Assembly (NCBI GenBank): GCA_020974905.1
Contig: CP087563.1
Span: 4,154,001 to 4,218,000 of the forward strand
Reading direction: 5' to 3'
From: Planctomycetes bacterium syqfu
GTDB lineage: Bacteria > Planctomycetota > Phycisphaerae > Phycisphaerales > Phycisphaeraceae
Length of the DNA stretch: 64,000 nucleotides
The position numbers and the translations under genes are program-made. The notes under the pieces are model-generated. The model had not been told where the DNA came from. It saw only the letters and a program-made list of their open reading frames with translations, and searched no databases. This document shows positions 1 to 64,000 of this stretch, one piece after another; within the stretch, counting starts at the first letter, position 1; every line of letters begins with the position of its first letter.

Positions 1-85
1 CAGCCAACGGTGCATCACGATGTGAATCCGCACTGGTTGATGGGTAGTAATGGACGTCTTGTCCAACAGTAGGTTGTGAATTCAT
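1..85 (-). CDS. Partial hypothetical phage protein (N-terminus only)
   Basis: The first 28 codons of a leftward gene that runs off the window edge. It starts with ATG at 85, and the A is shared with the TGA stop of the upstream small gene (TGATG), which implies translational coupling. The visible start is polar (M-N-S-Q-P-T-V-G-Q-D-V-H-Y-Y) with no signal peptide or membrane segment. It is the last visible member of the leftward early-type operon. I do not recognise the family and too little is visible to assign a function. Confidence 0.5.
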   Translation of the reverse strand, partial: MNSQPTVGQDVHYYPSTSADSHRDAPLA

Positions 86-180
86 CACGATTCTCCAAAA
101 AGTGCTTCGCCTATCATCACCGCCACGCCGACGGCTATTACTGGTATTGCGACAATCAGGATCCACCAAGGTCGATGCAT
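85..180 (-). CDS. Small single-span membrane protein, 31 aa
   Basis: A very short open frame placed exactly between two coupled neighbours: its ATG overlaps the upstream stop (TGATG at 178-182) and its stop overlaps the downstream start in the same way. The product is almost entirely one hydrophobic helix (W-W-I-L-I-V-A-I-P-V-I-A-V-G-V-A-V) with a short polar tail. The tight coupling on both sides is the main argument that it is a real gene. A phage membrane micropeptide (holin-like, or superinfection-related) is conceivable, but nothing in the sequence decides this. Confidence 0.5.
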   Translation of the reverse strand: MHRPWWILIVAIPVIAVGVAVMIGEALFGES

Positions 181-452
181 CAGTACAACTCCGATGAATC
201 AACTTCGCGGATGTTTAATTGCCTGGGACTCTTGATCCCGGTAGCTGCACACATCAGCCGATCAAACTGACCTTTCTGATACGGCTCCAATTCGTTCCAC
301 ATGTCCTTCCAGACATGAATCTCACGCACGTGATTGTCCAGACAGAGCAGCAGGCAGTTTTTACGCAGACCGTCGACGCGGGCTTTCGTGTCGCCCTGCT
401 CGTCATCAAGGATGCCAACCACTTTGTCCAGCATGTCGGTGTTAACTGCCAT
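180..452 (-). CDS. Hypothetical phage protein, 90 aa
   Basis: A 90-residue soluble protein in the leftward operon. Its ATG overlaps the TAA stop of the preceding gene by one base (TAATG at 450-454), so translation is probably coupled. The N-terminal half is acidic and helical with an L-R-K-N-C-L-L-L-C-L stretch. There is no recognisable motif, signal peptide or membrane span. Position among small genes downstream of a helix-turn-helix regulator fits an early phage function, but the role is unknown. Confidence 0.6.
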   Translation of the reverse strand: MAVNTDMLDKVVGILDDEQGDTKARVDGLRKNCLLLCLDNHVREIHVWKDMWNELEPYQKGQFDRLMCAATGIKSPRQLNIREVDSSELY

Positions 453-793
453 TACTGATTGCCCGACCTTTCGTTTTCAAGTTCTTCGATCCTGCGGATT
501 TTCTGGTTGATCACATCCGTCAACCGCGTCTCAGTGCCAAAGAAGCCATCGAGAAGCATGGCCACCCGATCAACCTGATGGGCCTGCAGGTATCCATAGT
601 CCCGCAGGCAGCCGGATGCCTGTTTGCTGTGCGGCAGGCCAACCAGCTTTTCAGCCTGGGCGTTGAAAGCAGCAACCGCGCTGCCAGCTTCGCCCGGATC
701 CACCCAACCATCACCGCGTGCAGCGTTGCACAGCAGTAAAGCCATCTTTTCAATGGCTTGGGCCATGTCCGGGTTGATCAATTCCAAACTCAT
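452..793 (-). CDS. Hypothetical phage protein, 113 aa
   Basis: Start at 793 is preferred over the in-frame ATG at 826, because a GGAG element lies six bases upstream of 793. The protein is predicted helical, with an N-terminal region (A-Q-A-I-E-K-M-A-L-L-L) and a C-terminal charged helix (Q-K-I-R-R-I-E-E-L-E-N-E-R) that could form a coiled coil. No catalytic or DNA-binding motif is visible. It is directly coupled to the 90-aa gene downstream. Function unknown. Confidence 0.6.
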   Translation of the reverse strand: MSLELINPDMAQAIEKMALLLCNAARGDGWVDPGEAGSAVAAFNAQAEKLVGLPHSKQASGCLRDYGYLQAHQVDRVAMLLDGFFGTETRLTDVINQKIRRIEELENERSGNQ

Positions 794-863
794 CGATTCT
801 CCAATCAGGTCACATGACCTGGTCAATTTTCAAAAGCACCGCCGGCACATACCGGCGGTGATG

Positions 864-1466
864 TCACCCCTGTGCTTGTGATGTTCCGCCTGTGCAGCCA
901 TCGGTTGAGTCGGAGGGGTCACGGGATTCTGTCAGATGCAACGGCGTCTTGGCCTTGTAGCGTTTGACCAGGGACTCATAGCCCATGTCCATCGCCTTCA
1001 AGGCCCGTAGGCCGGATTCATTACTGCTGATGATGTTTCGCCGGCAGTTGTCATACTCTTCGCGGGTGATGGTTCCGTCGGCCATGGCCTGGACCATGTT
1101 GCGGATGCAGATGGTCGCAAACTCGCTTGAGTTGGCGCAGTGCATCATCGCGTCGCCGCAATCCACCTTGCCGTTGTGATCGGCGTCTAGATCTTTGTCT
1201 GTCATTGACACCAGGATGTAACCGCTACCCTCGGCGATCAGGTCGATGAACGCAGCTTTGATTTCTGCCGGCACATCGATCGAGCAGAGGATCCGCTTGA
1301 GGTGCGGCAGACCGGGGTGCAGTTGGCCGTTGATCCAGCGTTGCACGGTTCGTATGTCCACATCTGCCGTGTCTGCCAGCAGCTTGGTCACACCCCGGGT
1401 TTCTTCCGTGATGGGGAAAAGCAGTTCAAATTGCCGTTCCTGTAACCGTGTCTGTTTACGTTTCAA
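864..1466 (-). CDS. Helix-turn-helix phage regulator carrying an EF-hand-like calcium loop
   Basis: A 200-residue protein with a TTG start at 1466, preceded by GAGG about eight bases away. Residues about 24-60 look like a DNA-binding helix-turn-helix (T-K-L-L-A-D-T-A-D-V-D-I-R-T-V-Q-R-W-I-N-G), so it probably acts as a phage transcription regulator. Residues 94-105 (D-A-D-H-N-G-K-V-D-C-G-D) match the canonical EF-hand or dockerin loop at every ligand position: D1, D3, N5, G6, V8, D9 and D12. A helix and a Cys-containing stretch follow. A calcium-binding loop in a prophage regulator is unusual. It heads the leftward gene run toward position 1, and an inverted repeat that could be its operator lies about 65 bases upstream. 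The HTH is moderately sure; calcium binding is inference. Confidence 0.65.
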   Translation of the reverse strand: MKRKQTRLQERQFELLFPITEETRGVTKLLADTADVDIRTVQRWINGQLHPGLPHLKRILCSIDVPAEIKAAFIDLIAEGSGYILVSMTDKDLDADHNGKVDCGDAMMHCANSSEFATICIRNMVQAMADGTITREEYDNCRRNIISSNESGLRALKAMDMGYESLVKRYKAKTPLHLTESRDPSDSTDGCTGGTSQAQG

Positions 1467-1531
1467 CCTGTCGCCTCTTTCAGTCTTTGCGGCATCACAC
1501 GTGGGTGTGTCGCGTTTATCCTTGGGTCATG

Positions 1532-1549
1532 TTGAACACAACCGTTCAA
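1532..1549. promoter_or_regulatory. Inverted repeat TTGAAC-N6-GTTCAA, possible operator
   Basis: Perfect six-base arms with a six-base spacer, placed about 65 bases upstream of the TTG start of the helix-turn-helix gene at 1466. Its size and position fit an autoregulatory operator. It resembles GAAC/GTTC-type LexA boxes, but the spacer is six instead of four, so it is not called as LexA. Confidence 0.35.
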
Positions 1550-1555
1550 TCCTGT

Positions 1556-1740
1556 GCAGCCCTTCCGGTGGGCCGTGTTTGGGGGTATCCGGGGAAGCCC
1601 CACTCTTCCATGTGGCCTGGAGGTTATGAGCCTTCCAGGCCACCGCGGGGGAAGAGAGTCGCATCGGTGGGCTCGGACGCCCTGGTCAAGTCAGGCAGGG
1701 CCCAGGCGGGTGATGCAAACGCCCAGGCCCTTTTGTTTTG
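1556..1740. ncRNA. Candidate structured non-coding RNA or structured 3' UTR
   Basis: This GC-rich non-coding stretch is a chain of hairpins: GCCC/GGGC at 1559-1574, GGGG/CCCC at about 1591-1601, a stem of ten or more base pairs at 1611-1643 (GTGGCCTGGA paired with TCCAGGCCAC), GGGC/GCCC at about 1669-1682, CCTG/CAGG at about 1681-1695, and a long stem at 1698-1730. On the + strand the last stem is followed by TTTTGTTTTG, like a terminator. On the minus strand the same stem is fully paired with two G-U wobbles, just after the stop codon at 1742. The strand is therefore undecided. No known RNA family was recognised. Confidence 0.35.
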
Positions 1741-1741
1741 T

Positions 1742-3031
1742 TTATCCCTTGATGGTCACAGATTCGATCTTTGCAACCTTGCTCAAAAGTTCGTTCAGCT
1801 TCGCCAGCACATCCTTGGCATCGTGCATTTGGTCTTGAGCAACCATGCTGTCTTTGTTGGGATGCAAGAAAGCCCAGATCACGCTCTGGGCCTGGTCCAG
1901 CAATGGCAGGAATCGGGCGGTCTGTTGGATTGCGCTCGTCAAACCGCTTTGCTGTGTCTGGAGCAGGCCGGCGATTTCTCGCCATTTGTTCTTTGCAGCG
2001 ACAGCCTTGCCGATCGCTTCATGCGTGGCATGGTCCAAGTCATCAAGGTTGAGGTCTGGGCAGGCGATCAGCGCGTCGATGGCATCGAGCAGTTCAGAGG
2101 ACATCTGTACGTGCATGGTCTGCTCTGCAAGGGACTCAGCCATGGGCTTGGTTGCGTTTACATCGGTCACGGCTTCGATGGCTGCAATCGCCTGGTTGCG
2201 GATGATTTCGACGTTGAACTTGTAGTCGTCGAATTCCATTGGATCATTGGGGTTGTTCTGCCCATCCTGTCCGGGGAACAAGCCTTCAAAATCCTTGAGC
2301 TTGTTGCACACAGCCAGGAGAACCTGAATCCTGCTGTCACTATCCTGGTCCGCAATGTGCGATCCTATGTCGATCCGTTCTTCTTCCAGATCCTTGCTGA
2401 TCATATTGCGAACGAGCTTGGCGTTGACCAAGACCGCGTTCATGGACTCGGGCGTCTTTACCCTGAGCAGGTCATCGATAATGCATTGCGCTCGCCTGAG
2501 CGTCTGGTATCGTTGCAAATACAGGCGATCTTTCTCTTTTTGCTCCTGGTCCGATTTGGCCTGCGATGCATCATCCTCTTGCTTCAACTTGCAAACCCGC
2601 ATTTCGAGCAAATCTGCCTTTGCGCTGGCAAGTCTCTCAGATGCCGGCACAGGCCCGATCGCTGCAGGCGCCTGACCGATACGCTGCATGGCATCGTCGA
2701 TCGGCAAGTGGCCAAATGCACGGTTCAGTTTTTCCGATGTTTGCACCATGATCACGGAATTGGCTGCGTAGATATTCAACGCATTGGCAATCGCAGATCT
2801 CTGATCATCACCAAGGCCCTGCGCCAAAGAGCACAGCCCAACCGGGTTTCGGTGATCGGCGAATTCTGGCAGCAGCAAGCCAAGTCGAATACACGCATTC
2901 CACCTTGCGCCATCGTGCTCATGCCCATCGGTGGGAGCAACTTCACCAACGACTTTGCCATCAATGACAATGTCCATCGGCACATATTTGGGCTTGGGTG
3001 TTTCTGCGGGTCGGATCTCAAGGGTTGCCAT
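1742..3031 (-). CDS. Hypothetical phage protein, 429 aa, largely helical
   Basis: A 429-residue acidic, Ala/Leu/Asp-rich protein with no signal peptide or membrane span. Residues about 130-185 are strongly charged and helical (K-A-D-L-L-E-M-R and Q-E-Q-K-E-K-D-R-L-Y-L-Q), suggesting a coiled coil. AGGAAGAG stands just before the ATG at 3031. It is the first large gene after the regulatory segment, preceded by a structured leader, and sits in the early-type leftward run. A replication, recombination or host-takeover role would fit the position, but no motif supports a specific function. The long open frame on the opposite strand is its antisense shadow. Confidence 0.7.
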   Translation of the reverse strand: MATLEIRPAETPKPKYVPMDIVIDGKVVGEVAPTDGHEHDGARWNACIRLGLLLPEFADHRNPVGLCSLAQGLGDDQRSAIANALNIYAANSVIMVQTSEKLNRAFGHLPIDDAMQRIGQAPAAIGPVPASERLASAKADLLEMRVCKLKQEDDASQAKSDQEQKEKDRLYLQRYQTLRRAQCIIDDLLRVKTPESMNAVLVNAKLVRNMISKDLEEERIDIGSHIADQDSDSRIQVLLAVCNKLKDFEGLFPGQDGQNNPNDPMEFDDYKFNVEIIRNQAIAAIEAVTDVNATKPMAESLAEQTMHVQMSSELLDAIDALIACPDLNLDDLDHATHEAIGKAVAAKNKWREIAGLLQTQQSGLTSAIQQTARFLPLLDQAQSVIWAFLHPNKDSMVAQDQMHDAKDVLAKLNELLSKVAKIESVTIKG

Positions 3032-3068
3032 AGTCTCTTCCTTTCAATGGCTATTGGGTTATCAAAAT

Positions 3069-3151
3069 GCGGGGTCTCAGATGCCAGATTGCTACCGAAT
3101 TGGTCAAGGCTGTTTGAGACCCCGCTCACTTGCTGCCAGCCCGCGGGCTGG
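3069..3151 (-). promoter_or_regulatory. Structured leader upstream of the 429-aa gene
   Basis: Two elements stand between the terminator at 3176-3213 and the start at 3031. One is an 11-bp perfect inverted repeat (GCGGGGTCTCA at 3069-3079 with TGAGACCCCGC at 3115-3125) enclosing a 35-base loop. The other is a 16-bp perfect palindrome CCAGCCCGCGGGCTGG at 3136-3151. On the minus strand a TTGACC lies inside the loop. The segment must hold the promoter for the downstream genes, and the repeats are candidate operator or leader-RNA structure. Confidence 0.4.
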
Positions 3152-3175
3152 TCTGATAAGGGGTAGCGAGGTGTT

Positions 3176-3213
3176 AAAAAAGGCGGGAGGCCGCCGAAGC
3201 AAGCCTCACCGCC
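3176..3213 (-). terminator. Rho-independent terminator after the MerR-like gene
   Basis: Read on the minus strand, GGCGGTGAGGC pairs with GCCTCCCGCC (one bulged T) around a loop that contains TTCG, followed by a run of T (A-run at 3176-3181 on the given strand). It lies 15 bases past the stop codon of the 67-aa regulator, so that gene is transcribed as a separate short unit. Confidence 0.8.
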
Positions 3214-3227
3214 CTTCCGGGGGATCG

Positions 3228-3431
3228 TCACCCGGCGCGTCGCCGGGATTCAAATTCTTGTTTGATCCGATCAGCATCCTCGGCGGAATACAGATCGGCG
3301 CTGCCTGCCTTGCGGACGGGGCGAATCTTGAGCTTGCCAATCATGTAGCGGACTTGGTGCGGTCTCAGACCGATTTCATCCGCAATTTCCGTCCGCGTTC
3401 GGACTTCGTTGATGGTGGTTTCTGTGCTCAT
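3228..3431 (-). CDS. Small MerR/excisionase-type winged-helix DNA-binding protein
   Basis: A 67-residue protein with a helix-turn-helix of the MerR or excisionase type: R-T-E-I-A-D-E-I-G-L-R-P-H-Q-V-R-Y-M, followed by a wing-like R-K-A-G-S-A-D-L-Y-S and a C-terminal helix. GGAG sits six bases before the ATG. It has its own promoter (TTGACA-16-TATCAT) and terminator and is divergent from the 118-aa gene, sharing a palindromic operator. This layout is typical of a phage regulatory switch, so a Cro-, Xis- or repressor-like role is likely. Which of these cannot be told from sequence. Confidence 0.7.
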   Translation of the reverse strand: MSTETTINEVRTRTEIADEIGLRPHQVRYMIGKLKIRPVRKAGSADLYSAEDADRIKQEFESRRRAG

Positions 3432-3482
3432 GTCGTACTCCAGTGCTCGCTTTGGGAAAGCTCATTGGTTTGTGTACGAGAC

Positions 3483-3510
3483 ATGATAATTCGCATTTAC
3501 GCCCTGTCAA
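3483..3510 (-). promoter_or_regulatory. Sigma70-type promoter TTGACA-16-TATCAT
   Basis: On the minus strand a perfect -35 (TTGACA, 3510-3505) is separated by 16 bases from TATCAT (3488-3483), about 50 bases before the start of the 67-aa regulator. The same -35 and 16-base spacing recur at the right end of the prophage (32965-32992). Confidence 0.7.
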
Positions 3511-3512
3511 TA

Positions 3513-3543
3513 CGTTATTGCGTTGTAAAGCAACGCAATGACG
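3513..3543. promoter_or_regulatory. Palindromic operator between divergent regulatory genes
   Basis: Inverted repeat with 13-base arms (one mismatch) around TAAAG. The inner nine bases, ATTGCGTTG (3517-3525) and CAACGCAAT (3531-3539), pair perfectly. It abuts the -35 of the leftward promoter and lies 60 bases upstream of the rightward 118-aa gene. A repressor bound here could control both directions. Confidence 0.6.
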
Positions 3544-3602
3544 CTATTCGTTTACAGTCTAAAGATTTACAAGCACAAAAAAATTTGAGAAGATAAATTC
3601 AG

Positions 3603-3959
3603 ATGGCAACAAACAAGAACAACATCAGCATAGCAATCAGCCCAACCGCGAAATCATGCCTGGATCAATTAAATTCGTGGTCAGGCATGGATCGCAAACT
3701 CATCTTGGACAATGTACTGAAATGGCTTGTTGAAGTTCCGGATGAATTTAAGTCTGGCGTACTGATGAATGTTCCCCCGTCACTGAGGGCTGATTTTTTA
3801 GAATTGCTTATCAAACGCTTGCAGGATGATTTGAAACGGGAACTGGATCAAGAGCATAAAACTACCGCTGGTCAGATTCGCCCGACTCATAGCGCAGGCT
3901 CAAGCCGATCTCCAGCAGCGGCCAAATCAGGACATCCGCACTCAGCTAAAAAAACATAA
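3603..3959 (+). CDS. Putative ribbon-helix-helix-like regulator, 118 aa
   Basis: The N-terminal 45 residues (I-S-I-A-I-S-P-T-A-K-S-C-L-D-Q-L and later R-K-L-I-L-D-N-V-L-K-W-L) resemble the strand-helix-helix layout of CopG/Arc-type regulators. This is followed by a helical middle and a basic Ser/Pro/His-rich tail (S-R-S-P-A-A-A-K-S-G-H). It is rightward, AT-richer than the surrounding late genes, and divergent from the 67-aa regulator across an operator. A lysogeny repressor or its partner is plausible. The 216-aa secreted protein gene follows 14 bases after its stop, so the two are probably co-transcribed. The RHH assignment rests on pattern only. Confidence 0.55.
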   Translation: MATNKNNISIAISPTAKSCLDQLNSWSGMDRKLILDNVLKWLVEVPDEFKSGVLMNVPPSLRADFLELLIKRLQDDLKRELDQEHKTTAGQIRPTHSAGSSRSPAAAKSGHPHSAKKT

Positions 3960-3973
3960 TTGGAGCCCCGGGG

Positions 3974-4624
3974 ATGAATATCATTCGGTTAATTATTGTT
4001 GGTATCTGCTTAATCTCTGCAAACGGATCGATCTGTCGTGCAGAACAAGATCAACCAAAATCTCCACCTCGATCTGAACTTCTTTTTTCACTTCGTGACT
4101 TACCAGTCAAACCAATGCCTGATCCAAAATTCTCAGATGATGGTTTGACCCTTGAGTTCGATGACCGTCAGTGGGTTGCCAAACAATTAATTAAACCGCT
4201 GTTTTTTCGACCCATGAAAGCCGTGGATTACAGGCTCTCGACAGATTCACAAATCAGATTAGTCGTGATGGTCAATGACAAAGACTTACCAGAATCAGCA
4301 CGTGACCACGTTTTTTCAGCCATGCACGTTGAACAAATTTTTAAAAACGGGAAATGGATTCAACATGGTATCACAGCCGAATGGATGATACGCGGGAATT
4401 ATGGTTTTAGTCACTATAACAACGGTGTGGCTCTTGGTAATCAATATGAGTTTCATTCCAATGGGAAAATACATATTATTCGAGAGCACAAACCTCAAAA
4501 CGTGCGTAAAAAAGAATGTGGATGGTGGGATAACGGCCAGCTTCAATATCAATCAATCTCACAAAATAATAAAGAAATTGAAGGTCGTTTCTGGGAAAAA
4601 GATGGCACATTGTCTAAAAAATAA
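3974..4624 (+). CDS. Secreted or periplasmic protein with C-terminal MORN-like repeats (probable prophage cargo)
   Basis: A 216-residue protein. GGAG lies eight bases before the ATG. Residues 1-23 form a signal peptide ending near S-I-C-R-A-E. The mature part starts with a Pro-rich segment. The last 70 residues hold W..NG-type repeats (Y-E-F-H-S-N-G-K-I and W-W-D-N-G-Q-L) resembling the MORN-2/YwqK-like repeat, and end with F-W-E-K-D-G-T-L. The gene is clearly AT-richer than the capsid and tail genes, as expected for cargo. It forms a unit with the upstream regulator-like gene and converges with the 121-aa gene without any spacer. Surface modification or superinfection exclusion is a guess. 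Confidence 0.6.
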   Translation: MNIIRLIIVGICLISANGSICRAEQDQPKSPPRSELLFSLRDLPVKPMPDPKFSDDGLTLEFDDRQWVAKQLIKPLFFRPMKAVDYRLSTDSQIRLVVMVNDKDLPESARDHVFSAMHVEQIFKNGKWIQHGITAEWMIRGNYGFSHYNNGVALGNQYEFHSNGKIHIIREHKPQNVRKKECGWWDNGQLQYQSISQNNKEIEGRFWEKDGTLSKK

Positions 4625-4990
4625 TTAACCAGCTTCGTGCTGTTGATAGATTTCCTGAATGCGGCCGTCAACCAATGACATTTCCGGCAACTTAAGCAAT
4701 GCAACCCGGTCACCAGCAGCATCCATGCAATCACGAAACTGTGTGTACATAGCTGCAAATCGATCACAATCACGCTCTTTGTCTTCGGGCTTGCCAAAGT
4801 ACCAAAGCCATGCCTCTTTGTATTCATGCAGTAAATATTCTTCTCGGCAATGCAACGGCAGATTCAATGATAGGTAGATTTCTCGCTTAAGAAAATCGGT
4901 CCATGCTTGAATCGGTTCCTTGCTGGTCGGATTGGTAAGATTGGCCACTGCAAACACTGTATAACGATAGCCTGCCACATACAATCGCAT
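4625..4990 (-). CDS. Degenerate ImmA/IrrE-like protein with HEYKE in place of HExxH
   Basis: A 121-residue protein whose centre reads L-L-H-E-Y-K-E-A-W, followed 12 residues later by D-C-D-R-F-A-A. This spacing resembles the zinc-peptidase signature of ImmA/IrrE (HExxH plus a downstream E/D..A..FA), but the second His of HExxH is Glu, so normal zinc chemistry is doubtful. The start at 4990 has GAGGGAG upstream. It converges with the secreted-protein gene with no gap between stops. A non-catalytic or altered metalloprotein related to phage induction is possible; a plain hypothetical protein is the safe alternative. Confidence 0.5.
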   Translation of the reverse strand: MRLYVAGYRYTVFAVANLTNPTSKEPIQAWTDFLKREIYLSLNLPLHCREEYLLHEYKEAWLWYFGKPEDKERDCDRFAAMYTQFRDCMDAAGDRVALLKLPEMSLVDGRIQEIYQQHEAG

Positions 4991-5138
4991 CCCGGTCTCC
5001 CTCGAAAAAATAACGACCCCGGAGACTAGCCAAGCACCGCTTTATCATGCGTTTTATAAGGGTAGCTTGTCCAGACCTATTTTTATTTTGAGTATCGAAT
5101 GTTGAGACTGTCTTGAAAAAATCTGCGTTTTGTGCTGG

Positions 5139-6326
5139 TTATTGGGACGCTGGACTGACGGCAAGCCTCGCAGATTCGCCAGATCGCATCATAATCGGCA
5201 GGTCTTGAGGCAGATCTTTTTGCCAAACCAGTGACGAACTTATTGAGTAATCACCCGTCATGGTCAGGATGGTTTTGCCAAGGACATACTGGTCGTTGAT
5301 ATAAGTCGTGTAATACATGGTGTGATCATCAATGACAAAATCCCCCAGAGATCGAATGATTGGTATGCTCAATCCGGCAGACTCTTTTCGACTATTGCTT
5401 TGGAGATCGAAAAATACCATTTCGCTTGAAGTCACATATCGAAATCCAGTGATCCATCCATGCTCAAATGGCCAGGCACGCGCATTGAGCAGGTAGAACT
5501 TTTGATTGCCAACACCCGATGTCCAATTGGCATTGTTTTCAAATTCCTGGATCAAATCACTGTTTAGAATTGTCATGCCAGCCACAGCAGACCACGTGTT
5601 CATAGAACCGGACCCATTGTTAACATAGGGCAAAGCAAACCATCCGTTTGAATGAAGTGGTACAGGTCCTGCTTTGTAAGTGTTGTTTGACAGGCCATTC
5701 GTTTCGATATCAAATAACCCTTGTCCAATATAGATTGGCGGATATATTGATATATCTCGCTGAACAAGTGACAGTCCGCCGCCATGCGAATACAACATAT
5801 CATCTCCAACAACTGTTGGATCAGTCCGACCTGCACCGCTGTCATCGAGCACGGTACCATCCTTGGTGGAAAAGATTCGTTGTGCATAAAGAGCATCACC
5901 ATTGGGTAGTATGATTGGGGCGGATTGCAGTTTATAGTCCTGCCATTTTGTTCCTGCATATTGGCACCAGACCAACTGGCCACTCAAACTGTATTTGGCA
6001 AGATAGGCATCAGCAGAGCCATACCAATCTTCGGCGACTTGATAACTGACATATAAATTAAAGTATTGATCCCAAACCATGGTCCCCGCAAGAAACAGTG
6101 ATGCAGCATGTGTTGGATTGATACTTTCAACCAATGTGCGAACACGGTCAATGCTGATGGTTTTAAAAAGAGACCCATCTTTTTCGAGAACGACAACGAC
6201 AGTTGATTTGTCATCGGCGGGATAGGCGATGAGTCGACTTGCCCCTGCCATTCGCACGCCTAATGCGGACCGGCCCATTTTGATGCCCAATGTTGAGCGA
6301 CCTGTTTGCAAACCAAGATTCGACAT
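5139..6326 (-). CDS. Phage tail-associated beta-propeller-like protein, 395 aa
   Basis: The last gene of the leftward structural operon. The N-terminus contains near-repeats (G-R-S-T-L-G-I-K-M then G-R-S-A-L-G-V-R-M), followed by about 350 residues rich in beta-strand, Trp, Tyr and Gly, with repeating blocks such as Y-L-A-K-Y-S-L-S-G-Q-L-V-W that resemble PQQ/YVTN-like propeller blades. There is no signal peptide. The ATG at 6326 touches the stop of the 832-aa gene, so it is coupled to it. A receptor-binding or tail-decoration role is inferred from position and composition. Confidence 0.6.
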   Translation of the reverse strand: MSNLGLQTGRSTLGIKMGRSALGVRMAGASRLIAYPADDKSTVVVVLEKDGSLFKTISIDRVRTLVESINPTHAASLFLAGTMVWDQYFNLYVSYQVAEDWYGSADAYLAKYSLSGQLVWCQYAGTKWQDYKLQSAPIILPNGDALYAQRIFSTKDGTVLDDSGAGRTDPTVVGDDMLYSHGGGLSLVQRDISIYPPIYIGQGLFDIETNGLSNNTYKAGPVPLHSNGWFALPYVNNGSGSMNTWSAVAGMTILNSDLIQEFENNANWTSGVGNQKFYLLNARAWPFEHGWITGFRYVTSSEMVFFDLQSNSRKESAGLSIPIIRSLGDFVIDDHTMYYTTYINDQYVLGKTILTMTGDYSISSSLVWQKDLPQDLPIMMRSGESARLAVSPASQ

Positions 6327-8824
6327 TATTCACCTATCAAGTCGTCGGGGTTCTCAAACGTCATGACCCATTGCCGATCTTTGCTGGTATCGATCAGCGT
6401 GCATGGCGTTGTGCTGCCGGTACCACGGCGCACGGGTTCAGCATAGATTTCAGATTCACCCTCGATGTAGCTGGGCGTGATCCGCCACACTTCTGATACC
6501 GGATCCTCGCCCTCTGCCGGCACGCCTGTGGCAACGATGGTTTGCGGATCAACCTCAATGAACTCAGTGGCCTTGGAAAATCCAGCAAGATGTGATGAGC
6601 GACAGCATTCGGGGCGGGCAATCTTGATCATGTCGCTGCCGGCAGCAGTGCCATCCCACGTGGTGCAGATCAGATGATCTGTCTCGACCGTCACAAGGCG
6701 ATATCGTCCAGCAGGCCGCATTGGATTGGTCTTGGGGATGCGCACCGGGATGCTCTGAGTGTCGACCGCATCAGCGGTCTTGATCCGGGCATCGAGATTG
6801 GGGAAGTCCAAATCCTCGTAACCGGTTTTAATCTGGGTGTTGTAGTATTTTTCGGATGGTTGAATGCTCCTAGTCGACACCACGGTATTGACTGAATAGG
6901 TGTCATCACCGGCAATGACTGTGGTGATCATGGTGCCCAAGGGAAAATCCTGGGCAACACCGTTAATTGCAATCTCTGCCGTTGATCTTGGTGTCCCATA
7001 CCATGCCCGCGCGATTGCAGCAGTGGCACGCAGGATCGGACTGTCGTCGCGGACCATGCCACCATCATGCTGTTTCAGACTGCCGTTCTCCATGCCAATG
7101 ACGGTGCCTGGGACGATGTACCATGCCTCGGCATCAGGTACGTCAATGGTCTTGGTTCGACCTGGGCGCGTCGTTGTAAATGATTGCAACAACACGCTGG
7201 TGACCTGCAACCGTTGATCTGTGCGTGCGGCTAAGGTGGCAAACATCGTTTCATAGTTGACTTGTGGCTCTTGGTCCAGTGTGGCCGCACCGTCTGTATG
7301 ACCGTAGGCAATCAGATGGGCTGGATCCGTGGCCAGTTCAAACGCCAGGCCGGTGCTGGACACGCGTATGGAGCAGGCCGGCAAATCCTGATCGTCCGGG
7401 GGTGAGTCTGTTTGATAAAACTTGCCGTTTTGCTGGCTCTGCATCCATGCCAATGGTTCGGACAGTTCGGCCTGTGTCAAAACAGATCCTGCCTTGGCGA
7501 TTGGGATGAACCGCTCGAAGCGATAGCCCCAACGGCGACTCGGGCCACGCAGAAGATCAGTCACCACACCATTGGCATTGCAACCCGGATTGGCGTTACG
7601 GTGCTGTGCTGAGCCCACCCACCAATCCCAGGTACTTCTGGGAGCAAACAGACGGTACACATGGCGGAGGGCATCAGAGGCCCGTGTCGTGGCATCACCG
7701 GCAAGGTATGTGTCTTCGTCATCATCCAGCCAGCTTTTGAGCAATGTTTCGTGTGGCAACGCAAGTGTAAAGCAGGATAGAATGGGTTTGCCACGGACAA
7801 TCAACCGCTCATATTGGGCAATCGGGTCCATGGTCAAATTGATTGTCTGAATATCCTTCCTGGTGCCAGGTTCAAATACCTGCTGCTCGCCGTTGGCAGG
7901 TATCATGGTGCCGGCAATATTGATGGGTTTGGCAGCGGTCGAAAACACGTGCACGCTCAAACCCGTGCCCGTGATACCACCTTCCTCATTAGTCACATCC
8001 GTCACGCGTGCAACATATCCCAGCCCACGCCGAGCACTGATTAGATCATCCAACGCATCTTTGAGCGTACCCCAATGCTGTGCCACCTTGGGCATGGTGA
8101 TCACCTGCAAAGCCTCTGTCTGCCCGGACAAACTGATGGGTATGTCCCCATGGATCGGCCCGCCAGGAGGAAACCGGACAATCAGATATTCGATGTAATC
8201 GTAAACGGTAAACGCGTTGCCATCCTCTGAAAACACATAAGATTCACCGCCATATTCGGAGGGATATTTATTGGATGATCGATTGCCGATGCTGATGTCA
8301 TAGCCACCGCCAACCTTGTCATTGACCATTGGCATGGTATCAATTGCCACGGGCTTGCTGCTGCCCACGGGCAAGGCCCATGACTTATCCAGTGCGACCC
8401 GGTCGAGCAGGTGAATCACCGAATAGGCAGTCATTACCTGGTCGGCACCGGTCGCTATCGATCCGTCACCCAGGAGTTGGTGTGTACTGGGTTGTATCAC
8501 GCCCGTCCAAACAGGCACCGTCGTAGGCACCATGCTCAGTGATTCGCTCGCCACCACCTGAGAAATCTGGACAAACCAATCGGTCAAATCCTGTGGGGAT
8601 GCCACGGTAAAGCTGACCGCATCCTCGCGCTTGATCTGGCCCCATCGCCATATCAATGTGCAATTACCGACGGATGGTGCAACGTGATCTTCGCAACCCT
8701 CAAACGAGATATACGGCACGGGTTTCCATGCGTCAGTCCATTTTTTCTTCACCTGAACGATCAGATGCTGGCGGTCCAAAATGGCAGGCGTTGCAGGAAG
8801 TTCTGGCAGTGTGATGGCGGACAT
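6326..8824 (-). CDS. Large phage tail-tip or baseplate protein, 832 aa
   Basis: An 832-residue beta-rich protein without signal peptide or membrane span, in the distal tail module. It contains several D-P-Q/W-D-G/T-G-V-I motifs typical of tail hub and tip proteins (for example V-W-T-G-V-I-Q-P near residue 105). There is no recognisable enzymatic motif. By position, after the tape measure and the adhesin-like genes, it may be the central tail-tip or hub protein. The family could not be named from sequence alone. Confidence 0.55.
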   Translation of the reverse strand: MSAITLPELPATPAILDRQHLIVQVKKKWTDAWKPVPYISFEGCEDHVAPSVGNCTLIWRWGQIKREDAVSFTVASPQDLTDWFVQISQVVASESLSMVPTTVPVWTGVIQPSTHQLLGDGSIATGADQVMTAYSVIHLLDRVALDKSWALPVGSSKPVAIDTMPMVNDKVGGGYDISIGNRSSNKYPSEYGGESYVFSEDGNAFTVYDYIEYLIVRFPPGGPIHGDIPISLSGQTEALQVITMPKVAQHWGTLKDALDDLISARRGLGYVARVTDVTNEEGGITGTGLSVHVFSTAAKPINIAGTMIPANGEQQVFEPGTRKDIQTINLTMDPIAQYERLIVRGKPILSCFTLALPHETLLKSWLDDDEDTYLAGDATTRASDALRHVYRLFAPRSTWDWWVGSAQHRNANPGCNANGVVTDLLRGPSRRWGYRFERFIPIAKAGSVLTQAELSEPLAWMQSQQNGKFYQTDSPPDDQDLPACSIRVSSTGLAFELATDPAHLIAYGHTDGAATLDQEPQVNYETMFATLAARTDQRLQVTSVLLQSFTTTRPGRTKTIDVPDAEAWYIVPGTVIGMENGSLKQHDGGMVRDDSPILRATAAIARAWYGTPRSTAEIAINGVAQDFPLGTMITTVIAGDDTYSVNTVVSTRSIQPSEKYYNTQIKTGYEDLDFPNLDARIKTADAVDTQSIPVRIPKTNPMRPAGRYRLVTVETDHLICTTWDGTAAGSDMIKIARPECCRSSHLAGFSKATEFIEVDPQTIVATGVPAEGEDPVSEVWRITPSYIEGESEIYAEPVRRGTGSTTPCTLIDTSKDRQWVMTFENPDDLIGE

Positions 8825-8836
8825 GGCATGCTCCCG

Positions 8837-11029
8837 TTATTCAGGCTGGATCGGGGCCACGGCGCCCATGATGGAATCAGTGTGTGTGACAGGCCCCATA
8901 TCCGTCCCCGCGATGACCAGGCTGCGGATGGACGTGTTTGTGCTATCAACGGAATCATCAGACCGCCGAGTTCGAATCAGAACGTTGACGATGTCATCCA
9001 ATTCTAATACACCTGTTGTGTAATTGAGCGTTGTGATTGCCTCGGTCTTGACCATGGCAATCTCCAAAGGCGTGTCGGTGGTGGGATCCGGATCACTGCC
9101 ATCCGTGGTCATGTACAGCAGCCACTTATCCGCGGCGTTGTCACCATCAGCAGGATAGTTGTACTCCGCTTCGATATGGACCTTGTAGTCTGACACCTCG
9201 GTCAACGTGACCGTCTGTGGTCCACGTGGTGGTGTCGCCAGCAGTTCGCCGGCAGCGTTGATGGTAACGTATTGCACAACGTTATTCAGGCATTCCAGGT
9301 TCCATCGGTCGCGTTTGCGTACCACAATGTGATAGGTCACCTGACCGACGTCAGGTGCCTGTAGCGCCATGACATGTGGCAGGCTGCTGAAGGTTTCGAC
9401 AGGATCACCACTAAAGTCAGGATCTTCATCAGTACCGACAAATACTTCGTATCGGTTGCTTGCGTCATTGGCCACGCGACTGGCACCACGCAGATCAGTC
9501 AGAAATGGCTGTTTGAAGCTGGATAAGCCGCGCATTGAATTGCCATCAAACAGACCTTTGACACTCGACACACCACGTGCTGAACCCAAATAAGCACCGA
9601 GCACAGATGCAACCCCACGGGTATCCTGAATGATTCGTATCTTGGCAGACGATGTCCCACGCATCGCGTTGTCATCGAACCGATTGATGACGTGGCTGGT
9701 ACCACGGATTGAATTACCGATGAACAGGTTGGCCGCGCGGTGTGTTCCGCGGGCATCCTGAACGAATGGCATCGTGATACCATGCCAGCCGCGCAGGTCC
9801 TGTCCTGTTGGCATCTTTACAGATGAGACGCCACGCATCGCGTTGTCATCGAACCGATTGATGACGTGGCTGGTACCACGGAGCAATGTGTCAAACTGAT
9901 TGATGACGCGATGCGTGCCAATCAGGTCGATTGAAAATGGCTCTGATTCAACGCTCAACCGCAAAACGGAAAATGAGAAATGATAGACTTCACCAGATCC
10001 GTCGTCAGTGATCCACGTGACATGGATTACATTGCCGTTGATCGTGGCTGCAACATTCTTGGATACTGACACGCCAACCACGAAGCTGTATATCTGCCAG
10101 GTACCATCCTTGATCGCTATTTTCAAATCATCATTGTCCTGGTCGAAATACACAATGACGGGATTTGTTCCGTCGTAAAACAGATTGGGATATAGACCCA
10201 CATCACCATCAGCATCAACCACCTCGGTGGACCAGGATGTCCCGTCGGTTGATGCTGCGTAGCCAAGTGACGAACCTGTGTAATAGGCAAGCCCCAAGCC
10301 GCTGGCGTGGGAGTTCATCGACGGATAGACACCATAGATCACATCAAGTGCCGATGACCAGGTTGTCCCGTTGTAATAGTAGCTCTGGAGCTTTGTTGGT
10401 GAACTGTTGTAATAGTTTGCAACGTGGATGTCAGTGCCAAGCCCGGTGATTGGAGCGGTCGCATCGCCCAGGTAGTTGTAGTTGAGCGCGGTGGTGTAGG
10501 TACCATAGCCAAGATCCTGCCAGGTACCATCCTTCTGATAGACACCATACCTGTTATCGATACCGCTGCTCTCATCGATGCCGTTGTACTTGATCGTGGG
10601 TTTGCCGTCGATCTCGACCAGCTTGGCAACTAACAGATCAACGTCGTTCGCCGGATTGTAGGAGTACACTGTTTCTGGTGTATTCCACGCAGATCCGCTG
10701 TACGTCACATAGCGTATGCCAGCAACTGTCCCTGCGCTGTACCAGTTAGCAGGCAATGCAACTGCAAATTCTCCGCCGATCACCGCGACAGATGCAGTCC
10801 GAACATCACGCTTACTGTTGTTGTAATAAACATACTCAGTCGAAACAGTGCTGATGGTCCAATTCTTACCGTCTGATGATATGGCCGATTTAAGATCGTA
10901 ACTGGAATCCTCCACGAATATCACACAGATGGTGCCATCGCTCTTAACGGCCACATCGATCACATCAGGTGTCAATGCAGCCGTATCAGTCACTAATCTG
11001 GGCGTGATGTACGTCAGGGTTCCGGGCAC
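8837..11029 (-). CDS. Tail fibre/adhesin: beta-propeller, 15-residue repeat array, C-terminal beta domain
   Basis: A 730-residue protein with three visible parts. Residues 1 to about 355 show sialidase-like propeller blades (Y-A-A-S-T-D-G-T-S-W-S-T, A-I-S-S-D-G-K-N-W-T). Residues about 365-525 are a tandem array of 14-16-residue repeats with the pattern R-G-x-S-x-V-x-x-x-F-x-x-N-x-x. The C-terminal 200 residues are beta-rich (T-V-T-L-T-E-V-S-D-Y-K-V-H). Two repeats are identical at DNA level over 52 bases, which makes length change by recombination easy. This is the best candidate for receptor recognition in the prophage. Confidence 0.6.
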   Translation of the reverse strand: MPGTLTYITPRLVTDTAALTPDVIDVAVKSDGTICVIFVEDSSYDLKSAISSDGKNWTISTVSTEYVYYNNSKRDVRTASVAVIGGEFAVALPANWYSAGTVAGIRYVTYSGSAWNTPETVYSYNPANDVDLLVAKLVEIDGKPTIKYNGIDESSGIDNRYGVYQKDGTWQDLGYGTYTTALNYNYLGDATAPITGLGTDIHVANYYNSSPTKLQSYYYNGTTWSSALDVIYGVYPSMNSHASGLGLAYYTGSSLGYAASTDGTSWSTEVVDADGDVGLYPNLFYDGTNPVIVYFDQDNDDLKIAIKDGTWQIYSFVVGVSVSKNVAATINGNVIHVTWITDDGSGEVYHFSFSVLRLSVESEPFSIDLIGTHRVINQFDTLLRGTSHVINRFDDNAMRGVSSVKMPTGQDLRGWHGITMPFVQDARGTHRAANLFIGNSIRGTSHVINRFDDNAMRGTSSAKIRIIQDTRGVASVLGAYLGSARGVSSVKGLFDGNSMRGLSSFKQPFLTDLRGASRVANDASNRYEVFVGTDEDPDFSGDPVETFSSLPHVMALQAPDVGQVTYHIVVRKRDRWNLECLNNVVQYVTINAAGELLATPPRGPQTVTLTEVSDYKVHIEAEYNYPADGDNAADKWLLYMTTDGSDPDPTTDTPLEIAMVKTEAITTLNYTTGVLELDDIVNVLIRTRRSDDSVDSTNTSIRSLVIAGTDMGPVTHTDSIMGAVAPIQPE
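9455..9935 (-). repeat. Approximately 45-bp coding repeat array in the tail fibre gene
   Basis: About ten degenerate repeats of 14-16 codons, each starting with Arg-Gly and a small residue then Ser/His (R-G-T-S-H-V-I-N, R-G-V-S-S-V-K, R-G-L-S-S-F-K). The strongest pair is an identical 52-base segment at 9657-9708 and 9831-9882, which encodes R-G-T-S-H-V-I-N-R-F-D-D-N-A-M both times. Confidence 0.8.
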
Positions 11030-11041
11030 AAAGAAACTCCA

Positions 11042-12088
11042 TTAAACGGACTCAAAACCAAATTTCACGTGATGCAGTTGATTGGGAATGGATTGAGCAC
11101 CGACAGGAACATGACGATGGATGTGCAAGCCATATATTTCATCGACATCCAATGACGCGAGCGTCAAGCCTGTAGCGGCGGTGATGCCGGTACTCCAGGT
11201 GATGCCAGTTGGCGCTGTGCTTTCGTCGCCGGGTTCCTGGAACGCGCCCGTTTGGGCATCGCCGGTCGGGGCTTCCAAACCAATGCGGATGCCGGGAACC
11301 GCATAGATCTTGTCAGTCAACGCGCCAGCACTGGCAGTGGTGCCCAGCAGACCGCGTCCCGTGGCTGGGACGGTCAACGTGGTATCGGTTCGGCTTGAGT
11401 AGTACACGAGTTCCTGCAAAGTGCCACCGCTGTCCTCTCGACGGCATACACCGCTTGCCGGCCAAGTGGCCAGACTGCCCGTCGTGGCAATCGTACCCGC
11501 ACCGGATGATGGCAAGACGGTATCGTCACTGACTTGCTGCGTGCCAATGGGGGCCACGTATACGACAATCTCGGTGGCCGGCATGAATGCGTGCTCATTA
11601 CGCAAGCAAAGACAGCGGTACTCATCATCGCCGGCAGATGCCTCGCCACTGCTGATGTTGTCAAAGCCCACCACGTTGTTGAGCACATCAACCAGCGTCA
11701 CGGTGGCAGTGCCTGTCAGATCAGCGGTCGAAGTGCGGGTCACGCGGATGTACTGCTGCGGGCCATCCGCGCCACCACCTTCGAGTACCTTGGTTTCGCC
11801 GTTGGCAATCTCCACAGCGGGACCAACGGTGCCACCTGGGGGCGTCCATGTCAATGTCCCAGTGGTGGGGGCATTAAGTGACCCATCACCCAGACCGTTG
11901 GCGCCAGCGACATAGTCGACCGTCACATTGGCGATGGGTGACGCAACGCTAGCTGCGAGCATCTGGACTTCGGTACTTGAACGATTACCACCCAGTGATG
12001 CATTTGGATCGGTTTGTGCAGCATCGTCGGCCGATGCGCCGGTGTGGTAAATGCGAATGGCGTCTGCTCTGGTTTGGATATCAGACAT
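11042..12088 (-). CDS. Phage tail structural protein, 348 aa, beta-rich
   Basis: A 348-residue protein of low charge, rich in Gly, Thr, Ala and Val, with no signal peptide, typical of tail decoration or tip proteins. The middle holds two short Cys-containing stretches (Y-R-C-L-C-L-R-N-E and S-G-V-C-R-R-E). It lies 12 bases downstream of the fibronectin-type gene and 12 bases upstream of the 730-aa fibre gene, in a single leftward operon. No named family recognised; the assignment rests on position and composition. Confidence 0.55.
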   Translation of the reverse strand: MSDIQTRADAIRIYHTGASADDAAQTDPNASLGGNRSSTEVQMLAASVASPIANVTVDYVAGANGLGDGSLNAPTTGTLTWTPPGGTVGPAVEIANGETKVLEGGGADGPQQYIRVTRTSTADLTGTATVTLVDVLNNVVGFDNISSGEASAGDDEYRCLCLRNEHAFMPATEIVVYVAPIGTQQVSDDTVLPSSGAGTIATTGSLATWPASGVCRREDSGGTLQELVYYSSRTDTTLTVPATGRGLLGTTASAGALTDKIYAVPGIRIGLEAPTGDAQTGAFQEPGDESTAPTGITWSTGITAATGLTLASLDVDEIYGLHIHRHVPVGAQSIPNQLHHVKFGFESV

Positions 12089-12100
12089 GGCTTTATGCTC

Positions 12101-12670
12101 CTAAATTGCGGCAATGGTCAGATTGCCGGTTGTCTGGTCATAGTTACAGGTCACTGCCGGCACATCAGGCCGACGAACCATTAGAAAAGAAAACTCGCGC
12201 GGTGTACCGTCCAATCCGCCTGCGTTCACCGGTGTGATTCGATACAGGTAATCTGTGTCATCTGCCAAATCGCCCGTGATGTACTGGTAATAAACCTGAT
12301 CGGATTGATGCGTGATATTCCGCATCACTTCCCAGGCAGCACCATCCCAACGATCAACACGGTAGTGATCCACAGTGCCATTCACAGCAGTCCATTGCAA
12401 CGTCACCCGTTTGGGATAGTTCACCTGTGGTTCGGTTCCGACCAGGTCAGACACATCTATCTGATCACCAGGCTGAACCAACCATGATGTTGCTGTAGTG
12501 GTTCCTTGATTCACGCCGTTGATGGTCACTTGATAGATTGGGGATGCCTTCTGGCTTGTCCATCGCACCAACCAGGCATTGCCCACACGCATGGGCTGCA
12601 TGAATGAGACAGTGTTGGCCTGTACAACGGCCACGGCACTGAGAAAAAATTGGTACTTTCGTCGAATCAT
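12101..12670 (-). CDS. Fibronectin type III-like phage tail protein, 189 aa
   Basis: The central part has the fibronectin type III pattern: V-T-L-Q-W-T-A-V-N-G-T-V-D-H-Y-R-V-D-R, then Y-L-Y-R-I-T-P-V-N-A-G-G about 40 residues later. Its start overlaps the stop of the 238-aa gene by four bases (ATGA), so it is coupled. The N-terminal 25 residues are hydrophobic with two Arg near the start and could look like a signal, but the tail-gene context makes export unlikely. FN3 domains on phage tails are generally taken to bind surface carbohydrates. Confidence 0.65.
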   Translation of the reverse strand: MIRRKYQFFLSAVAVVQANTVSFMQPMRVGNAWLVRWTSQKASPIYQVTINGVNQGTTTATSWLVQPGDQIDVSDLVGTEPQVNYPKRVTLQWTAVNGTVDHYRVDRWDGAAWEVMRNITHQSDQVYYQYITGDLADDTDYLYRITPVNAGGLDGTPREFSFLMVRRPDVPAVTCNYDQTTGNLTIAAI

Positions 12671-13383
12671 GCAATGTAACCAAGGATTTCAATCTCATCA
12701 CCATTGGACGGGGCAATGGATAAGGCGTTGCTGACAGACAGATTCACACGCAAATATGGAGCCTCATACACATACGACGCGATGGGCTTGGCAACGCCCT
12801 TGTTGCTTCCTGAGCGGAACCGGATGGCAGCTTTGGACAAATCAATATTCGTCGGGAAGGCATTCGGATCGATTTTGAAACTGGTCGGAGATGCGGCGGT
12901 ATCCGTGATCGCCCCGAGCAATGCACCATCATTCACAGCATCCAGCACTTCAGCGGTATTGGACGTGATTGAGTTGAGCACGCTGGTCACGCCACTGCTG
13001 ACAGATCCCTGGACGTCAGTTGTGCTATCGGCTATGGCATCAACGACGGTTGAAGTTCCGGATATGACAGATGTTTTCACGTCGGATGCCAAGGCAGTAT
13101 CAACGCGAAATCGATCCACAATGGCAGTGGCCGACACTGTGGAGACCATTGCGGATGCCACAATGTCGACTATGTCACCGGATGCGTAGCCAGCGGGGAC
13201 AGTGCCGGTGACCTTGTAGCGGCCAGTTGCCAATTTGGTTACGGTGAGAGAAAAGGTAGCATCATCGGTTCCGTTGCGATTGGCAATGGCCGTTGGCAGG
13301 CTGTCGGCGTCAGTCGCTTCGGCGGTGTCTGTGCTCTGTGTTGTAAATTGGCAAACGTATGCGTCACCTGCTCGAAATATCAT
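12667..13383 (-). CDS. Phage tail protein, 238 aa, Thr/Ser/Val-rich
   Basis: The N-terminal 100 residues are beta-rich with a G-R-Y-K-V-T-G-T-V-P strand motif like those in phage tail or receptor-binding proteins. Residues about 105-160 are a low-complexity helical stretch with repeating V-x-D-A-I/V-L-N-S motifs, possibly a trimeric coiled coil. The C-terminus returns to beta structure with D-E-I-E-I-L-G-Y. Its start overlaps the LamG gene stop by four bases. The helix between two beta domains suggests a fibre stalk (inference). Confidence 0.55.
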   Translation of the reverse strand: MIFRAGDAYVCQFTTQSTDTAEATDADSLPTAIANRNGTDDATFSLTVTKLATGRYKVTGTVPAGYASGDIVDIVASAMVSTVSATAIVDRFRVDTALASDVKTSVISGTSTVVDAIADSTTDVQGSVSSGVTSVLNSITSNTAEVLDAVNDGALLGAITDTAASPTSFKIDPNAFPTNIDLSKAAIRFRSGSNKGVAKPIASYVYEAPYLRVNLSVSNALSIAPSNGDEIEILGYIA

Positions 13384-14477
13384 GATAGTCCTCTGCGAAT
13401 AATAAATGAACCAATGACTGGATAAATGTGTTCTGGTGACAAAATATCAGATCCATACACTGCCGTACCCCAAGCGGCGGCGGGGGCAGATTCGATGTTT
13501 ACGCGGGTCTGCCAATACGCAGCCGACCGGGCAGGCCCCAGCTTTACGTGACCAATTTTGCCAGCAAACCATCCTCCCCCATAACTATCATCGCCTATGG
13601 TGAATGCTTTATTCGCATTGGTCAGATCGTATGGTCCCCCGTCCGACAGGCGCGAATCAATCAGGCTGGCGTCTTTGTACAAGTAGCAATTCGCGCCGTC
13701 ACGGACAAAAGCAACATGATGCCAATTGCCGTCATTGACTGCGGCGGTACCGGCCAAATCAGGCACGGCACCATCTACCTCAGTGGCATTGGCTTTCAAA
13801 ACATTGTTATAGATGTACAGACCCATGTTCGTATACGGCGATGAATCTTTGATCTTATACATCAACATGTCATAGTTTAAACTGCCCGTGGTTCCAGTGG
13901 TGTTAAACCAGCACTCCAAACTAAATGATGCCGTACCGGGATTCAATGAAGCGTCAGTGCCACAATCAATTTTGCCGTTGCTTCCGTTGAGTGATACCGA
14001 ATCACCAAGTGGGCCTGTCGTGTTTGTGACGCCCCCACTGACAGTGCCATGATTGGCATTGGCTGTGCGATCAAGCATCTGCGGTGCGCTGTCGGCAGGA
14101 TTGTTACTTAGCGGCCAGTATCCCAGCACACTTGGATAGGTGGCATGTTGACCATACGTTGATCCAGCAGCCTCAGCAGTATCTATCCCGTTCGCCCAGA
14201 CTTTAATATATGTTTTAGCGTTGTAACTCCACACGCCATAAATGCGGAGCGACTCACCGTTGCCGGATGCATCCAAAATCACATCATGGGCCAAGCGTGT
14301 GGTGCCATCATCTTTGGTGACGCGCAGATCTGCACCATCACTTCTCATTAATGCTTGCAGGGAGGCTGACAGGCTGCTGATTGGCAGTACAACGTCCATT
14401 GTCTGATCTGACGTATCAACCATCGTCTCTTTGAGAGGTATGCGGTCGCGGTAGTTATATCCAGCCGGAAATGTCAT
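13380..14477 (-). CDS. LamG/concanavalin-like domain tail protein, 365 aa
   Basis: The first 100 residues resemble the small beta-domain (DUF2341-like) often found before LamG: R-I-P-L-K-E-T then V-W-S-Y-N-A-K-T-Y-I-K-V-W. Residues about 115-320 have LamG/pentraxin-type hallmarks: V-L-G-Y-W-P-L, S-F-S-L-E-C-W-F, G-N-W-H-H-V-A-F-V-R and F-A-G-K-I-G-H-V. LamG domains bind glycans or extracellular matrix, so this is a candidate host-surface recognition protein. It overlaps the next gene by four bases and sits early in the tail-tip group. Confidence 0.7.
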   Translation of the reverse strand: MTFPAGYNYRDRIPLKETMVDTSDQTMDVVLPISSLSASLQALMRSDGADLRVTKDDGTTRLAHDVILDASGNGESLRIYGVWSYNAKTYIKVWANGIDTAEAAGSTYGQHATYPSVLGYWPLSNNPADSAPQMLDRTANANHGTVSGGVTNTTGPLGDSVSLNGSNGKIDCGTDASLNPGTASFSLECWFNTTGTTGSLNYDMLMYKIKDSSPYTNMGLYIYNNVLKANATEVDGAVPDLAGTAAVNDGNWHHVAFVRDGANCYLYKDASLIDSRLSDGGPYDLTNANKAFTIGDDSYGGGWFAGKIGHVKLGPARSAAYWQTRVNIESAPAAAWGTAVYGSDILSPEHIYPVIGSFIIRRGLS

Positions 14478-14502
14478 GATAAATTTTCCTTATTTGGCTC
14501 AA

Positions 14503-14907
14503 TCATGTTTGGGTCAACTCCGTAAACTGGAAAATCCATTGGCAGTGCATCAGTGCTTTGGGATCTTCAACACTGAAACCGGTCCCGGTCATGATGGCGT
14601 GCGACCGCTGCTTCTCGACATTCATCACAGCGACATTGTCGTACTGATTACCCATGTCATCGACGAAACTGATCAGTTGGCCACGCAGGGCCATGTAGGT
14701 GGCAAAGATCGTCTTGTCGGCAGCAAGCGTTGCCAATGCGGTGATGGACTGGTAATACGCCACGCCTGGTTCCTTGGCCGTTCGTCGGAGCATGACACCA
14801 TCCACACCAAGTCGCTTGATGACTTCGAGCGTATCACCACCGATTGGCGTATTGCCGTTCAGGCTATCCAATGACAGTGTTCCAGATGTGGCGATGATGC
14901 TGGCCAT
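14503..14907 (-). CDS. Phage tail protein, 134 aa
   Basis: A 134-residue beta-rich protein directly downstream of the tape measure gene (three-base gap), where distal tail proteins are usually encoded. It contains L-G-V-D-G-V-M-L-R-R and Q-W-I-F-Q-F-T-E-L near the ends, the latter typical of tail proteins whose last strand completes a beta sandwich. It has no signal peptide. The function is a structural tail component by position; the family was not recognised. Confidence 0.55.
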   Translation of the reverse strand: MASIIATSGTLSLDSLNGNTPIGGDTLEVIKRLGVDGVMLRRTAKEPGVAYYQSITALATLAADKTIFATYMALRGQLISFVDDMGNQYDNVAVMNVEKQRSHAIMTGTGFSVEDPKALMHCQWIFQFTELTQT

Positions 14908-14910
14908 GGT

Positions 14911-16551
14911 TTAATTGTTTTTCCTCCACTGATTTGCTTTGGCGTTACGAGTTGCGTTATTCATATTTGATGCAGCTTCGTTGAGTTCCGCAGCTGCTTC
15001 TTTGTTCATACGTGCAGCTTCAAGCATTTCTTTGGGCACGTCACGATTCAACTCTGTCTCGATTTTGCGGCTGTAACCTACGGCAACGGTCAATTGCTCA
15101 ATGAGTTTTTCCAACACATCAGCTTTCTGCAATTCAATGACCTTGGGATTTCTCGGCACATTGATGTACTGGGGCGGGGCCAGGGTTCCATAGGCAAAAG
15201 GGTCGGAAACTGACTTGTCAATCTGCCGAACGGTGGGATGCCGCAACTGCTGCATTTGTTCTTCGATGTTATTGCGCAAAGTTTCAATGGCATCGGTGGT
15301 ACCCACTCCAGTTTCAAACTCATACTTGAGTTTTTCGACTTGCTCAGCGATGGCCCCCATGCCCAATTCACGTAACGTATTCAGGTTGCCTTCCCGCGCG
15401 ATGGCACCAAATGCCTGGAGCGGATTGAGGGTTTGCAATTGATTCACGGCATTCTCAACCGCTCGGTTTGTCCTAGCGACTTGTTCAAGTGGATCGGCCA
15501 ACACAGCCTTTAGCGCTTCAGCACCTTCGCGTGCCAATTTAGCTTGGTCGCCGAAATCGCCACGAGCTTTTGTATATCCGGTAGCTGCAACGGAGTTGCG
15601 ATCTAGTAACCACTGCTCAATGGGGCCGGCCGCTTTGCGCTCAAAACTTGCCTTCTCCAAAAACCTGAGTGCCTGTTCGGGATTGCTTTGCAGGTATTGC
15701 AGTTGTTCGCCGGAAGTTCTGTAACGGCCTTTGGTCATTAAAAAATCATTGGCCAAACCAGATTCTCGGAAAAAATCACGCATTTGCTGTGTAAAGCTGA
15801 TCAATGCAGTACCGGATTGCTCGCCGGTTTGATCAGCCATGGCATTACTTAATGACGAAAACATGGCCCCGGCTTCCTCGGCGGTCGCGCCAAATGCCTG
15901 AGCACCGATGACCGCACGCGGGATGTTGGTGGCCTGCAAATTCAAGTCCACGATGCGGGACAATGCACCCACGGTTTTGAGATACCCCAAGTTGACATTC
16001 ATGTCCAGGGTCTTGGTCACCTTGGACAAGTCAAGCAAAGCACCACTGACAGAGTCGATTTCCTCGGGCCGTTCGGCACTGTATTGTGCAGCGGTCTGGA
16101 CAGAAGCGCGTGAGGCTTCAAGATCACCCCCTGATGCCGAATAAGCAGTGGCCAGATTTCGGGCAATAAATTCCTCCGGCACACCGGTGTCCGCAGAAAT
16201 CTGCTTGGAATATGCCAACGCTTTTTCACGGTCATCTGTTTTGACAGTCTTTAGCAGCAAGGCACGCGACTGATTGAGCGTGAGTTGAGCATCCTTCATC
16301 CGCTTTTGTCGCTGGATGAGCTGATCCATTTCCATACTGATCACGCGTATGGCAGCCGCCACGCCGGATGAACCTACCAGAGCAACGCCAAATGCCTTGG
16401 CTGCCCGGATAACCATCTTGAACCCACGATCAGCGTTGTTTAATGATTTTTTCGCAGTATCCCCGACCCGTGATTGTGCATTAATCACGCGCTGCAACGA
16501 AGCTAAAAGCTTCGCTTCATCGCCTGACATTTCAACCACGATCTTACTCAC
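14911..16551 (-). CDS. Tail tape measure-like protein, 546 aa
   Basis: A long, predominantly helical protein. Its N-terminal part resembles phage tape measure proteins: coiled-coil start, a hydrophobic Ala/Val/Gly segment at about 50-70 (A-K-A-F-G-V-A-L-V-G-S-S-G-V-A-A-A), then A-F-G-A-T-A-E-E-A-G-A-M-F-S-S-L in the centre and a C-terminal coiled coil rich in E-A-A-x-x-N. At about 1.5 angstrom per residue, 546 residues would set a short tail of roughly 80 nm (family rule, not measured). It sits between major tail genes and tail-tip genes, where this protein belongs. Confidence 0.75.
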   Translation of the reverse strand: MSKIVVEMSGDEAKLLASLQRVINAQSRVGDTAKKSLNNADRGFKMVIRAAKAFGVALVGSSGVAAAIRVISMEMDQLIQRQKRMKDAQLTLNQSRALLLKTVKTDDREKALAYSKQISADTGVPEEFIARNLATAYSASGGDLEASRASVQTAAQYSAERPEEIDSVSGALLDLSKVTKTLDMNVNLGYLKTVGALSRIVDLNLQATNIPRAVIGAQAFGATAEEAGAMFSSLSNAMADQTGEQSGTALISFTQQMRDFFRESGLANDFLMTKGRYRTSGEQLQYLQSNPEQALRFLEKASFERKAAGPIEQWLLDRNSVAATGYTKARGDFGDQAKLAREGAEALKAVLADPLEQVARTNRAVENAVNQLQTLNPLQAFGAIAREGNLNTLRELGMGAIAEQVEKLKYEFETGVGTTDAIETLRNNIEEQMQQLRHPTVRQIDKSVSDPFAYGTLAPPQYINVPRNPKVIELQKADVLEKLIEQLTVAVGYSRKIETELNRDVPKEMLEAARMNKEAAAELNEAASNMNNATRNAKANQWRKNN

Positions 16552-16598
16552 GGGAACTTACCTCGAATCAAATTGCTGCGCGAAAAAACACAGGTCAG

Positions 16599-17396
16599 CT
16601 ATTGTGGGTTGGTACCGGTTGTCTCGTCCGGCTGCCCATTGGCAGTAGCGGATATATCGTGAGCCAACTCGACTGTTTTTTTTTGGAGCCAGGCTTGGTA
16701 GGTTTTCAGATCAACCAATGCCTGGAGAATGCGACTGGCAGCCATCTCATCGAGTAAACCGAGCATGGCCGCTTCCATGCGGTCAATGCGGTAGTTGCAC
16801 TGCAACACCGTGATAGCCGCATCGTTGCCACCTTCAAAATCGAATTCAATGGTTTTCTGGTCAGACTCAGCATGATCGGCCGCGTTGACCAGGGCGTCCC
16901 AGAAGGCAAGTCCGATCTCAAGCAAGCCCTTGTATTTTTGGTCAACGCTTTGGCAGGTCCATCGACCGTTTTCATCCAGATCCGCTTTGCCGAGGGGCAA
17001 GACGCAGATGTTGCTGGGCGTGCCATCGATCACGGATGTCTTGCGGGCCATCGGCACCATCCACATGTTGTTGTCGGCCAATGTCAGGTGCGTGCCGGCC
17101 AGCGGATCTTGACGCAACAACTCTACCGGCATCGGACAATCATCTTTGTACATGCCGATTTGGATGCCGTTGTACTTGCGCCAAAGCTGTTTATCCGGTG
17201 CGTAGGCCACAGCATGATCAGGGACACCACATCCACCCACAATGCACCCGCGAGCGTTATCCGGGCCGATACAGCCACGGGCAAAGGGCTTGTCCGTGAA
17301 ATCCGAGAACGCATAACCAAGGCCATGTTGAGCGAACAACTGCCGATTGACCTGGTTGTTTTCAATGCCGGGGATGTAATAGAGGAAACCTGCCAT
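16599..17396 (-). CDS. Phage tail-region protein, 265 aa, Cys-rich N-terminal part
   Basis: The start at 17396 is preferred over the upstream ATG at 17567, because the latter would overlap the whole 87-aa gene; AGGA precedes 17396 by ten bases. The N-terminal half has a Cys cluster (A-R-G-C-I-G, A-R-G-C-I-V-G-G-C-G) and P-L-G-K-A-D-L. The C-terminal 100 residues are helical (Y-K-G-L-L-E-I-G-L-A-F-W). It lies between the tail tube gene and the tape measure gene, where tail assembly chaperones are found. A chaperone function for the C-terminal part is possible, but no slippery frameshift site was seen. Confidence 0.55.
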   Translation of the reverse strand: MAGFLYYIPGIENNQVNRQLFAQHGLGYAFSDFTDKPFARGCIGPDNARGCIVGGCGVPDHAVAYAPDKQLWRKYNGIQIGMYKDDCPMPVELLRQDPLAGTHLTLADNNMWMVPMARKTSVIDGTPSNICVLPLGKADLDENGRWTCQSVDQKYKGLLEIGLAFWDALVNAADHAESDQKTIEFDFEGGNDAAITVLQCNYRIDRMEAAMLGLLDEMAASRILQALVDLKTYQAWLQKKTVELAHDISATANGQPDETTGTNPQ

Positions 17397-17425
17397 GATG
17401 CGTGATCCTGTGATCAGTGTGAGAG

Positions 17426-17689
17426 TTACTTGCCAGCCTGCTTGGACGTCGATGCCTTGGCTTGAATCTGCCCGTCTCGCATCCAGATACCATTGGCCAC
17501 CTGGATCGGATTGCCCAAGGGAATCACCAGGTAACGCCAGCATGGGATATTCAGATGCGTATGCCATGCCACACCGATGACAAGACCGTCGGCTTTGCCA
17601 TTGACGGTGACTTCATCGCCGATCTGGTAAACCTGGGCAGGACGGGTTACGGCTTTGGCTTCTGTGGTATTGGTTGTTTTCTCAGCCAT
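17426..17689 (-). CDS. Small phage protein, 87 aa
   Basis: The start at 17689 is chosen because the in-frame ATG at 17725 would place the gene inside a stable hairpin. The protein has a Thr/Ala/Lys-rich start and a compact beta-rich centre (Y-Q-I-G-D-E-V-T-V-N-G-K-A and W-R-Y-L-V-I-P-L-G-N), reminiscent of small SH3-like folds. It lies between the tail tube gene and the 265-aa gene. Function unknown. Confidence 0.5.
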   Translation of the reverse strand: MAEKTTNTTEAKAVTRPAQVYQIGDEVTVNGKADGLVIGVAWHTHLNIPCWRYLVIPLGNPIQVANGIWMRDGQIQAKASTSKQAGK

Positions 17690-17717
17690 GATGATGCTGA
17701 CTCCTGTTGTTGAGGAA

Positions 17718-17740
17718 GGTTTCACGCTATCCGTGAAACC
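17718..17740 (-). other. Intercistronic hairpin after the major tail protein gene
   Basis: Perfect nine-base inverted repeat (GGTTTCACG and CGTGAAACC) with a five-base loop, 14 bases after the tail tube stop codon. No T-run follows on either strand, so it is more likely a message-stabilising or processing element than a terminator. It could explain high expression of the upstream major tail gene relative to downstream genes. Confidence 0.5.
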
Positions 17741-17753
17741 GTGAAATTCTGAA

Positions 17754-18653
17754 TTACGAAATCGCCGTGCCGGTGGTAATGGTCAATGGATCATTCACGC
17801 CGTCGTTATGGGCAGTGACTTGAACTTCGACATTGCCGCTGCCGTCATTGGTGTTTTCAACATGAACCATTCCAGCACAGGTGAATTTGATGTGTTCCGT
17901 CTCATTGTCTGCGTAGTTGGTGGAACCAACCTTGCGTTTACGCAGATAGAACGTGGTGTTGGCATGGGAAATCGTTTTGCCGCCCATCGGAATCTTGGCA
18001 CTGCCGAACACCGAGGCGTTTTCACAGGTCACGGTCAAAACGGGCATCAGCTTGTCGGTATAGACAAGCGTCGGCCAGACATAGCCATCACGCATGACTT
18101 GCTCAACGGTGTGGCCGAAATTGATTTCGTATTTGGTGAGTCCGGACATGTCGACACTTTCGATGACGACAGGCCCAAGGGTGAATTTTTCATCATCCAG
18201 GATGGTGGGCAGCGTTGCATCATCGTCATCGGTAATCGGATCGTTTGCACCATCCCACCCGACGTATTCACGGATGGTGAGTTGTGCATCTTCGCTTTGT
18301 GTCGCGGAGAGTGTGGCCGGTACCACCAGGCCATGGAGAACCGAATAAGCGCGGTGGCCACTGGTATCACGCGATCCACCGTCCTTGATCTTGTGCAGAT
18401 ACAGCTTGCAGCCACCCGTCAAACCGGCAATCCCCAAGCCATTCAAACCAAGGGCGCCCAAGGCACGGGCAATCTGCACCGTGGGAATATCGCGGGTCGG
18501 CTTCTGCTCAAGGATGCCCACGTGTGACGGGGTCACCTGCCCGGATGTCGGTTCGGATTCAACCTGGGTGTTCATCGTGTCCGACCAACCTTTGATGCCA
18601 CCGATGATGGTGGTCCCCATGGCATAGCCCGAACTTTTATACTTGTTGGACAT
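17754..18653 (-). CDS. Major tail (tube) protein, 299 aa
   Basis: A 299-residue soluble beta-rich protein with a start (S-S-G-Y-A-M-G-T-T-I-I-G-G-I-K-G-W-S-D) and middle strands (M-S-G-L-T-K-Y-E-I-N-F-G-H-T-V) that fit a tail tube subunit, and a terminal low-charge segment like an Ig-type extension. It is placed between tail completion genes and the tape measure gene, as in other siphoviruses. The assignment is by position, size and composition; no family motif was decisive. Confidence 0.6.
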   Translation of the reverse strand: MSNKYKSSGYAMGTTIIGGIKGWSDTMNTQVESEPTSGQVTPSHVGILEQKPTRDIPTVQIARALGALGLNGLGIAGLTGGCKLYLHKIKDGGSRDTSGHRAYSVLHGLVVPATLSATQSEDAQLTIREYVGWDGANDPITDDDDATLPTILDDEKFTLGPVVIESVDMSGLTKYEINFGHTVEQVMRDGYVWPTLVYTDKLMPVLTVTCENASVFGSAKIPMGGKTISHANTTFYLRKRKVGSTNYADNETEHIKFTCAGMVHVENTNDGSGNVEVQVTAHNDGVNDPLTITTGTAIS

Positions 18654-18671
18654 CTTGATGCTCCTCTATGT

Positions 18672-19169
18672 TTAACTTCCGGGGGCGGGGCTTCCGGGGC
18701 CAGCCATGCGGATGGTGCGACGGCGGCGTAGTTGTTTGAATTGTTTACCCAGGCCACGATCACCAACATTGGTCAACGTGGCGACGTCACGCTTGGAAAA
18801 TCGGGTCAGTTCGTCACGCAACCAACCACCCGACCAGTTGAGTTTTCGCGCGGTCATGGACACACGACCACGATCCTTTGTGGCGATAATTCGACCGGAA
18901 AACCGGACAGATCGTTCCGACTCACCTGTTTTGACCAACGGTTTGTTGTGGCCAAACTTTTTGCGTTTCATCAGCTTGTATTTTGGCGAACGTTCCCGGT
19001 AGTCGTATTCACGTGCGCCCGCGCCGGTGAAGTGTTTGGGACGAATGAAAACAAACCAATGCTTGGCCATCATGGCCCACACAGCCTTGCGTGCCGCATT
19101 GAGCGCTTTACGCATGCCCCGAGGCGTGGCCCCGATTTCCACCATTTTCATCAGGATAAAATTGGACAT
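18672..19169 (-). CDS. Basic tail completion-type protein, 165 aa
   Basis: A 165-residue strongly basic protein (many Arg/Lys, for example R-R-R-R-T-I-R-M near the C-terminus) with P-K-Y-K-L-M-K-R-K-K-F-G-H and G-E-S-E-R-S-V-R-F-S-G. Motifs of this type (K-x-x-L-V-K-T-G-x-x-x-x-S) are common in small minor-tail or tail-completion proteins encoded just before the tail tube gene. No membrane span or signal peptide. Function inferred from position. Confidence 0.55.
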   Translation of the reverse strand: MSNFILMKMVEIGATPRGMRKALNAARKAVWAMMAKHWFVFIRPKHFTGAGAREYDYRERSPKYKLMKRKKFGHNKPLVKTGESERSVRFSGRIIATKDRGRVSMTARKLNWSGGWLRDELTRFSKRDVATLTNVGDRGLGKQFKQLRRRRTIRMAGPGSPAPGS

Positions 19170-19179
19170 GGTGGCTTAC

Positions 19180-19713
19180 CTAAATTCCTTCCCACACAAA
19201 GACCATTTCGCCGACAAGCTCATCGCCTTCATTGAAAACATCTTCAACTTTGCTTCGCTCGATTTTGCCGATGTAGTCGGTCTTGAAGTCCAGACGATCC
19301 GCTTGATTAACCTGCAATTCGATATCACGCATGATCTGCCCGAGCAGGTTTTCCATCCGTGTGCTGATTTCATTGATGTCCGTCTTGATCTCATCGGGGA
19401 TGGTCCAATAGATCAACAAAGTCAAGATGCCCATTCGATTAAATCCGCCATCAGTTTCCTGTGTGGATATATAACCCGAATGTCCCTCATCCAGATTCAC
19501 GGCGATCACCGCACAAGGCCGTATGTCCAAACATTCAGCCAACGTATGAGCCACACCATCAGCGGGGATCGGCCAAGCACTGTTGTGGATGCGTGCTGAT
19601 GCTTCGGTCGCGTTGGCTGCACCGACAAACGCCTGAAACGTCGCGGAGTTGGCCAGCGAGTTTTTCAAGTTGGCTTTGGACAGGCTCAATGATCCAGCAG
19701 GCGCAGTGCTCAT
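19180..19713 (-). CDS. Tail terminator-like protein, 177 aa
   Basis: A 177-residue alpha/beta protein in the slot between head-tail connector genes and the tail tube gene. The pattern D-G-V-A-H-T-L, I-R-P-C-A-V-I-A-V-N, a central hydrophobic strand (L-T-L-L-I-Y-W-T-I-P), a helical stretch (I-S-T-R-M-E-N-L-L-G-Q-I-M-R-D-I) and a final strand (E-M-V-F-V-W-E-G) fits the tail-terminator fold class, which caps the tube at the head end. The ATG overlaps the stop of the neighbour at 19710 by four bases. The family is inferred from position and secondary structure. Confidence 0.5.
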   Translation of the reverse strand: MSTAPAGSLSLSKANLKNSLANSATFQAFVGAANATEASARIHNSAWPIPADGVAHTLAECLDIRPCAVIAVNLDEGHSGYISTQETDGGFNRMGILTLLIYWTIPDEIKTDINEISTRMENLLGQIMRDIELQVNQADRLDFKTDYIGKIERSKVEDVFNEGDELVGEMVFVWEGI

Positions 19714-19952
19714 GGGGTATTGACCCCCATCTGTGTTTCAAGTTTGGTCAGTCGATTGTCATTGTTTCGTTGATCATCGCGCTGGCGATCATCAATCTTG
19801 CTGATCTGTTTTTTCAAATCGGTGATAGCAACGGTCATTGCATCAATGGAGACGCTAACACGCGCGAAGCTCCAAACGACTGAAACAGTGAGGATGACAG
19901 CAGTGACAATCATGCCTGCCGTGCGTTGGGTAATGTTGGTATTGCCGGACAT
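19710..19952 (-). CDS. Small membrane protein with coiled-coil tail, 80 aa
   Basis: One membrane helix at about residues 12-31 (A-G-M-I-V-T-A-V-I-L-T-V-S-V-V-W-S-F) is followed by a charged coiled coil (A-I-T-D-L-K-K-Q-I-S-K-I-D-D-R-Q). It is coupled at both ends to structural genes. Small single-span proteins of this type inside phage head/tail operons can be holin- or spanin-like, but a structural-gene location makes lysis only one possibility. Confidence 0.5.
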   Translation of the reverse strand: MSGNTNITQRTAGMIVTAVILTVSVVWSFARVSVSIDAMTVAITDLKKQISKIDDRQRDDQRNNDNRLTKLETQMGVNTP

Positions 19953-19955
19953 GGC

Positions 19956-20309
19956 TTACTTTCTACCGCGATAGGCTGGTGATCCGACCTGTTCAGTGGG
20001 TTTGCGGGTCAGGGTGATATGCCAGTCGTTGCCTTTGGGAATGGCCGTCACCACGCCCCAGGATTCACCGTTGACGATAAAACTGTGGTTGCGTGTGACC
20101 GATGCCAATTCATCAACCGAAACAAGCATGGAAGCATGACGCTGAATGCGAGTATCATCTTCACCGACAAGCTTTTCGGTTTTGTGTTCTTTAAAAATGC
20201 CAGTCACCGGGGTGTTGGTCGATCCATTGACATGCGTAAAGGTGTCGCCATGCGTCTGGTACAACACAGGCATTGCCATATTGGCCATGATTTCATCGTG
20301 CAGGCTCAT
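19956..20309 (-). CDS. Head-tail connector-like protein, 117 aa
   Basis: The start at 20309 is preferred over ATG 20351: GGGGA precedes it and the shorter product begins with M-S-L-H-D-E-I-M. The sequence resembles small head-tail joining proteins (Q-T-H-G-D-T-F-T-H-V-N-G-S, T-G-I-F-K-E-H, S-W-G-V-V-T-A-I-P-K-G-N-D-W-H-I-T-L). It lies just after the capsid gene in transcription order, where the connector is usually encoded. No better family name was recognised. Confidence 0.6.
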   Translation of the reverse strand: MSLHDEIMANMAMPVLYQTHGDTFTHVNGSTNTPVTGIFKEHKTEKLVGEDDTRIQRHASMLVSVDELASVTRNHSFIVNGESWGVVTAIPKGNDWHITLTRKPTEQVGSPAYRGRK

Positions 20310-20378
20310 CGTGATCCCCAATAGGTAAAAGCCTGGGCTGGCAAACCCCAACCAGCCCAGGCGATGACAGGCAGAAAC

Positions 20379-21383
20379 TCAGGCAGCGATATTGGTGAGC
20401 AGGTGGCCGGCACGCACATCGAAGATTTTGCGGACGAACTCGGTGCGGGCACGGATAATGCCGCCACGCACGCGCTCTTCGCGGTACTCTTCGACCGTGA
20501 TGCCGATCGTTTCATCCTCCGCCCCGGGCAGGACGGCGCCGTCCCCCGTCCAGACGATCGTGCGACCGATGCACGGTTCTTCGCTTTCGATGTCATCATC
20601 TGTGGCGATGCGACACACCATGGCCATATTGGTGGCCCAGATGTGCTCGAGTACAGCTTTCTGGCCACGATCAGCGGTGTTCTTCTTGGCATCGTCGGCA
20701 ATGATGATGTGATCAAGCTGCAAGGCGATCGCCAACGCGGCGGTTGCCTCGGCCAGTGCCTTGGGGTCTTCGTGACCCGAGAACTTCACAAGGCTCTCGA
20801 CCCGTTCGGTACGGATCATGTTGCGGAAGGCGCGAGAGGACAGAACCAGGGCATTGGCGGCATAGCCGCAATTGTCGCTGACCTTATCCTTGGCTTTGTC
20901 GACATCATCAAACGGGTCTGCAGTCGCTCGCGTCGACCAGGGCACGCTGATGTTCGTGGTCAAATCCGCACCCGTCCACACGGTGGTATTGAACAGGTCG
21001 CCGGCAGCGCCGACTTCGTAGCAGCGGGCGACACGCGACACGGCACGATTGCGCTTCTTCTGCTCGGCACGCAGTTCGTCACCGTACAGAGCGATCTGGC
21101 GATCGTCGACCTTTTCTTCCGCGCCCTTTTCGCTGGTCGCGTAAGTGTCACTGTCCCATTCGAAGTCATCCCGGGCGTATGCACCTTCGGCATCACGGCT
21201 GAGGTCTTCTTCGGGCGGCATCACCGCTTCGGCGGGGAACTTGTTGAAGCTGGCGCTTTGAAGGCCAACTTCGGTCGGGCGGAACACTTTCAGCCCGATG
21301 TACTTCTTCTCGTTCATACGGGCATCGAATTCGTTGTAGCTCAACGAAAGGTCATGCCGCACGATTGCATTTTTGGGTTGCAT
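20379..21383 (-). CDS. Major capsid protein, 334 aa
   Basis: A 334-residue acidic, soluble protein with no signal peptide, of the size of lambda-type and related major capsid proteins. It contains P-T-E-V-G-L-Q-S-A-S-F-N-K-F, then the helical G-A-E-E-K-V-D-D-R-Q-I-A-L-Y-G-D-E-L, a central N-A-L-V-L-S-S-R-A-F-R-N-M-I, and an end strand R-T-E-F-V-R-K-I-F-D-V. These match the layout (E-loop, spine helix, A-domain) of HK97-fold capsid proteins only in general terms. It directly follows the decoration gene and the protease/scaffold gene in transcription order, exactly where the capsid gene is expected. Confidence 0.8.
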   Translation of the reverse strand: MQPKNAIVRHDLSLSYNEFDARMNEKKYIGLKVFRPTEVGLQSASFNKFPAEAVMPPEEDLSRDAEGAYARDDFEWDSDTYATSEKGAEEKVDDRQIALYGDELRAEQKKRNRAVSRVARCYEVGAAGDLFNTTVWTGADLTTNISVPWSTRATADPFDDVDKAKDKVSDNCGYAANALVLSSRAFRNMIRTERVESLVKFSGHEDPKALAEATAALAIALQLDHIIIADDAKKNTADRGQKAVLEHIWATNMAMVCRIATDDDIESEEPCIGRTIVWTGDGAVLPGAEDETIGITVEEYREERVRGGIIRARTEFVRKIFDVRAGHLLTNIAA

Positions 21384-21448
21384 GGTTGTTTACCTTTTTG
21401 GTTGGTATGTGAATGAAGTAAGAACACTCACGGCTCGTGTGCGGCCGA

Positions 21449-22141
21449 TTACGCTTCGAATGTCCAGGTTCCGACAACGGACTTGAGCGACCATTCCCCG
21501 GCTTTGGTGCACTCGATGTACAGGGTTTCGCCATCAGCATCGGCGACGAGATACTTGCCACCGGTGCCCGGTACGCCAGTCGCGGGGGTCGGCAGTTTCT
21601 CCGTGCCGGCGGGATCCACACGGAGTTCCTGGGCAGCGCCGACGCGGAAACCGAAATTCAAACCCGGGAGAGCGGCGGGGAGTGTGCCAACGACGGTACC
21701 AGTAGCGCCGACGGTGGTAATCGTCTTACCGGAGTCGGCAGCCGTGAGGGTGAAATCTTCGGTCTTGGCTTCGACCGTGGTGATGGACGGGCCATCGGTG
21801 AGGACCAGAACGTCGACATAGGAGCCATCACCGGAGACGGTGTTGGTTGCCTTGCCGATGTAACGGCTGTTGGGCGTCGAACTGACCTTGCCGCCTGCAG
21901 CACCGTAAACCTTGTCACCCTTCGTGATCGCGGCGCTGGCGGTAAACCGCATGATGCAGCGACCATTGAGGGGGATGACGGTCAAACCGTCGCCCTGCGC
22001 GTGGGCCCGGCTGGGATTGATACCGAGTTCGACCGCTTCGGCCCCGGCTGCCGCAAGCTGGCCATTCTCGTCATAGTCCAGACGCAGATAGGGAGCCAAC
22101 GCACCAGAAGCGGTCCCGTTGAGATTGCTTTTAACTTCCAT
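21449..22141 (-). CDS. Capsid decoration protein, 230 aa
   Basis: A 230-residue, Gly/Ala/Thr-rich protein between the protease and the major capsid gene. Residues about 60-115 (C-I-M-R-F-T-A-S-A-A-I-T-K-G-D-K-V-Y-G-A-A-G-G-K-V, then R-Y-I-G-K-A) match the DUF2190/lambda gpD-like decoration pattern. A second beta domain with a T-L-T-A-A-D-S-G-K-T-I motif and an Ig-like end follow. The product probably coats or stabilises the capsid. The order protease, decoration, capsid is the same as in lambda (C/Nu3, D, E). Confidence 0.65.
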   Translation of the reverse strand: MEVKSNLNGTASGALAPYLRLDYDENGQLAAAGAEAVELGINPSRAHAQGDGLTVIPLNGRCIMRFTASAAITKGDKVYGAAGGKVSSTPNSRYIGKATNTVSGDGSYVDVLVLTDGPSITTVEAKTEDFTLTAADSGKTITTVGATGTVVGTLPAALPGLNFGFRVGAAQELRVDPAGTEKLPTPATGVPGTGGKYLVADADGETLYIECTKAGEWSLKSVVGTWTFEA

Positions 22142-22204
22142 GGCTAATGCCTTTCAGTTGGATTGGTTAATGGATAGTGTTGAATGGGACGCGGTGTGTT
22201 GCGG

Positions 22205-22690
22205 TTATTCGCTCAACTCGTCGTCGAGTTTTTCCTCGATCTTGCGGCGAGCACCCTTGCCCTTGTTGCAGGAGATGAGGTAGTTCTTGTACAGCGCTGG
22301 ATCGGCCTTCTTGGCTGCATAGATGGCGCGGTCACGGCTCAAACCGCTGGCGACCTTCTTGGCGACCAAGGCAAGAAAGTCTTCCTTGGCGTCGCCAGTA
22401 CCCTCGGTGTTTTCGTCGGTCAGTGTGCCGTTGCCTTCACCGATCGGCAGGTTCGTTCGCGGCTTGCCGCCGTTCTTCTGGGCGTTGGCCAGAGCCTCGG
22501 CGTGAGCAGTCTGCTCATCCTTGATCTGCTTGTCGCGGGCAGCAATGCGGGCCTGCAGGGTTTCAGCCCATGCAGCTTGAATTTCTTCGAGGGTCGCATC
22601 GGCTTCCTGCTGGTCCATGATGAACTGAGCGTCGTCGGGCTTGCTACGATCCAGGCCCTTGCACGCATTCAAAATCTCTTTGAGCGTCAT
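22205..22690 (-). CDS. Nested scaffolding protein (Nu3-like internal start), 161 aa
   Basis: In frame within the protease gene, an ATG at 22690 (Met228 of the long product) is preceded by a perfect AGGAGG with an eight-base spacer. Initiation there would give a 161-residue, Ala/Glu/Lys-rich helical protein (M-T-L-K-E-I-L-N-A-C) with a basic C-terminus (K-G-K-G-A-R-R-K-I-E-E-K), like scaffolds that bind capsid subunits. Lambda Nu3 is made the same way from within gene C. The ribosome-binding site is seen directly; actual internal initiation is inference. Confidence 0.65.
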   Translation of the reverse strand: MTLKEILNACKGLDRSKPDDAQFIMDQQEADATLEEIQAAWAETLQARIAARDKQIKDEQTAHAEALANAQKNGGKPRTNLPIGEGNGTLTDENTEGTGDAKEDFLALVAKKVASGLSRDRAIYAAKKADPALYKNYLISCNKGKGARRKIEEKLDDELSE

Positions 22691-23371
22691 GGTGATATCC
22701 TCCTGTTGGCCCGAAACGCTTGCGGGCTTGGATTGGGTTGATTGGGCAGTCTGTTGCTGATCGGGTTCCGATTCGGCTGCCTGTTCAGTGAGATAGACAG
22801 CGGCCACCTTGACCGCTGGTGTGATTTCGTCGACGAAGCCGTTATCCATGGCTTCGGCAGCAGTGAAAAACGTGGTGTCATTCATCCACTGCTCGATCGT
22901 TGCCAGTGGCTTGCCCGTGCGTTGGGCGTAGATGCCAGCCAGCTGCTTATCGGTTTGCTTTAGTTGCTCAACTGTTTTGGTGACATCGTTTTTGTCACCC
23001 CAAGCAATCGTGCTAGCATTGTGGATCATCAATTTGGCGTTGGATGAAATCTTGATCGTATTGGCTGCCATAGCGATGACTGAGGCCATGGAGTAGGCAT
23101 AACCGGTGATGTGGGCTGTGACATGAGCCGGATGATTGAGTAATGCACCATAAATCGCCAGGCCCTCATCAACGCTCCCGCCATTGCTGGTAATGTGAAC
23201 ATCAATGTTTTGAGCGTCTTTGTGGTCCAGCAACTGCGTGATCACGCTCTTAGCACTGGTGTCTTCATTCCATGGATCGATGGTGTCCAATATGCGAATC
23301 TCCAACCGGCTCGGGTCGGCCTGGTTGAGGATGTAGTCAGTATTGATTTTTGGGGACATTCTCTTAGCCAT
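22205..23371 (-). CDS. Capsid maturation protease of the ClpP/S49 fold with C-terminal scaffold domain
   Basis: The start at 23371 (AGGAGC nine bases upstream) overlaps the portal stop by eight bases. Residues 1-190 are a ClpP-like serine protease: I-T-S-N-G-G-S near 61, catalytic Ser94 in G-Y-A-Y-S-M-A-S, His117 in L-M-I-H-N-A-S and Asp165 in M-N-D-T-T-F-F. Residues about 200-225 are a Gln/Ser linker. The rest is charged and helical, as in scaffolding proteins. An in-frame AGGAGG plus ATG inside the gene (start 22690) would make the scaffold alone, as lambda C/Nu3 does. The protease cleaves scaffold and prohead proteins during capsid maturation. Confidence 0.85.
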   Translation of the reverse strand: MAKRMSPKINTDYILNQADPSRLEIRILDTIDPWNEDTSAKSVITQLLDHKDAQNIDVHITSNGGSVDEGLAIYGALLNHPAHVTAHITGYAYSMASVIAMAANTIKISSNAKLMIHNASTIAWGDKNDVTKTVEQLKQTDKQLAGIYAQRTGKPLATIEQWMNDTTFFTAAEAMDNGFVDEITPAVKVAAVYLTEQAAESEPDQQQTAQSTQSKPASVSGQQEDITMTLKEILNACKGLDRSKPDDAQFIMDQQEADATLEEIQAAWAETLQARIAARDKQIKDEQTAHAEALANAQKNGGKPRTNLPIGEGNGTLTDENTEGTGDAKEDFLALVAKKVASGLSRDRAIYAAKKADPALYKNYLISCNKGKGARRKIEEKLDDELSE

Positions 23372-24983
23372 TGGTCTGCGCTCCTGAATTGGCACCACCT
23401 GGCAATTGCTTGCTTTGGCGGACGTAGAATGAATTGGGATCGTGCTTGGGTGACAGGAACAGCAAATCCTTCCAATCGACGGGAACACCTGTTTCCTCGT
23501 AGATCAGCTTTGCCTCATTGATGGCGTCTCGAATGAATGCGCTGTTGTCGCGGATGATGGCGGCGCGGACGTCGTCGACTTCCAAACCTCGATCGCCATA
23601 GATCTGGCTCAATGGGGACAGCAGGTTTTCACGCTTGGTCTTATCAGCGTTGGCGTCTTTGGAGGGCTCGATGTAATCCCAACCCGGCCACTTCCACTTA
23701 TGGCGAAAGATCGCATCGCCAAGTCGTTTGTATGCATTGCGTAGAATGCTGTCGGAGTCGACCAGGCGACGCATGTGCCACAGATGGACAGGCGTGAGCC
23801 ACTGCTGTTCAGTCACGCGCTTGCGGTTGTGCTTGCATTGCTTGCGTGACGAATCGGTGGCTCCGCGATAACCGGAGAAGTTGGTTTCGGATGCATCCAG
23901 CAACACTTGGACCAATGACAATCCAAGAGTGACGCAAATCTCCTGCAAAATCAGCCGCATGTGCTGGAAGAATGAATCACCTGGGACATTGGGGCTGAAA
24001 CCCTGTAGTTCCTCCCCATCATGGAGTTGGATCATCATGCCTGGGCCAACCTGTTGAATCAGGCGGTCAAATGTGGTCCCGTCCGGATTCTTTTCAGTGG
24101 TGGAGTACTGACCATCGGTCGGGAATCCAGCCATGCCCTTTTTGCGGATGCCCATCGCAAAAAATGAAACCGTCTGCTGTTTGACCAGGTTGGCGAATTC
24201 AATGTCGCCCCCCATCCCGATCAGGCTAAACACCCGAGTGAATGGAGACACACCGCGCATTTGTGTAACACGGTCGATGTTATAGACATGCAGGAGATTG
24301 GGATTGCCGTCATCATCGATCGCGTCAATCGAGTTCATGTCACTGACGCGAATGTTGCGGGTCATGCCCGGGTCGCCGGTAAACCAATAGCGGATGGGTT
24401 TGCGGAACTTGTCGATCTCAACGCCATGGACACACTTGCCGATACGGCTGCTCTTGTATGCCCACGTCGGGCTGCGTAGCCGATCAGCCTCAAGCAACTC
24501 GACGGTACCATCGCGGCTGCCGCCTTTGTCGTCGATCATGTTGGCGCAGATATCGCCATCACGCAGAACCGATCGGCGGACAAAGTAGGTTTGATCCAGG
24601 AAGTTCATGCGACCCTGAACGTCGCATTTTGTTTTGTCGGCAGCACGTTCCTCGTGCTTTTCCTTGATCCGCTTGTCGACGTCTTTGTCGCCTGTATCGG
24701 GATCAAGGGTTGGACCAACGCCGATTTCCTGCTCACATGCCAGATCAAGCAAACGCGGCAAGATGAATCCATTGCGTTCTTCATCTCGGATCTGCTCGAT
24801 ATTTTTGAAGAACAGATGCTCACTGGAATAATGCGAGTCCCCTGAACCACCGAGGCCAGTCCGACGTCGGTTGTACCGCGTATCAACTGGCGCGTTGTAG
24901 TCGTTGCGCATCCCCTGGACATAACGGTCCCGCATATCCAGCATCGTGTCATGCACGGCCGTGATTTCGGTGGACTTGCTCAA
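23364..24983 (-). CDS. Portal protein, lambda family, 539 aa
   Basis: A 539-residue protein of the usual lambda-type portal length. It shows the family's layout: N-terminal Y-N-A-P-V-D-T-R-Y-N-R-R, then F-V-R-R-S-V-L-R-D-G-D-I, V-E-L-L-E-A-D-R-L, and a C-terminal part with V-L-L-D-A-S-E-T-N-F-S-G-Y-R-G-A and P-V-H-L-W-H-M. It forms the dodecameric ring at the capsid vertex through which DNA enters. Its start overlaps the stop of the 102-aa gene by four bases (ATGA) and its end overlaps the protease start. Confidence 0.85.
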   Translation of the reverse strand: MSKSTEITAVHDTMLDMRDRYVQGMRNDYNAPVDTRYNRRRTGLGGSGDSHYSSEHLFFKNIEQIRDEERNGFILPRLLDLACEQEIGVGPTLDPDTGDKDVDKRIKEKHEERAADKTKCDVQGRMNFLDQTYFVRRSVLRDGDICANMIDDKGGSRDGTVELLEADRLRSPTWAYKSSRIGKCVHGVEIDKFRKPIRYWFTGDPGMTRNIRVSDMNSIDAIDDDGNPNLLHVYNIDRVTQMRGVSPFTRVFSLIGMGGDIEFANLVKQQTVSFFAMGIRKKGMAGFPTDGQYSTTEKNPDGTTFDRLIQQVGPGMMIQLHDGEELQGFSPNVPGDSFFQHMRLILQEICVTLGLSLVQVLLDASETNFSGYRGATDSSRKQCKHNRKRVTEQQWLTPVHLWHMRRLVDSDSILRNAYKRLGDAIFRHKWKWPGWDYIEPSKDANADKTKRENLLSPLSQIYGDRGLEVDDVRAAIIRDNSAFIRDAINEAKLIYEETGVPVDWKDLLFLSPKHDPNSFYVRQSKQLPGGANSGAQTNG

Positions 24984-25288
24984 CCGCGTGCCTCCCGAAA
25001 ATCAGGAAACACAACACAGGATGATTGATTGGAACCGAATGACGGATCGTTGTCTTTAAGCCAAGCGAGTGCGGTTTTCTTCTCGCCTTCGATTAACGCC
25101 AGATTGAATTCGCTGCGTGACTTTTCGCTCTCACTTACCGTGGGCAGGCTGATGATGATGTCGCGGCAGGCAACAACAAATGCCCGGGCCTTGGTGATGG
25201 AACCGGTCAGGTCATAATCATTGTTGGCGTGATATGCAGCCTTGGCTGTGCTAAAGTCGCTCGACATAAGAGCAATGTAGCGCGGCAA
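24980..25288 (-). CDS. Small head protein in the gpW position, 102 aa
   Basis: A 102-residue helical protein that lies exactly where lambda places gpW, just before the portal. The sequence (S-S-D-F-S-T-A-K-A-A-Y-H-A, then A-R-A-F-V-V-A-C-R-D-I-I, and S-R-S-E-F-N-L-A-L-I-E-G-E-K-K) is compatible with a small head-completion protein but shows no decisive family signature. Its stop overlaps the portal start by four bases. Function inferred from position. Confidence 0.55.
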   Translation of the reverse strand: MPRYIALMSSDFSTAKAAYHANNDYDLTGSITKARAFVVACRDIIISLPTVSESEKSRSEFNLALIEGEKKTALAWLKDNDPSFGSNQSSCVVFPDFREARG

Positions 25289-25301
25289 AGACTATTTTTG
25301 G

Positions 25302-25355
25302 GCGCCGGACATCCCGGACATCCCGGACGGCCCGGACGCTCCGGACGGCCCGGAC
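25302..25355. repeat. Six tandem 9-bp units NNNCCGGAC
   Basis: Six adjacent 9-bp units share the core CCGGAC with three variable leading bases (GCG, ATC, ATC, GGC, GCT, GGC). The array stands in the non-coding gap between the 125-aa gene and the gpW-like gene, about 14 bases upstream of the latter's start. Two similar units occur near the right end of the prophage (about 33086-33104). The array could be a protein-binding iteron or packaging-type site, or a recombination scar at the edge of inserted genes. No function is assigned. Confidence 0.65.
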
Positions 25356-25399
25356 GGAGGGCTAATTTTCGTGTTTTTGGCATGGTATTTGCATGTGAT

Positions 25400-25777
25400 T
25401 CAAGACGCAGTTGGCACCATTTTGCCAAGGTGATTGTCTATCTTCTCATACATACCTGGATACCACCCGCTGGAAATATACTTAAACCATCCTTCGCGGA
25501 TCTCAAGATTTTCAAGGTTGGTTGCCCACACGCTGTTGGGAATGGTTGTTTCATTCACTTCAAGTAAATGCTCACGCCCAAGGCCATCAGGAGTCTCGGC
25601 ACGTATCAACAGCCAACCCCCCTCAAGAATGAAGATCGCGTGTGCATACAGAAGTTGGTCGACGGAAAAGTATTCTTTGCACTGATTCCAAACGTCCACA
25701 AGCACATCGCGTTCGCCTTCGCCGGTGAATTCCGTTGCCCGACATTGATTTGATTTCAAAATATGCATGACTGTCAT
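25400..25777 (-). CDS. Hypothetical protein, 125 aa
   Basis: A 125-residue acidic protein with D-V-L-V-D-V-W-N-Q-C-K-E-Y-F and W-L-L-I-R-A-E-T-P-D-G-L. Its ATG overlaps the stop of the methyltransferase gene by four bases, so the two are coupled and belong to one inserted block. There is no signal peptide or membrane span, and no recognisable domain. A partner role for the methyltransferase is possible but not shown. Confidence 0.55.
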   Translation of the reverse strand: MTVMHILKSNQCRATEFTGEGERDVLVDVWNQCKEYFSVDQLLYAHAIFILEGGWLLIRAETPDGLGREHLLEVNETTIPNSVWATNLENLEIREGWFKYISSGWYPGMYEKIDNHLGKMVPTAS

Positions 25778-27033
25778 CCTTTTAAAATCTTGGCCTTTTT
25801 ACCTGTAAATTCTTCCCACCGGCGCACAATGACGTCGCAATATCGAGGGTCAAGTTCCACTGTCCTGGCAATGCGGCCGGACTGCTCGCAAGCAATTACC
25901 GTTGTACCGCTGCCGCAAAATAGGTCCAGCACAATGCCACCGACCGGGCAGCTATTTTGAATTTGGTATTCAAACAGAGCGACCGGCTTCATGGTCGGAT
26001 GGTCTTCACTGCGTGTTGGTCGATCGAAATCTAAAACCGTGGTCTGGCTTCTGTCACTGCCCCAATGATGCCCCGCGCCACCCTTCCAACCATACAGACA
26101 TGGCTCGTGTTTCCAGTGATAGTCCTGCCGCCCCATGACCAGGCTGTTCTTGTTCCAGATCAAACACTGGCGGATCTGCCATCCAATATCGTGTGCAGCA
26201 CCGCGGAAGTTGTAGCCTTCTGAGTCAGCGTGCCAAATGTAAAAGACAGCGCCCTGCCTCATCACTGCATCGGCTGTCGTGTACACATCGCGGAGGAACT
26301 GCCGGAAATCATCGTCGCTCATTTCATCGTTTTGGATGGTCAAAGCATCAGCGGTCTTCCCTGTGTAGGCCACGTTATACGGCGGATCCGTCAACAGCAT
26401 GTCCGCCTGTTTGCCTGCCATCATTTTCTGGACCGCGGTGATGTCTTTGCTGTCAGCACACATCACCCGATGCTTACCGAGCACCCAGATATCACCAGGC
26501 TTGGTGATGGGCTTCTTGGGCACGATCGGTATTTCATCTGGATCCGTCAAACCATCGTTGCCGACCCCGTCGACGTCCAGAGCCTGGGCAACCAACTCGG
26601 TGATATCATCGTCGCTAAATCCCGTAAGCAGGTGATCAATATCAACATCTTCCTGCAGTCTCTTGAGTTGTTTGGCCAGACGCTTCTCATCAAACACGGA
26701 CAGATCGGTTGTACGGTTATCCGCAATTGCGTAGGCAGTGGCATTGTTACCGGTCAATCGCGATTTAACGACTGCGATGTATTCCCACCCCAATTCAAGC
26801 GCAGCAGACAGCGTGCCGTTGCCGGCGATGACCCGACCTTCCTCATTGATGACGATCGGTTTCTGCTGCCCAAAGCCTTGCAATGATTGCATGATCGCCT
26901 CGAGATTATCCGCATCATGCTCGCGGACGTTTTCCGGATCGTGAACCAGATCCTTGATGTCCATCACCAGCGGGTAAAGCCAAGGCTCGATGTATGTGGG
27001 GCGAGGCCCTTTGGCGGTCGACTTACGTGGCAT
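25774..27033 (-). CDS. ParB-like domain fused to a beta-class DNA methyltransferase, 419 aa
   Basis: The start at 27033 is chosen over the ATG at 27144; the product then begins M-P-R-K-S-T-A-K-G. Residues about 30-130 are a ParB/Srx-like domain (I-K-D-L-V-H-D-P-E-N-V-R, then G-R-V-I-A-G-N-G-T). The C-terminal part is a DNA amino-methyltransferase: catalytic D-P-P-Y (motif IV) precedes the SAM-binding D-L-F-C-G-S-G-T-T (motif I), the order of the beta class (N6-adenine or N4-cytosine). It likely modifies phage DNA against restriction, or regulates it. It sits between terminase and portal genes, an unusual place inside a head module. Confidence 0.85.
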   Translation of the reverse strand: MPRKSTAKGPRPTYIEPWLYPLVMDIKDLVHDPENVREHDADNLEAIMQSLQGFGQQKPIVINEEGRVIAGNGTLSAALELGWEYIAVVKSRLTGNNATAYAIADNRTTDLSVFDEKRLAKQLKRLQEDVDIDHLLTGFSDDDITELVAQALDVDGVGNDGLTDPDEIPIVPKKPITKPGDIWVLGKHRVMCADSKDITAVQKMMAGKQADMLLTDPPYNVAYTGKTADALTIQNDEMSDDDFRQFLRDVYTTADAVMRQGAVFYIWHADSEGYNFRGAAHDIGWQIRQCLIWNKNSLVMGRQDYHWKHEPCLYGWKGGAGHHWGSDRSQTTVLDFDRPTRSEDHPTMKPVALFEYQIQNSCPVGGIVLDLFCGSGTTVIACEQSGRIARTVELDPRYCDVIVRRWEEFTGKKAKILKG

Positions 27034-27373
27034 CGGCTGGCCCTTCGACGTGAATGGTGATTTGCTCAAAAAACCAACGCACAGCATCGGCACCGTTTTG
27101 AACATACTTGCCATTTTCAAGCTGGGCTGGTGCACCACCACCATCGAGAGCCAACACCAAACGACGCATGCCGCGACGTTGACGCTGGGTCATATGGTTG
27201 GCTTCCACATGCTTGGCGTTTGCAATGACATCACCTGCCGGCAACTCTGCCGGCAAGTTGAGGACAAATGCTTCGGGGGTAGACTCGATGTCAGCGTCGA
27301 TCCCGAGGACAGGCCCTTTGGGGTGTTCTTGGTCTGCCTGATTGTTTTGATTCTTTTTTGGTGTACGGGCCAT
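27023..27373 (-). CDS. Hypothetical phage protein, 116 aa
   Basis: A 116-residue protein with a basic start (M-A-R-T-P-K-K-N-Q), an acidic middle and a Met/Arg-rich stretch (H-M-T-Q-R-Q-R-R-G-M-R-R) followed by a short beta-helical end. Its stop overlaps the methyltransferase start by 11 bases, and it begins 12 bases after the terminase stop. No known motif. It may be part of the inserted block with the methyltransferase. Confidence 0.6.
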   Translation of the reverse strand: MARTPKKNQNNQADQEHPKGPVLGIDADIESTPEAFVLNLPAELPAGDVIANAKHVEANHMTQRQRRGMRRLVLALDGGGAPAQLENGKYVQNGADAVRWFFEQITIHVEGPADAT

Positions 27374-27385
27374 GAAGATGTTCCT

Positions 27386-29427
27386 TTATCTGTTGTTGGC
27401 GAAATATTCCCTGCCATCCGGGGTCTTGGGAGTTTGTAAGAATTGCGTGGTTGCAGAGGCGCGGTGCTGTTCTTTTTTCAGCTTGTACCACTGCGGGAGA
27501 GACGGAATAAGATGCACACCCGTCAGGTATGCAGCGACGATCTGATAGCCTTCACAGTCGCGGTAGTCATGACGTGCGCCATCCTTCACAGGACACCAAC
27601 GCTCGACCAGCTTCCCGTCAACCTTGTCCATCATTTTGTGAAGGTTGGTCATCTGGCGATTGTAGGTGTCGTCGTTGGCCTGGTTGAGTCCCCATTGTTG
27701 GAAATCGTCACGCTCTTCACCGGTGAATGGATCGATGATCTTGATTTGCGTGTTGATCATCCGATCGAGCATGTCCTGGGCTTGGTTGGAGTCCACCATC
27801 AAAAGGCGGATCTCCTGTCGGCGGGATGCGTTTTGTGCATGAGGGTTGTGAATGCCCCGTCCGAACCAGTGCAGATCCCTGGTGTCACGTGGCTTTGACG
27901 CACCTTTGAGCGGGATCACCTGGGCTGGATAGTTGAGAGTGTAGGCATAAACCTCCTGCGTGCGGGTGCTCGATTCCTCGTTGACATCAGTCCTGGTACC
28001 ACCCGAGTCGATGAGCATGAGCATGGGGCGGATCGCCGGCAGCCAACCGGATTGGTATGGCCAGCTTCGACACATCAAATCAGTCAAGTCCTTGAATGTC
28101 TGGACATTGCCGTGCCAGACACGACGTGAAACCATGTGCGATCCCCACGCGCGGAGCGTGCCGTAGAAGTGGTCCTGCTGCGTGTCGACCGTCAGTAGGA
28201 TGCGATCGGTCCAGTCGGGCAGCAATGCTTCCGGCGTTTCCGCGGTCTTGGACAGAATCTCAAACGTGTTGAGCGTGATCTGGGCATGCGTGATATCGGC
28301 ATCCTCGCCCAGGTCACCGGTCCTGAACTCAAACATGGCGAGCGGGTCATTGATGGCACGCAGGTAGGTGGCCGCAATGCTTGATATCGTGACGCGTTCC
28401 CACATCCAGTACAAAGACGAAATATGCATCCCGACGCGAGTTTCGTTGGGGAATGCTTCAATCTCCATGGCGTCCTCGATGACACCATCGGCAAACACCT
28501 TGTTGTCCGGATCCACCGTCATCCACTTGCCTTCGCGGATCAGCTTGCGACGCATGCGATCGTCGATGTGCTGTTCACACGCGGGGCATTGGTAATGGGC
28601 AGCCTGGGTTTGATTGCAGATCTTGGCGGCTTCGTTGTTGTCCGCCATCTTGAGCAGTTCATCAGGGATGATGACATTATCAAAGACCAGGCGTTGCCAC
28701 TTACCACATCCGGGGCACCTGACGCAGAAATACAGTTTGACGTCCGACGCTTCAAAGTTGACGCTGATCACCCCAGCGCTGGTCGTTGGCGATGAAATCA
28801 AAATGTGGATGGCATCGGGGTACGTGGTCAGTCGACGATCGGTAAGCTCAACGGGGGACGCTTCCTTGCCTGCCCACTCTTCGAACTTGTTTGTTTCGTC
28901 ACTGACCGCGCGTTTCATCGGGTTGGACGCCAGCGACGCCGGGCTGCCCGACCACATGAGATACATCAGAAAGTTGTTGGCGAGACGTATTTCCCCCTTT
29001 GGTGAAAAGCTTGATGACGGGAGTCGGAAAAACGCTTGTTGCGAACGATCTGCTCGCCTTTTTCTTTGTTGGGCAGCACCAGGCCCACCGGCGACGGATC
29101 CATCATGGCCCAATAGCCCATGACGTTGCGGATGGCGTCGGAGATACCGCCCTGTACGCCCTTCTTGAGCGAGACGTAACGCACCCCTTGCTTGATGCTC
29201 ATGTCCATGATGCCGACCAGGTACGGCGCGTTGGCATTGCTCCACGGGCCAGCTAAAGCAGCTTCATCCTCCTGGAGGATGCGGTAACGTTCTGCCCACT
29301 CGGACGGGAGCATGTCCTCGGGGATGCGCAACGCATCGGATTCTCGTTGCGAGAAGTCTGTCTGCGGAACCTTGACGGTGCAGCCGGGGAACAACTCGAT
29401 CTCAATTTCCCGCACATTCTCAACCAT
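27386..29427 (-). pseudogene. terL: Terminase large subunit (GpA family) with a -1 frameshift
   Basis: The N-terminal part (start 29427, overlapping the small subunit stop by eight bases) reads K-K-G-V-Q-G-G-I-S-D-A with P-V-G-L-V-L-P-N in one frame to about 29030. The remaining about 540 residues, with S-G-S-P-A-S-L-A-S-N-P, a D-E acidic pair, V-R-C-P-G-C-G-K-W, and the nuclease half, follow in the -1 frame to 27386. The frame changes at an A-run (29028-29032; T-run on the coding strand). One extra T would restore a full ATPase-nuclease. The enzyme cuts and packages DNA into proheads. A point indel, an assembly error or recoding are all possible. Confidence 0.75.
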
Positions 29428-29947
29428 CGCCGGTTCCCCGATCATCAGGACCGTTAATGCGATCGCACAGATTGCGGAAAGCAGTGACGAGCATCTTTTC
29501 GATTTTGTGGGGATCATCCTCATCAGCCAGATGCTGCCGAAGAGACTTTGCTGCACGCACCAGACCGATGCGGATGGATGTGTTGTTCTTAATGGTCTTG
29601 GCTTCATATTCCTGGCGATGGACCAATTCCTTCTGCAGGACCAGACGCTCAATCTCAAGCTTCTGCTTTCGCTCCTGGAGTACGCTGATCTGCGCCGCGG
29701 TCTTTGCGATTTGCAGCTTCTGGGGACTGGTTTGAGATTGAGAGGATCCTGCAAGTTGAGCATTGGGATTTGGAGCCAACGTGTCAGAACGCCACGCATC
29801 CACTTCGCGCACATTCCAAGGGCCCTTCCTGCCGAATGGCCAGGAAGGTTTGCGAACCCAAAGGCTGACCGTTTTGCCTGAGACCTTGAGTGCTCGGGCA
29901 AGTTCGGCTTGGGTATTTGCTGTTTGACCTGTTGACTTCCGTGCCAC
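29420..29947 (-). CDS. terS: Terminase small subunit-like DNA-binding protein, 175 aa
   Basis: GTG start at 29947. The N-terminus is a helix-turn-helix (T-Q-A-E-L-A-R-A-L-K-V-S-G-K-T-V-S-L-W-V), followed by a Trp-rich basic stretch (K-P-S-W-P-F-G-R-K-G-P-W), as in lambda Nu1-type and related small subunits. A long charged coiled coil occupies residues about 75-125 (Q-I-S-V-L-Q-E-R-K-Q-K-L-E). The product would recognise the packaging site and recruit the large subunit, with which its gene overlaps by eight bases. Confidence 0.75.
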   Translation of the reverse strand: MARKSTGQTANTQAELARALKVSGKTVSLWVRKPSWPFGRKGPWNVREVDAWRSDTLAPNPNAQLAGSSQSQTSPQKLQIAKTAAQISVLQERKQKLEIERLVLQKELVHRQEYEAKTIKNNTSIRIGLVRAAKSLRQHLADEDDPHKIEKMLVTAFRNLCDRINGPDDRGTGDG

Positions 29948-30085
29948 ATTGTTTCACACTTAAGAGTGCCCGTTACCTCGTTACCCCAAAATTTTGAAAA
30001 CTGAATCCGCGCAAACGGCTCGAAAAAAAAACTGCGACCGGCGGGTGCGCCCCAGGAGGAACCAAGGCCCTCGAAAAATAGGGGT

Positions 30086-30700
30086 TTACGTGCGGTTTTG
30101 AGGCGGCTCAGACGCGCGTAAGTCTTTATTTTTACGTGGGTTTTGCTGGTCGTTTTTGCTGCCATCCGTCATGAATGTGACGATAGGTGGTGCCCAGATA
30201 CCAGGCCGTTTAAACACTCCACTGTGCCCTCGGGCTAGCGGGTAACAGTCTAGATTGGTGATGCGACGATCATTGCCAAGGTAACCATACCGTCCCATTG
30301 CGCCCCATGGTGAGAACAGCAGCCACTGAGCGAACCAGACAGGCCAGTCTTTTCGGTTGTACAACACCAAGGCAGACTCGAGCGCATCGCCAAACTTCGT
30401 GTCAACATCCAAAGCAGGATTGATCAACACCGCTTTGAACTTCGGTACATCCATGAACGATATACGACGCACCAGATCCGCACCGTTTGAATGAGCGATG
30501 ATGCCACTGGCCGGTTCAAGACAACCGGCCAGGATACTGGCCAAGTTGTCATTGAACAGGCGGACACCTAGCAAGCCGATCCATCCATAGTCAGGGCTAT
30601 GGACTGTCATGCCTGCGTGCTCAAGTAACGGCGCAAACACATCGACGGACGCACGCCCACCGTCACGCACATTGAAACCATGAACAAGATAGACGTGCAT
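30086..30700 (-). CDS. Alpha/beta-hydrolase-fold protein, 204 aa
   Basis: A 204-residue protein with an N-terminal V-Y-L-V-H-G-F-N that matches the oxyanion strand motif HGF, a nucleophile elbow I-I-A-H-S-N-G-A (Ser in place of the usual G-x-S-x-G layout), and a final L-A-R-G-H-S-G that may carry the catalytic His. No signal peptide. It lies three bases after the lipoprotein gene, between early genes and terminase. A cell-envelope esterase or a lysis-related lipase is plausible. Alternatives are a phage regulatory hydrolase or a bacterial cargo gene. Confidence 0.65.
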   Translation of the reverse strand: MHVYLVHGFNVRDGGRASVDVFAPLLEHAGMTVHSPDYGWIGLLGVRLFNDNLASILAGCLEPASGIIAHSNGADLVRRISFMDVPKFKAVLINPALDVDTKFGDALESALVLYNRKDWPVWFAQWLLFSPWGAMGRYGYLGNDRRITNLDCYPLARGHSGVFKRPGIWAPPIVTFMTDGSKNDQQNPRKNKDLRASEPPQNRT

Positions 30701-30702
30701 GA

Positions 30703-31329
30703 TTACTCGTCCGTCTTGGTTTCGGTGTCGTTGGTAGTTTCGGTTTGCACACCATCGGAGGACGTGTCAGTCTTGGTTTCAGCGTTTGACTCAGACCCGA
30801 TATTGACATCAGGTGTCATACCATCGCTAACAGTCTTAACGACGTCAGAAGCTGTATTGCCAATCACCTTAGCGACTTCTTTGCGTGCCTCGTCACCAGA
30901 CAATGCCATGTCCTTGGTGTTTTCTTGGGCGCCCGTCACCTGCTCATCAGCCGCTGCAATGACGTCACTGACACGTATGGTGATTTCTTCCGCTTCAAAC
31001 ATGGGGTTGCCTGCATCAGGTTGAGGTGTGTACTTCACGTTCTTGAGCACGGCATCCTTGGCAAGCAATCCCCTAAGCTGGCCTGTGGCTGTGTCCATGT
31101 TGACATAACTAACCTTGCCAGCGGTGGTGATGTGAAGATCATCATCAACCACCTGGACAGGGTTTTCGTTGGCCATCGTCACGCCGGAACCATCATCATT
31201 GCGAATGGACGACACATTGGACGTACTCGCCTTGATGGCGTCTTTATCCAGGCTGACATGGTTGGGAGTTTGGCAGCCAAAGAACATGGCCACGACGATG
31301 ACGAGCAAGGCAGAGAGAGCAGTGCGCAT
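30703..31329 (-). CDS. Probable lipoprotein, 208 aa
   Basis: Residues 1-19 are a lipoprotein-type signal (M-R-T-A-L-S-A-L-L-V-I-V-V-A-M-F-F-G) with Cys at the lipobox position. The mature part is polar, with a Q-V-T-G-A-Q-E-N centre, and ends in a Thr/Glu/Asp-rich tail (T-E-T-T-N-D-T-E-T-K). It is three bases before the alpha/beta-hydrolase gene, so the two are coupled. Lipoproteins next to lysis genes can be outer-membrane spanins, but no matching inner-membrane partner was found; cargo is an alternative. Confidence 0.65.
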   Translation of the reverse strand: MRTALSALLVIVVAMFFGCQTPNHVSLDKDAIKASTSNVSSIRNDDGSGVTMANENPVQVVDDDLHITTAGKVSYVNMDTATGQLRGLLAKDAVLKNVKYTPQPDAGNPMFEAEEITIRVSDVIAAADEQVTGAQENTKDMALSGDEARKEVAKVIGNTASDVVKTVSDGMTPDVNIGSESNAETKTDTSSDGVQTETTNDTETKTDE

Positions 31330-31457
31330 TATAAACGCTCCTATGCATCGGCTGCATTGGAGCGGATCATCATTTAATCAAGCACACCTGAAGGATAACC
31401 GTTCGTGATTTATGAAACAAGACCTGACAGCATAAATGCGCATGATTTTGCGCACAT

Positions 31458-31763
31458 TCAATTGCAAGCACAGTCATTGAAGTATGTTGCTTTCATACGA
31501 TCGCCTTCAATGACCGTGACCAATTCCCTGTCAATCTTGTGGCCGTGTAGAAATGCGGCTTTGACGACACCGTCGATCATCTGCTCTTTGCTGGCGTCAT
31601 TGGGTACGCCAATTGATGGGTCAACAATCTCTACGCCATCTGAAAATCTGACGCAGGATTGATAGCCGCTTTTGATCAGAGGGTTGTATCCTTCACCTTC
31701 TGGCTCGTCGCTCCAATAGACGGAGACCTCAACAACCACGCCATCATCCATGTCATCGTTCAT
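31458..31763 (-). CDS. Hypothetical phage protein, 101 aa
   Basis: A 101-residue acidic protein (N-terminal M-N-D-D-M-D-D-G-V-V-V-E-V-S-V-Y-W) whose start lies four bases after the stop of the 101-residue HTH-like gene. The C-terminal part has H-G-H-K-I-D-R-E-L-V-T-V-I and two Cys at the end (D-C-A-C-N). Small, soluble, without known domain. It is probably part of the early cluster near the right prophage end. Confidence 0.55.
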   Translation of the reverse strand: MNDDMDDGVVVEVSVYWSDEPEGEGYNPLIKSGYQSCVRFSDGVEIVDPSIGVPNDASKEQMIDGVVKAAFLHGHKIDRELVTVIEGDRMKATYFNDCACN

Positions 31764-31767
31764 TTAT

Positions 31768-32073
31768 TCACTCTGCAAAAAGATCGTCAATATTTTTCTC
31801 GGCCAATTCTATAGCCCTACGGTAGACCTCAGATTCATCGACCTGCATGTCCTTCGCGGCCTGCTGGTAGCGTTTGCGGGTTTGGGTGGTCAGACGAACC
31901 ATGACCTGCTCGGTCAAGCGTGGGGGTTTATACGGTTTGATACCGGCCTGTCGATGCATGCGGTAGATGCTGCTGGCCGGGATGCCGGTTTGCTCGGCAA
32001 TCTCGGCGACGGTGGCTTTACCCATCATCCGTTTGACAATCGCTTCGAGCTTAATTGTGATTTTCGGCGGCAT
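31768..32073 (-). CDS. Helix-turn-helix DNA-binding protein (resolvase/sigma-like HTH), 101 aa
   Basis: The start at 32073 is chosen for a GGAG five to six bases upstream, giving M-P-P-K-I-T-I-K-L-E. Residues about 15-45 (G-K-A-T-V-A-E-I-A-E-Q-T-G-I-P-A-S-S-I-Y-R-M-H-R) form a helix-turn-helix of the Hin-recombinase type, followed by a basic stretch and a C-terminal helix with L-T-E-Q-V-M-V-R-L-T-T-Q-T-R. The small size argues for a regulator or DNA-binding accessory protein, not a recombinase. It overlaps the upstream 104-aa gene by 23 bases. Confidence 0.6.
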   Translation of the reverse strand: MPPKITIKLEAIVKRMMGKATVAEIAEQTGIPASSIYRMHRQAGIKPYKPPRLTEQVMVRLTTQTRKRYQQAAKDMQVDESEVYRRAIELAEKNIDDLFAE

Positions 32074-32365
32074 GATGACTCCGGCTGTAAACAGTGATGC
32101 ACGGTTCAAACGCAGCGTTTCGGATTGGGATTTCGGTTGGCATCTTGCCCATCTTTTTGAGTTGATTTAAAAACCAGCGAACCATCTCCGGCTTGACTGG
32201 TCCATCATCGTCGTCCGGGTCGGTTGCGGCAATCCGTTCATCGGCTGCCTTGCTCAAAATTTTTGCAACGCGCCCAGGGCAATCTGCGAAAGTTTCAAAT
32301 CGGCCGGCAACATGAAATCCAAACTCCGCAAACACCGCGTCAATCTCGCTCCATTGAATGTGCAT
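32051..32365 (-). CDS. Hypothetical phage protein, 104 aa
   Basis: A 104-residue protein (M-H-I-Q-W-S-E-I-D-A-V-F-A-E-F-G-F) with an acidic run (D-P-D-D-D-D-G-P) and a basic end (S-R-S-H-H-A-A). It starts just after the terminator at 32382-32419, so it needs its own promoter or read-through. No recognisable domain. It overlaps the downstream HTH gene. Function unknown. Confidence 0.55.
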   Translation of the reverse strand: MHIQWSEIDAVFAEFGFHVAGRFETFADCPGRVAKILSKAADERIAATDPDDDDGPVKPEMVRWFLNQLKKMGKMPTEIPIRNAAFEPCITVYSRSHHAAENHN

Positions 32366-32381
32366 TTGACATCCCCGTTAT

Positions 32382-32419
32382 AAAAAAGACGCCCGCCCGC
32401 CGAAGCGGGACGGGACGCC
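32382..32419 (-). terminator. Rho-independent terminator after the 158-aa gene
   Basis: On the minus strand GGCGTCCCGTCCCGC is joined by a TTCG tetraloop to GCGGGCGGGCGTC and followed by TTTTTT. It lies eight bases past the stop of the 158-aa gene. The TTCG loop is also found in the terminator at 3176-3213, a shared style within this prophage. Confidence 0.8.
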
Positions 32420-32427
32420 GAAGTAAG

Positions 32428-32904
32428 TCAGCGGGACAGGTACTCGGCGAGTTCTTTTTCATCGTAGCCGCCAATACGTTTACCTGTGTTATCATTTTCA
32501 ATCCAAATCCAAGCGCCGTCCATCTCGTGGTACTTTTCGAGCAATTCATTTGCGGTGTCACATTTGTTGTCAAACTTGGCAGCAGCTTCATCAAAACTCT
32601 GTGCCTCAATCACCTGGGATTCGGAGTCCGTGGTGATGGTGTACATGTCAGTGTCAATGTCGATCTCAATGCAGCCACCATCCTCAGGCATGTACATGGC
32701 ATCGCATCCATTGATTTTAAATCCAATCTCCCAAGCCAATGCCTCAATGGCCTCCTCGAGTTGTGTGCGAGTTGCATTGGCGGGCAGGACGGGGTTGGTG
32801 AGTTCGCCACTATCGTTCCGGAAATTGCCATCGGTATAGGTGTAAGCCCAACCTTCGTTATTACGATCCTGCGTGTCCCAATAAATCTTGATTTGCGTTG
32901 ACAT
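32428..32904 (-). CDS. Hypothetical phage protein, 158 aa, acidic
   Basis: A 158-residue acidic protein with S-T-Q-I-K-I-Y-W-D-T-Q-D-R at the start, and a repeated pattern of Asp/Glu with aromatic residues. It is monocistronic: its own promoter (32965-32992) with an overlapping inverted repeat on one side and a strong terminator on the other. The rightmost prophage gene, regulated independently, is a good position for a lysogenic-conversion or immunity function, but the sequence gives no domain clue. Confidence 0.6.
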   Translation of the reverse strand: MSTQIKIYWDTQDRNNEGWAYTYTDGNFRNDSGELTNPVLPANATRTQLEEAIEALAWEIGFKINGCDAMYMPEDGGCIEIDIDTDMYTITTDSESQVIEAQSFDEAAAKFDNKCDTANELLEKYHEMDGAWIWIENDNTGKRIGGYDEKELAEYLSR

Positions 32905-32964
32905 TTTGCTGTTCCTTACTTCAGCGGTTTTGCGTCTGCGAGCCTCATTGGCTCATCTGTCTAT

Positions 32965-32992
32965 ATCATAGGCTGCTGATAATTTTTGTCAA
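32965..32992 (-). promoter_or_regulatory. Sigma70-type promoter TTGACA-16-TATGAT
   Basis: On the minus strand a perfect -35 (TTGACA, 32992-32987) lies 16 bases from TATGAT (32970-32965), about 60 bases before the start of the 158-aa gene. The core resembles the regulatory promoter at 3483-3510. Confidence 0.7.
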
Positions 32993-33005
32993 CTATTTAT
33001 TATCA
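32977..33005. promoter_or_regulatory. Inverted repeat TGATAAT-N15-ATTATCA over the promoter
   Basis: Seven-base perfect arms (32977-32983 and 32999-33005) flank and overlap the -35 of the promoter at 32965-32992. The placement fits a repressor operator. Its sequence differs from the CGTTATTGCGTTG-type operator at 3513-3543, so two different repressors may be involved. Confidence 0.45.
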
Positions 33006-33221
33006 AAACATGGAATATTAATTGTAATAATCTCGCACGGTTTTTGGCAGTCAGTCCAAACACATGAGAATGCGATGTCACAATGTCCGGGACACCCGGA
33101 CACACATGCCTCGTCATTGCCGGCGAACGCCGTAAGTAATCTGGCACGCTGCGCAGCCCATCACACTTTGCGCAACACTTTTAGAAAAAAATCAAAATTC
33201 CCCGTGTATATGAACTTTTCA
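33006..33221. other. Non-coding right end of the prophage
   Basis: No gene was found here. The segment holds a pair of CCGGGAC/CCGGAC-like units at about 33086-33104 that recall the 9-bp array at 25302-25355, a short GGCGTTCGCCGG-type hairpin at about 33119-33131, and AT-rich DNA next to the tRNA fragment. Confidence 0.4.
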
Positions 33222-33265
33222 GACGGATTTTAAGTCCGTCGCGTCTGCCAATTCCGCCATCGGGC
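33222..33265 (-). tRNA. 5' half of tRNA-Leu(TAA), truncated at the prophage junction
   Basis: On the minus strand GCCCGAT starts an acceptor stem, followed by the Leu-type D-arm (G-C-G-G-A-A-T-T-G-G-C-A-G-A-C-G-C in DNA letters) and a complete anticodon arm: stem GACGGA/TCCGTC around CTTAAAA with anticodon TAA. After the arm the sequence becomes AT-rich and has no variable arm, T-arm (GTTCGA) or acceptor 3' strand. The fragment therefore marks the host side of the prophage attachment site. Phages normally restore the tRNA at one end; the intact copy or missing 3' half should lie at the unseen left end. Confidence 0.75.
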
Positions 33266-33352
33266 CTCTTGGATGATCGGCTTGGATCAGCAGGTGAACA
33301 CTTTAGCAGATCAGTCTGTGTTTGTCCCGGCTTTGAATGCTGATTGTCATAA

Positions 33353-33796
33353 TCAACGGTGATTTTCCAAATCTGCTCTGGCCAGGAAATAAGCTGACTT
33401 GCCCGTACCAATTGTCAACCCCTGATCGCTCCAAACAATGTCAGAGTATTTTTCGACTGCCTCTTCATGGGTGTCTACCAAACCAATGAGGCCACAGTTG
33501 TGAATATATTGAAGAAGACCACTACCGCGACCAATACTGACACGTGCCTTGACCCAAAGCTTGCCCGTGCCATTTTCCTGGACATACACTTCAGCACCGT
33601 AAAACGCTTTACCGTATTTCCCATCACCCCACTTAACTGCAATCTGGTTATTGATGTGATCATTGTAGGTCAGAAATTGGTAGCCCCAGAACGTGAAGCC
33701 ACCTAAAACAAAGCCGCAAGCGGCAATCATGAAATAGATGGCTAGCTTCAATCCCCACGATGATCGCCGGGGCGTTTTCATTGGTTGATTTTGCAT
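33353..33796 (-). CDS. Hypothetical membrane-anchored protein, 147 aa
   Basis: Host gene. After a basic start (K-T-P-R-R-S-S-W-G), one membrane helix at about residues 18-38 (A-I-Y-F-M-I-A-A-C-G-F-V-L-G-G-F) anchors a C-terminal soluble domain with G-K-L-W-V-K-A-R-V-S-I-G and I-H-N-C-G-L-I-G-L-V. Start at 33796; the in-frame Met6 is an alternative. The family was not recognised. It is the first non-phage gene next to the tRNA fragment. Confidence 0.55.
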   Translation of the reverse strand: MQNQPMKTPRRSSWGLKLAIYFMIAACGFVLGGFTFWGYQFLTYNDHINNQIAVKWGDGKYGKAFYGAEVYVQENGTGKLWVKARVSIGRGSGLLQYIHNCGLIGLVDTHEEAVEKYSDIVWSDQGLTIGTGKSAYFLARADLENHR

Positions 33797-33886
33797 CGTT
33801 ACAACATGGATCCATCAAGAATCCAACAGACTCCCAGAATATTAACAATGTCGAAATCTTACCATTGACCCGGCTCCAACCCAATT

Positions 33887-34987
33887 TTAACGATACCTGG
33901 CTAACCAGTGAGCATAAGGTGAGGGCAGGGTTGCCCAGGCGGCGTTGTCGACTTTGAGTTCCTTGGCAGCGTGGTACGGCCAATGGGGATCAGAGAGTAA
34001 GGGGCGCCCAAGTGTGACCAGATCAATCTTCTCCTGGCGGATGAGTTCGTCTGCTTCATGAGGTTGGGAGATGTACCAACTGGTGGTGCTCGGCAAGCCG
34101 GTTTGTTCGCGGATGTGCTGGGCGGTGTCTGCCATGAAATGCGGGCCCCAGGGAATCTGGGCGTCGGGCGTGTTAAAGCCCATGGACACATCAATGAAAT
34201 CCAGGCCTTCATCTTTGAGACGTTTGAGTAAATCAATCGCCTCAGCAACCATCTGTTCATCTTCGTCCTTACCTGCAAACTCGATGACACCAAGGCGGGC
34301 AGTCAACGGCAAGTGGTCGGGCCAGACTTTGCGGACTGCTTTAAATGTCTCAAACAGATAGCGGGCGCGATTTTCAGCATTGCCACCGTAACTGTCACTG
34401 CGGTGATTGGAGATGGGCGAGAAAAAGTTTTGCGCCAGGTACCCGTGAGCGTAATGCAACTGAAGCCACTCAAAACCCGCAGCCAAAGCACGCTCTGCAG
34501 CGCGGACGGTGTCAGCTTGAACCCGGGCGATATCCTCTACGGTCATCTCACGTGGAACGCGCGAAAGATTGGCACCAAAAGCAACCGGTGACGGGGCAAG
34601 GGTCTGCCAGGCGCGCGGGTCATCCGTTGCCATGTGATCATCACCCTCCCACGGTCGATTGGCAGAAGCCTTGCGGCCGGCATGACCAATCTGAATACCG
34701 GGGACTGCGCCATATTGCTTGATCTGGTAGACAATACCGCGAAGCCCATCAGCCTGCGTATCGTTCCAAAGCCCAAGGTCCGCCCAACTGATGCGTCCTT
34801 CGGGTGCGACCGCTGCTGCTTCGACGATGACCAATCCCGAGCCACCACGCGCCAGTGAAGAATAGTGAACCCGATGCCAATCGTTGATAACGCCGTCCTC
34901 TGCCATGTACTGACACATGGGTGAAACGACAATGCGATTGCGAAGGGTAACGTCTTTTAGTTTGTAGGAATCAAAGAGACCAGCCAT
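33887..34987 (-). CDS. NADH:flavin oxidoreductase, OYE family (YqjM-like)
   Basis: A 366-residue TIM-barrel flavoprotein. It carries the YqjM-type markers: S-P-M-C-Q-Y near residue 22, G-I-Q-I-G-H-A-G-R-K-A near 100, L-H-Y-A-H-G-Y-L with the following F-F-S-P-I-S-N-H-R-S-D-S-Y-G-G, and L-V-T-L-G-R-P-L-L near the end for FMN phosphate binding. It would reduce activated double bonds, quinones or electrophiles with NAD(P)H and FMN. It is divergent from an ArsR-type regulator with an operator between them, suggesting induction by reactive electrophiles or metals, as in the nemRA system (inference). Confidence 0.9.
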   Translation of the reverse strand: MAGLFDSYKLKDVTLRNRIVVSPMCQYMAEDGVINDWHRVHYSSLARGGSGLVIVEAAAVAPEGRISWADLGLWNDTQADGLRGIVYQIKQYGAVPGIQIGHAGRKASANRPWEGDDHMATDDPRAWQTLAPSPVAFGANLSRVPREMTVEDIARVQADTVRAAERALAAGFEWLQLHYAHGYLAQNFFSPISNHRSDSYGGNAENRARYLFETFKAVRKVWPDHLPLTARLGVIEFAGKDEDEQMVAEAIDLLKRLKDEGLDFIDVSMGFNTPDAQIPWGPHFMADTAQHIREQTGLPSTTSWYISQPHEADELIRQEKIDLVTLGRPLLSDPHWPYHAAKELKVDNAAWATLPSPYAHWLARYR

Positions 34988-35028
34988 TTTAAAACTCCAG
35001 TGAAGTTGCTATCATATTGGTTCGACAG

Positions 35029-35050
35029 ATATCGAACATTAATTCGATAT
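35029..35050. promoter_or_regulatory. ArsR-type operator ATATCGAA-N6-TTCGATAT
   Basis: Perfect eight-base inverted repeat with a six-base spacer, centred between the divergent flavin reductase and ArsR genes (41 and 46 bases from their starts). Two further TTCGA half-sites flank it at about 35021 and 35053. It is well placed to repress both promoters. Confidence 0.75.
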
Positions 35051-35096
35051 TATTCGAACTAATATTTTTCGTCAAGCATTTATTCCGAGTTACGGC

Positions 35097-35459
35097 ATGG
35101 CCAAGAAAAAATCCGTCATCAAGAAGAAAAGCAGGACCGCTGCCAAAAGCAAGGACACGCACGCCAGCCGGCAGAAGCACACCGCCCCGCTGCGTCTGGA
35201 AGCGATCCTGCATGCATTAAGCGATGCGGTTCGCCTGGAGATTGTCTGCAAACTGGATGCCGAAGGTGAATGCACCTGCGCAACATTGGATGGCGGCCGC
35301 CCCAAGTCCACCATGTCCCATCACTTCAAGGTGCTGCGTGAAGCGGGGTTGGTCCAGACGCGATTGGATGGCGTGACGCATCGCAACAGCCTCTGTCGAG
35401 AAGAGATTGATCAAGCCTTCCCCGGTTTGCTTGATGCGGTGATCGCTGCAGCCCAATAA
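35097..35459 (+). CDS. ArsR-family transcriptional repressor
   Basis: A 120-residue winged-helix protein with a Lys/Arg-rich N-terminal extension (residues 1-27), then H-A-L-S-D-A-V-R-L-E-I-V, and a recognition region S-T-M-S-H-H-F-K-V-L-R-E-A-G-L-V. It contains G-E-C-T-C-A-T-L, similar to the metal-binding E-x-C-x-C-x-L motif of ArsR on helix alpha-3, so As(III), another soft metal or an electrophile could be the inducer. It faces the OYE-family gene across the operator at 35029-35050 and probably represses it. Confidence 0.85.
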   Translation: MAKKKSVIKKKSRTAAKSKDTHASRQKHTAPLRLEAILHALSDAVRLEIVCKLDAEGECTCATLDGGRPKSTMSHHFKVLREAGLVQTRLDGVTHRNSLCREEIDQAFPGLLDAVIAAAQ

Positions 35460-35775
35460 ATGCATGCGCGTCTTCAAAGTCTGAATAACATGGTAGCGTG
35501 AACACAAAGGGCATGAATCATCAGTCCATTTATGCATTTTGATGTCAAAAAATTCACAGCCTCATTGCCACAAGCCACGCACTTTCACAAGTCAATCAAA
35601 AAACAAATCTTAGACACATCCCGATGAACCTTGGCGTGTTCCAGCATGTGGAATTGCCTTGCTGGATGCTGTGTAACGCGAAAAAAACACTGGCACAATA
35701 ATCGGCGCATCTCTAAAATGCCCTCTTGGTCTTTTTTTTGCTCGATGAGGTTTTACGCAAGAAAGTCGGCCTAAT
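35460..35775. other. Intergenic gap before the transporter gene
   Basis: No gene found. It contains an inverted repeat TCCAGCA/TGCTGGA (35640-35666) and an eight-base T-run near 35733, about 80 bases past the repeat, but no convincing terminator or promoter was assigned. The upstream region of the transporter start lacks a clear ribosome-binding site. Confidence 0.4.
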
Positions 35776-37497
35776 ATGTTTCTCGCCTCCGCCAATGAAT
35801 CGATTCTTCATGCTGTCTTTTCGCTGTTTCCACAGGGGTCCGTCGCGCTGACGGTGATGGCCATCAGTGTCGTCGGCGTCACCGGTCTTGCCCTGGGCAG
35901 CATCAAACTCAAAGCCTTCTCACTGGGAATCCCGGGGACGATGTTCACCGGCATCCTCATCGGTAAATGGTTGGGGATGGACAGCTTTGATCCCGCCATG
36001 CTCCACTTTGCCCGCGACTTCGGGCTGATCCTTTTCGTCTATGCGGTGGGTGTGCAGGTCGGCCCGGGTTTCTTTGCCAACCTGCGCAAACATGGTTTAC
36101 CGTTGAACATCATGGCTGCGGTCATCGTGCTCACCGGCGCGGGGATCTGCGTGGCCTACACCTACATCATCCCCCATGTCGTGGACATCAATGCAGCAAC
36201 CGGACTCTTTGCAGGCGCGACCACCAATGCACCGGCATTGGGGTCCGCCGGTGAAGCGCTTAAGTCGGTGCATGAAGCGGATATCGCCGACCAGTTACTT
36301 GCCTATCCGACGATGCCCGCCTTTGCGATTGCTTACCCGTTTGGTTTATTGGGTGTGATCGTTGCCATCGTGATGCTCAAGGCGATCTTCCGGGTCGATA
36401 CGCAAATTGCCACCGAAGCGATTGAGAAAGCTGAAAAGGCGCAGGCTGCTGAGTTGGTGACGATCAACATTGAAGTCCACAACGAAAACCTCAACGGCGT
36501 GTTGCTCTCCAAGTTGCCGTTACTCAAACCCAGAGACCCGGGCATGGTGATCTCGCGCATCATGCATCAGGGTGTGGTGAGCATCGCCAAACCCGACAGC
36601 CTGGTTTATGTCGGTGACACCCTGCTGGTCGTGGGCAACCCTGAGCAAATCGAACAGTTCCGTTTAGCCGTCGGCGTGGAAAGCCCTGCCGACATCCGCC
36701 AGTCTTCACCCAATCTCAAACTCGCGCACCTGATCGTCACACACAATGGCGCCTTGGGCAAAACCATCGACGAATTGGGACTCAAACAACTGGGCATTGC
36801 CGTGACGCGCATCGCTCGTGCGGGTGTGGAGTTCACCGCAACGGATCACATGAAGCTGCAATTCGGTGACCGTGTCCGCATCGTCGGCGAATCATCAGCC
36901 ATCGACGAAGCAGGCACGATCCTGGGCAACTCACTTAAAGCACTTAACTACTCACGTCTGATCCCGATTTTCATCGGTCTTGCATTGGGTGTGACGCTGG
37001 GTTGTCTGTCGACGACATTGGGTGGCGCACTGCCTGGCCCGTGTAAACTCGGTGTTGCAGCAGGCCCGCTGATCGTGGCCATCATCCTCTCGCGCATGGG
37101 TAACATCGGCCCGGTCATCTGGCATATGCCCCACAACTCCTCACAACTCATCCGCGAGTTCGGCATCACCCTCTTTACCATCTGCGTCGGCATCATGGCA
37201 GGCGACGGCTTCTTTCAGGCACTCAACCAATCCACCGGCTGGTACTGGTTAGGCTTGGGGGCAGTGGTCACACTCGTCCCGCTATTGCTCGTCGGCGCGA
37301 TTGCAATCAAAGTTTTCAAGATCAACTTCCTGCATGTGTCCGGCTTGTTGTGTGGCTCGATGACCTCCCCGTCACTGGCCTTCACGCATACGCTCACAAG
37401 TTCCGAAGCCCCTGCCATCGCATTTGCAACGGTCTACCCGTTGACCATGGTCATGCGCGTGCTGCTGGGGCAGTTGTTGATTCTGATCTTCCATTGA
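35776..37497 (+). CDS. AspT/YidE/YbjL-type putative transporter with two TrkA-C domains
   Basis: A 573-residue protein with two hydrophobic halves. Residues about 25-210 contain five or so membrane helices and the duplication motif (L-G-I-P-G-T-M-F-T-G-I-L-I-G, V-Y-A-V-G-V-Q-V-G-P-G-F-F). Residues about 230-385 hold two RCK/TrkA-C domains (V-Y-V-G-D-T-L-L-V-V-G, F-G-D-R-V-R-I-V-G). A second membrane block with the repeated L-G-C-L-S-T-T-L-G-G and F-T-I-C-V-G-I-M-A-G-D-G-F-F follows. This is the layout of the aspartate:alanine exchanger AspT family. The substrate is unknown. Confidence 0.85.
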   Translation: MFLASANESILHAVFSLFPQGSVALTVMAISVVGVTGLALGSIKLKAFSLGIPGTMFTGILIGKWLGMDSFDPAMLHFARDFGLILFVYAVGVQVGPGFFANLRKHGLPLNIMAAVIVLTGAGICVAYTYIIPHVVDINAATGLFAGATTNAPALGSAGEALKSVHEADIADQLLAYPTMPAFAIAYPFGLLGVIVAIVMLKAIFRVDTQIATEAIEKAEKAQAAELVTINIEVHNENLNGVLLSKLPLLKPRDPGMVISRIMHQGVVSIAKPDSLVYVGDTLLVVGNPEQIEQFRLAVGVESPADIRQSSPNLKLAHLIVTHNGALGKTIDELGLKQLGIAVTRIARAGVEFTATDHMKLQFGDRVRIVGESSAIDEAGTILGNSLKALNYSRLIPIFIGLALGVTLGCLSTTLGGALPGPCKLGVAAGPLIVAIILSRMGNIGPVIWHMPHNSSQLIREFGITLFTICVGIMAGDGFFQALNQSTGWYWLGLGAVVTLVPLLLVGAIAIKVFKINFLHVSGLLCGSMTSPSLAFTHTLTSSEAPAIAFATVYPLTMVMRVLLGQLLILIFH

Positions 37498-37613
37498 TGA
37501 TCGCTTAGCTACCAACCCAAGACTGATAAATAAAAACCGCAGTGTTTCAACGTACGGCGTTTTCTTGTTTTCCACGACATAGTTTGGTTTACACCATCTC
37601 AAGCAATGTATTG

Positions 37614-37700
37614 ATCAAAGCCGTGTCTCTCCTGAGGCACGGGTCGATTAACCTGCAATCCAACACAATACCCGTGTCCCGGGAGGATCAGGGCTTTGAG
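37614..37700. repeat. Family 1 intergenic inverted repeat, copy A (CAAAGCCGTGTCTC...)
   Basis: About 87 bases starting TCAAAGCCGTGTCTCTCCTG and GGCACGGGT, then a loop, then ACCCGTGTCCCGGGAGG and GGGCTTTGA as inverted arm. It stands in the 355-bp gap between the transporter and the GntR/LacI regulator. Related copies occur at 45411-45496 and 56858-56952, and a partial one at about 47124-47145. Confidence 0.8.
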
Positions 37701-37852
37701 ATACGCAACACAAGCGCCCCAGGACAATCTGTAAAGCTCAAAGCTTGCATCATGTTACACTTGCCATCTCAAACGTAAAAATATTGTCCGATGCGCTTGA
37801 CTGTCTGCACTTCCAATCTAAACTGATATATATCAGAAATCGAGAACGCAAT

Positions 37853-38961
37853 ATGTCCGAATCTTCCGACAAACTCTGCCAATCCATCAAGGCCCGACTC
37901 ATCGAGCAGTTTGTTGGCTATGAGTTGGACACCAAGTTGCCCTCGGTCCGCGATCTGGCAGCAGAATTCGGCGTGGCCTATCTCACCATGAACGGTGTGC
38001 TCAACCAACTGGAAATTGAAGGCTACATCAAACGCATCCCACGCAAAGGCGCTTACCTGGCGTCACGCGAACGCACCGTTAGTACCGACATGCAGACCGG
38101 CATGATCTCCAAGCCTTCGACCATCGTCTTTGCGTACCCCAACTTCTTTTCCTATGCGACATGGTCCCGGTTGCACTTTGCAGAGGAACAGGCAGTCAAA
38201 CGTGGCATGGCTATGCTCGAATTCAAGCTCAACCCTGATACGGATTATTCGACACTCTGCCAAATGGTCGCCCAGCGCGATGATGTCTGTGGCGTGTTCA
38301 TCATTCCCGTCCCCGGCCTGATCTCCAAAGCGTTGATCAAATCGCTGGACAAAATGAACATCCCCGTTGTGCTGCTTGAACCCACCCCCGATGTCGAGCA
38401 AACCAATCACCTGACAAGTATCACCCTCGATTGGCAGCAAGCGGGTTACATGCTCGCCCAGCAGTTGATCAACGCGGGACATCAGCAAATCGCCTACTTC
38501 CGACATGAACCCAACACCTATTCACGACGCATTATGCTCATGGGGATCAAACAGGCGGTCACCGACCATGATGCAAAGCTGCGCATTCTCGGCGGGTCCA
38601 TCAAACCCTGGGAAGACAGCCGAGAAAGTGCGCACCAGATGACGATGACCGTCCTGAAGCAAGGCCAATACACCGGCGGGATTTATGAATCCATGCGCGG
38701 GATTCAAGCGCGATCCGCGCAGCCCATGCCATGGATGTGACCCTGCCCCAGGCGATGAGTTTTGTCTCCATCGGTCGAAGTAATGGTGATGAAGCCTACT
38801 TCGCCCCACCGATCACCACCGTCGATCCCAACCCGCAGGAAGAGATGCGGATGGCATTTGATCAAGTGCTTGATTTTGCTTCCTCCAAACCGCGCACCCT
38901 TCTTTCGACCCCATCTCTGGTCGTGCGCGAAAGTGTCATTGATCTGGTTCACACACAATAA
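37853..38961 (+). pseudogene. GntR/LacI-type transcriptional regulator with a -1 frameshift
   Basis: Start M-S-E-S-S-D-K-L at 37853. Residues 1-70 form a GntR-type winged helix (L-P-S-V-R-D-L-A-A-E-F-G-V-A-Y-L-T-M-N-G-V-L). The rest is a LacI-type sugar-binding domain. At about 38696 the frame breaks: frame 1 ends shortly after at a TGA (38737-38739), while the -1 frame continues with D-S-S-A-I-R-A-A-H-A-M-D-V-T-L-P-Q and V-S-I-G-R, the expected end of a LacI-type domain, to 38961. One additional base would restore the gene. It may regulate polysaccharide use; a pseudopilin gene follows 27 bases after. Confidence 0.75.
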
Positions 38962-38988
38962 ACCGATCACAACCGGTAGGTACACACC

Positions 38989-39795
38989 ATGGACAGCCCA
39001 TCACGATTCGCACATGACAAGCAACACGATAAGGCGTTTACACTCATTGAACTGCTGGTTGTGATTTCCATCGTCAGTATCCTGATGGCCATCCTTCTGC
39101 CAGCATTGAAAAAAGCGCGCGATGCAGCACGCACGAGCATGTGTCTGAGCAATCAACGTCAGTGCATTCTCGCAGCCAACACCTACGGCTTTGACTATAA
39201 CGATGCGCTGTACATCAAGCGTAGTCTCGGTGGGAACGTGAAATATTGGGTCTATCCACTGGCATATCAAAAAGGTGGTGATGGCGCTTCATCCACCCCC
39301 AGGTATCTGACGCGCAATGTCACGCTCTGCCCGCAAAATGAGTTCAGCACATCCATCGCCCAGAGCACCGATCCCAATTCGCTCAACACCTGGTTTGGTT
39401 ACGCGATGTACATGCCCGGCGGAACGGAAATGAAAGACCGTGGTTGGCATTTCCAAAAAACCATGGTCACCACCTACGGCGGCAGCAGTTACAAACTCTA
39501 CTGGCATCAACTCAACGAAATCACCAATCCTTCACGCACGATCTGCTTTGCAGACAGCTTCACCGCACGATCCTCATCCACCATGTTTTACTGGGCCAAA
39601 CCCGCTGTGAACTTCCGACTTGATGGCAATGGCGTGGACAACAACGGGCAGGTTCACTTCCTGCACGGTGATGCTGCCAACGTGATATTCTTCGACGGAC
39701 ATGCTGTATCACGAACCGGTGAAGCCTTGTCGGAAAACATCGAAACGCATATCACCACCGCGCGTGACAGTCAGGGCAAAGCGGTGACGTTCTGA
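38989..39795 (+). CDS. Pseudopilin-like protein with type IV pilin signal and FFDGHA motif
   Basis: A 268-residue protein. A short polar leader is followed by the prepilin cleavage/methylation motif ([12 protein letters not shown]) and hydrophobic helix to about residue 42, then [18 protein letters not shown]. The C-terminal part has [11 protein letters not shown] and I-F-F-D-G-H-A, the H-X9-DG type end common in Planctomycetota and Lentisphaera pseudopilins. A second one lies at 57898-58641. It may be part of a type II-like secretion system, but no secretion ATPase is in the window. It follows the frameshifted regulator. Confidence 0.85.
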
Positions 39796-39833
39796 TCACA
39801 TTGCTTGGTTCACATCGTTTTTTCAAGGCACCA

Positions 39834-39850
39834 GCGTTGCGTCGCAACGC
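39834..39850. repeat. Perfect 17-bp palindrome GCGTTGC-GTC-GCAACGC
   Basis: Seven-base arms around a GTC centre, in the 210-bp gap between the pseudopilin and yidD genes. A close relative with two arm substitutions and centre GAC lies 98 bases further at 39932-39948. The core TTGCG...CGCAA also resembles the phage operator at 3517-3539, which may be chance. Confidence 0.65.
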
Positions 39851-39931
39851 GGCTATTTGATTCGATATACATCGAAGACAACGCATGCCACACATTCACA
39901 GCAACGATCAATTACGAGATAAACAATAGCT

Positions 39932-39948
39932 GCATTGCGACGCAATGC
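39932..39948. repeat. Perfect 17-bp palindrome GCATTGC-GAC-GCAATGC
   Basis: Second member of the pair with the palindrome at 39834-39850. Centres are 98 bases apart. A dimeric DNA-binding protein could use the two sites together; alternatively this is a short dispersed repeat. Confidence 0.65.
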
Positions 39949-40005
39949 TGAAACGGCGCAGCCTTTTATCAATGTCACGATTTCACAAACATACGTCTTA
40001 TCGCT

Positions 40006-40281
40006 TTGCACGAAACACAGGCGATGATCACACGGTTGATGTATCATGCACGCATGCGGATCATCAATGCCATTGCTGTTTGGCTGATTAATCTCATGGT
40101 TGCCATGTACCGTGCCACCCTCGGACACTTCATGGGCGGCCACTGTCGCTTCCAACCCACCTGCAGCCAATACATGCTCGATGCCGTGCAGAAGTACGGG
40201 CCATGGAAAGGCTTTTACAAAGGCATCAAACGCATCTGTCGCTGTCATCCCTTTGGGGGCAGTGGATATGATCCTGCGTGA
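40006..40281 (+). CDS. yidD: Membrane protein insertion efficiency factor YidD
   Basis: A short protein with the YidD signature: C-R-F-Q-P-T-C-S-Q-Y near the centre, then Y-G-P-W-K-G-F-Y-K-G-I-K-R-I-C-R-C-H-P-F-G-G-S-G and a final D-P-A. This family supports membrane protein insertion together with YidC. The start at 40006 gives 91 residues; the in-frame Met at 40054 gives 75, closer to the usual length, and may be the real start. Nearby rnpA, yidC and rpmH, its usual neighbours, are not seen. Confidence 0.9.
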   Translation: MHETQAMITRLMYHARMRIINAIAVWLINLMVAMYRATLGHFMGGHCRFQPTCSQYMLDAVQKYGPWKGFYKGIKRICRCHPFGGSGYDPA

Positions 40282-40296
40282 TTTTCGACTTTAAAC

Positions 40297-40537
40297 AAGG
40301 CAGTTTTACCGCAGAGTCGCAGAGAACTCAGAGTTAAGAGAGGCAATGTCAGTGATTGCTCCAATATCTCTCAAGCCCAATGCTGAGCATAGCGAAGCAT
40401 GGGATTTTTGCGTCAACCGTTAATCGAACGTATCCCATGCTTCGCTTCGCTCACCATTGGGCTTAATGTTTTAATCAAAAAAATATCTTCTCTCTTAACT
40501 CTGAGCTCTCTGCGACTCTGCGGTAAAACTGCCTTGA
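40297..40537. repeat. 240-bp nested palindrome (MITE-like)
   Basis: The outer arms are near-perfect inverted copies of about 45 bases (AAGGCAGTTTTACCGCAGAG at 40297 with its complement near 40537). Inside them lie inner arms (AAGCCCAATG / CATTGGGCTT and CATGGGAT / ATCCCATG). The loop is about 35 bases. The outer arm carries the CCGCAGAGTCGCAGAG motif that I have seen as a dispersed repeat in several environmental bacterial genomes (memory, not checked). Non-coding; between yidD and carB. Confidence 0.8.
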
Positions 40538-40563
40538 AAAAATCACCGACATCCAACCCCCAT

Positions 40564-40600
40564 AAAAAAACACAGACGCCCCGACCTGGGACATCTGTGT
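40564..40600 (-). terminator. Rho-independent terminator of carB, within an ACAGATG-type repeat
   Basis: On the minus strand ACACAGA pairs with TCTGTGT around an inner CCC/GGG stem, followed by TTTTTTT. It lies about 54 bases after the carB stop. The sequence between carries ACAGATGAACACAGATAC-type direct repeats. Confidence 0.7.
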
Positions 40601-40653
40601 GTATCTGTGTTCATCTGTGGTTACATTGTCTTGAAGCGTTAAACGCCCCAGAC

Positions 40654-44067
<3,414 letters not shown>

Positions 44068-44650
44068 GCTGTTGTAACCGCCTGTTACAGCGGACCTTAT
44101 TCAGAATGTCAGCGGGAGGCAAAACCATTTTCATGGTCGGACACCACCATCCGATTGGTATGTCGGATGTGAAGTGTTTGGGACTCAAACCACGCATCTG
44201 AGCCGTATGTCACCCCCCCGAGAGCATCTCACCGAACCAAAAGTATCGGGGAAACCTTCCGGGGGACCGGGGGTTAAATCCGGCAAATGGTACCGAAAAA
44301 ACGGTGATTTGTCGAAAGCAGCGGTTTTACCCGCTATGTCCACATTCACAGTGAACTCGGTTCGCCAGATCGATGCCGACAATCCAGACGCCACGCCAGT
44401 CAAAGACATGATCTGATGAACTTTCAGATTCTGATCATCATGAATTTTCAAAAAGTCGAATTGATAACTCGACAATGCACAAAAAATCGACCGATACCCA
44501 AAGCACCACGCGATGGAAAGCAAAGCATCAGCAAGTTCGAACAACAGAAAACCCATCAATGCAAAACGGTCGCTTGGACATGATGAGAATGCCAGCGCAC
44601 CGACAACCGATTAAATGATTGTCTCCCTACCAATCATTTGGGTTCAGCTC
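44068..44650. other. Long intergenic gap upstream of carB and the YhcH-like gene
   Basis: No gene found in about 580 bases. Open frames here on both strands have poor protein character. The stretch probably holds the promoters of carB (leftward) and of the rightward YhcH/SGNH genes. It contains a short CATCCGA/TCGGATG hairpin near 44149-44170. I see no recognised riboswitch. Confidence 0.4.
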
Positions 44651-44723
44651 ACCAGTCCGTGTCTGATCAGTGTCAGGTGAAATGGAAATCACCGGCTGAT
44701 CGGATGCAGGACTGGTTTTTTTT
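44651..44723 (+). promoter_or_regulatory. Structured RNA leader with terminator-like end
   Basis: A long stem (ACCAGTCC/GGACTGGT plus TGATCAG/CTGATCG, with an internal loop) encloses a GGTGA/TCACC hairpin and is followed by eight T at 44716-44723. It lies on the + strand 170 bases before the YhcH-like gene. This is the layout of a transcription attenuator or the end of a small RNA. No known class recognised. Confidence 0.45.
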
Positions 44724-44893
44724 CAGGCTGGTCTCACAGCCTTGAACAGGACAACGTAACACCATGCCCACGCTGGCCAACGCATCACAAATCACAACAA
44801 TGTCAGATATCGGATAACGAATCATGATCCGCAGGGCGATCTGCCGATCAAAAGAATATTGGACTGTGACCTGTAACATGGAAGTGAACCGTC

Positions 44894-45373
44894 ATGATTG
44901 TCGATGCATTAAACCGTGCGAACTACCTCAAATCACTGGGCCCGAATTTTGAAATCGCATTGGCCTTTCTCAACAAACCCCGACTCGATGAACTCGAAGA
45001 TGACCGCTATGACCTGCATGGCAAGGATGTCTTTGCCATCGTCCAGACTTATATGACCCGCCCCGTTGACCAACGCAAATGGGAAGCGCACAAAAAGTAT
45101 CTGGACATCCAGTACATCATCAGTGGCAACGAATACATCGGCTACACCCCGCTCTCGGAAGTCGCCCCGCTGACCGAGTACGAAGATGACAAGGACATCT
45201 ACTTCTTCAAGGGTCAGCCCGGGCATGGTTGTTTTGTCCCCATGTCGGCAGGGCGATTCATGGTGCTCGGCCCGCAGGACGCCCACATGCCCAGCGTCAC
45301 ACAGACCGTCCCCGAAGAAGTCCGCAAGATCGTGGTCAAGGTGGCTGTCGAGCCCACGGTTTACCCCAAGTAA
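44894..45373 (+). CDS. YhcH/YjgK/YiaL family protein (EbgC-like)
   Basis: A 159-residue protein of the DUF386 family: W-E-A-H-K-K-Y-L-D-I-Q-Y-I-I-S-G-N-E near the middle, followed by G-H-G-C-F-V-P-M, and F-M-V-L-G-P-Q-D-A-H-M-P. The family's cupin-like fold includes EbgC, the beta subunit of evolved beta-galactosidase, and proteins of sialic-acid and other sugar pathways. It lies before the SGNH hydrolase, and a family 1 repeat separates them. A role in sugar anomer or metabolite handling is likely; the substrate is unknown. Confidence 0.85.
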   Translation: MIVDALNRANYLKSLGPNFEIALAFLNKPRLDELEDDRYDLHGKDVFAIVQTYMTRPVDQRKWEAHKKYLDIQYIISGNEYIGYTPLSEVAPLTEYEDDKDIYFFKGQPGHGCFVPMSAGRFMVLGPQDAHMPSVTQTVPEEVRKIVVKVAVEPTVYPK

Positions 45374-45410
45374 ATCAGACAGCGAATCTAACCAGCAAGT
45401 TCAATCATAA

Positions 45411-45496
45411 ACAAAGTCGTGTCTCTCCTGAGGCACGGGTTGCTTGATGTCATTGTTCGAATACAACCCGCGACTCAGGAGAGTCGTGGCTTTGTC
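45411..45496. repeat. Family 1 intergenic inverted repeat, copy B
   Basis: About 86 bases: ACAAAGTCGTGTCTCTCCTG, GGCACGGGT, a loop, then ACCCGCGACTCAGGAGAGTC and GTGGCTTTGT. It shares 18 or more consecutive bases with copy A at 37614-37700. It lies in the 319-bp gap between the YhcH-like and SGNH genes; no gene was found there. Confidence 0.8.
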
Positions 45497-45692
45497 ATGC
45501 ACATACATCCACATCTGATTCTCAACTTTCAAATACCAAACCATGCCTCATCGTTGCGAGTTATCAAAGCGTGTTTGATAAGTACGCCCATCGCTGATAC
45601 TTGCCAACCCCCCGTTTTCACTGACAATGGACGACGCTCAACTGCTTTTATCTTCCCGCGACATCCAACTTGACCTGTTACAGGAATGCAGA

Positions 45693-46913
45693 ATGTCTAA
45701 AATTGCCACACTTTCACTTTGTCTACTCTGTTTGATTGGAAGCACTGCCATGGCTCAGACCAAGCCTCTCTCGATTGCCAACTTTCACAAACGTGCCCAG
45801 GCCGGCGAAAAACTCAACGTGGTTTTCCTCGGTGGCAGTCTCACCTGGGGTGCCAACGCATCGGACCCCAACCAGACGTCCTACCGCGCGTTGATGGGTA
45901 AGTATCTCATCGAGAAATATCCCAAGGCACATATCACCAATCACGATGCTGCCATCGGCGGGACCGGCTCGAACCTGGGTATCTTCCGTCTTGAACGTGA
46001 CGTCTTTGCCAAGAACCCTGACCTCGTGTTTGTGGACTTCACCATCAACGATGGCATCAACGGTTCGGACAAACTCGCACTGGAGATTTACGAATCCCTG
46101 CTGCGGATGATGCTCCAACGTGACATCCCCGTCGTGCAGGTTCTGCTCAGCTGCTACGGCCAACTTGGTAAACACTACGATCTGAAAAAAGTCCCCCGCT
46201 ACAACGATCACATCAAGATTGCCAAAGCCTATAACACCGGCGTGGGGGACACGCTTCAATACATCCAGAACGAATACAAAACCAAGAAACTTGATCTGGA
46301 CGAAGTCTGGTCGATCGGCCGTGACAAGACGCATCCGGATGATGCAGGTTACCGACTCTATTTTGAAGCCGTGCGTGACGGGTATGAACAAGCGGTCAAA
46401 GACAAGCGTGTCACCGTCATCCCCGACAAGCCCGTCTTTGGTGATGGCTACATGAATCCCAAGCGCCACATTCTCGTGGACATGGAAAATTACCCCAAGG
46501 GTTGGCAGCGTTCCAAGACCTACCGCACCTCGCTGTGGTTCGACGGACTTTCAAGCCGATGGATGGGGGATGTGCTCGTCGCTTCAGCCAAGCGTCGCAA
46601 AACCACCGAACCGCTGGTCTTCGACTTCGAAGGGACCTATGTGGGCATCTTCGGTGAATACAACGGCCAAAGCGTGCCCTTCCGTGTTTACATCGACGGA
46701 GAGCTCGTCGAAAACAACGGCTCGGAGTTCTGGGAACGCAACACCTCGCGCTTTAGTTCCAGTGGCAGCGGCAACCTCTTTGCATGGACCGTCCTGGCCA
46801 AAGACCTGACGCCGGGCAAACACACGCTGAAAATCGAACCCATCTTCATGCCTTCGGACAAGGAAGGCGAACTGCACATTGAAAGCATCTGCGTTGCAGG
46901 TCCGACCCAGTAA
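45693..46913 (+). CDS. Secreted SGNH/GDSL-type esterase, 406 aa
   Basis: Start at 45693 (AGGA eight bases upstream) gives a signal peptide ending near M-A-Q. The catalytic pattern is SGNH-like: V-F-L-G-G-S-L-T-W-G (Ser nucleophile; first Gly instead of Asp), I-G-G-T-G-S-N-L (oxyanion Gly/Asn), V-D-F-T-I-N-D-G and K-T-H-P-D-D-A-G (His with Asp two residues later). The C-terminal 120 residues form a second beta-rich domain with V-D-M-E-N-Y-P-K-G-W-Q. It may remove acetyl or other acyl groups from polysaccharides. It follows the YhcH-like gene, and a terminator follows at 46942-46971. Confidence 0.85.
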   Translation: MSKIATLSLCLLCLIGSTAMAQTKPLSIANFHKRAQAGEKLNVVFLGGSLTWGANASDPNQTSYRALMGKYLIEKYPKAHITNHDAAIGGTGSNLGIFRLERDVFAKNPDLVFVDFTINDGINGSDKLALEIYESLLRMMLQRDIPVVQVLLSCYGQLGKHYDLKKVPRYNDHIKIAKAYNTGVGDTLQYIQNEYKTKKLDLDEVWSIGRDKTHPDDAGYRLYFEAVRDGYEQAVKDKRVTVIPDKPVFGDGYMNPKRHILVDMENYPKGWQRSKTYRTSLWFDGLSSRWMGDVLVASAKRRKTTEPLVFDFEGTYVGIFGEYNGQSVPFRVYIDGELVENNGSEFWERNTSRFSSSGSGNLFAWTVLAKDLTPGKHTLKIEPIFMPSDKEGELHIESICVAGPTQ

Positions 46914-46941
46914 GACACAACGATATTCAAAAATAAACACA

Positions 46942-46971
46942 AACCCGTGGCCGATTGGTCGCGGGTTTTTT
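46942..46971 (+). terminator. Rho-independent terminator after the SGNH gene
   Basis: AACCCG pairs with CGGGTT around an inner GGCC/GGTC stem, followed by TTTTTT; 29 bases after the stop codon. Confidence 0.8.
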
Positions 46972-47016
46972 GATTGATTAAATCTCATACCAATCACATG
47001 AATAACTCGCATTGCT

Positions 47017-47096
47017 TGAGCACCGGGTGTTAACCCGGTGCAGGTGCCTTGATGCGTCTTCTGACCTGCACAGCATTGACATGCTGTGCTCATTCA
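47017..47096. repeat. Family 2 intergenic double hairpin, copy 1 (GCACCGGG...)
   Basis: Hairpin one is GCACCGGG-TGTTAA-CCCGGTGC (47020-47041) and hairpin two is GCACAGCAT-TGAC-ATGCTGTGC (47068-47089), joined by a short arm CAGGT/ACCTG. Copy 2 lies at 53579-53655. A half-copy of family 1 (AAGGAGCGTCACGGCTTTGA) follows at 47124-47145, just before the ATP-grasp gene stop. Confidence 0.75.
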
Positions 47097-47149
47097 AACA
47101 AGCATTTCAACTGGTATTGGCACAAGGAGCGTCACGGCTTTGACGATGA

Positions 47150-49126
47150 TCACAACCTTAACCGCGAGATGTCGCGGGCGACTTTGATACGTGTGATAAA
47201 CGACTGGATCAGGCGACGGTAGAGTTCGTTTTTGAGCACCTGGTCTTCGATGCCAAGATCGATATTGGGATTGTCGTTGATCTCAATGACAAAGGCTTGA
47301 TCTTCCACCTGCTTGATGTCCACGCCATAGAGTCCGTCGCCGATGAGGTTGGCAGCTTTGAGTGCCGTCCGGACCACGACCGGCGGGACGTCTTCAATGT
47401 CAAACGTCTTGTACGCACCCCAGAGATCATCCTGGTTTTTCGTCTCCCAGTTGACGATCTGCCAGTGACCTTCTGCCATATGGTATTGGCAGGCAAAGAG
47501 CGGCTTGCGATCCAGAATCCCAATCCGCCAGTCAAACGCGGTGGGCATGAACACCTGTGCCAACAACAAGTCCGACTTCTTGAGCAGGTCCTGCACAGTG
47601 CGCTTGAGTTCAGCTTGTGTGGTCACCTTAACCACGCCCTTGGAAAACGCACTATCCGGTTGCTTGATGATCAACGGCAATGGTAATTCGGCCAACCGAT
47701 CACCCTTAACCCACGAACCGTCAATGATCCAGGTCTGCGGCGTGGGGATCTGCTCCTGAGACAAACGTTCTGCCAGATACACCTTGTTGGCGCAACGCAG
47801 AATCGACCACGGGTCATCAATCACCACCAACCCTTCAGCATAGGCTTTCCGCGAACACTGGTAGGTATAGTGATTGACGTTGGTGGTGGTGCGGATGAAC
47901 AGCGCATCGAATTCACTAAGCCGATCCATGTCGTTGCGCGTGATCAGTTCCATGTAAATGTTCATCTGCTCAGCGATCTTGCACAGCCGCTTAAGCGTCT
48001 CCGGACTCGACGGCGGTTCGACTTCATCCGGGTCATACAGGACCGCAATGTCGTAGGCATAGTTGCGCATGCGTGCCTGATCAAAACGTTTGCGGTTAAA
48101 GAAACTCACCGCCAACTCCTGAATCAAAGGCATCATCCCCTGATCAATCTTCTTCAGAGACAACGGCGAAATCTTGTCCACCATCCATTTGTCCCGCACA
48201 TTGATAAAGTCCACCGTGAGCATCGGCGTGGGGAACATCCGATAGAGTCGGTTGGCCAGTTCGTTAAAACGCTTGTCGATGCTGTGACCAAAATAGATGT
48301 TGATCGTTGCTTCCTTGCCATCAAAACCGGCGAAGGCTTTCTGGATCTGTTCATCCATCTCGTCGGTCATCGAGCGCATGATCGAACGCGACTGAAAGTC
48401 CTGAATCGTCGAGACACTGGGAATCGACCGATGCGATCGGGCTTCAGCCAGCAGCGAAACATAGTAACCGGCAGACTGATACTTGTACGACGGGCAAAGG
48501 TTAAACACGCGGGCATAGGGGATATTCTGAAACCGAGGATCGGTGAGATATTCCTGCGTGCTGATGATTTGAGCCTTGTCGATTTTCAACTGGATATCCG
48601 ACGGATTGTCGGTGACGATGAGGTTGACGGTGTTCTGATTGTTTCGCTGCCCCAGCGCCTTATCCGGGTTGAGATTCTGCTTCATGCGCACGGCATGTTG
48701 GTCCGCAGCATAGTAATCCTCCAACGTATCGGTGATCTGGTAGCCATGCGATTCATACCAAACAACCAACCGCTCGTCGGACTGATCGGCTTCAAGTGAG
48801 AGCTGGTCATAGCGGCGTTCGACAGCTAATTGGTGAGCATGCTTAAGCAGTTTCGAACCGATGCCCAGTCCGCGGAATGTGTCGCTGACTGCCAGCGAAT
48901 AGATGCGCAGCGTATGGACATGGTGATGCAGGATCATCACCCCCGCCAAAGTCTGTTCCGACTCCTCGGGCTTGACGGTGGCAACCCAGATCTGCTGCAT
49001 GGGACTGTTGAGACTGTTAGCCAGCGAACGGCGGGAACTGCGGCGGTTGATCTCAAAGCAGGCCTGCTCGATGGCAAGAATCTCATCCAGATCACTGGCA
49101 GAGGCGGTGCGAAGGTGGACTTTCAT
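47150..49126 (-). CDS. GNAT acetyltransferase fused to RimK-like ATP-grasp ligase, 658 aa
   Basis: Start at 49126 (AGGA upstream) is chosen over the ATG at 49204. Residues 1-165 are a GNAT domain with R-G-L-G-I-G-S-K-L-L at the acetyl-CoA loop. Residues about 170-370 match the RimK-like N-terminal (RLAN) domain. The last 270 residues are an ATP-grasp ligase with P-L-P-L-I-I-K-Q-P-D-S-A-F-S-K-G-V and V-I-E-I-N-D-N-P-N-I-D at the Mg/ATP end. Such proteins ligate amino acids to carboxylates of proteins or peptides; the fused GNAT could acetylate the same target. The real substrate is unknown. Confidence 0.85.
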   Translation of the reverse strand: MKVHLRTASASDLDEILAIEQACFEINRRSSRRSLANSLNSPMQQIWVATVKPEESEQTLAGVMILHHHVHTLRIYSLAVSDTFRGLGIGSKLLKHAHQLAVERRYDQLSLEADQSDERLVVWYESHGYQITDTLEDYYAADQHAVRMKQNLNPDKALGQRNNQNTVNLIVTDNPSDIQLKIDKAQIISTQEYLTDPRFQNIPYARVFNLCPSYKYQSAGYYVSLLAEARSHRSIPSVSTIQDFQSRSIMRSMTDEMDEQIQKAFAGFDGKEATINIYFGHSIDKRFNELANRLYRMFPTPMLTVDFINVRDKWMVDKISPLSLKKIDQGMMPLIQELAVSFFNRKRFDQARMRNYAYDIAVLYDPDEVEPPSSPETLKRLCKIAEQMNIYMELITRNDMDRLSEFDALFIRTTTNVNHYTYQCSRKAYAEGLVVIDDPWSILRCANKVYLAERLSQEQIPTPQTWIIDGSWVKGDRLAELPLPLIIKQPDSAFSKGVVKVTTQAELKRTVQDLLKKSDLLLAQVFMPTAFDWRIGILDRKPLFACQYHMAEGHWQIVNWETKNQDDLWGAYKTFDIEDVPPVVVRTALKAANLIGDGLYGVDIKQVEDQAFVIEINDNPNIDLGIEDQVLKNELYRRLIQSFITRIKVARDISRLRL

Positions 49127-49308
49127 TTTGTGGGTATCCTCATCGCTCAAGCGACAGAAGATACGTGCCCACGGAGCCCACACCACTGTGCAAGAGAGTC
49201 GCATATTTTATCTGGCATTAAGCCGAATCAAGATTAAAAAATCGGTGTGTTGGGAAAAAGTTTTCAAGCTGACAGGACACAGCCCATGGCCTGAACACAC
49301 ATCACAGG

Positions 49309-50175
49309 TTAAAGCAACTCGCCGGGGGTGACTGTGGGCATTGCCAGGCTTTTGACGATCTCGTCATACTGCTTTTCAGACAGCAGCAAACGCGAACGTT
49401 CATTGAGCCAATCGGCCTGCGGTGTCTGACCGCTGCGAGAAGCAGCCACGTAAAACAGGACATGCAGCGCGCCACATTGCAGGGGCGGCATGAGTTCAGC
49501 CATCTTCACCTTGCCCGGCAGGTCCGCCAATGCCGCTTCGTCATAGCCAACCATCAGCAGGTACCGCGTCTGCAAAGCCAGCTTCTGCAGCGAATGCGTC
49601 AGACTCAACTGCTGATGCGAGAGTTCGGAAAGACTCATGTAAGCACCGTAGGCGTCACCGCGCGCCAACTGCGCTTCGGTGAGCATCAACAGCAGATGCT
49701 GGCGGACCGCATGGACATTGCGCAGCGGATGCATGAGCACACTCTGGCAGGCGGCAATGGTCTGATCAAAGTCTTTTTGCTGATGTCGCAGCGTTGCCAG
49801 GCGATGCCAGGTGAGCAGACGCACCTGTTTTGCCAGCGGTTTGGACTTCAGAACGTTGGCGATGCGCGCTTCGGCCTGCTCGGGGTCGATGGCAAAAAGC
49901 TCAGCCATATTCGAGACCTGCTGCCAGGCGCGGGCACTGATGAAGTTGAGCATCATCCAGGTGCCTGCCATGATCATGATCCCAAAGCCCAGCGGGTCAG
50001 GTGTGAGTTTGAACCATGCCAGGATGATCGTGCTCGCTGCGGGAATCCCCAGCAAGATCAGCCAACGCAGCATCTGATCGCGCTGCAATTGACGTTGCAG
50101 ATCATCCGAACTGACCGCACCGACTCGCTGCAAGGGTGGTGAGGAGGAAGATGAAGCGGAGGGATTCTCAGTCAT
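49309..50175 (-). CDS. Membrane-anchored TPR-like protein, 288 aa
   Basis: The start at 50175 is chosen over 50253, because it overlaps the stop of the neighbour by eight bases. A Ser/Pro-rich start is followed by two membrane helices (W-L-I-L-L-G-I-P-A-A-S-T-I-I-L-A-W and L-G-F-G-I-M-I-M-A-G-T-W-M-M-L). The C-terminal 200 residues are alpha-helical with TPR-like periodicity (L-T-W-H-R-L-A-T-L-R-H-Q-Q-K-D-F-D-Q, and later A-Y-G-A-Y-M-S-L). It is coupled to the similar 408-aa protein gene; the two may form a complex. Function unknown. Confidence 0.6.
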   Translation of the reverse strand: MTENPSASSSSSPPLQRVGAVSSDDLQRQLQRDQMLRWLILLGIPAASTIILAWFKLTPDPLGFGIMIMAGTWMMLNFISARAWQQVSNMAELFAIDPEQAEARIANVLKSKPLAKQVRLLTWHRLATLRHQQKDFDQTIAACQSVLMHPLRNVHAVRQHLLLMLTEAQLARGDAYGAYMSLSELSHQQLSLTHSLQKLALQTRYLLMVGYDEAALADLPGKVKMAELMPPLQCGALHVLFYVAASRSGQTPQADWLNERSRLLLSEKQYDEIVKSLAMPTVTPGELL

Positions 50176-51394
50176 GCTTCTGCTCCTTGTCTTGCTGGGT
50201 GTCCTCAACTTGCGTGTCGTCTTGTGCATTGCCGTCCTGGGGGATGTCGTCAACTACCTCATCATGATCCGTTGACGTCTCGGCGGCCTGCATAACATCG
50301 TCCTGCGAAGACACGGACGGGGGCTTAACCGGGTGAACCAAATCCAACAGACTCGGCGATGATTGCTCAGGTGTTTGAATCGGTTGCTCGTGTTCCTGCG
50401 GTTCTTCGATCACCTGATCATCAAGCAGTTGGTGGACTTCTTCCAAGTCCTCTGCGGAGTCTTGCTCGACGATATCCGCAACGGCCTGCTCCTCCTGTGA
50501 TTGCGCTTTATAGGCGATCTGGGCTGCGAGGGCTTTGAGTTCATCCTGACGAGCAAGGAGTTTTTGCGTGGAGAGCAATAACGTTGCCTTATGCCACCAG
50601 TCTTTGGCCTGATCCATCCATGTAGTTGAATCCGGTTCGCGGAGCGAGAGTTGATAACAACTCCATGCCATCAGGGCATAACCGTGACCGGCTTCGACAC
50701 CCAATGGGCGAAGGCGATCGACTAATTCATCCTTGTTCTCAGCAACGGCGTCGGCATAGTGAAACGTACTGACCTGCTGAAGCAGTGCTGCATAGTGATA
50801 GGTCGCACTGATCGGCGAAGCACCCATCTCCAATGCCATGGGACGAAGCTTTCGCAGATTGGTATCTGCTGAAGTCAGTTCGTCATTGAAGAGTTGCAAC
50901 ACCGTCCGCTGCAGTTGCAACTGGATGGAGCCGGGATGATCCGCGGGCATGCGCTGGATGAGATAGTCATAAGCGACTTCAGCAGCAGGCCAGGCGGTGA
51001 GGCGGTCGAGATTATGTGCCATCAGGGCAACGAGTCGACCGTGAAGCTCGGGCATCATCTGCACGGCGGGGAGCATTTTCCAGATCGCGCGGGTCGCCCG
51101 TTCGTGTTGCTCAAGCTGTGTCCATTCACTGATGCGCATCACGCGCGATTGAATAGTCCGCACATGTCGCACGCGAATCATCGCATATGCCACCACCCCG
51201 ATGAGTATCAGCCAAGGCAAAATAGCGGTGAGCGCATTCTGAGCAAACAGCGTCATACCCGCTGCCACCAACAGCAGGATCAATGGCAACTGCGTCACCC
51301 ACGCACGCGAGACGCGCGGTGCACAGCGGCGAAGATGGTCGGTGACCTGATCGGGACTGGGTGGTTTGAATGTTGGTGTCGCGCGTTGGTTCAT
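50168..51394 (-). CDS. Membrane TPR-like protein with acidic C-terminus, 408 aa
   Basis: Two membrane helices near residues 35-70 (L-P-L-I-L-L-L-V-A-A-G-M-T-L and A-I-L-P-W-L-I-L-I-G-V-V-A) are followed by a helical TPR-like region to about residue 270 and a Glu/Asp/Gln-rich, low-complexity tail from about residue 290 (E-Q-D-S-A-E-D-L-E-E-V-H and E-D-T-Q-Q-D-K-E-Q-K). It overlaps the 288-aa gene by eight bases. The pair resembles paralogous membrane-anchored helical proteins. Function unknown. Confidence 0.6.
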   Translation of the reverse strand: MNQRATPTFKPPSPDQVTDHLRRCAPRVSRAWVTQLPLILLLVAAGMTLFAQNALTAILPWLILIGVVAYAMIRVRHVRTIQSRVMRISEWTQLEQHERATRAIWKMLPAVQMMPELHGRLVALMAHNLDRLTAWPAAEVAYDYLIQRMPADHPGSIQLQLQRTVLQLFNDELTSADTNLRKLRPMALEMGASPISATYHYAALLQQVSTFHYADAVAENKDELVDRLRPLGVEAGHGYALMAWSCYQLSLREPDSTTWMDQAKDWWHKATLLLSTQKLLARQDELKALAAQIAYKAQSQEEQAVADIVEQDSAEDLEEVHQLLDDQVIEEPQEHEQPIQTPEQSSPSLLDLVHPVKPPSVSSQDDVMQAAETSTDHDEVVDDIPQDGNAQDDTQVEDTQQDKEQKHD

Positions 51395-51428
51395 GTCTGT
51401 TTGACAGTGTAACGATGTTAAGACGATG

Positions 51429-51878
51429 TTACGAAGCCAACGGCGGATTAAATGGATAGAGCATCAGATACACAAGCACCCCCGTGATGGAAACGTATAG
51501 CCAGATCGGCAAAGCCACGCGGCCAATTTTTTTATGCAGTTCAAAGCGTTCCTTGCGCCCCAGCGAAATCAAAACCAACGCAAACACCGGCACGGCCATC
51601 GCCAGAATCACATGTGTCAACAGCATCAGCAGGTATGCGACTTTGATCAAACCCTCCCCGTTGTAGCTGGTATGCAGTCCGCCGCCTTCCATCGCTTTCC
51701 AGACTTTGTGGGCAAGATAACAGACTAAAAACAACGCCGAAATCCCGAAAGCGGTGATCATGGTTTTACGGTGTGCATCACGCTTGCCTTGCTTGATGAG
51801 CACCCAACCTACGATCAGCAGGACGGTCGCCATGCCGTTGAGAATCGCGTTAACCAGGGGCAGAAAACTTAAGTCCAT
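51429..51878 (-). CDS. DUF420 family membrane protein
   Basis: A 149-residue protein with four membrane helices and the DUF420 pattern: K-R-D-A-H-R-K-T-M-I near residue 35, F-E-L-H-K-K-I-G-R-V-A-L-P-I-W-L-Y-V-S near 115, and V-L-V-Y-L-M-L-Y-P at the end. In other bacteria DUF420 (CtaM-like) proteins accompany haem-copper oxidase assembly genes. SCO1-type and ABC permease genes follow upstream on the same strand, matching this link. No oxidase subunit is in the window. Confidence 0.85.
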   Translation of the reverse strand: MDLSFLPLVNAILNGMATVLLIVGWVLIKQGKRDAHRKTMITAFGISALFLVCYLAHKVWKAMEGGGLHTSYNGEGLIKVAYLLMLLTHVILAMAVPVFALVLISLGRKERFELHKKIGRVALPIWLYVSITGVLVYLMLYPFNPPLAS

Positions 51879-51899
51879 GAGATATGATCCTCTTGCAGT

Positions 51900-52592
51900 C
51901 TACTGGGCAAGAACGATTTGCAGGTCGCGGTAAAGCTTGTTGATGTCATCACCATCCAGTGCATTGTAATACCCACGGATGCGCATTTTCCGATCCACCA
52001 GGACGAACTTGGTCGAATGGGTGATCAAGCCATGCCCCGGATCATCGCCAGCGATTTCGTTGGTCCCCACCATGAGTTTGAATTCATTGTTGATCAAGTC
52101 CCACATCTGTTTGCGTTGACCGGTGAGCCACAACCAGTTGGTGGTCTGCACATCAACACGCTGAGCATGATCGCTGAGTACTTTGGGGGTGTCGTAATCC
52201 GGGTCCACGGTGAACGTCACCAGGCGGATATCGCCCCATTCAGGCTCCTGTTTAAGCTTGTTTTCGAGTTTAGCCATCTGCAGCGTGATCATGGGACAAG
52301 GGCCTTGGCAACGGGTAAAAACAAAGTCGGCGATCCAGACTTTGCCCCGCAGTTGATCCGAGTGAAACGTATTGCCAGTCTTGTCGGTGAGAATAAAGCC
52401 GGGCAGTTGTATCAATGGTTTAAGCGCATCTTCGCTATACCCGTCAGCACCACGCGAGTTGGCTTGCTTGACCTGGTAAAGACCGATGAGAATCGCTGTC
52501 ACCACGCTCAGCAATGCCAGCGCGATGTAGAACGGTTTGAGAGATTGAGGCTTGGGTTGTGGACTGGACATGGAAAACTTCGCTTCGTGCAA
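51900..52592 (-). CDS. SCO1/SenC-type copper chaperone
   Basis: A 230-residue protein with an N-terminal membrane anchor (F-Y-I-A-L-A-L-L-S-V-V-T-A-I-L-I-G-L) and a thioredoxin-like domain containing the copper motif F-T-R-C-Q-G-P-C-P-M (C-x-x-x-C) and the third ligand His in I-T-H-S-T-K-F-V-L-V-D. SCO proteins deliver copper to the CuA site of cytochrome oxidase. The start at 52592 is kept; an alternative ATG is at 52571. It lies 21 bases before the DUF420 gene, in one operon with it. Confidence 0.9.
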   Translation of the reverse strand: MHEAKFSMSSPQPKPQSLKPFYIALALLSVVTAILIGLYQVKQANSRGADGYSEDALKPLIQLPGFILTDKTGNTFHSDQLRGKVWIADFVFTRCQGPCPMITLQMAKLENKLKQEPEWGDIRLVTFTVDPDYDTPKVLSDHAQRVDVQTTNWLWLTGQRKQMWDLINNEFKLMVGTNEIAGDDPGHGLITHSTKFVLVDRKMRIRGYYNALDGDDINKLYRDLQIVLAQ

Positions 52593-52601
52593 ACCAGAGA
52601 A

Positions 52602-53465
52602 TCAACGCGACCCGCGGGGCAGTCTCCCGACCATGCGAGACGCCATGAGTATGAGTAACACCATCATGCCGACGGTGATCGTAAAGAGCAGGCCCACCGG
52701 CAACAAGGTCGCCTGGAGTTGGCCGGTCATGAGTTTACTGAGCAGTTCCTGGCCATAGGTCATGGGGTTGGCGAACATGATGATTTTCATCACCAATGGT
52801 GCCTGCGTCACCGGGAACATCGCACCGGATAAAAACCACATCGGCATGAGGATCAGGTTCATGATCGCATGAAAACCCGCGGTCGAGGAACACGGCCAGG
52901 CAAAGCAAAAGCCCAATGCGGAGAGCGCCATCGCCAGAATGAACATCACCACCAACGATCCGAGCATCATCCCCAATCCAGGCCAGGGCGCGATCAACGG
53001 CCAGGCGATCAGGAAAATCAAACCTTGGAGCGTGGCAATGGTCGCCCCACCGAAGACTTTGCCTAACACAATCGCCAGCCGGGAGACCGGCGCGACGAGG
53101 ATGCCCTGCATAAAGCCATCCGTGCGGTCTTCGATGATGGAGATATTCGAAAAAATGGCGGTGAACAAAAGCACCAGCGTGATCGTCCCCGGATAAAAGT
53201 AAGCCAGATACCCCTGCGAAGCAGCCTGCCCGTCGGCGTCGGGGAGCATGTGCTCAAAATTACTGTTTAAACCAAATCCAAGCAGGACCCAGAAGACAAA
53301 CGGGGTGGCAATCGAACCAACCACGCGATTTTTCTGGCGGAAGAATCGAACGATCTCACGCTTCCAAAGGGACATCGAAGCAACAAGTAAACTCGCCTGT
53401 CGCGCCTGGGCGACCTGGGCGGGTGAACCTGATATTGAACCGGTGGCGGATTGGGCGGTTGACAT
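52602..53465 (-). CDS. ABC-2 type transporter permease
   Basis: A 287-residue protein with six membrane helices, an N-terminal W-K-R-E-I-V-R-F-F-R-Q-K-N-R, and a central loop R-T-D-G-F-M-Q-G-I-L-V-A-P-V-S-R that is typical for ABC-2 permeases before the third helix. Similar permeases occur with SCO1 and DUF420 genes in planctomycete clusters. Its ATPase partner is not adjacent: the segment upstream is non-coding repeat DNA. It probably exports a cofactor or a lipid-type substrate; substrate unknown. Confidence 0.8.
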   Translation of the reverse strand: MSTAQSATGSISGSPAQVAQARQASLLVASMSLWKREIVRFFRQKNRVVGSIATPFVFWVLLGFGLNSNFEHMLPDADGQAASQGYLAYFYPGTITLVLLFTAIFSNISIIEDRTDGFMQGILVAPVSRLAIVLGKVFGGATIATLQGLIFLIAWPLIAPWPGLGMMLGSLVVMFILAMALSALGFCFAWPCSSTAGFHAIMNLILMPMWFLSGAMFPVTQAPLVMKIIMFANPMTYGQELLSKLMTGQLQATLLPVGLLFTITVGMMVLLILMASRMVGRLPRGSR

Positions 53466-53578
53466 CCTTATTATGGTAGAGCATCCGATGCCAAATGACG
53501 AATGGTTAATTGTCGCAGATTTCCGGAGTTTCGAAGGTTTTTATTTGACAGACTGACTCGACACAAGTCATCGAATTT

Positions 53579-53655
53579 GAGCACCGGGCGTCAACCCGGT
53601 GCCCGATACGTTGACGTACCTTCAAACGGGCACCAGATTCACATCTGGTGCTCAT
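53579..53655. repeat. Family 2 intergenic double hairpin, copy 2
   Basis: Hairpin one GCACCGGG-CGTCAA-CCCGGTGC (53581-53602) and hairpin two GCACCAGAT-TCAC-ATCTGGTGC (53630-53651). The first differs from copy 1 by T to C changes in the loop only. It lies in the 442-bp gap between the permease and clpP. The rest of that gap holds no gene; the clpP promoter is probably near TAAAAT at about 53850. Confidence 0.8.
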
Positions 53656-53907
53656 GTTCTGATGTGTGTTCAAACAACATTCATGCATCATGTCCTGACA
53701 TCCGGTGCTCATCCCATACGATCTTCTCACCCTCCAGGCTCCAATAACATGGCCTGTCCCCATCAAATTTCCTGCAATCCGCACAAAGTGTCCGCCGACC
53801 TGCCGGCGTTTAACCTGGCCCTGTTCGCGGCATCGGACCTGGCGTGCTAAAATCGGAACCACGAAACTGATACTCATCGATTCGAATGAATACGAAGGAT
53901 TAATGAT

Positions 53908-54537
53908 ATGCCCTCACTCGTCCCCATGGTGATTGAAAAGACTGGTCGTGGCGAACGTCACTACGACATTTATTCGCGTCTGCTCAAGGATCGCATCGTC
54001 TTTCTTGGCGGTGGCGTGGACGATGACTCGGCAAACCTGGTCGTCGCCCAGTTGCTTTTCCTCTCGCAGGAAGACCCCAAGGCTGACATCCACTTCTACA
54101 TCAACTCTCCCGGCGGCTCGGTGAGTGCGGGTCTTGGTGTTTATGACACCATGCAATTCATCCGCCCCAAGGTCGCAACCTACTGCATTGGCATGTGTGC
54201 TTCCATGGGTGCAGTGCTGCTCATGGCTGGTGAAGCCGGCAAGCGTTATGTGCTGCCCAACTCCCGCGTCCTGCTGCATCAACCGCTTATGGGCGGCGTC
54301 ATCGAAGGTCCGGCAACTGACCTGGGTATCCAGGCCACCGAAATGATGCGCACCCGTGATCGCCTGTATGACATCATGTGTCATCACACCGGCAAGGACA
54401 AAGAAACCATGGCACGTGACTGCGAACGCGACAAGTGGCTCGACGCGACCGAAGCTGTCGAATACGGTGTCGTCGATTCACTGCTTAAGCACATCCCCGA
54501 AGACATGGCCAAAAACCACAAGTCCGACGACGCGTAA
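53908..54537 (+). CDS. clpP: ATP-dependent Clp protease proteolytic subunit
   Basis: A 209-residue ClpP with GAAGGA nine bases upstream of ATG 53908. The triad is in place: Ser99 in C-A-S-M-G-A, His124 in L-L-H-Q-P, Asp175 in [14 protein letters not shown] near 66 forms the substrate strand. It degrades misfolded or regulatory proteins with ClpX/ClpA-type ATPases, none of which is in the window. Four bases before its stop the downstream lipoprotein gene region begins, so the two are co-transcribed. Confidence 0.95.
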
Positions 54538-55203
54538 ATGAACACACCTGACGACCCATCCCATCAACCCGGTTCAAACCACGGGCGACTGTTGCTGTCC
54601 ATGGGATGTTTCATTCTTTGTGTGATCAGCATGACACTCGCCGGTTGTGGTGCATCCAATCAACGCATCAGCCAGGAAAACGACACGCTCCGACGTGACA
54701 AGCTTGAATTGCAGCGTGAAGTCGATCGACTGCATGCTTCGGTCAAGGCACAGGCGGACAAACTCCAGGCCCTTGAGTCTTCGACCACGCCTCCGGCTGA
54801 CCCCGATGCCCAGATCCCACAGGTCACCTTCATCAAGTTCGGCCGGTATTGCACCGCGCTGGATCAAAATGGTGATGACCGCGATGAATTGATTCGACTG
54901 TACGTCCTGACACTGGATCAGCGCAAGCGATTTCTGCCGATTGCCGGCAATGCGGTCGCCCAGGTGGATCACATCGTTGCAGGACAAGCTCCGGTGACCT
55001 TGGCAAAACGCAGCTTCTCCGCTGCCGACATCGACAACGCCTACCGCAGCAACATCACCGGCACGCATTACACGCTGGACATCCCGCTGCCGGATGGTGA
55101 GAAAATCAACAACATCAACCAGGTCACCGTGAGCCTGCAAATCACCGACCTGCAGATCGGCAAGACGTTTAACCAACAAATCACCCTGCCGATCAAACCA
55201 TGA
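54538..55203 (+). CDS. Lipoprotein with coiled coil, 221 aa
   Basis: The start immediately follows the clpP stop, so the genes are coupled. The N-terminus is a lipoprotein signal (L-L-L-S-M-G-C-F-I-L-C-V-I-S-M-T-L-A-G-C), with Cys in the L-A-G-C lipobox. Residues about 45-75 are a charged coiled coil (E-N-D-T-L-R-R-D-K-L-E-L-Q). The C-terminal 120 residues are beta-rich (V-T-F-I-K-F-G-R-Y-C-T-A-L). Possible cell-envelope or proteolysis-linked role; not a recognised family. Confidence 0.75.
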   Translation: MNTPDDPSHQPGSNHGRLLLSMGCFILCVISMTLAGCGASNQRISQENDTLRRDKLELQREVDRLHASVKAQADKLQALESSTTPPADPDAQIPQVTFIKFGRYCTALDQNGDDRDELIRLYVLTLDQRKRFLPIAGNAVAQVDHIVAGQAPVTLAKRSFSAADIDNAYRSNITGTHYTLDIPLPDGEKINNINQVTVSLQITDLQIGKTFNQQITLPIKP

Positions 55204-55204
55204 G

Positions 55205-55316
55205 AATTGGGGTTTAGGGTTTGGGGTGTAGGGCTTAGGGTCAAGACAAAAACACGTTGGCATTTCAATCTTTCTGTCTCGACCCTAAACCCTGCACCCT
55301 GAACCTCACACCCCAC
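55205..55316. repeat. Telomere-like inverted repeat (GGGTTTAGGG...)
   Basis: The left arm (GGGGTTTAGGGTTTGGGG at about 55209) and the right arm (ACCCTAAACCCTGCACCC at about 55282) form an imperfect inverted repeat around a 40-base loop. This stretch separates the lipoprotein from pyrH and is non-coding. Its composition (runs of GGG TTT AGGG) is different from the neighbours; this looks like a dispersed repeat, not a gene part. Confidence 0.7.
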
Positions 55317-55380
55317 TATCCGCTTGCGGATTGGCGTCCCTGAGCTAAACTTTAAGCCTGTTTTTACGAAAGGTATCTGT

Positions 55381-56115
55381 GTGAGTGACGATGCACCAAA
55401 ACCGCATTACAAACGCGTCCTGCTGAAAATCAGCGGTGAAGCGATGTGCAAGCCCGGCGGATTCGGGATTGATTCTGATGAGCTGAGTCTCATTGCCAAC
55501 GAAATCGCCCTGGCCAAAGACACCGGCACGGAGTTGGCAGTTGTCGTCGGTGGGGGCAACATCATCCGTGGTGCCACCCTCGCCAAGCAAGGTCACATCG
55601 ACCAGTCCACCGCCGACTACATGGGCATGCTCGGGACCGTCCTCAATGCACTGGCCCTCAAGGAAACCCTGGATCGCAAGGGGTATCCGGCACGTGTGCT
55701 CTCCGCGATGGACCTCTCGGCCGTGGCTGAAAAGTTCATCCGTGGCCGTGCGATTCGACACCTGGAAAAAGGCCGTATCGTTATTTTCGCAGCCGGCACC
55801 GGTAACCCGTTTTTCACCACCGACACCGCCGCCGCCCTGCGTGCCACCGAAATCGGCGCCGAGGCATTGCTCAAGGCCACCAAGGTCGACGGCATTTACG
55901 ACAAAGACCCCGTCAAGTACGACGACGCGGTGAAGTATGACCAGATCACGTTCAAGGAAGCGATCGACAAGCAACTTAAGATCATGGACCTCTCGGCATT
56001 TACCATGTGCATGGAACGCAAGATCCCCATCATCGTCTTTGACATGAAGACCCCGGGCCACATCGCCCAGGTCGTCAGCGGCGAGCCACTGGGCACCCGC
56101 GTACTCAATGACTAA
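55381..56115 (+). CDS. pyrH: UMP kinase
   Basis: Start at GTG 55381 (AAAGG upstream) gives a 244-residue UMP kinase: L-L-K-I-S-G-E-A-M near the start, V-V-V-G-G-G-N-I-I-R-G, A-G-T-G-N-P-F-F-T-T-D, and D-G-I-Y-D-K-D-P. It phosphorylates UMP to UDP in pyrimidine synthesis. The classical bacterial order pyrH-frr follows with a 64-base gap. The ATG at 55324 would include an untypical leader and is rejected. Confidence 0.95.
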   Translation: MSDDAPKPHYKRVLLKISGEAMCKPGGFGIDSDELSLIANEIALAKDTGTELAVVVGGGNIIRGATLAKQGHIDQSTADYMGMLGTVLNALALKETLDRKGYPARVLSAMDLSAVAEKFIRGRAIRHLEKGRIVIFAAGTGNPFFTTDTAAALRATEIGAEALLKATKVDGIYDKDPVKYDDAVKYDQITFKEAIDKQLKIMDLSAFTMCMERKIPIIVFDMKTPGHIAQVVSGEPLGTRVLND

Positions 56116-56179
56116 CCGACATTAACTTTAAAAATAAACTCAAAGCCCCCGCAGCCTTTGCCCAAGAAAGAAAAACACC

Positions 56180-56746
56180 ATGGATATCGATGAAATTCTG
56201 CTCGAAACAGAAGAAGCAATGGAAAAGGCATATGACTACCTGAAAAATGAACTCCGCGGTGTTCGCACCGGCCGTGCCTCCACCGGTTTGGTTGAGTTCA
56301 TCAAAATTGACTACTTCGGCTCCATGACCGACCTGCGTTCGCTGGCCATGATCACCACGCCTGAACCGGCCCAGATTCTGGTCAAGCCGTTTGATCCCAG
56401 TTCGCTGCAAGCCATCATCAAGGGCATCCAGAACGCCGGCCTCGGACTCAACCCCACCACCGAAGGCAAGGCCGCCCGCATCAACATCCCGCCACTCTCC
56501 GGCGATCGTCGTAACCAACTCATCGGTTCGGTCAAGGAAATGGGTGAGAAGGCCAAGGTCTCCATCCGCAATGCCCGTCGCGATGGTAACAAGCACATTG
56601 ATGCTGCGGAAAAGGACAAGACCCTGCATCTTTCCGAAGACGACGTCGCAGCCGCCAAGGACGAAGTGCAGACACTGGTCAAAAAATATGAAACACAGGT
56701 CGAAGACCTGGTCAAAGCCAAGACCGCAGAGATCAACGAAATCTGA
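56180..56746 (+). CDS. frr: Ribosome recycling factor
   Basis: A 188-residue protein (family size 180-190) with the RRF pattern: L-R-G-V-R-T-G-R-A-S near residue 30, P-L-S-G-D-R-R in the middle, and R-R-D-G-N-K-H with a helical C-terminus. It splits ribosomes after termination together with EF-G. It follows pyrH as in most bacteria. A strong terminator lies at 56772-56810. Confidence 0.97.
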   Translation: MDIDEILLETEEAMEKAYDYLKNELRGVRTGRASTGLVEFIKIDYFGSMTDLRSLAMITTPEPAQILVKPFDPSSLQAIIKGIQNAGLGLNPTTEGKAARINIPPLSGDRRNQLIGSVKEMGEKAKVSIRNARRDGNKHIDAAEKDKTLHLSEDDVAAAKDEVQTLVKKYETQVEDLVKAKTAEINEI

Positions 56747-56771
56747 TCGACATTTGATTTTGCAATACGAG

Positions 56772-56810
56772 AATCCCACCGATGCGAGCCCGTGTCGGTG
56801 GGATTTTTTT
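56772..56810 (+). terminator. Rho-independent terminator after frr
   Basis: AATCCCACCGA pairs with TCGGTGGGATT around a 12-base loop and runs into five T after the stem; 25 bases after the frr stop. Confidence 0.9.
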
Positions 56811-56857
56811 GTGGATACTGCACATTGAATAAAAATGACTGTTGATGTGATTCCTCA

Positions 56858-56952
56858 AACAAAGCCGTGACCCTCCCGGGGTACGGGTCGCATGTCGCAT
56901 GTCGCGGTTAACTTCAAGACAACCCGTGCCGCAGGAGCGACACGGCTTTGAT
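56858..56952. repeat. Family 1 intergenic inverted repeat, copy C
   Basis: About 95 bases: ACAAAGCCGTGACCCTCC, GTACGGGT, a GTCGCATGTCGC loop, then ACCCGTGCCGCAGGAGCGAC and ACGGCTTTGAT. It is closely related to copies A and B. It lies between the frr terminator and the AraC-type gene and may end transcription from both sides. Confidence 0.8.
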
Positions 56953-56982
56953 CACACCAGTCATCCTGAATGAAATCCTCTT

Positions 56983-57843
56983 TTACGACTCCCCGAACTT
57001 CTCACGATACTCCGACGGACTCATGCCTACCTGCTTGCGGAACTTGCGGGAGAAGTACAACGGGTCGGCATAGCCCAGGCCGTTGGCAATGTAGGTGATC
57101 GACAAGGACGTGTGGGCCAACTGTTCCTGGGCACGTTGCATCTGGTGCATCGCGTGATACTGTCCCGGTGACATGCCCATGATCCGATGCCAATGTCGAC
57201 GGAGACTGGGGACCGACACCTTATGCTGCTGGGCAACGAGCTTGATGTATTGGCCCGGATCATCGACGTGAAGCAGCGCCTGTCGCAGGTCTTCGACCAT
57301 GGCTTCCATTTCGTTGGTCGGATTGCCCGAGGGTTCATGCAGGGACTCGATGAGCAGTTGCTGAGCGATCAGATCAATACGATCGGTACATCGAGCAATG
57401 CTGTCTCGGCGGAGATGTTCGCCCAATTCACGCACCAACTTGTGGACCTCGTGCATCTGGTGATCGTGAATCAGCCAGTGATAGCGACCGGGAACATAAA
57501 AACTTTTTCGCAGCAGGGTTGGCACATGTTCACGATGAAACGTGATAAACAATTCATCCCAGGTCGTTCCCGGGTCCGGCTGATACTGGGCAACCTCCCC
57601 GGGAATCTGCATGAACACACAAGGTGCCTTGACCTCAAACGACTCACCCATCAGTCGACATTGTCCATGTCCACGGAGAATAAACGAGTAAGCAATCCAG
57701 GGAAAGGCGTTACTGATCCGATAATTTTTCCCCATGATATAGCCCGTTGAGTACACCGGCAGCTCGCTGGCGAACGGTCGGGGGTAAAGGAAAAAGTACT
57801 TGATCAATTTGTCCATGTGTCTAATTATATTATCCATCTGCAT
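56983..57843 (-). CDS. AraC-family transcriptional regulator
   Basis: A 286-residue regulator (start 57843; Met10 at 57816 is an alternative). The N-terminal 180 residues are a cupin-like sensing domain ([10 protein letters not shown]). The C-terminal 100 residues carry the double helix-turn-helix, with [29 protein letters not shown] as typical second HTH and S-E-Y-R-E end. It is divergent from the pseudopilin and beta-helix genes with a 54-base gap, so it likely controls them; its inducer would be a sugar-type compound (inference). Confidence 0.85.
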
Positions 57844-57897
57844 TGCAGGACAGCCGGCCTAGAATTGACCGTGAATCAATCCCCACGGAGTCCGCAC

Positions 57898-58641
57898 ATG
57901 CGCCGCAAACCCCAAGCTTTTACGTTGATCGAGTTGCTGGTGGTCATCAGCATTATTTCGCTGCTCATTGCCATCCTGCTTCCTGCGCTAGCCAAGGCAA
58001 GATTGGCGTCTCAGCGCGTGCAGTGTCTGACCAATCTCAAGCAGATGGGGTTGGCCAATGTGATGTATGCTGATGATTTTGACCGCTGGCAGTGGCCGGA
58101 CTTTGTGGGGCCCAATGACAGCACACGCCGATTCTGGATGCAAAACGCGGCGATCCAAAGTTACCTCAACGTCAACCGCGTCAGTGATGATCTGCTCTAT
58201 TGGCCCAAGCACTATGCCTGCCCGTTGGCGACGCTGGCACATGAGGACACCAAAGATGATGGCCTGGTCTATATGCGCCGTACCTATGGCGTGAACATCA
58301 CCCGCCCCCAATATCTCGACGGCACGGGGATCAGCGAATGGTATCAACCCTATTCAACATCAGACATCCGCGCGTTTAAGGAACAGGAAATCATCTCGCC
58401 AAGCAAGAAACTGCTGATCATCGATGCCACCGACCGCGAGGTCGTGCGGAACCGATCATGGTACAACTCGTACTACGGCCTCTATGGTGAATCCATCGCT
58501 GCAGGATCAGCTAACAGTGCCCAAACCGCATACCGGCACGACGATGCGGCCTGTCTGGTCTACTTCGATGGACATGCCAACACGTTACCCTACGAGGACA
58601 TCGCAGGGAAAAGTGATTTGTTCCATGTCGATGTAAAATAA
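57898..58641 (+). CDS. Pseudopilin-like protein with type IV pilin signal
   Basis: The start at 57898 (GGAG seven bases upstream) yields a 247-residue protein beginning [16 protein letters not shown], the prepilin cleavage and hydrophobic helix motif. The body has [11 protein letters not shown], and the end has [10 protein letters not shown]. It is the paralogue of the protein at 38989-39795. The gene sits between an AraC regulator and a beta-helix protein, so a role in export or sensing of polysaccharides is likely, but not proven. Confidence 0.85.
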
Positions 58642-58718
58642 AAGACGCCCCAGAAACGCCCGTCTCATTTTTGATCCAACAACTTATTCTGAGTCCCCAA
58701 ACCCAACCGAAACGTGAT

Positions 58719-61124
58719 ATGAAACAGATTGTCTTATCCATCGTCCTGATCCTGTCGCTTGCTGTTTTGGCACATGGCAATGATCTGGCTGTCAACAACT
58801 TCAATGAAACGGACCTCGGCAATTGGACCTTGTCACGTGACACATCCATGATCAAGCACGTCCACGAAAATGGCAACGGCTACATCCACATCACCGATGA
58901 AAACCCCGAAGACGGATCGAACATCCTTTCACCACTGATCAAAGCCGACAAAGGCATCTACATCGGCAAGCTGCGTGTCCGCCAAATCTCGGGCATGGGG
59001 TTTGGGCTGCAAATCCATGCTTACGACAAAGACAAAAAATACCTGCGTCATATCGGTGGCGTGTATTTGTCCTCACGTGCCCAGACGCAGGATTGGTTTG
59101 AGATTCAATGCAAAGGCTACGTCGACTCACAACAAATCGGTTACGTCCAACTGCGATTTGGTTCCTGGTCCAAAGCCATCATCGACATCATGGCAGACGA
59201 CGTTTCACTGACCTATGAAGCGCCACAGATTCTCCCCCCACGCTGGACACCGCAGTACAAGATCAAACCGGATCAGACCGACCGACTCACCGCTGCCGAT
59301 GTTGTCGGACCCGATGGCATCGTCTATCCCAACTGGACGCGTGCGGGTATGGCAGGCGAGATTCCCAACACATTTAAAAACATCGTCAAACTCAGTGATT
59401 TTGGCGGATTGCCCAATGACGGGAAAGATGATGCCAAGGCCATTGAGCTGGCAGTCAGCGCGCTTGCCAAACAAGGTGGTGGTTTGGTGCAGTTGGATGC
59501 AGGACAGTATGACATGTTGCGCCCGGTGATCATCCGTGACAAGAACATCACCCTCGCAGGTAAGGGTGTTGATCAGACGCGCATTGATTTTCGCTATGTC
59601 ATCGAGCCGGGCAAAGTGGTTTTCTGGGGAATCAATGACGGCCAGACCATCGGTCCGGAAACCATTATCGTGGCCTTTGCGCCGCCCGGTGTTATCAAGT
59701 CATGTGAGTTGCAACTGGACGGCCAGAAATGCGGCGGCTATCGTCCAAGTCATCACAGTGGCAATCGCTCGTATATGCACACCATACCTGCCAACACGTC
59801 GGAGTTGTTCACGCAAGGCATGCATCAACTCACCGCGATCGCCACCTATGCCGATGGCACGACAAAATCACATACCATCACCGTGCAGTATGACTCATCA
59901 CATGTCGATGCGACACCGAATGTTATTCCCGAAGGTGCAATCAACTTCCATGGCAAGGGGTTCGACTCCGATCAATACCGCCTTGCCAGTGACGCCAAAC
60001 GCGGGCAAAGCGTCATCACCATAACACCCGGCCATGACCTTCAAGCCGGTCAATGGATATTCATCCGTGCCAATGAAACACCTGCACGTCGCGCACTTGT
60101 TCGCAATGCGTGCAATTGGGGCACTTACCGCAATTACCATGTGAAAATCACCAAGGTCGAGAACAACACCATCACCATCGACCGGCCGCTGCGCATCGAC
60201 TTTCCCGTGGCTGATGAGTCCTACGTCATGCGATTGGGCCTGATCGAAAACTGCGGTGTCCGCGATCTGTCCATTGAGCAGACGCAGGATATGTGGCTCA
60301 CAAGTGTCATGTTCAATTTTGCAGCCAACTGCTGGGTACAACGCGTGAATGTCATCAAGTGTGGCAGGCACCCGGTCTACGCCAAAAACGCATCGCAGTG
60401 TGAGATTCGCGATTGTGAGTTCACCGAAGCCTGGTTTAAAGGCGGTGGTGGGACAGCCTATGTCGGGTGGGAAAAATCGTATGACTGCCTCATGGAAAAT
60501 GTCACCACGCATAACATGCGACATGCCCCCCTCTTCCAATGGTCGGCAGCAGGCAATGTCATTCGCGACTCCACGTTCCACAACTCCGATGCCCAGTGGC
60601 ACTCGGGTTGGACCAATGAAAACCTCATGGAAAACTGCGTGATCACGTCCGTCAAAGGCAACGGCGGATACGGCTATGGGATGTGGGCGTCACCCCCCGA
60701 AGACGGTGCGCACGGTCCCAACGGCCCACGCAACGTGGTCTACAACTGTGATGTCACCAGTCCCCTGGCAGGCATCTGGGTCGGTGGCATGAATGAAAAC
60801 TGGCTCATCCTCCACAACCGTATCATCACCGACAAAGGCGTCGGATTCTTCACCAAGGACCACAGCTTTGATCACATCATCCAGGGCAATGTCTTCGTGC
60901 TCAAGGATCAGAAAAGTGCGATGGTCAAACTCATGAGCCCCGACTGTACCGGCAGCGAGATCACCAACAACCTGCTCTACGGCGGCAACGGTGAATTCGT
61001 CGTAGGACTCGGTGAAGCAGAATTAGTCCACAGCAATGTGCACCTGCAAATTCCCAAGACCATGCCCAAGCGCCCGACGCCAACGATACCCTCGATCTTC
61101 CAATGGCAACGCCAAACGCAATAG
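58719..61124 (+). CDS. Secreted right-handed beta-helix protein (pectate-lyase-like), 801 aa
   Basis: The start at 58719 gives a signal peptide (M-K-Q-I-V-L-S-I-V-L-I-L-S-L-A-V-L-A). Residues about 22-170 look like a carbohydrate-binding beta sandwich. From about 225 a pectate-lyase-3-type start (D-F-G-G-L-P-N-D-G-K-D-D-A-K-A-I) introduces a long parallel beta-helix with repeating turns (V-I-R-D-S-T-F-H-N-S-D-A, L-M-E-N-C-V-I-T). The catalytic residues could not be set. Likely a polysaccharide lyase or glycoside hydrolase for uronic-acid-containing glycans. It follows the pseudopilin gene after 77 bases. Confidence 0.75.
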   Translation: MKQIVLSIVLILSLAVLAHGNDLAVNNFNETDLGNWTLSRDTSMIKHVHENGNGYIHITDENPEDGSNILSPLIKADKGIYIGKLRVRQISGMGFGLQIHAYDKDKKYLRHIGGVYLSSRAQTQDWFEIQCKGYVDSQQIGYVQLRFGSWSKAIIDIMADDVSLTYEAPQILPPRWTPQYKIKPDQTDRLTAADVVGPDGIVYPNWTRAGMAGEIPNTFKNIVKLSDFGGLPNDGKDDAKAIELAVSALAKQGGGLVQLDAGQYDMLRPVIIRDKNITLAGKGVDQTRIDFRYVIEPGKVVFWGINDGQTIGPETIIVAFAPPGVIKSCELQLDGQKCGGYRPSHHSGNRSYMHTIPANTSELFTQGMHQLTAIATYADGTTKSHTITVQYDSSHVDATPNVIPEGAINFHGKGFDSDQYRLASDAKRGQSVITITPGHDLQAGQWIFIRANETPARRALVRNACNWGTYRNYHVKITKVENNTITIDRPLRIDFPVADESYVMRLGLIENCGVRDLSIEQTQDMWLTSVMFNFAANCWVQRVNVIKCGRHPVYAKNASQCEIRDCEFTEAWFKGGGGTAYVGWEKSYDCLMENVTTHNMRHAPLFQWSAAGNVIRDSTFHNSDAQWHSGWTNENLMENCVITSVKGNGGYGYGMWASPPEDGAHGPNGPRNVVYNCDVTSPLAGIWVGGMNENWLILHNRIITDKGVGFFTKDHSFDHIIQGNVFVLKDQKSAMVKLMSPDCTGSEITNNLLYGGNGEFVVGLGEAELVHSNVHLQIPKTMPKRPTPTIPSIFQWQRQTQ

Positions 61125-61318
61125 TGCAACTCAAACAATCAGCTTCCGACTCCCGTCCCTCCCGCAAAGGCTGGAACGACAAGCATAGAGATTAGAGCGC
61201 TTCAAATCATTCATCTCCATGCTATCTTTTATTCCGTCATTCCCTTGAACATAATGGATAACGACAAACGATTAACGCGCTTGCTTGCCAGAATGGTTGA
61301 GGATTTCAAATCAGAGAA

Positions 61319-61834
61319 TCACCGACGCGGGCGGGCAAATTCGACCTGTGGCGCATCGTCCCACATCATCTCAATGTCGTAATGCTCACGGGTGGCAGCT
61401 TCAAACAAATGCACCACAACATCCACGAGATCGACCACCAGCCATGAAGTGTCTTGATCGACATCATCTCCCATGCGAGCGATATCGCGTTGCTTGGCAA
61501 GGACTTTGAGTTCACTGCCCAGTGACTTGATCTGGCGGTCGGAGGTGCCGGTGGCAATGATGATGTAATCGGTGACCTGGCAGATGCCCTGGACATCGAA
61601 AATGATCACGTCCTCGCAGTGACGGTCTACGAGCAACTGTGCTGCCTCAATGACAAATTCACGCAATACCTTGGAGAACCCTTCGTCTTCATAACGACGG
61701 GGCAGGGCACGTGATTCCGACGGCTTGTGGCCTAATGCTTTGGTATCTGGGTCCATGGGGGACAGGATACCGATAATCGGGCCAATTGAAAAACGCGTCC
61801 TTTGCTTTGCCGTATCCCAATCCGACCAATTCAT
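61319..61834 (-). CDS. rsfS: Ribosome silencing factor RsfS
   Basis: The start at 61834 is chosen because GGGGGTG precedes it by about ten bases; a shorter start at 61756 is closer to usual family length. The core (D-V-I-I-F-D-V-Q-G-I-C-Q-V-T-D-Y-I-I-I-A-T-G-T-S-D-R-Q) and W-L-V-V-D-L-V-D-V-V-V-H-L-F typify the Iojap/RsfS family. It blocks subunit joining under stress by binding L14. It is convergent with the beta-helix gene and divergent from the alpha-galactosidase gene. Confidence 0.92.
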   Translation of the reverse strand: MNWSDWDTAKQRTRFSIGPIIGILSPMDPDTKALGHKPSESRALPRRYEDEGFSKVLREFVIEAAQLLVDRHCEDVIIFDVQGICQVTDYIIIATGTSDRQIKSLGSELKVLAKQRDIARMGDDVDQDTSWLVVDLVDVVVHLFEAATREHYDIEMMWDDAPQVEFARPRR

Positions 61835-61947
61835 GTCATTTTCACCCCCGTTGACAGGGGCGATCTGGCATCGGACGTCACAATCCTTTAACCTTTGCCC
61901 TCTGTTGCAAATTGGCAAACCCATAGCTCACACCACGGAGTTCACCT

Positions 61948-64000
61948 GTGACCACCGACCTGACCGTATTGACTGCTGACCACCCCACCGCCGAGTTTAC
62001 TTTAGGCCAAACCATTGCGATTTACCGTGTCGATCCCGGCTCACAGATGGTCAGCCTGATGCTGGTCCCTGCTGCCAGACGTGATCAGGTGGTTGCCAAG
62101 CGTGAATTTCTGGACACGCATGAAGTCAAAATGCTCCCCGGTAGCTGGAACAAGATGCCTGCCCAGAAGCCCGACTGCCTGGTGCAGTTGCAACTGCGTC
62201 ACCTGCCCGGACCCAACGGTTTTGCCCAGGGCATGACCATGCGCAACAACCCATCCGTTGCGAACCTGCGTCTGGAATCGCAGACCGCATCTCAGGACGG
62301 TGACAAGCTGAGCATCACCACCGTGCTTGCCAACACCGACACGCCGATGCCTTATGCGTGTGAACATGTGTTGACCTGGCAGGAAGGTGACCGCTTTGCC
62401 AGCGTGCAGACGACGTTTATCAATCGGTCTGAAAAACAGGTCACGCTGGACATGCTCAGCAGTTTCTCACTCACAGGTATGACACCCTTTGCAGATGACG
62501 ATGCACCGGGGCGCCTGATGCTTCACCGTCTGCGTTCAATCTGGAGTAATGAAGGCCGCCTGGATTCTCAAGCTTTTGAAGAACTGCACATCGAGCCGAC
62601 ATGGACCGGCCACGCCCCCATCTCCGAACGCTTTGGCACGATTGGTTCCATGCCTGTCCGCCAATTTTTCCCGTGGGTGGGTGTCGAGGACAAGCAGGTC
62701 AATGTGCTCTGGGGCGCGCAACTTGCCATCGCCTCCAGTTGGCAGATCGAAGCCTATCGTCGCGGTGATGAGGTGAATCTCTCAGGCGGGATTGCCGACC
62801 GTGAATTTGGTCACTGGTTTAAGCACATCGCCCCTGGCCAATCCTTTGAAGCGCCCAAGGCAACCATTGCCACCGTTGTTGGTGATGTGGATGACCTGGG
62901 ACATGCATTGACTCAATCCATGGTCCGCGCAGTGGATGAGCAGCCTGCAATTGAACAGGAATTGCCGATCGTCTTTAACGAATGGTGCACCAGTTGGGGC
63001 AAACCGACTCACGAAAACATGCTCGCCAATGCCGAGAAACTGGCGGACACCGACACAAAAATCATGGTCATCGACGCCGGTTGGACCCATCGCAAAAACC
63101 CCGAAGATGCTCAGGAAAATGGTGACTGGAACGTCAACACCAAGAGCTTCCCCCAAGGCCTTGAGGGGATCAGCAAAGACCTGCGTTCCCGAGAGATTCT
63201 TCCGGGGGTCTGGTTTGAATGGGAAGTGGCAACCATCGGCTCCGATGCGTATGAAATGAACGATGCCCAGCTTCACCGTGATGGCATGATTCTCACGATT
63301 GGTACACGGCACTTCTGGGATCTTCGCAATCCCAAAGCACAGGATTACCTTGCAGAAAAACTCATCAAACAACTCAAAGATGCCAACATGGGTTATCTCA
63401 AGGTCGACTACAACGAGACCATTGGCTTAGGTGTCGATGGTGCTGAATCACTGGGTGAAGGTCTGCGCCAACACGTCGTCGCGGTGCAGGACTTCTTCCG
63501 TCGCATGCGTCGTGAACTGCCCGATCTGATCATCGAAAACTGCTCGTCGGGTGGCCATCGTCTTGAACCCTCCATGATGCAGATTTGTGCACAGGGCTCG
63601 TTCTCCGACGCGCATGAGACCGTGGAGATTCCCATCGTTGCTGCCAACCTGCATCGCTGTATTCTCCCGCGTCAGAGCCAGATTTGGGCAGTGCTTCATC
63701 AATGCGATGATGCCAAGCGTCTGAACTATTCGCTGGCTGCCACATTCCTGGGCCGCATGTGTCTGTCAGGCGACATCCATGAACTTGAAGATTGGCAACT
63801 GGAGATCGTCAAGCAGTCCAACATCGCCTACCGCGACGCCCGCCCGATCATCAAGGATGGCAAAAGCCGCATCCATCGTGACATGGGCTTAAGCTACCGC
63901 CACCCCACCGGCTATCAGACGATCATCCGCCAGTCCGTCGATGGCAATGAACTGCTCATCGTCTCCCATCGCTTTGCAGACAAACTCAATGCTGCCGGCA
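61948..64000 (+). CDS. GH36 alpha-galactosidase-like glycoside hydrolase, partial (C-terminus beyond window)
   Basis: GTG start at 61948 with GGAG seven bases upstream; about 684 codons are visible and the frame is open to the window end. It begins V-T-T-D-L-T-V-L-T-A without a signal peptide. Family GH36 marks: F-N-E-W at the start of the catalytic domain, W-F-E-W-E, Y-L-K-V-D-Y-N with the nucleophile Asp, and N-C-S-S-G-G-H-R followed by S-D in F-S-D-A-H-E for the acid-base. The N-terminal beta-supersandwich covers about residues 1-330. It would release alpha-linked galactose from raffinose- or galactan-type glycans. Confidence 0.85.
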   Translation, partial: MTTDLTVLTADHPTAEFTLGQTIAIYRVDPGSQMVSLMLVPAARRDQVVAKREFLDTHEVKMLPGSWNKMPAQKPDCLVQLQLRHLPGPNGFAQGMTMRNNPSVANLRLESQTASQDGDKLSITTVLANTDTPMPYACEHVLTWQEGDRFASVQTTFINRSEKQVTLDMLSSFSLTGMTPFADDDAPGRLMLHRLRSIWSNEGRLDSQAFEELHIEPTWTGHAPISERFGTIGSMPVRQFFPWVGVEDKQVNVLWGAQLAIASSWQIEAYRRGDEVNLSGGIADREFGHWFKHIAPGQSFEAPKATIATVVGDVDDLGHALTQSMVRAVDEQPAIEQELPIVFNEWCTSWGKPTHENMLANAEKLADTDTKIMVIDAGWTHRKNPEDAQENGDWNVNTKSFPQGLEGISKDLRSREILPGVWFEWEVATIGSDAYEMNDAQLHRDGMILTIGTRHFWDLRNPKAQDYLAEKLIKQLKDANMGYLKVDYNETIGLGVDGAESLGEGLRQHVVAVQDFFRRMRRELPDLIIENCSSGGHRLEPSMMQICAQGSFSDAHETVEIPIVAANLHRCILPRQSQIWAVLHQCDDAKRLNYSLAATFLGRMCLSGDIHELEDWQLEIVKQSNIAYRDARPIIKDGKSRIHRDMGLSYRHPTGYQTIIRQSVDGNELLIVSHRFADKLNAAG

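Follow-up and report, generated by a model that had tools for sequence, protein, structure and literature searches.

A planctomycete prophage in the anticodon arm of tRNA-Leu(TAA) that very probably restores the 5' half of the gene

The truncated tRNA-Leu(TAA) gene found in the analysed window of 64,000 nucleotides (G000:C1:4154001-4218000, from a genome consisting of a single contig of 7,376,598 bases) almost certainly marks the far end of a temperate phage that integrated in the anticodon arm and restored the 5' half of the tRNA gene via its attP. This reading is based on sequence, namely on both junctions, the rebuilt gene, an empty site in a related genome, repeats at both prophage ends and the integrase. 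The attP of anticodon-class tyrosine integrases usually carries the 3' half of the tRNA. Restoration of the 5' half is known as well but uncommon, and mirrors this arrangement, with the tRNA turned round relative to the integrase. The apparent paradox of an essential tRNA seemingly cut by a prophage is in this way resolved as the mirror-image form of a common process.

Minus-strand positions 33223-33266 of the window correspond to nucleotides 1-44 of tRNA-Leu(TAA) and are followed by non-tRNA DNA; including the one base preceding the tRNA, this stretch reads AGGCCCGATGGCGGAATTGGCAGACGCGACGGACTTAAAATCCGT (minus strand, 33267-33223). The truncated gene reported in the initial annotation at 33222-33265 is real, albeit placed there one base off. 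With the Rfam tRNA model only the D and anticodon arms are matched, at 18.8 bits versus a gathering score of 29, ARAGORN calls no tRNA in the window, and neither a T-arm nor an acceptor 3' strand, both of which, if adjacent, would have counted against the truncation according to the initial annotation, is present after the fragment. As all 44 nucleotides are identical to the complete tRNA-Leu(TAA) of the same genome and likewise to that of another species of the genus (G001), the fragment is, on this comparison, not a chance match. Together with 48 bp of host upstream DNA (33223-33314), it is identical to G001 at 92 of 92 positions, whereas the neighbouring host DNA is only about 87-91% identical; the scar is therefore undecayed and the prophage insertion looks recent. 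The host DNA originally upstream of the tRNA (33268..33314, minus strand), which in G001 precedes the intact tRNA, probably holds the original promoter, now feeding only the relic, i.e., the displaced 5' half (33223..33266, minus strand). Flanking the site is the host gene of an FMN oxidoreductase (33887..34987, minus strand; PF00724), which in G001 adjoins the uninterrupted tRNA. Between this gene and the relic is a stretch of about 570 bp (33315-33886), containing a 147-aa ORF, that shows no alignment to G001.

Extending the sequence leftward, as the initial annotation had proposed, leads to the other prophage end, where a complete tRNA-Leu(TAA) (G000:C1:4138066-4138152, minus strand), comprising the host 3' half, is found beside an integrase. 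This gene has the orientation of the fragment and lies 49,114 bp away, to the left of the window site, so that the order on the minus strand is host upstream DNA, 5' half, prophage, integrase, complete tRNA and host downstream DNA. Both junctions share a block of exactly 45 bp reaching from the tRNA 5' end to the end of the anticodon stem, i.e., the attachment core, one copy of which is at the host-upstream junction in the window (33223..33267, minus strand) and the other at the integrase-side junction. In G001 the site is uninterrupted, the two host flanks meeting at a single intact tRNA-Leu. Identity to G001 amounts to 87-89% for the right flank (FMN oxidoreductase side) and 91-92% for the left flank (LacI gene side), the matches of the two flanks overlap solely within the tRNA 5' half, and the G001 tRNA is identical to the rebuilt tRNA-Leu(TAA) at 87 of 87 nucleotides. 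A pattern search of the genome allowing up to three mismatches retrieves two copies only, the complete tRNA-Leu(TAA) and the window fragment, and with ARAGORN no second TAA is detected among the genome's other long-variable-arm tRNAs, the Leu anticodons there being CAA, AAG, TAG and CAG. The gene count suggested at the outset consequently yields one complete copy, and the rebuilt gene is the genome's sole tRNA-Leu(TAA). Among the explanations initially offered, the one assuming that the phage carries a new 5' half is borne out by the rebuilt tRNA beside the integrase 49.1 kb off, the 45-bp block at both ends and the empty site in G001.

Classical integration with restoration of the 3' half, the fragment resulting from a later rearrangement or a deletion of the 3' half, would agree with the 3' geometry of most integrase relatives, including a tRNA-Ser(TGA) case in the same genome, but is very improbable, as the integrase faces the tRNA 5' end and the fragment stops exactly at the block end. 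Moreover, the host 3' half, supposed to have been removed in the second of the initial alternatives, is present in the rebuilt gene and continuous with host DNA, and the empty site of G001, where both flanks meet, contradicts this course of events. Less credible still is tRNA-dependent lysogeny as described in mycobacteriophages (PMC10865867), where the target tRNA is lost on integration and its role falls to a cognate tRNA that the phage encodes separately. The prophage does have tRNA genes of its own, Glu-TTC and Met-CAT, but these are not Leu, the shared block comprises 45 bp and not about 10, and the tRNA-Leu(TAA) rebuilt at the junction refutes the scenario; with this gene as the only one for Leu(TAA), the initially considered destruction of the tRNA and service by another copy fails as well. 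The idea of an old tRNA relic that has nothing to do with the prophage, also raised in the initial annotation, is hardly tenable given the empty site in G001, for although tRNA fragments are common island scars, this one is undecayed, forms an exact junction and is accompanied by a matching arm repeat 43 bp away.

According to the preferred explanation, restoration of the 5' half from attP, a temperate tailed phage would have used its tyrosine integrase to enter the single tRNA-Leu(TAA) gene of the host at the anticodon arm, with an attP bearing a copy of the tRNA 5' half (nt 1-44). Crossover, presumably within the anticodon stem-loop, would have joined the phage 5' half to the host 3' half, giving a full-length tRNA next to the integrase, and the original host 5' half and its upstream DNA would have been displaced to the far prophage end, now seen as the window fragment. 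The tyrosine integrase (L034:2216-3544, minus strand, 442 aa; PF00589 at 4.3e-14, PHROG 1 at 4.1e-26) is encoded outside the window and inside the element. Its gene faces the tRNA 5' end, the stop codon being 64 bp ahead of the first base of the rebuilt tRNA, and an excisionase-like ORF with a weak match (1.4e-4) is found directly upstream of it. A 17-bp sequence, AGTGTTGCGCAAAGTGT, occurs once per phage arm, in the window at 33163..33179 (minus strand), 43 bp from the fragment, and at the integrase end about 130 bp from the core, as determined with the prophage ends joined in silico. A further partial copy is present, and none of 200 shuffles equalled the repeat. These repeats look like arm-type sites of the integrase.

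As the 5' half is displaced with its upstream DNA, the rebuilt tRNA is cut off from its own promoter and would be transcribed from phage DNA, either by read-through from the integrase gene or from a local promoter. Scanning directly upstream of the rebuilt tRNA, no sigma-70-like promoter was recognised, a −10-like match in this region being no better than in shuffles, and expression would therefore have to rely on read-through or on a promoter that escaped recognition. Since the integrase gene is co-directional and only 64 bp upstream of the tRNA, read-through is plausible. Transcription of the lysogen's only tRNA-Leu(TAA), and with it the decoding of UUA, should thus hinge on phage DNA. Among the 12 loci with this 5' geometry found in the family survey described below, the highest-scoring −10-like hexamer in the 50 bp upstream reaches a mean of 4.0 versus 2.2 in control windows (p 2.5e-5, with control windows unmatched in base composition), and in six of the 12, the present locus not among them, such a hexamer is positioned 13-17 bp from the tRNA. 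The lack of a recognised sigma-70-like promoter upstream of the rebuilt tRNA, along with a frame-split terminase gene, stands against the preferred explanation.

The window covers the right-hand part (1..33222) of the prophage, a 49.1-kb element at about G000:C1:4138109-4187222. The first prophage ORF inside the junction encodes 158 aa (32428..32904, minus strand) and is preceded by a promoter-like TTGACA-16-TATGAT at 32992-32965. Also on the minus strand are genes for the terminase large subunit (27386..30165; PHROG 15, Pfam GpA_ATPase and GpA_nuclease), a ParB-like/DNA methyltransferase protein (25774..27144), a portal protein of the lambda family (23364..24983), a ClpP-like head maturation protease (22205..23488) and the major head protein (20379..21383; PHROG 1005, 1.7e-33), and a scaffold protein and replication-like genes are likewise situated between the prophage ends. 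Near 29000-29040 the terminase passes from one reading frame (28966-30165) to another that overlaps it (27386-29245), which may reflect a defective prophage or an assembly indel; given this split, the phage may have lost its mobility. In addition, the prophage encodes tRNA-Glu(TTC) and tRNA-Met(CAT) side by side (L034:16825-16989, corresponding to G000:C1:4152825-4152989) and a phosphoadenosine phosphosulfate reductase-like protein (L034:8361-9293; PHROG 424, 5.9e-46).

In the Islander database, 159 of 3919 islands, found across prokaryotes, have a 5' tDNA fragment (PMC4383910). As in the case presented here, the tRNA gene is split by a tyrosine integrase of the anticodon-centred class, its 5' part is supplied anew by the island, and the 5' fragment is located upstream on the same strand. 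While the Islander type spans prokaryotes, the present example is from a planctomycete, with an integrase whose identity to the relatives found does not exceed about 39%; literature searches for such a case in planctomycetes did not find any. The archaeal plasmid pTN3 uses a tRNA-Leu gene's 5' half as attB, with a shared block of 41 bp and Leu2-44 as minimal segment (PMC5495485; reviewed in PMC8371274), and there too the full tRNA is rebuilt and parted from its original promoter. However, attP of pTN3 resides inside the integrase gene, which is disrupted on integration, whereas here the gene is whole and separate from the tRNA; the pTN3 host is archaeal and not bacterial, and the likeness is one of arrangement. 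Classical 3'-half integration has the enzyme family, the anticodon-arm target and the rebuilding of the gene at the integrase end in common with the present case, but duplicates the other tRNA half and leaves the host promoter with the gene, while here it is lost. Mycobacteriophage Fionnbharth also targets the anticodon region of a tRNA gene present in one copy, yet without rebuilding it; instead, a tRNA encoded separately by the phage takes over (PMC10865867).

For surveying the integrase family, relatives were collected from 400 genomes of the same order and from genome contigs with organism names. An alignment query gave 422 relatives, the best 80 of which were kept. Almost all of these bear the label Planctomycetota, with Phycisphaerae well represented, which makes a phycisphaeral planctomycete the most likely host of the present prophage; single-sequence integrase searches of viral contigs, genome contigs and phage records resulted in zero matches. 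After removal of duplicates, the integrase is faced by the tRNA 3' end at 95 loci and by the 5' end at 12, including the present one, with L085, L120 and L110 left out of the counts as ambiguous because the tRNA is too distant or on the other side. The 5' type accounts for 11% here versus 4.1% in Islander (159/3919), a difference (Fisher p 0.0017) that is indicative only, as sampling differs.

Eight other 5' loci were subjected to a genome search for the displaced fragment (L121, L189 and L203 being left out), and six of them show a 5' fragment of 43-49 nt. It is on the same strand upstream in G057 (49 nt, 41.5 kb), G400 (45 nt, 168 kb), G401 (44 nt, 9.6 kb), G402 (45 nt, 7.0 kb) and G403 (43 nt, 6.3 kb), and on another contig in G201 (44 nt). 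No displaced fragment was found in G371, an 82%-complete genome, and a further tRNA-Cys copy in G286 extends unbroken to the end of its T arm and is an ambiguous case. Arm repeats were sought at G403 and none found, G401 and G402 being left out of this comparison. As a 3' control from the same genome as the present prophage, tRNA-Ser(TGA) is flanked at the 3' end by an integrase relative, and a 3' fragment covering nt 28-88 lies at a distance of 9.4 kb. The ends of the 5' blocks and the starts of the 3' blocks fall in the same anticodon arm.

On the integrase tree, a quick one with long branches, clustering of the 5' type is not significant (five changes for six rows, with 74 of 500 shuffles as low), and the present integrase (L082) sits on a long branch with unsure placement. 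The 5'-type L094 at tRNA-Leu(TAA) is in a supported clade with the 3'-type L092, L100, L107 and L114, which have the same target. It appears somewhat more probable than the contrary that in this mostly planctomycete integrase family the restored tRNA half flipped repeatedly while the anticodon-arm target stayed constant. If true, the restored side would be an evolvable property of attP not fixed by the integrase, and every flip to the 5' type would need phage-supplied transcription of the tRNA. More interesting as a lead is the presence of both geometries in a single integrase family, subject to the quick tree with its long branches; as the two forms coexist there, even at a shared tRNA target, target-orientation switching could be put to a direct test.

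At the tRNA-Thr(TGT) of G057 (L177:2633-2705), fragments of both halves are present, the 5' one 41.5 kb upstream and the 3' one (nt 31-73) 7.4 kb downstream (G057:C1:4219676-4219724 and 4268642-4268684), and both halves of the present gene may derive from elements. The 5'-type element of G201 has a complete tRNA-Leu(TAA) at both junctions (L179:8115-8199 and L180:2516-2602), as if its attP had held a whole tRNA gene; a 23-bp repeat occurs in both arms, and the far junction, being on another contig, is linked by this repeat. In many 3'-type relatives (L103, L108, L123-L127, L130, L131, L133-L135, L137, L138, L140, L141 and others), the integrase ORF extends about 54-67 nt into the tRNA, which places attP in the 3' end of the integrase gene, so that integration would alter the protein tail.
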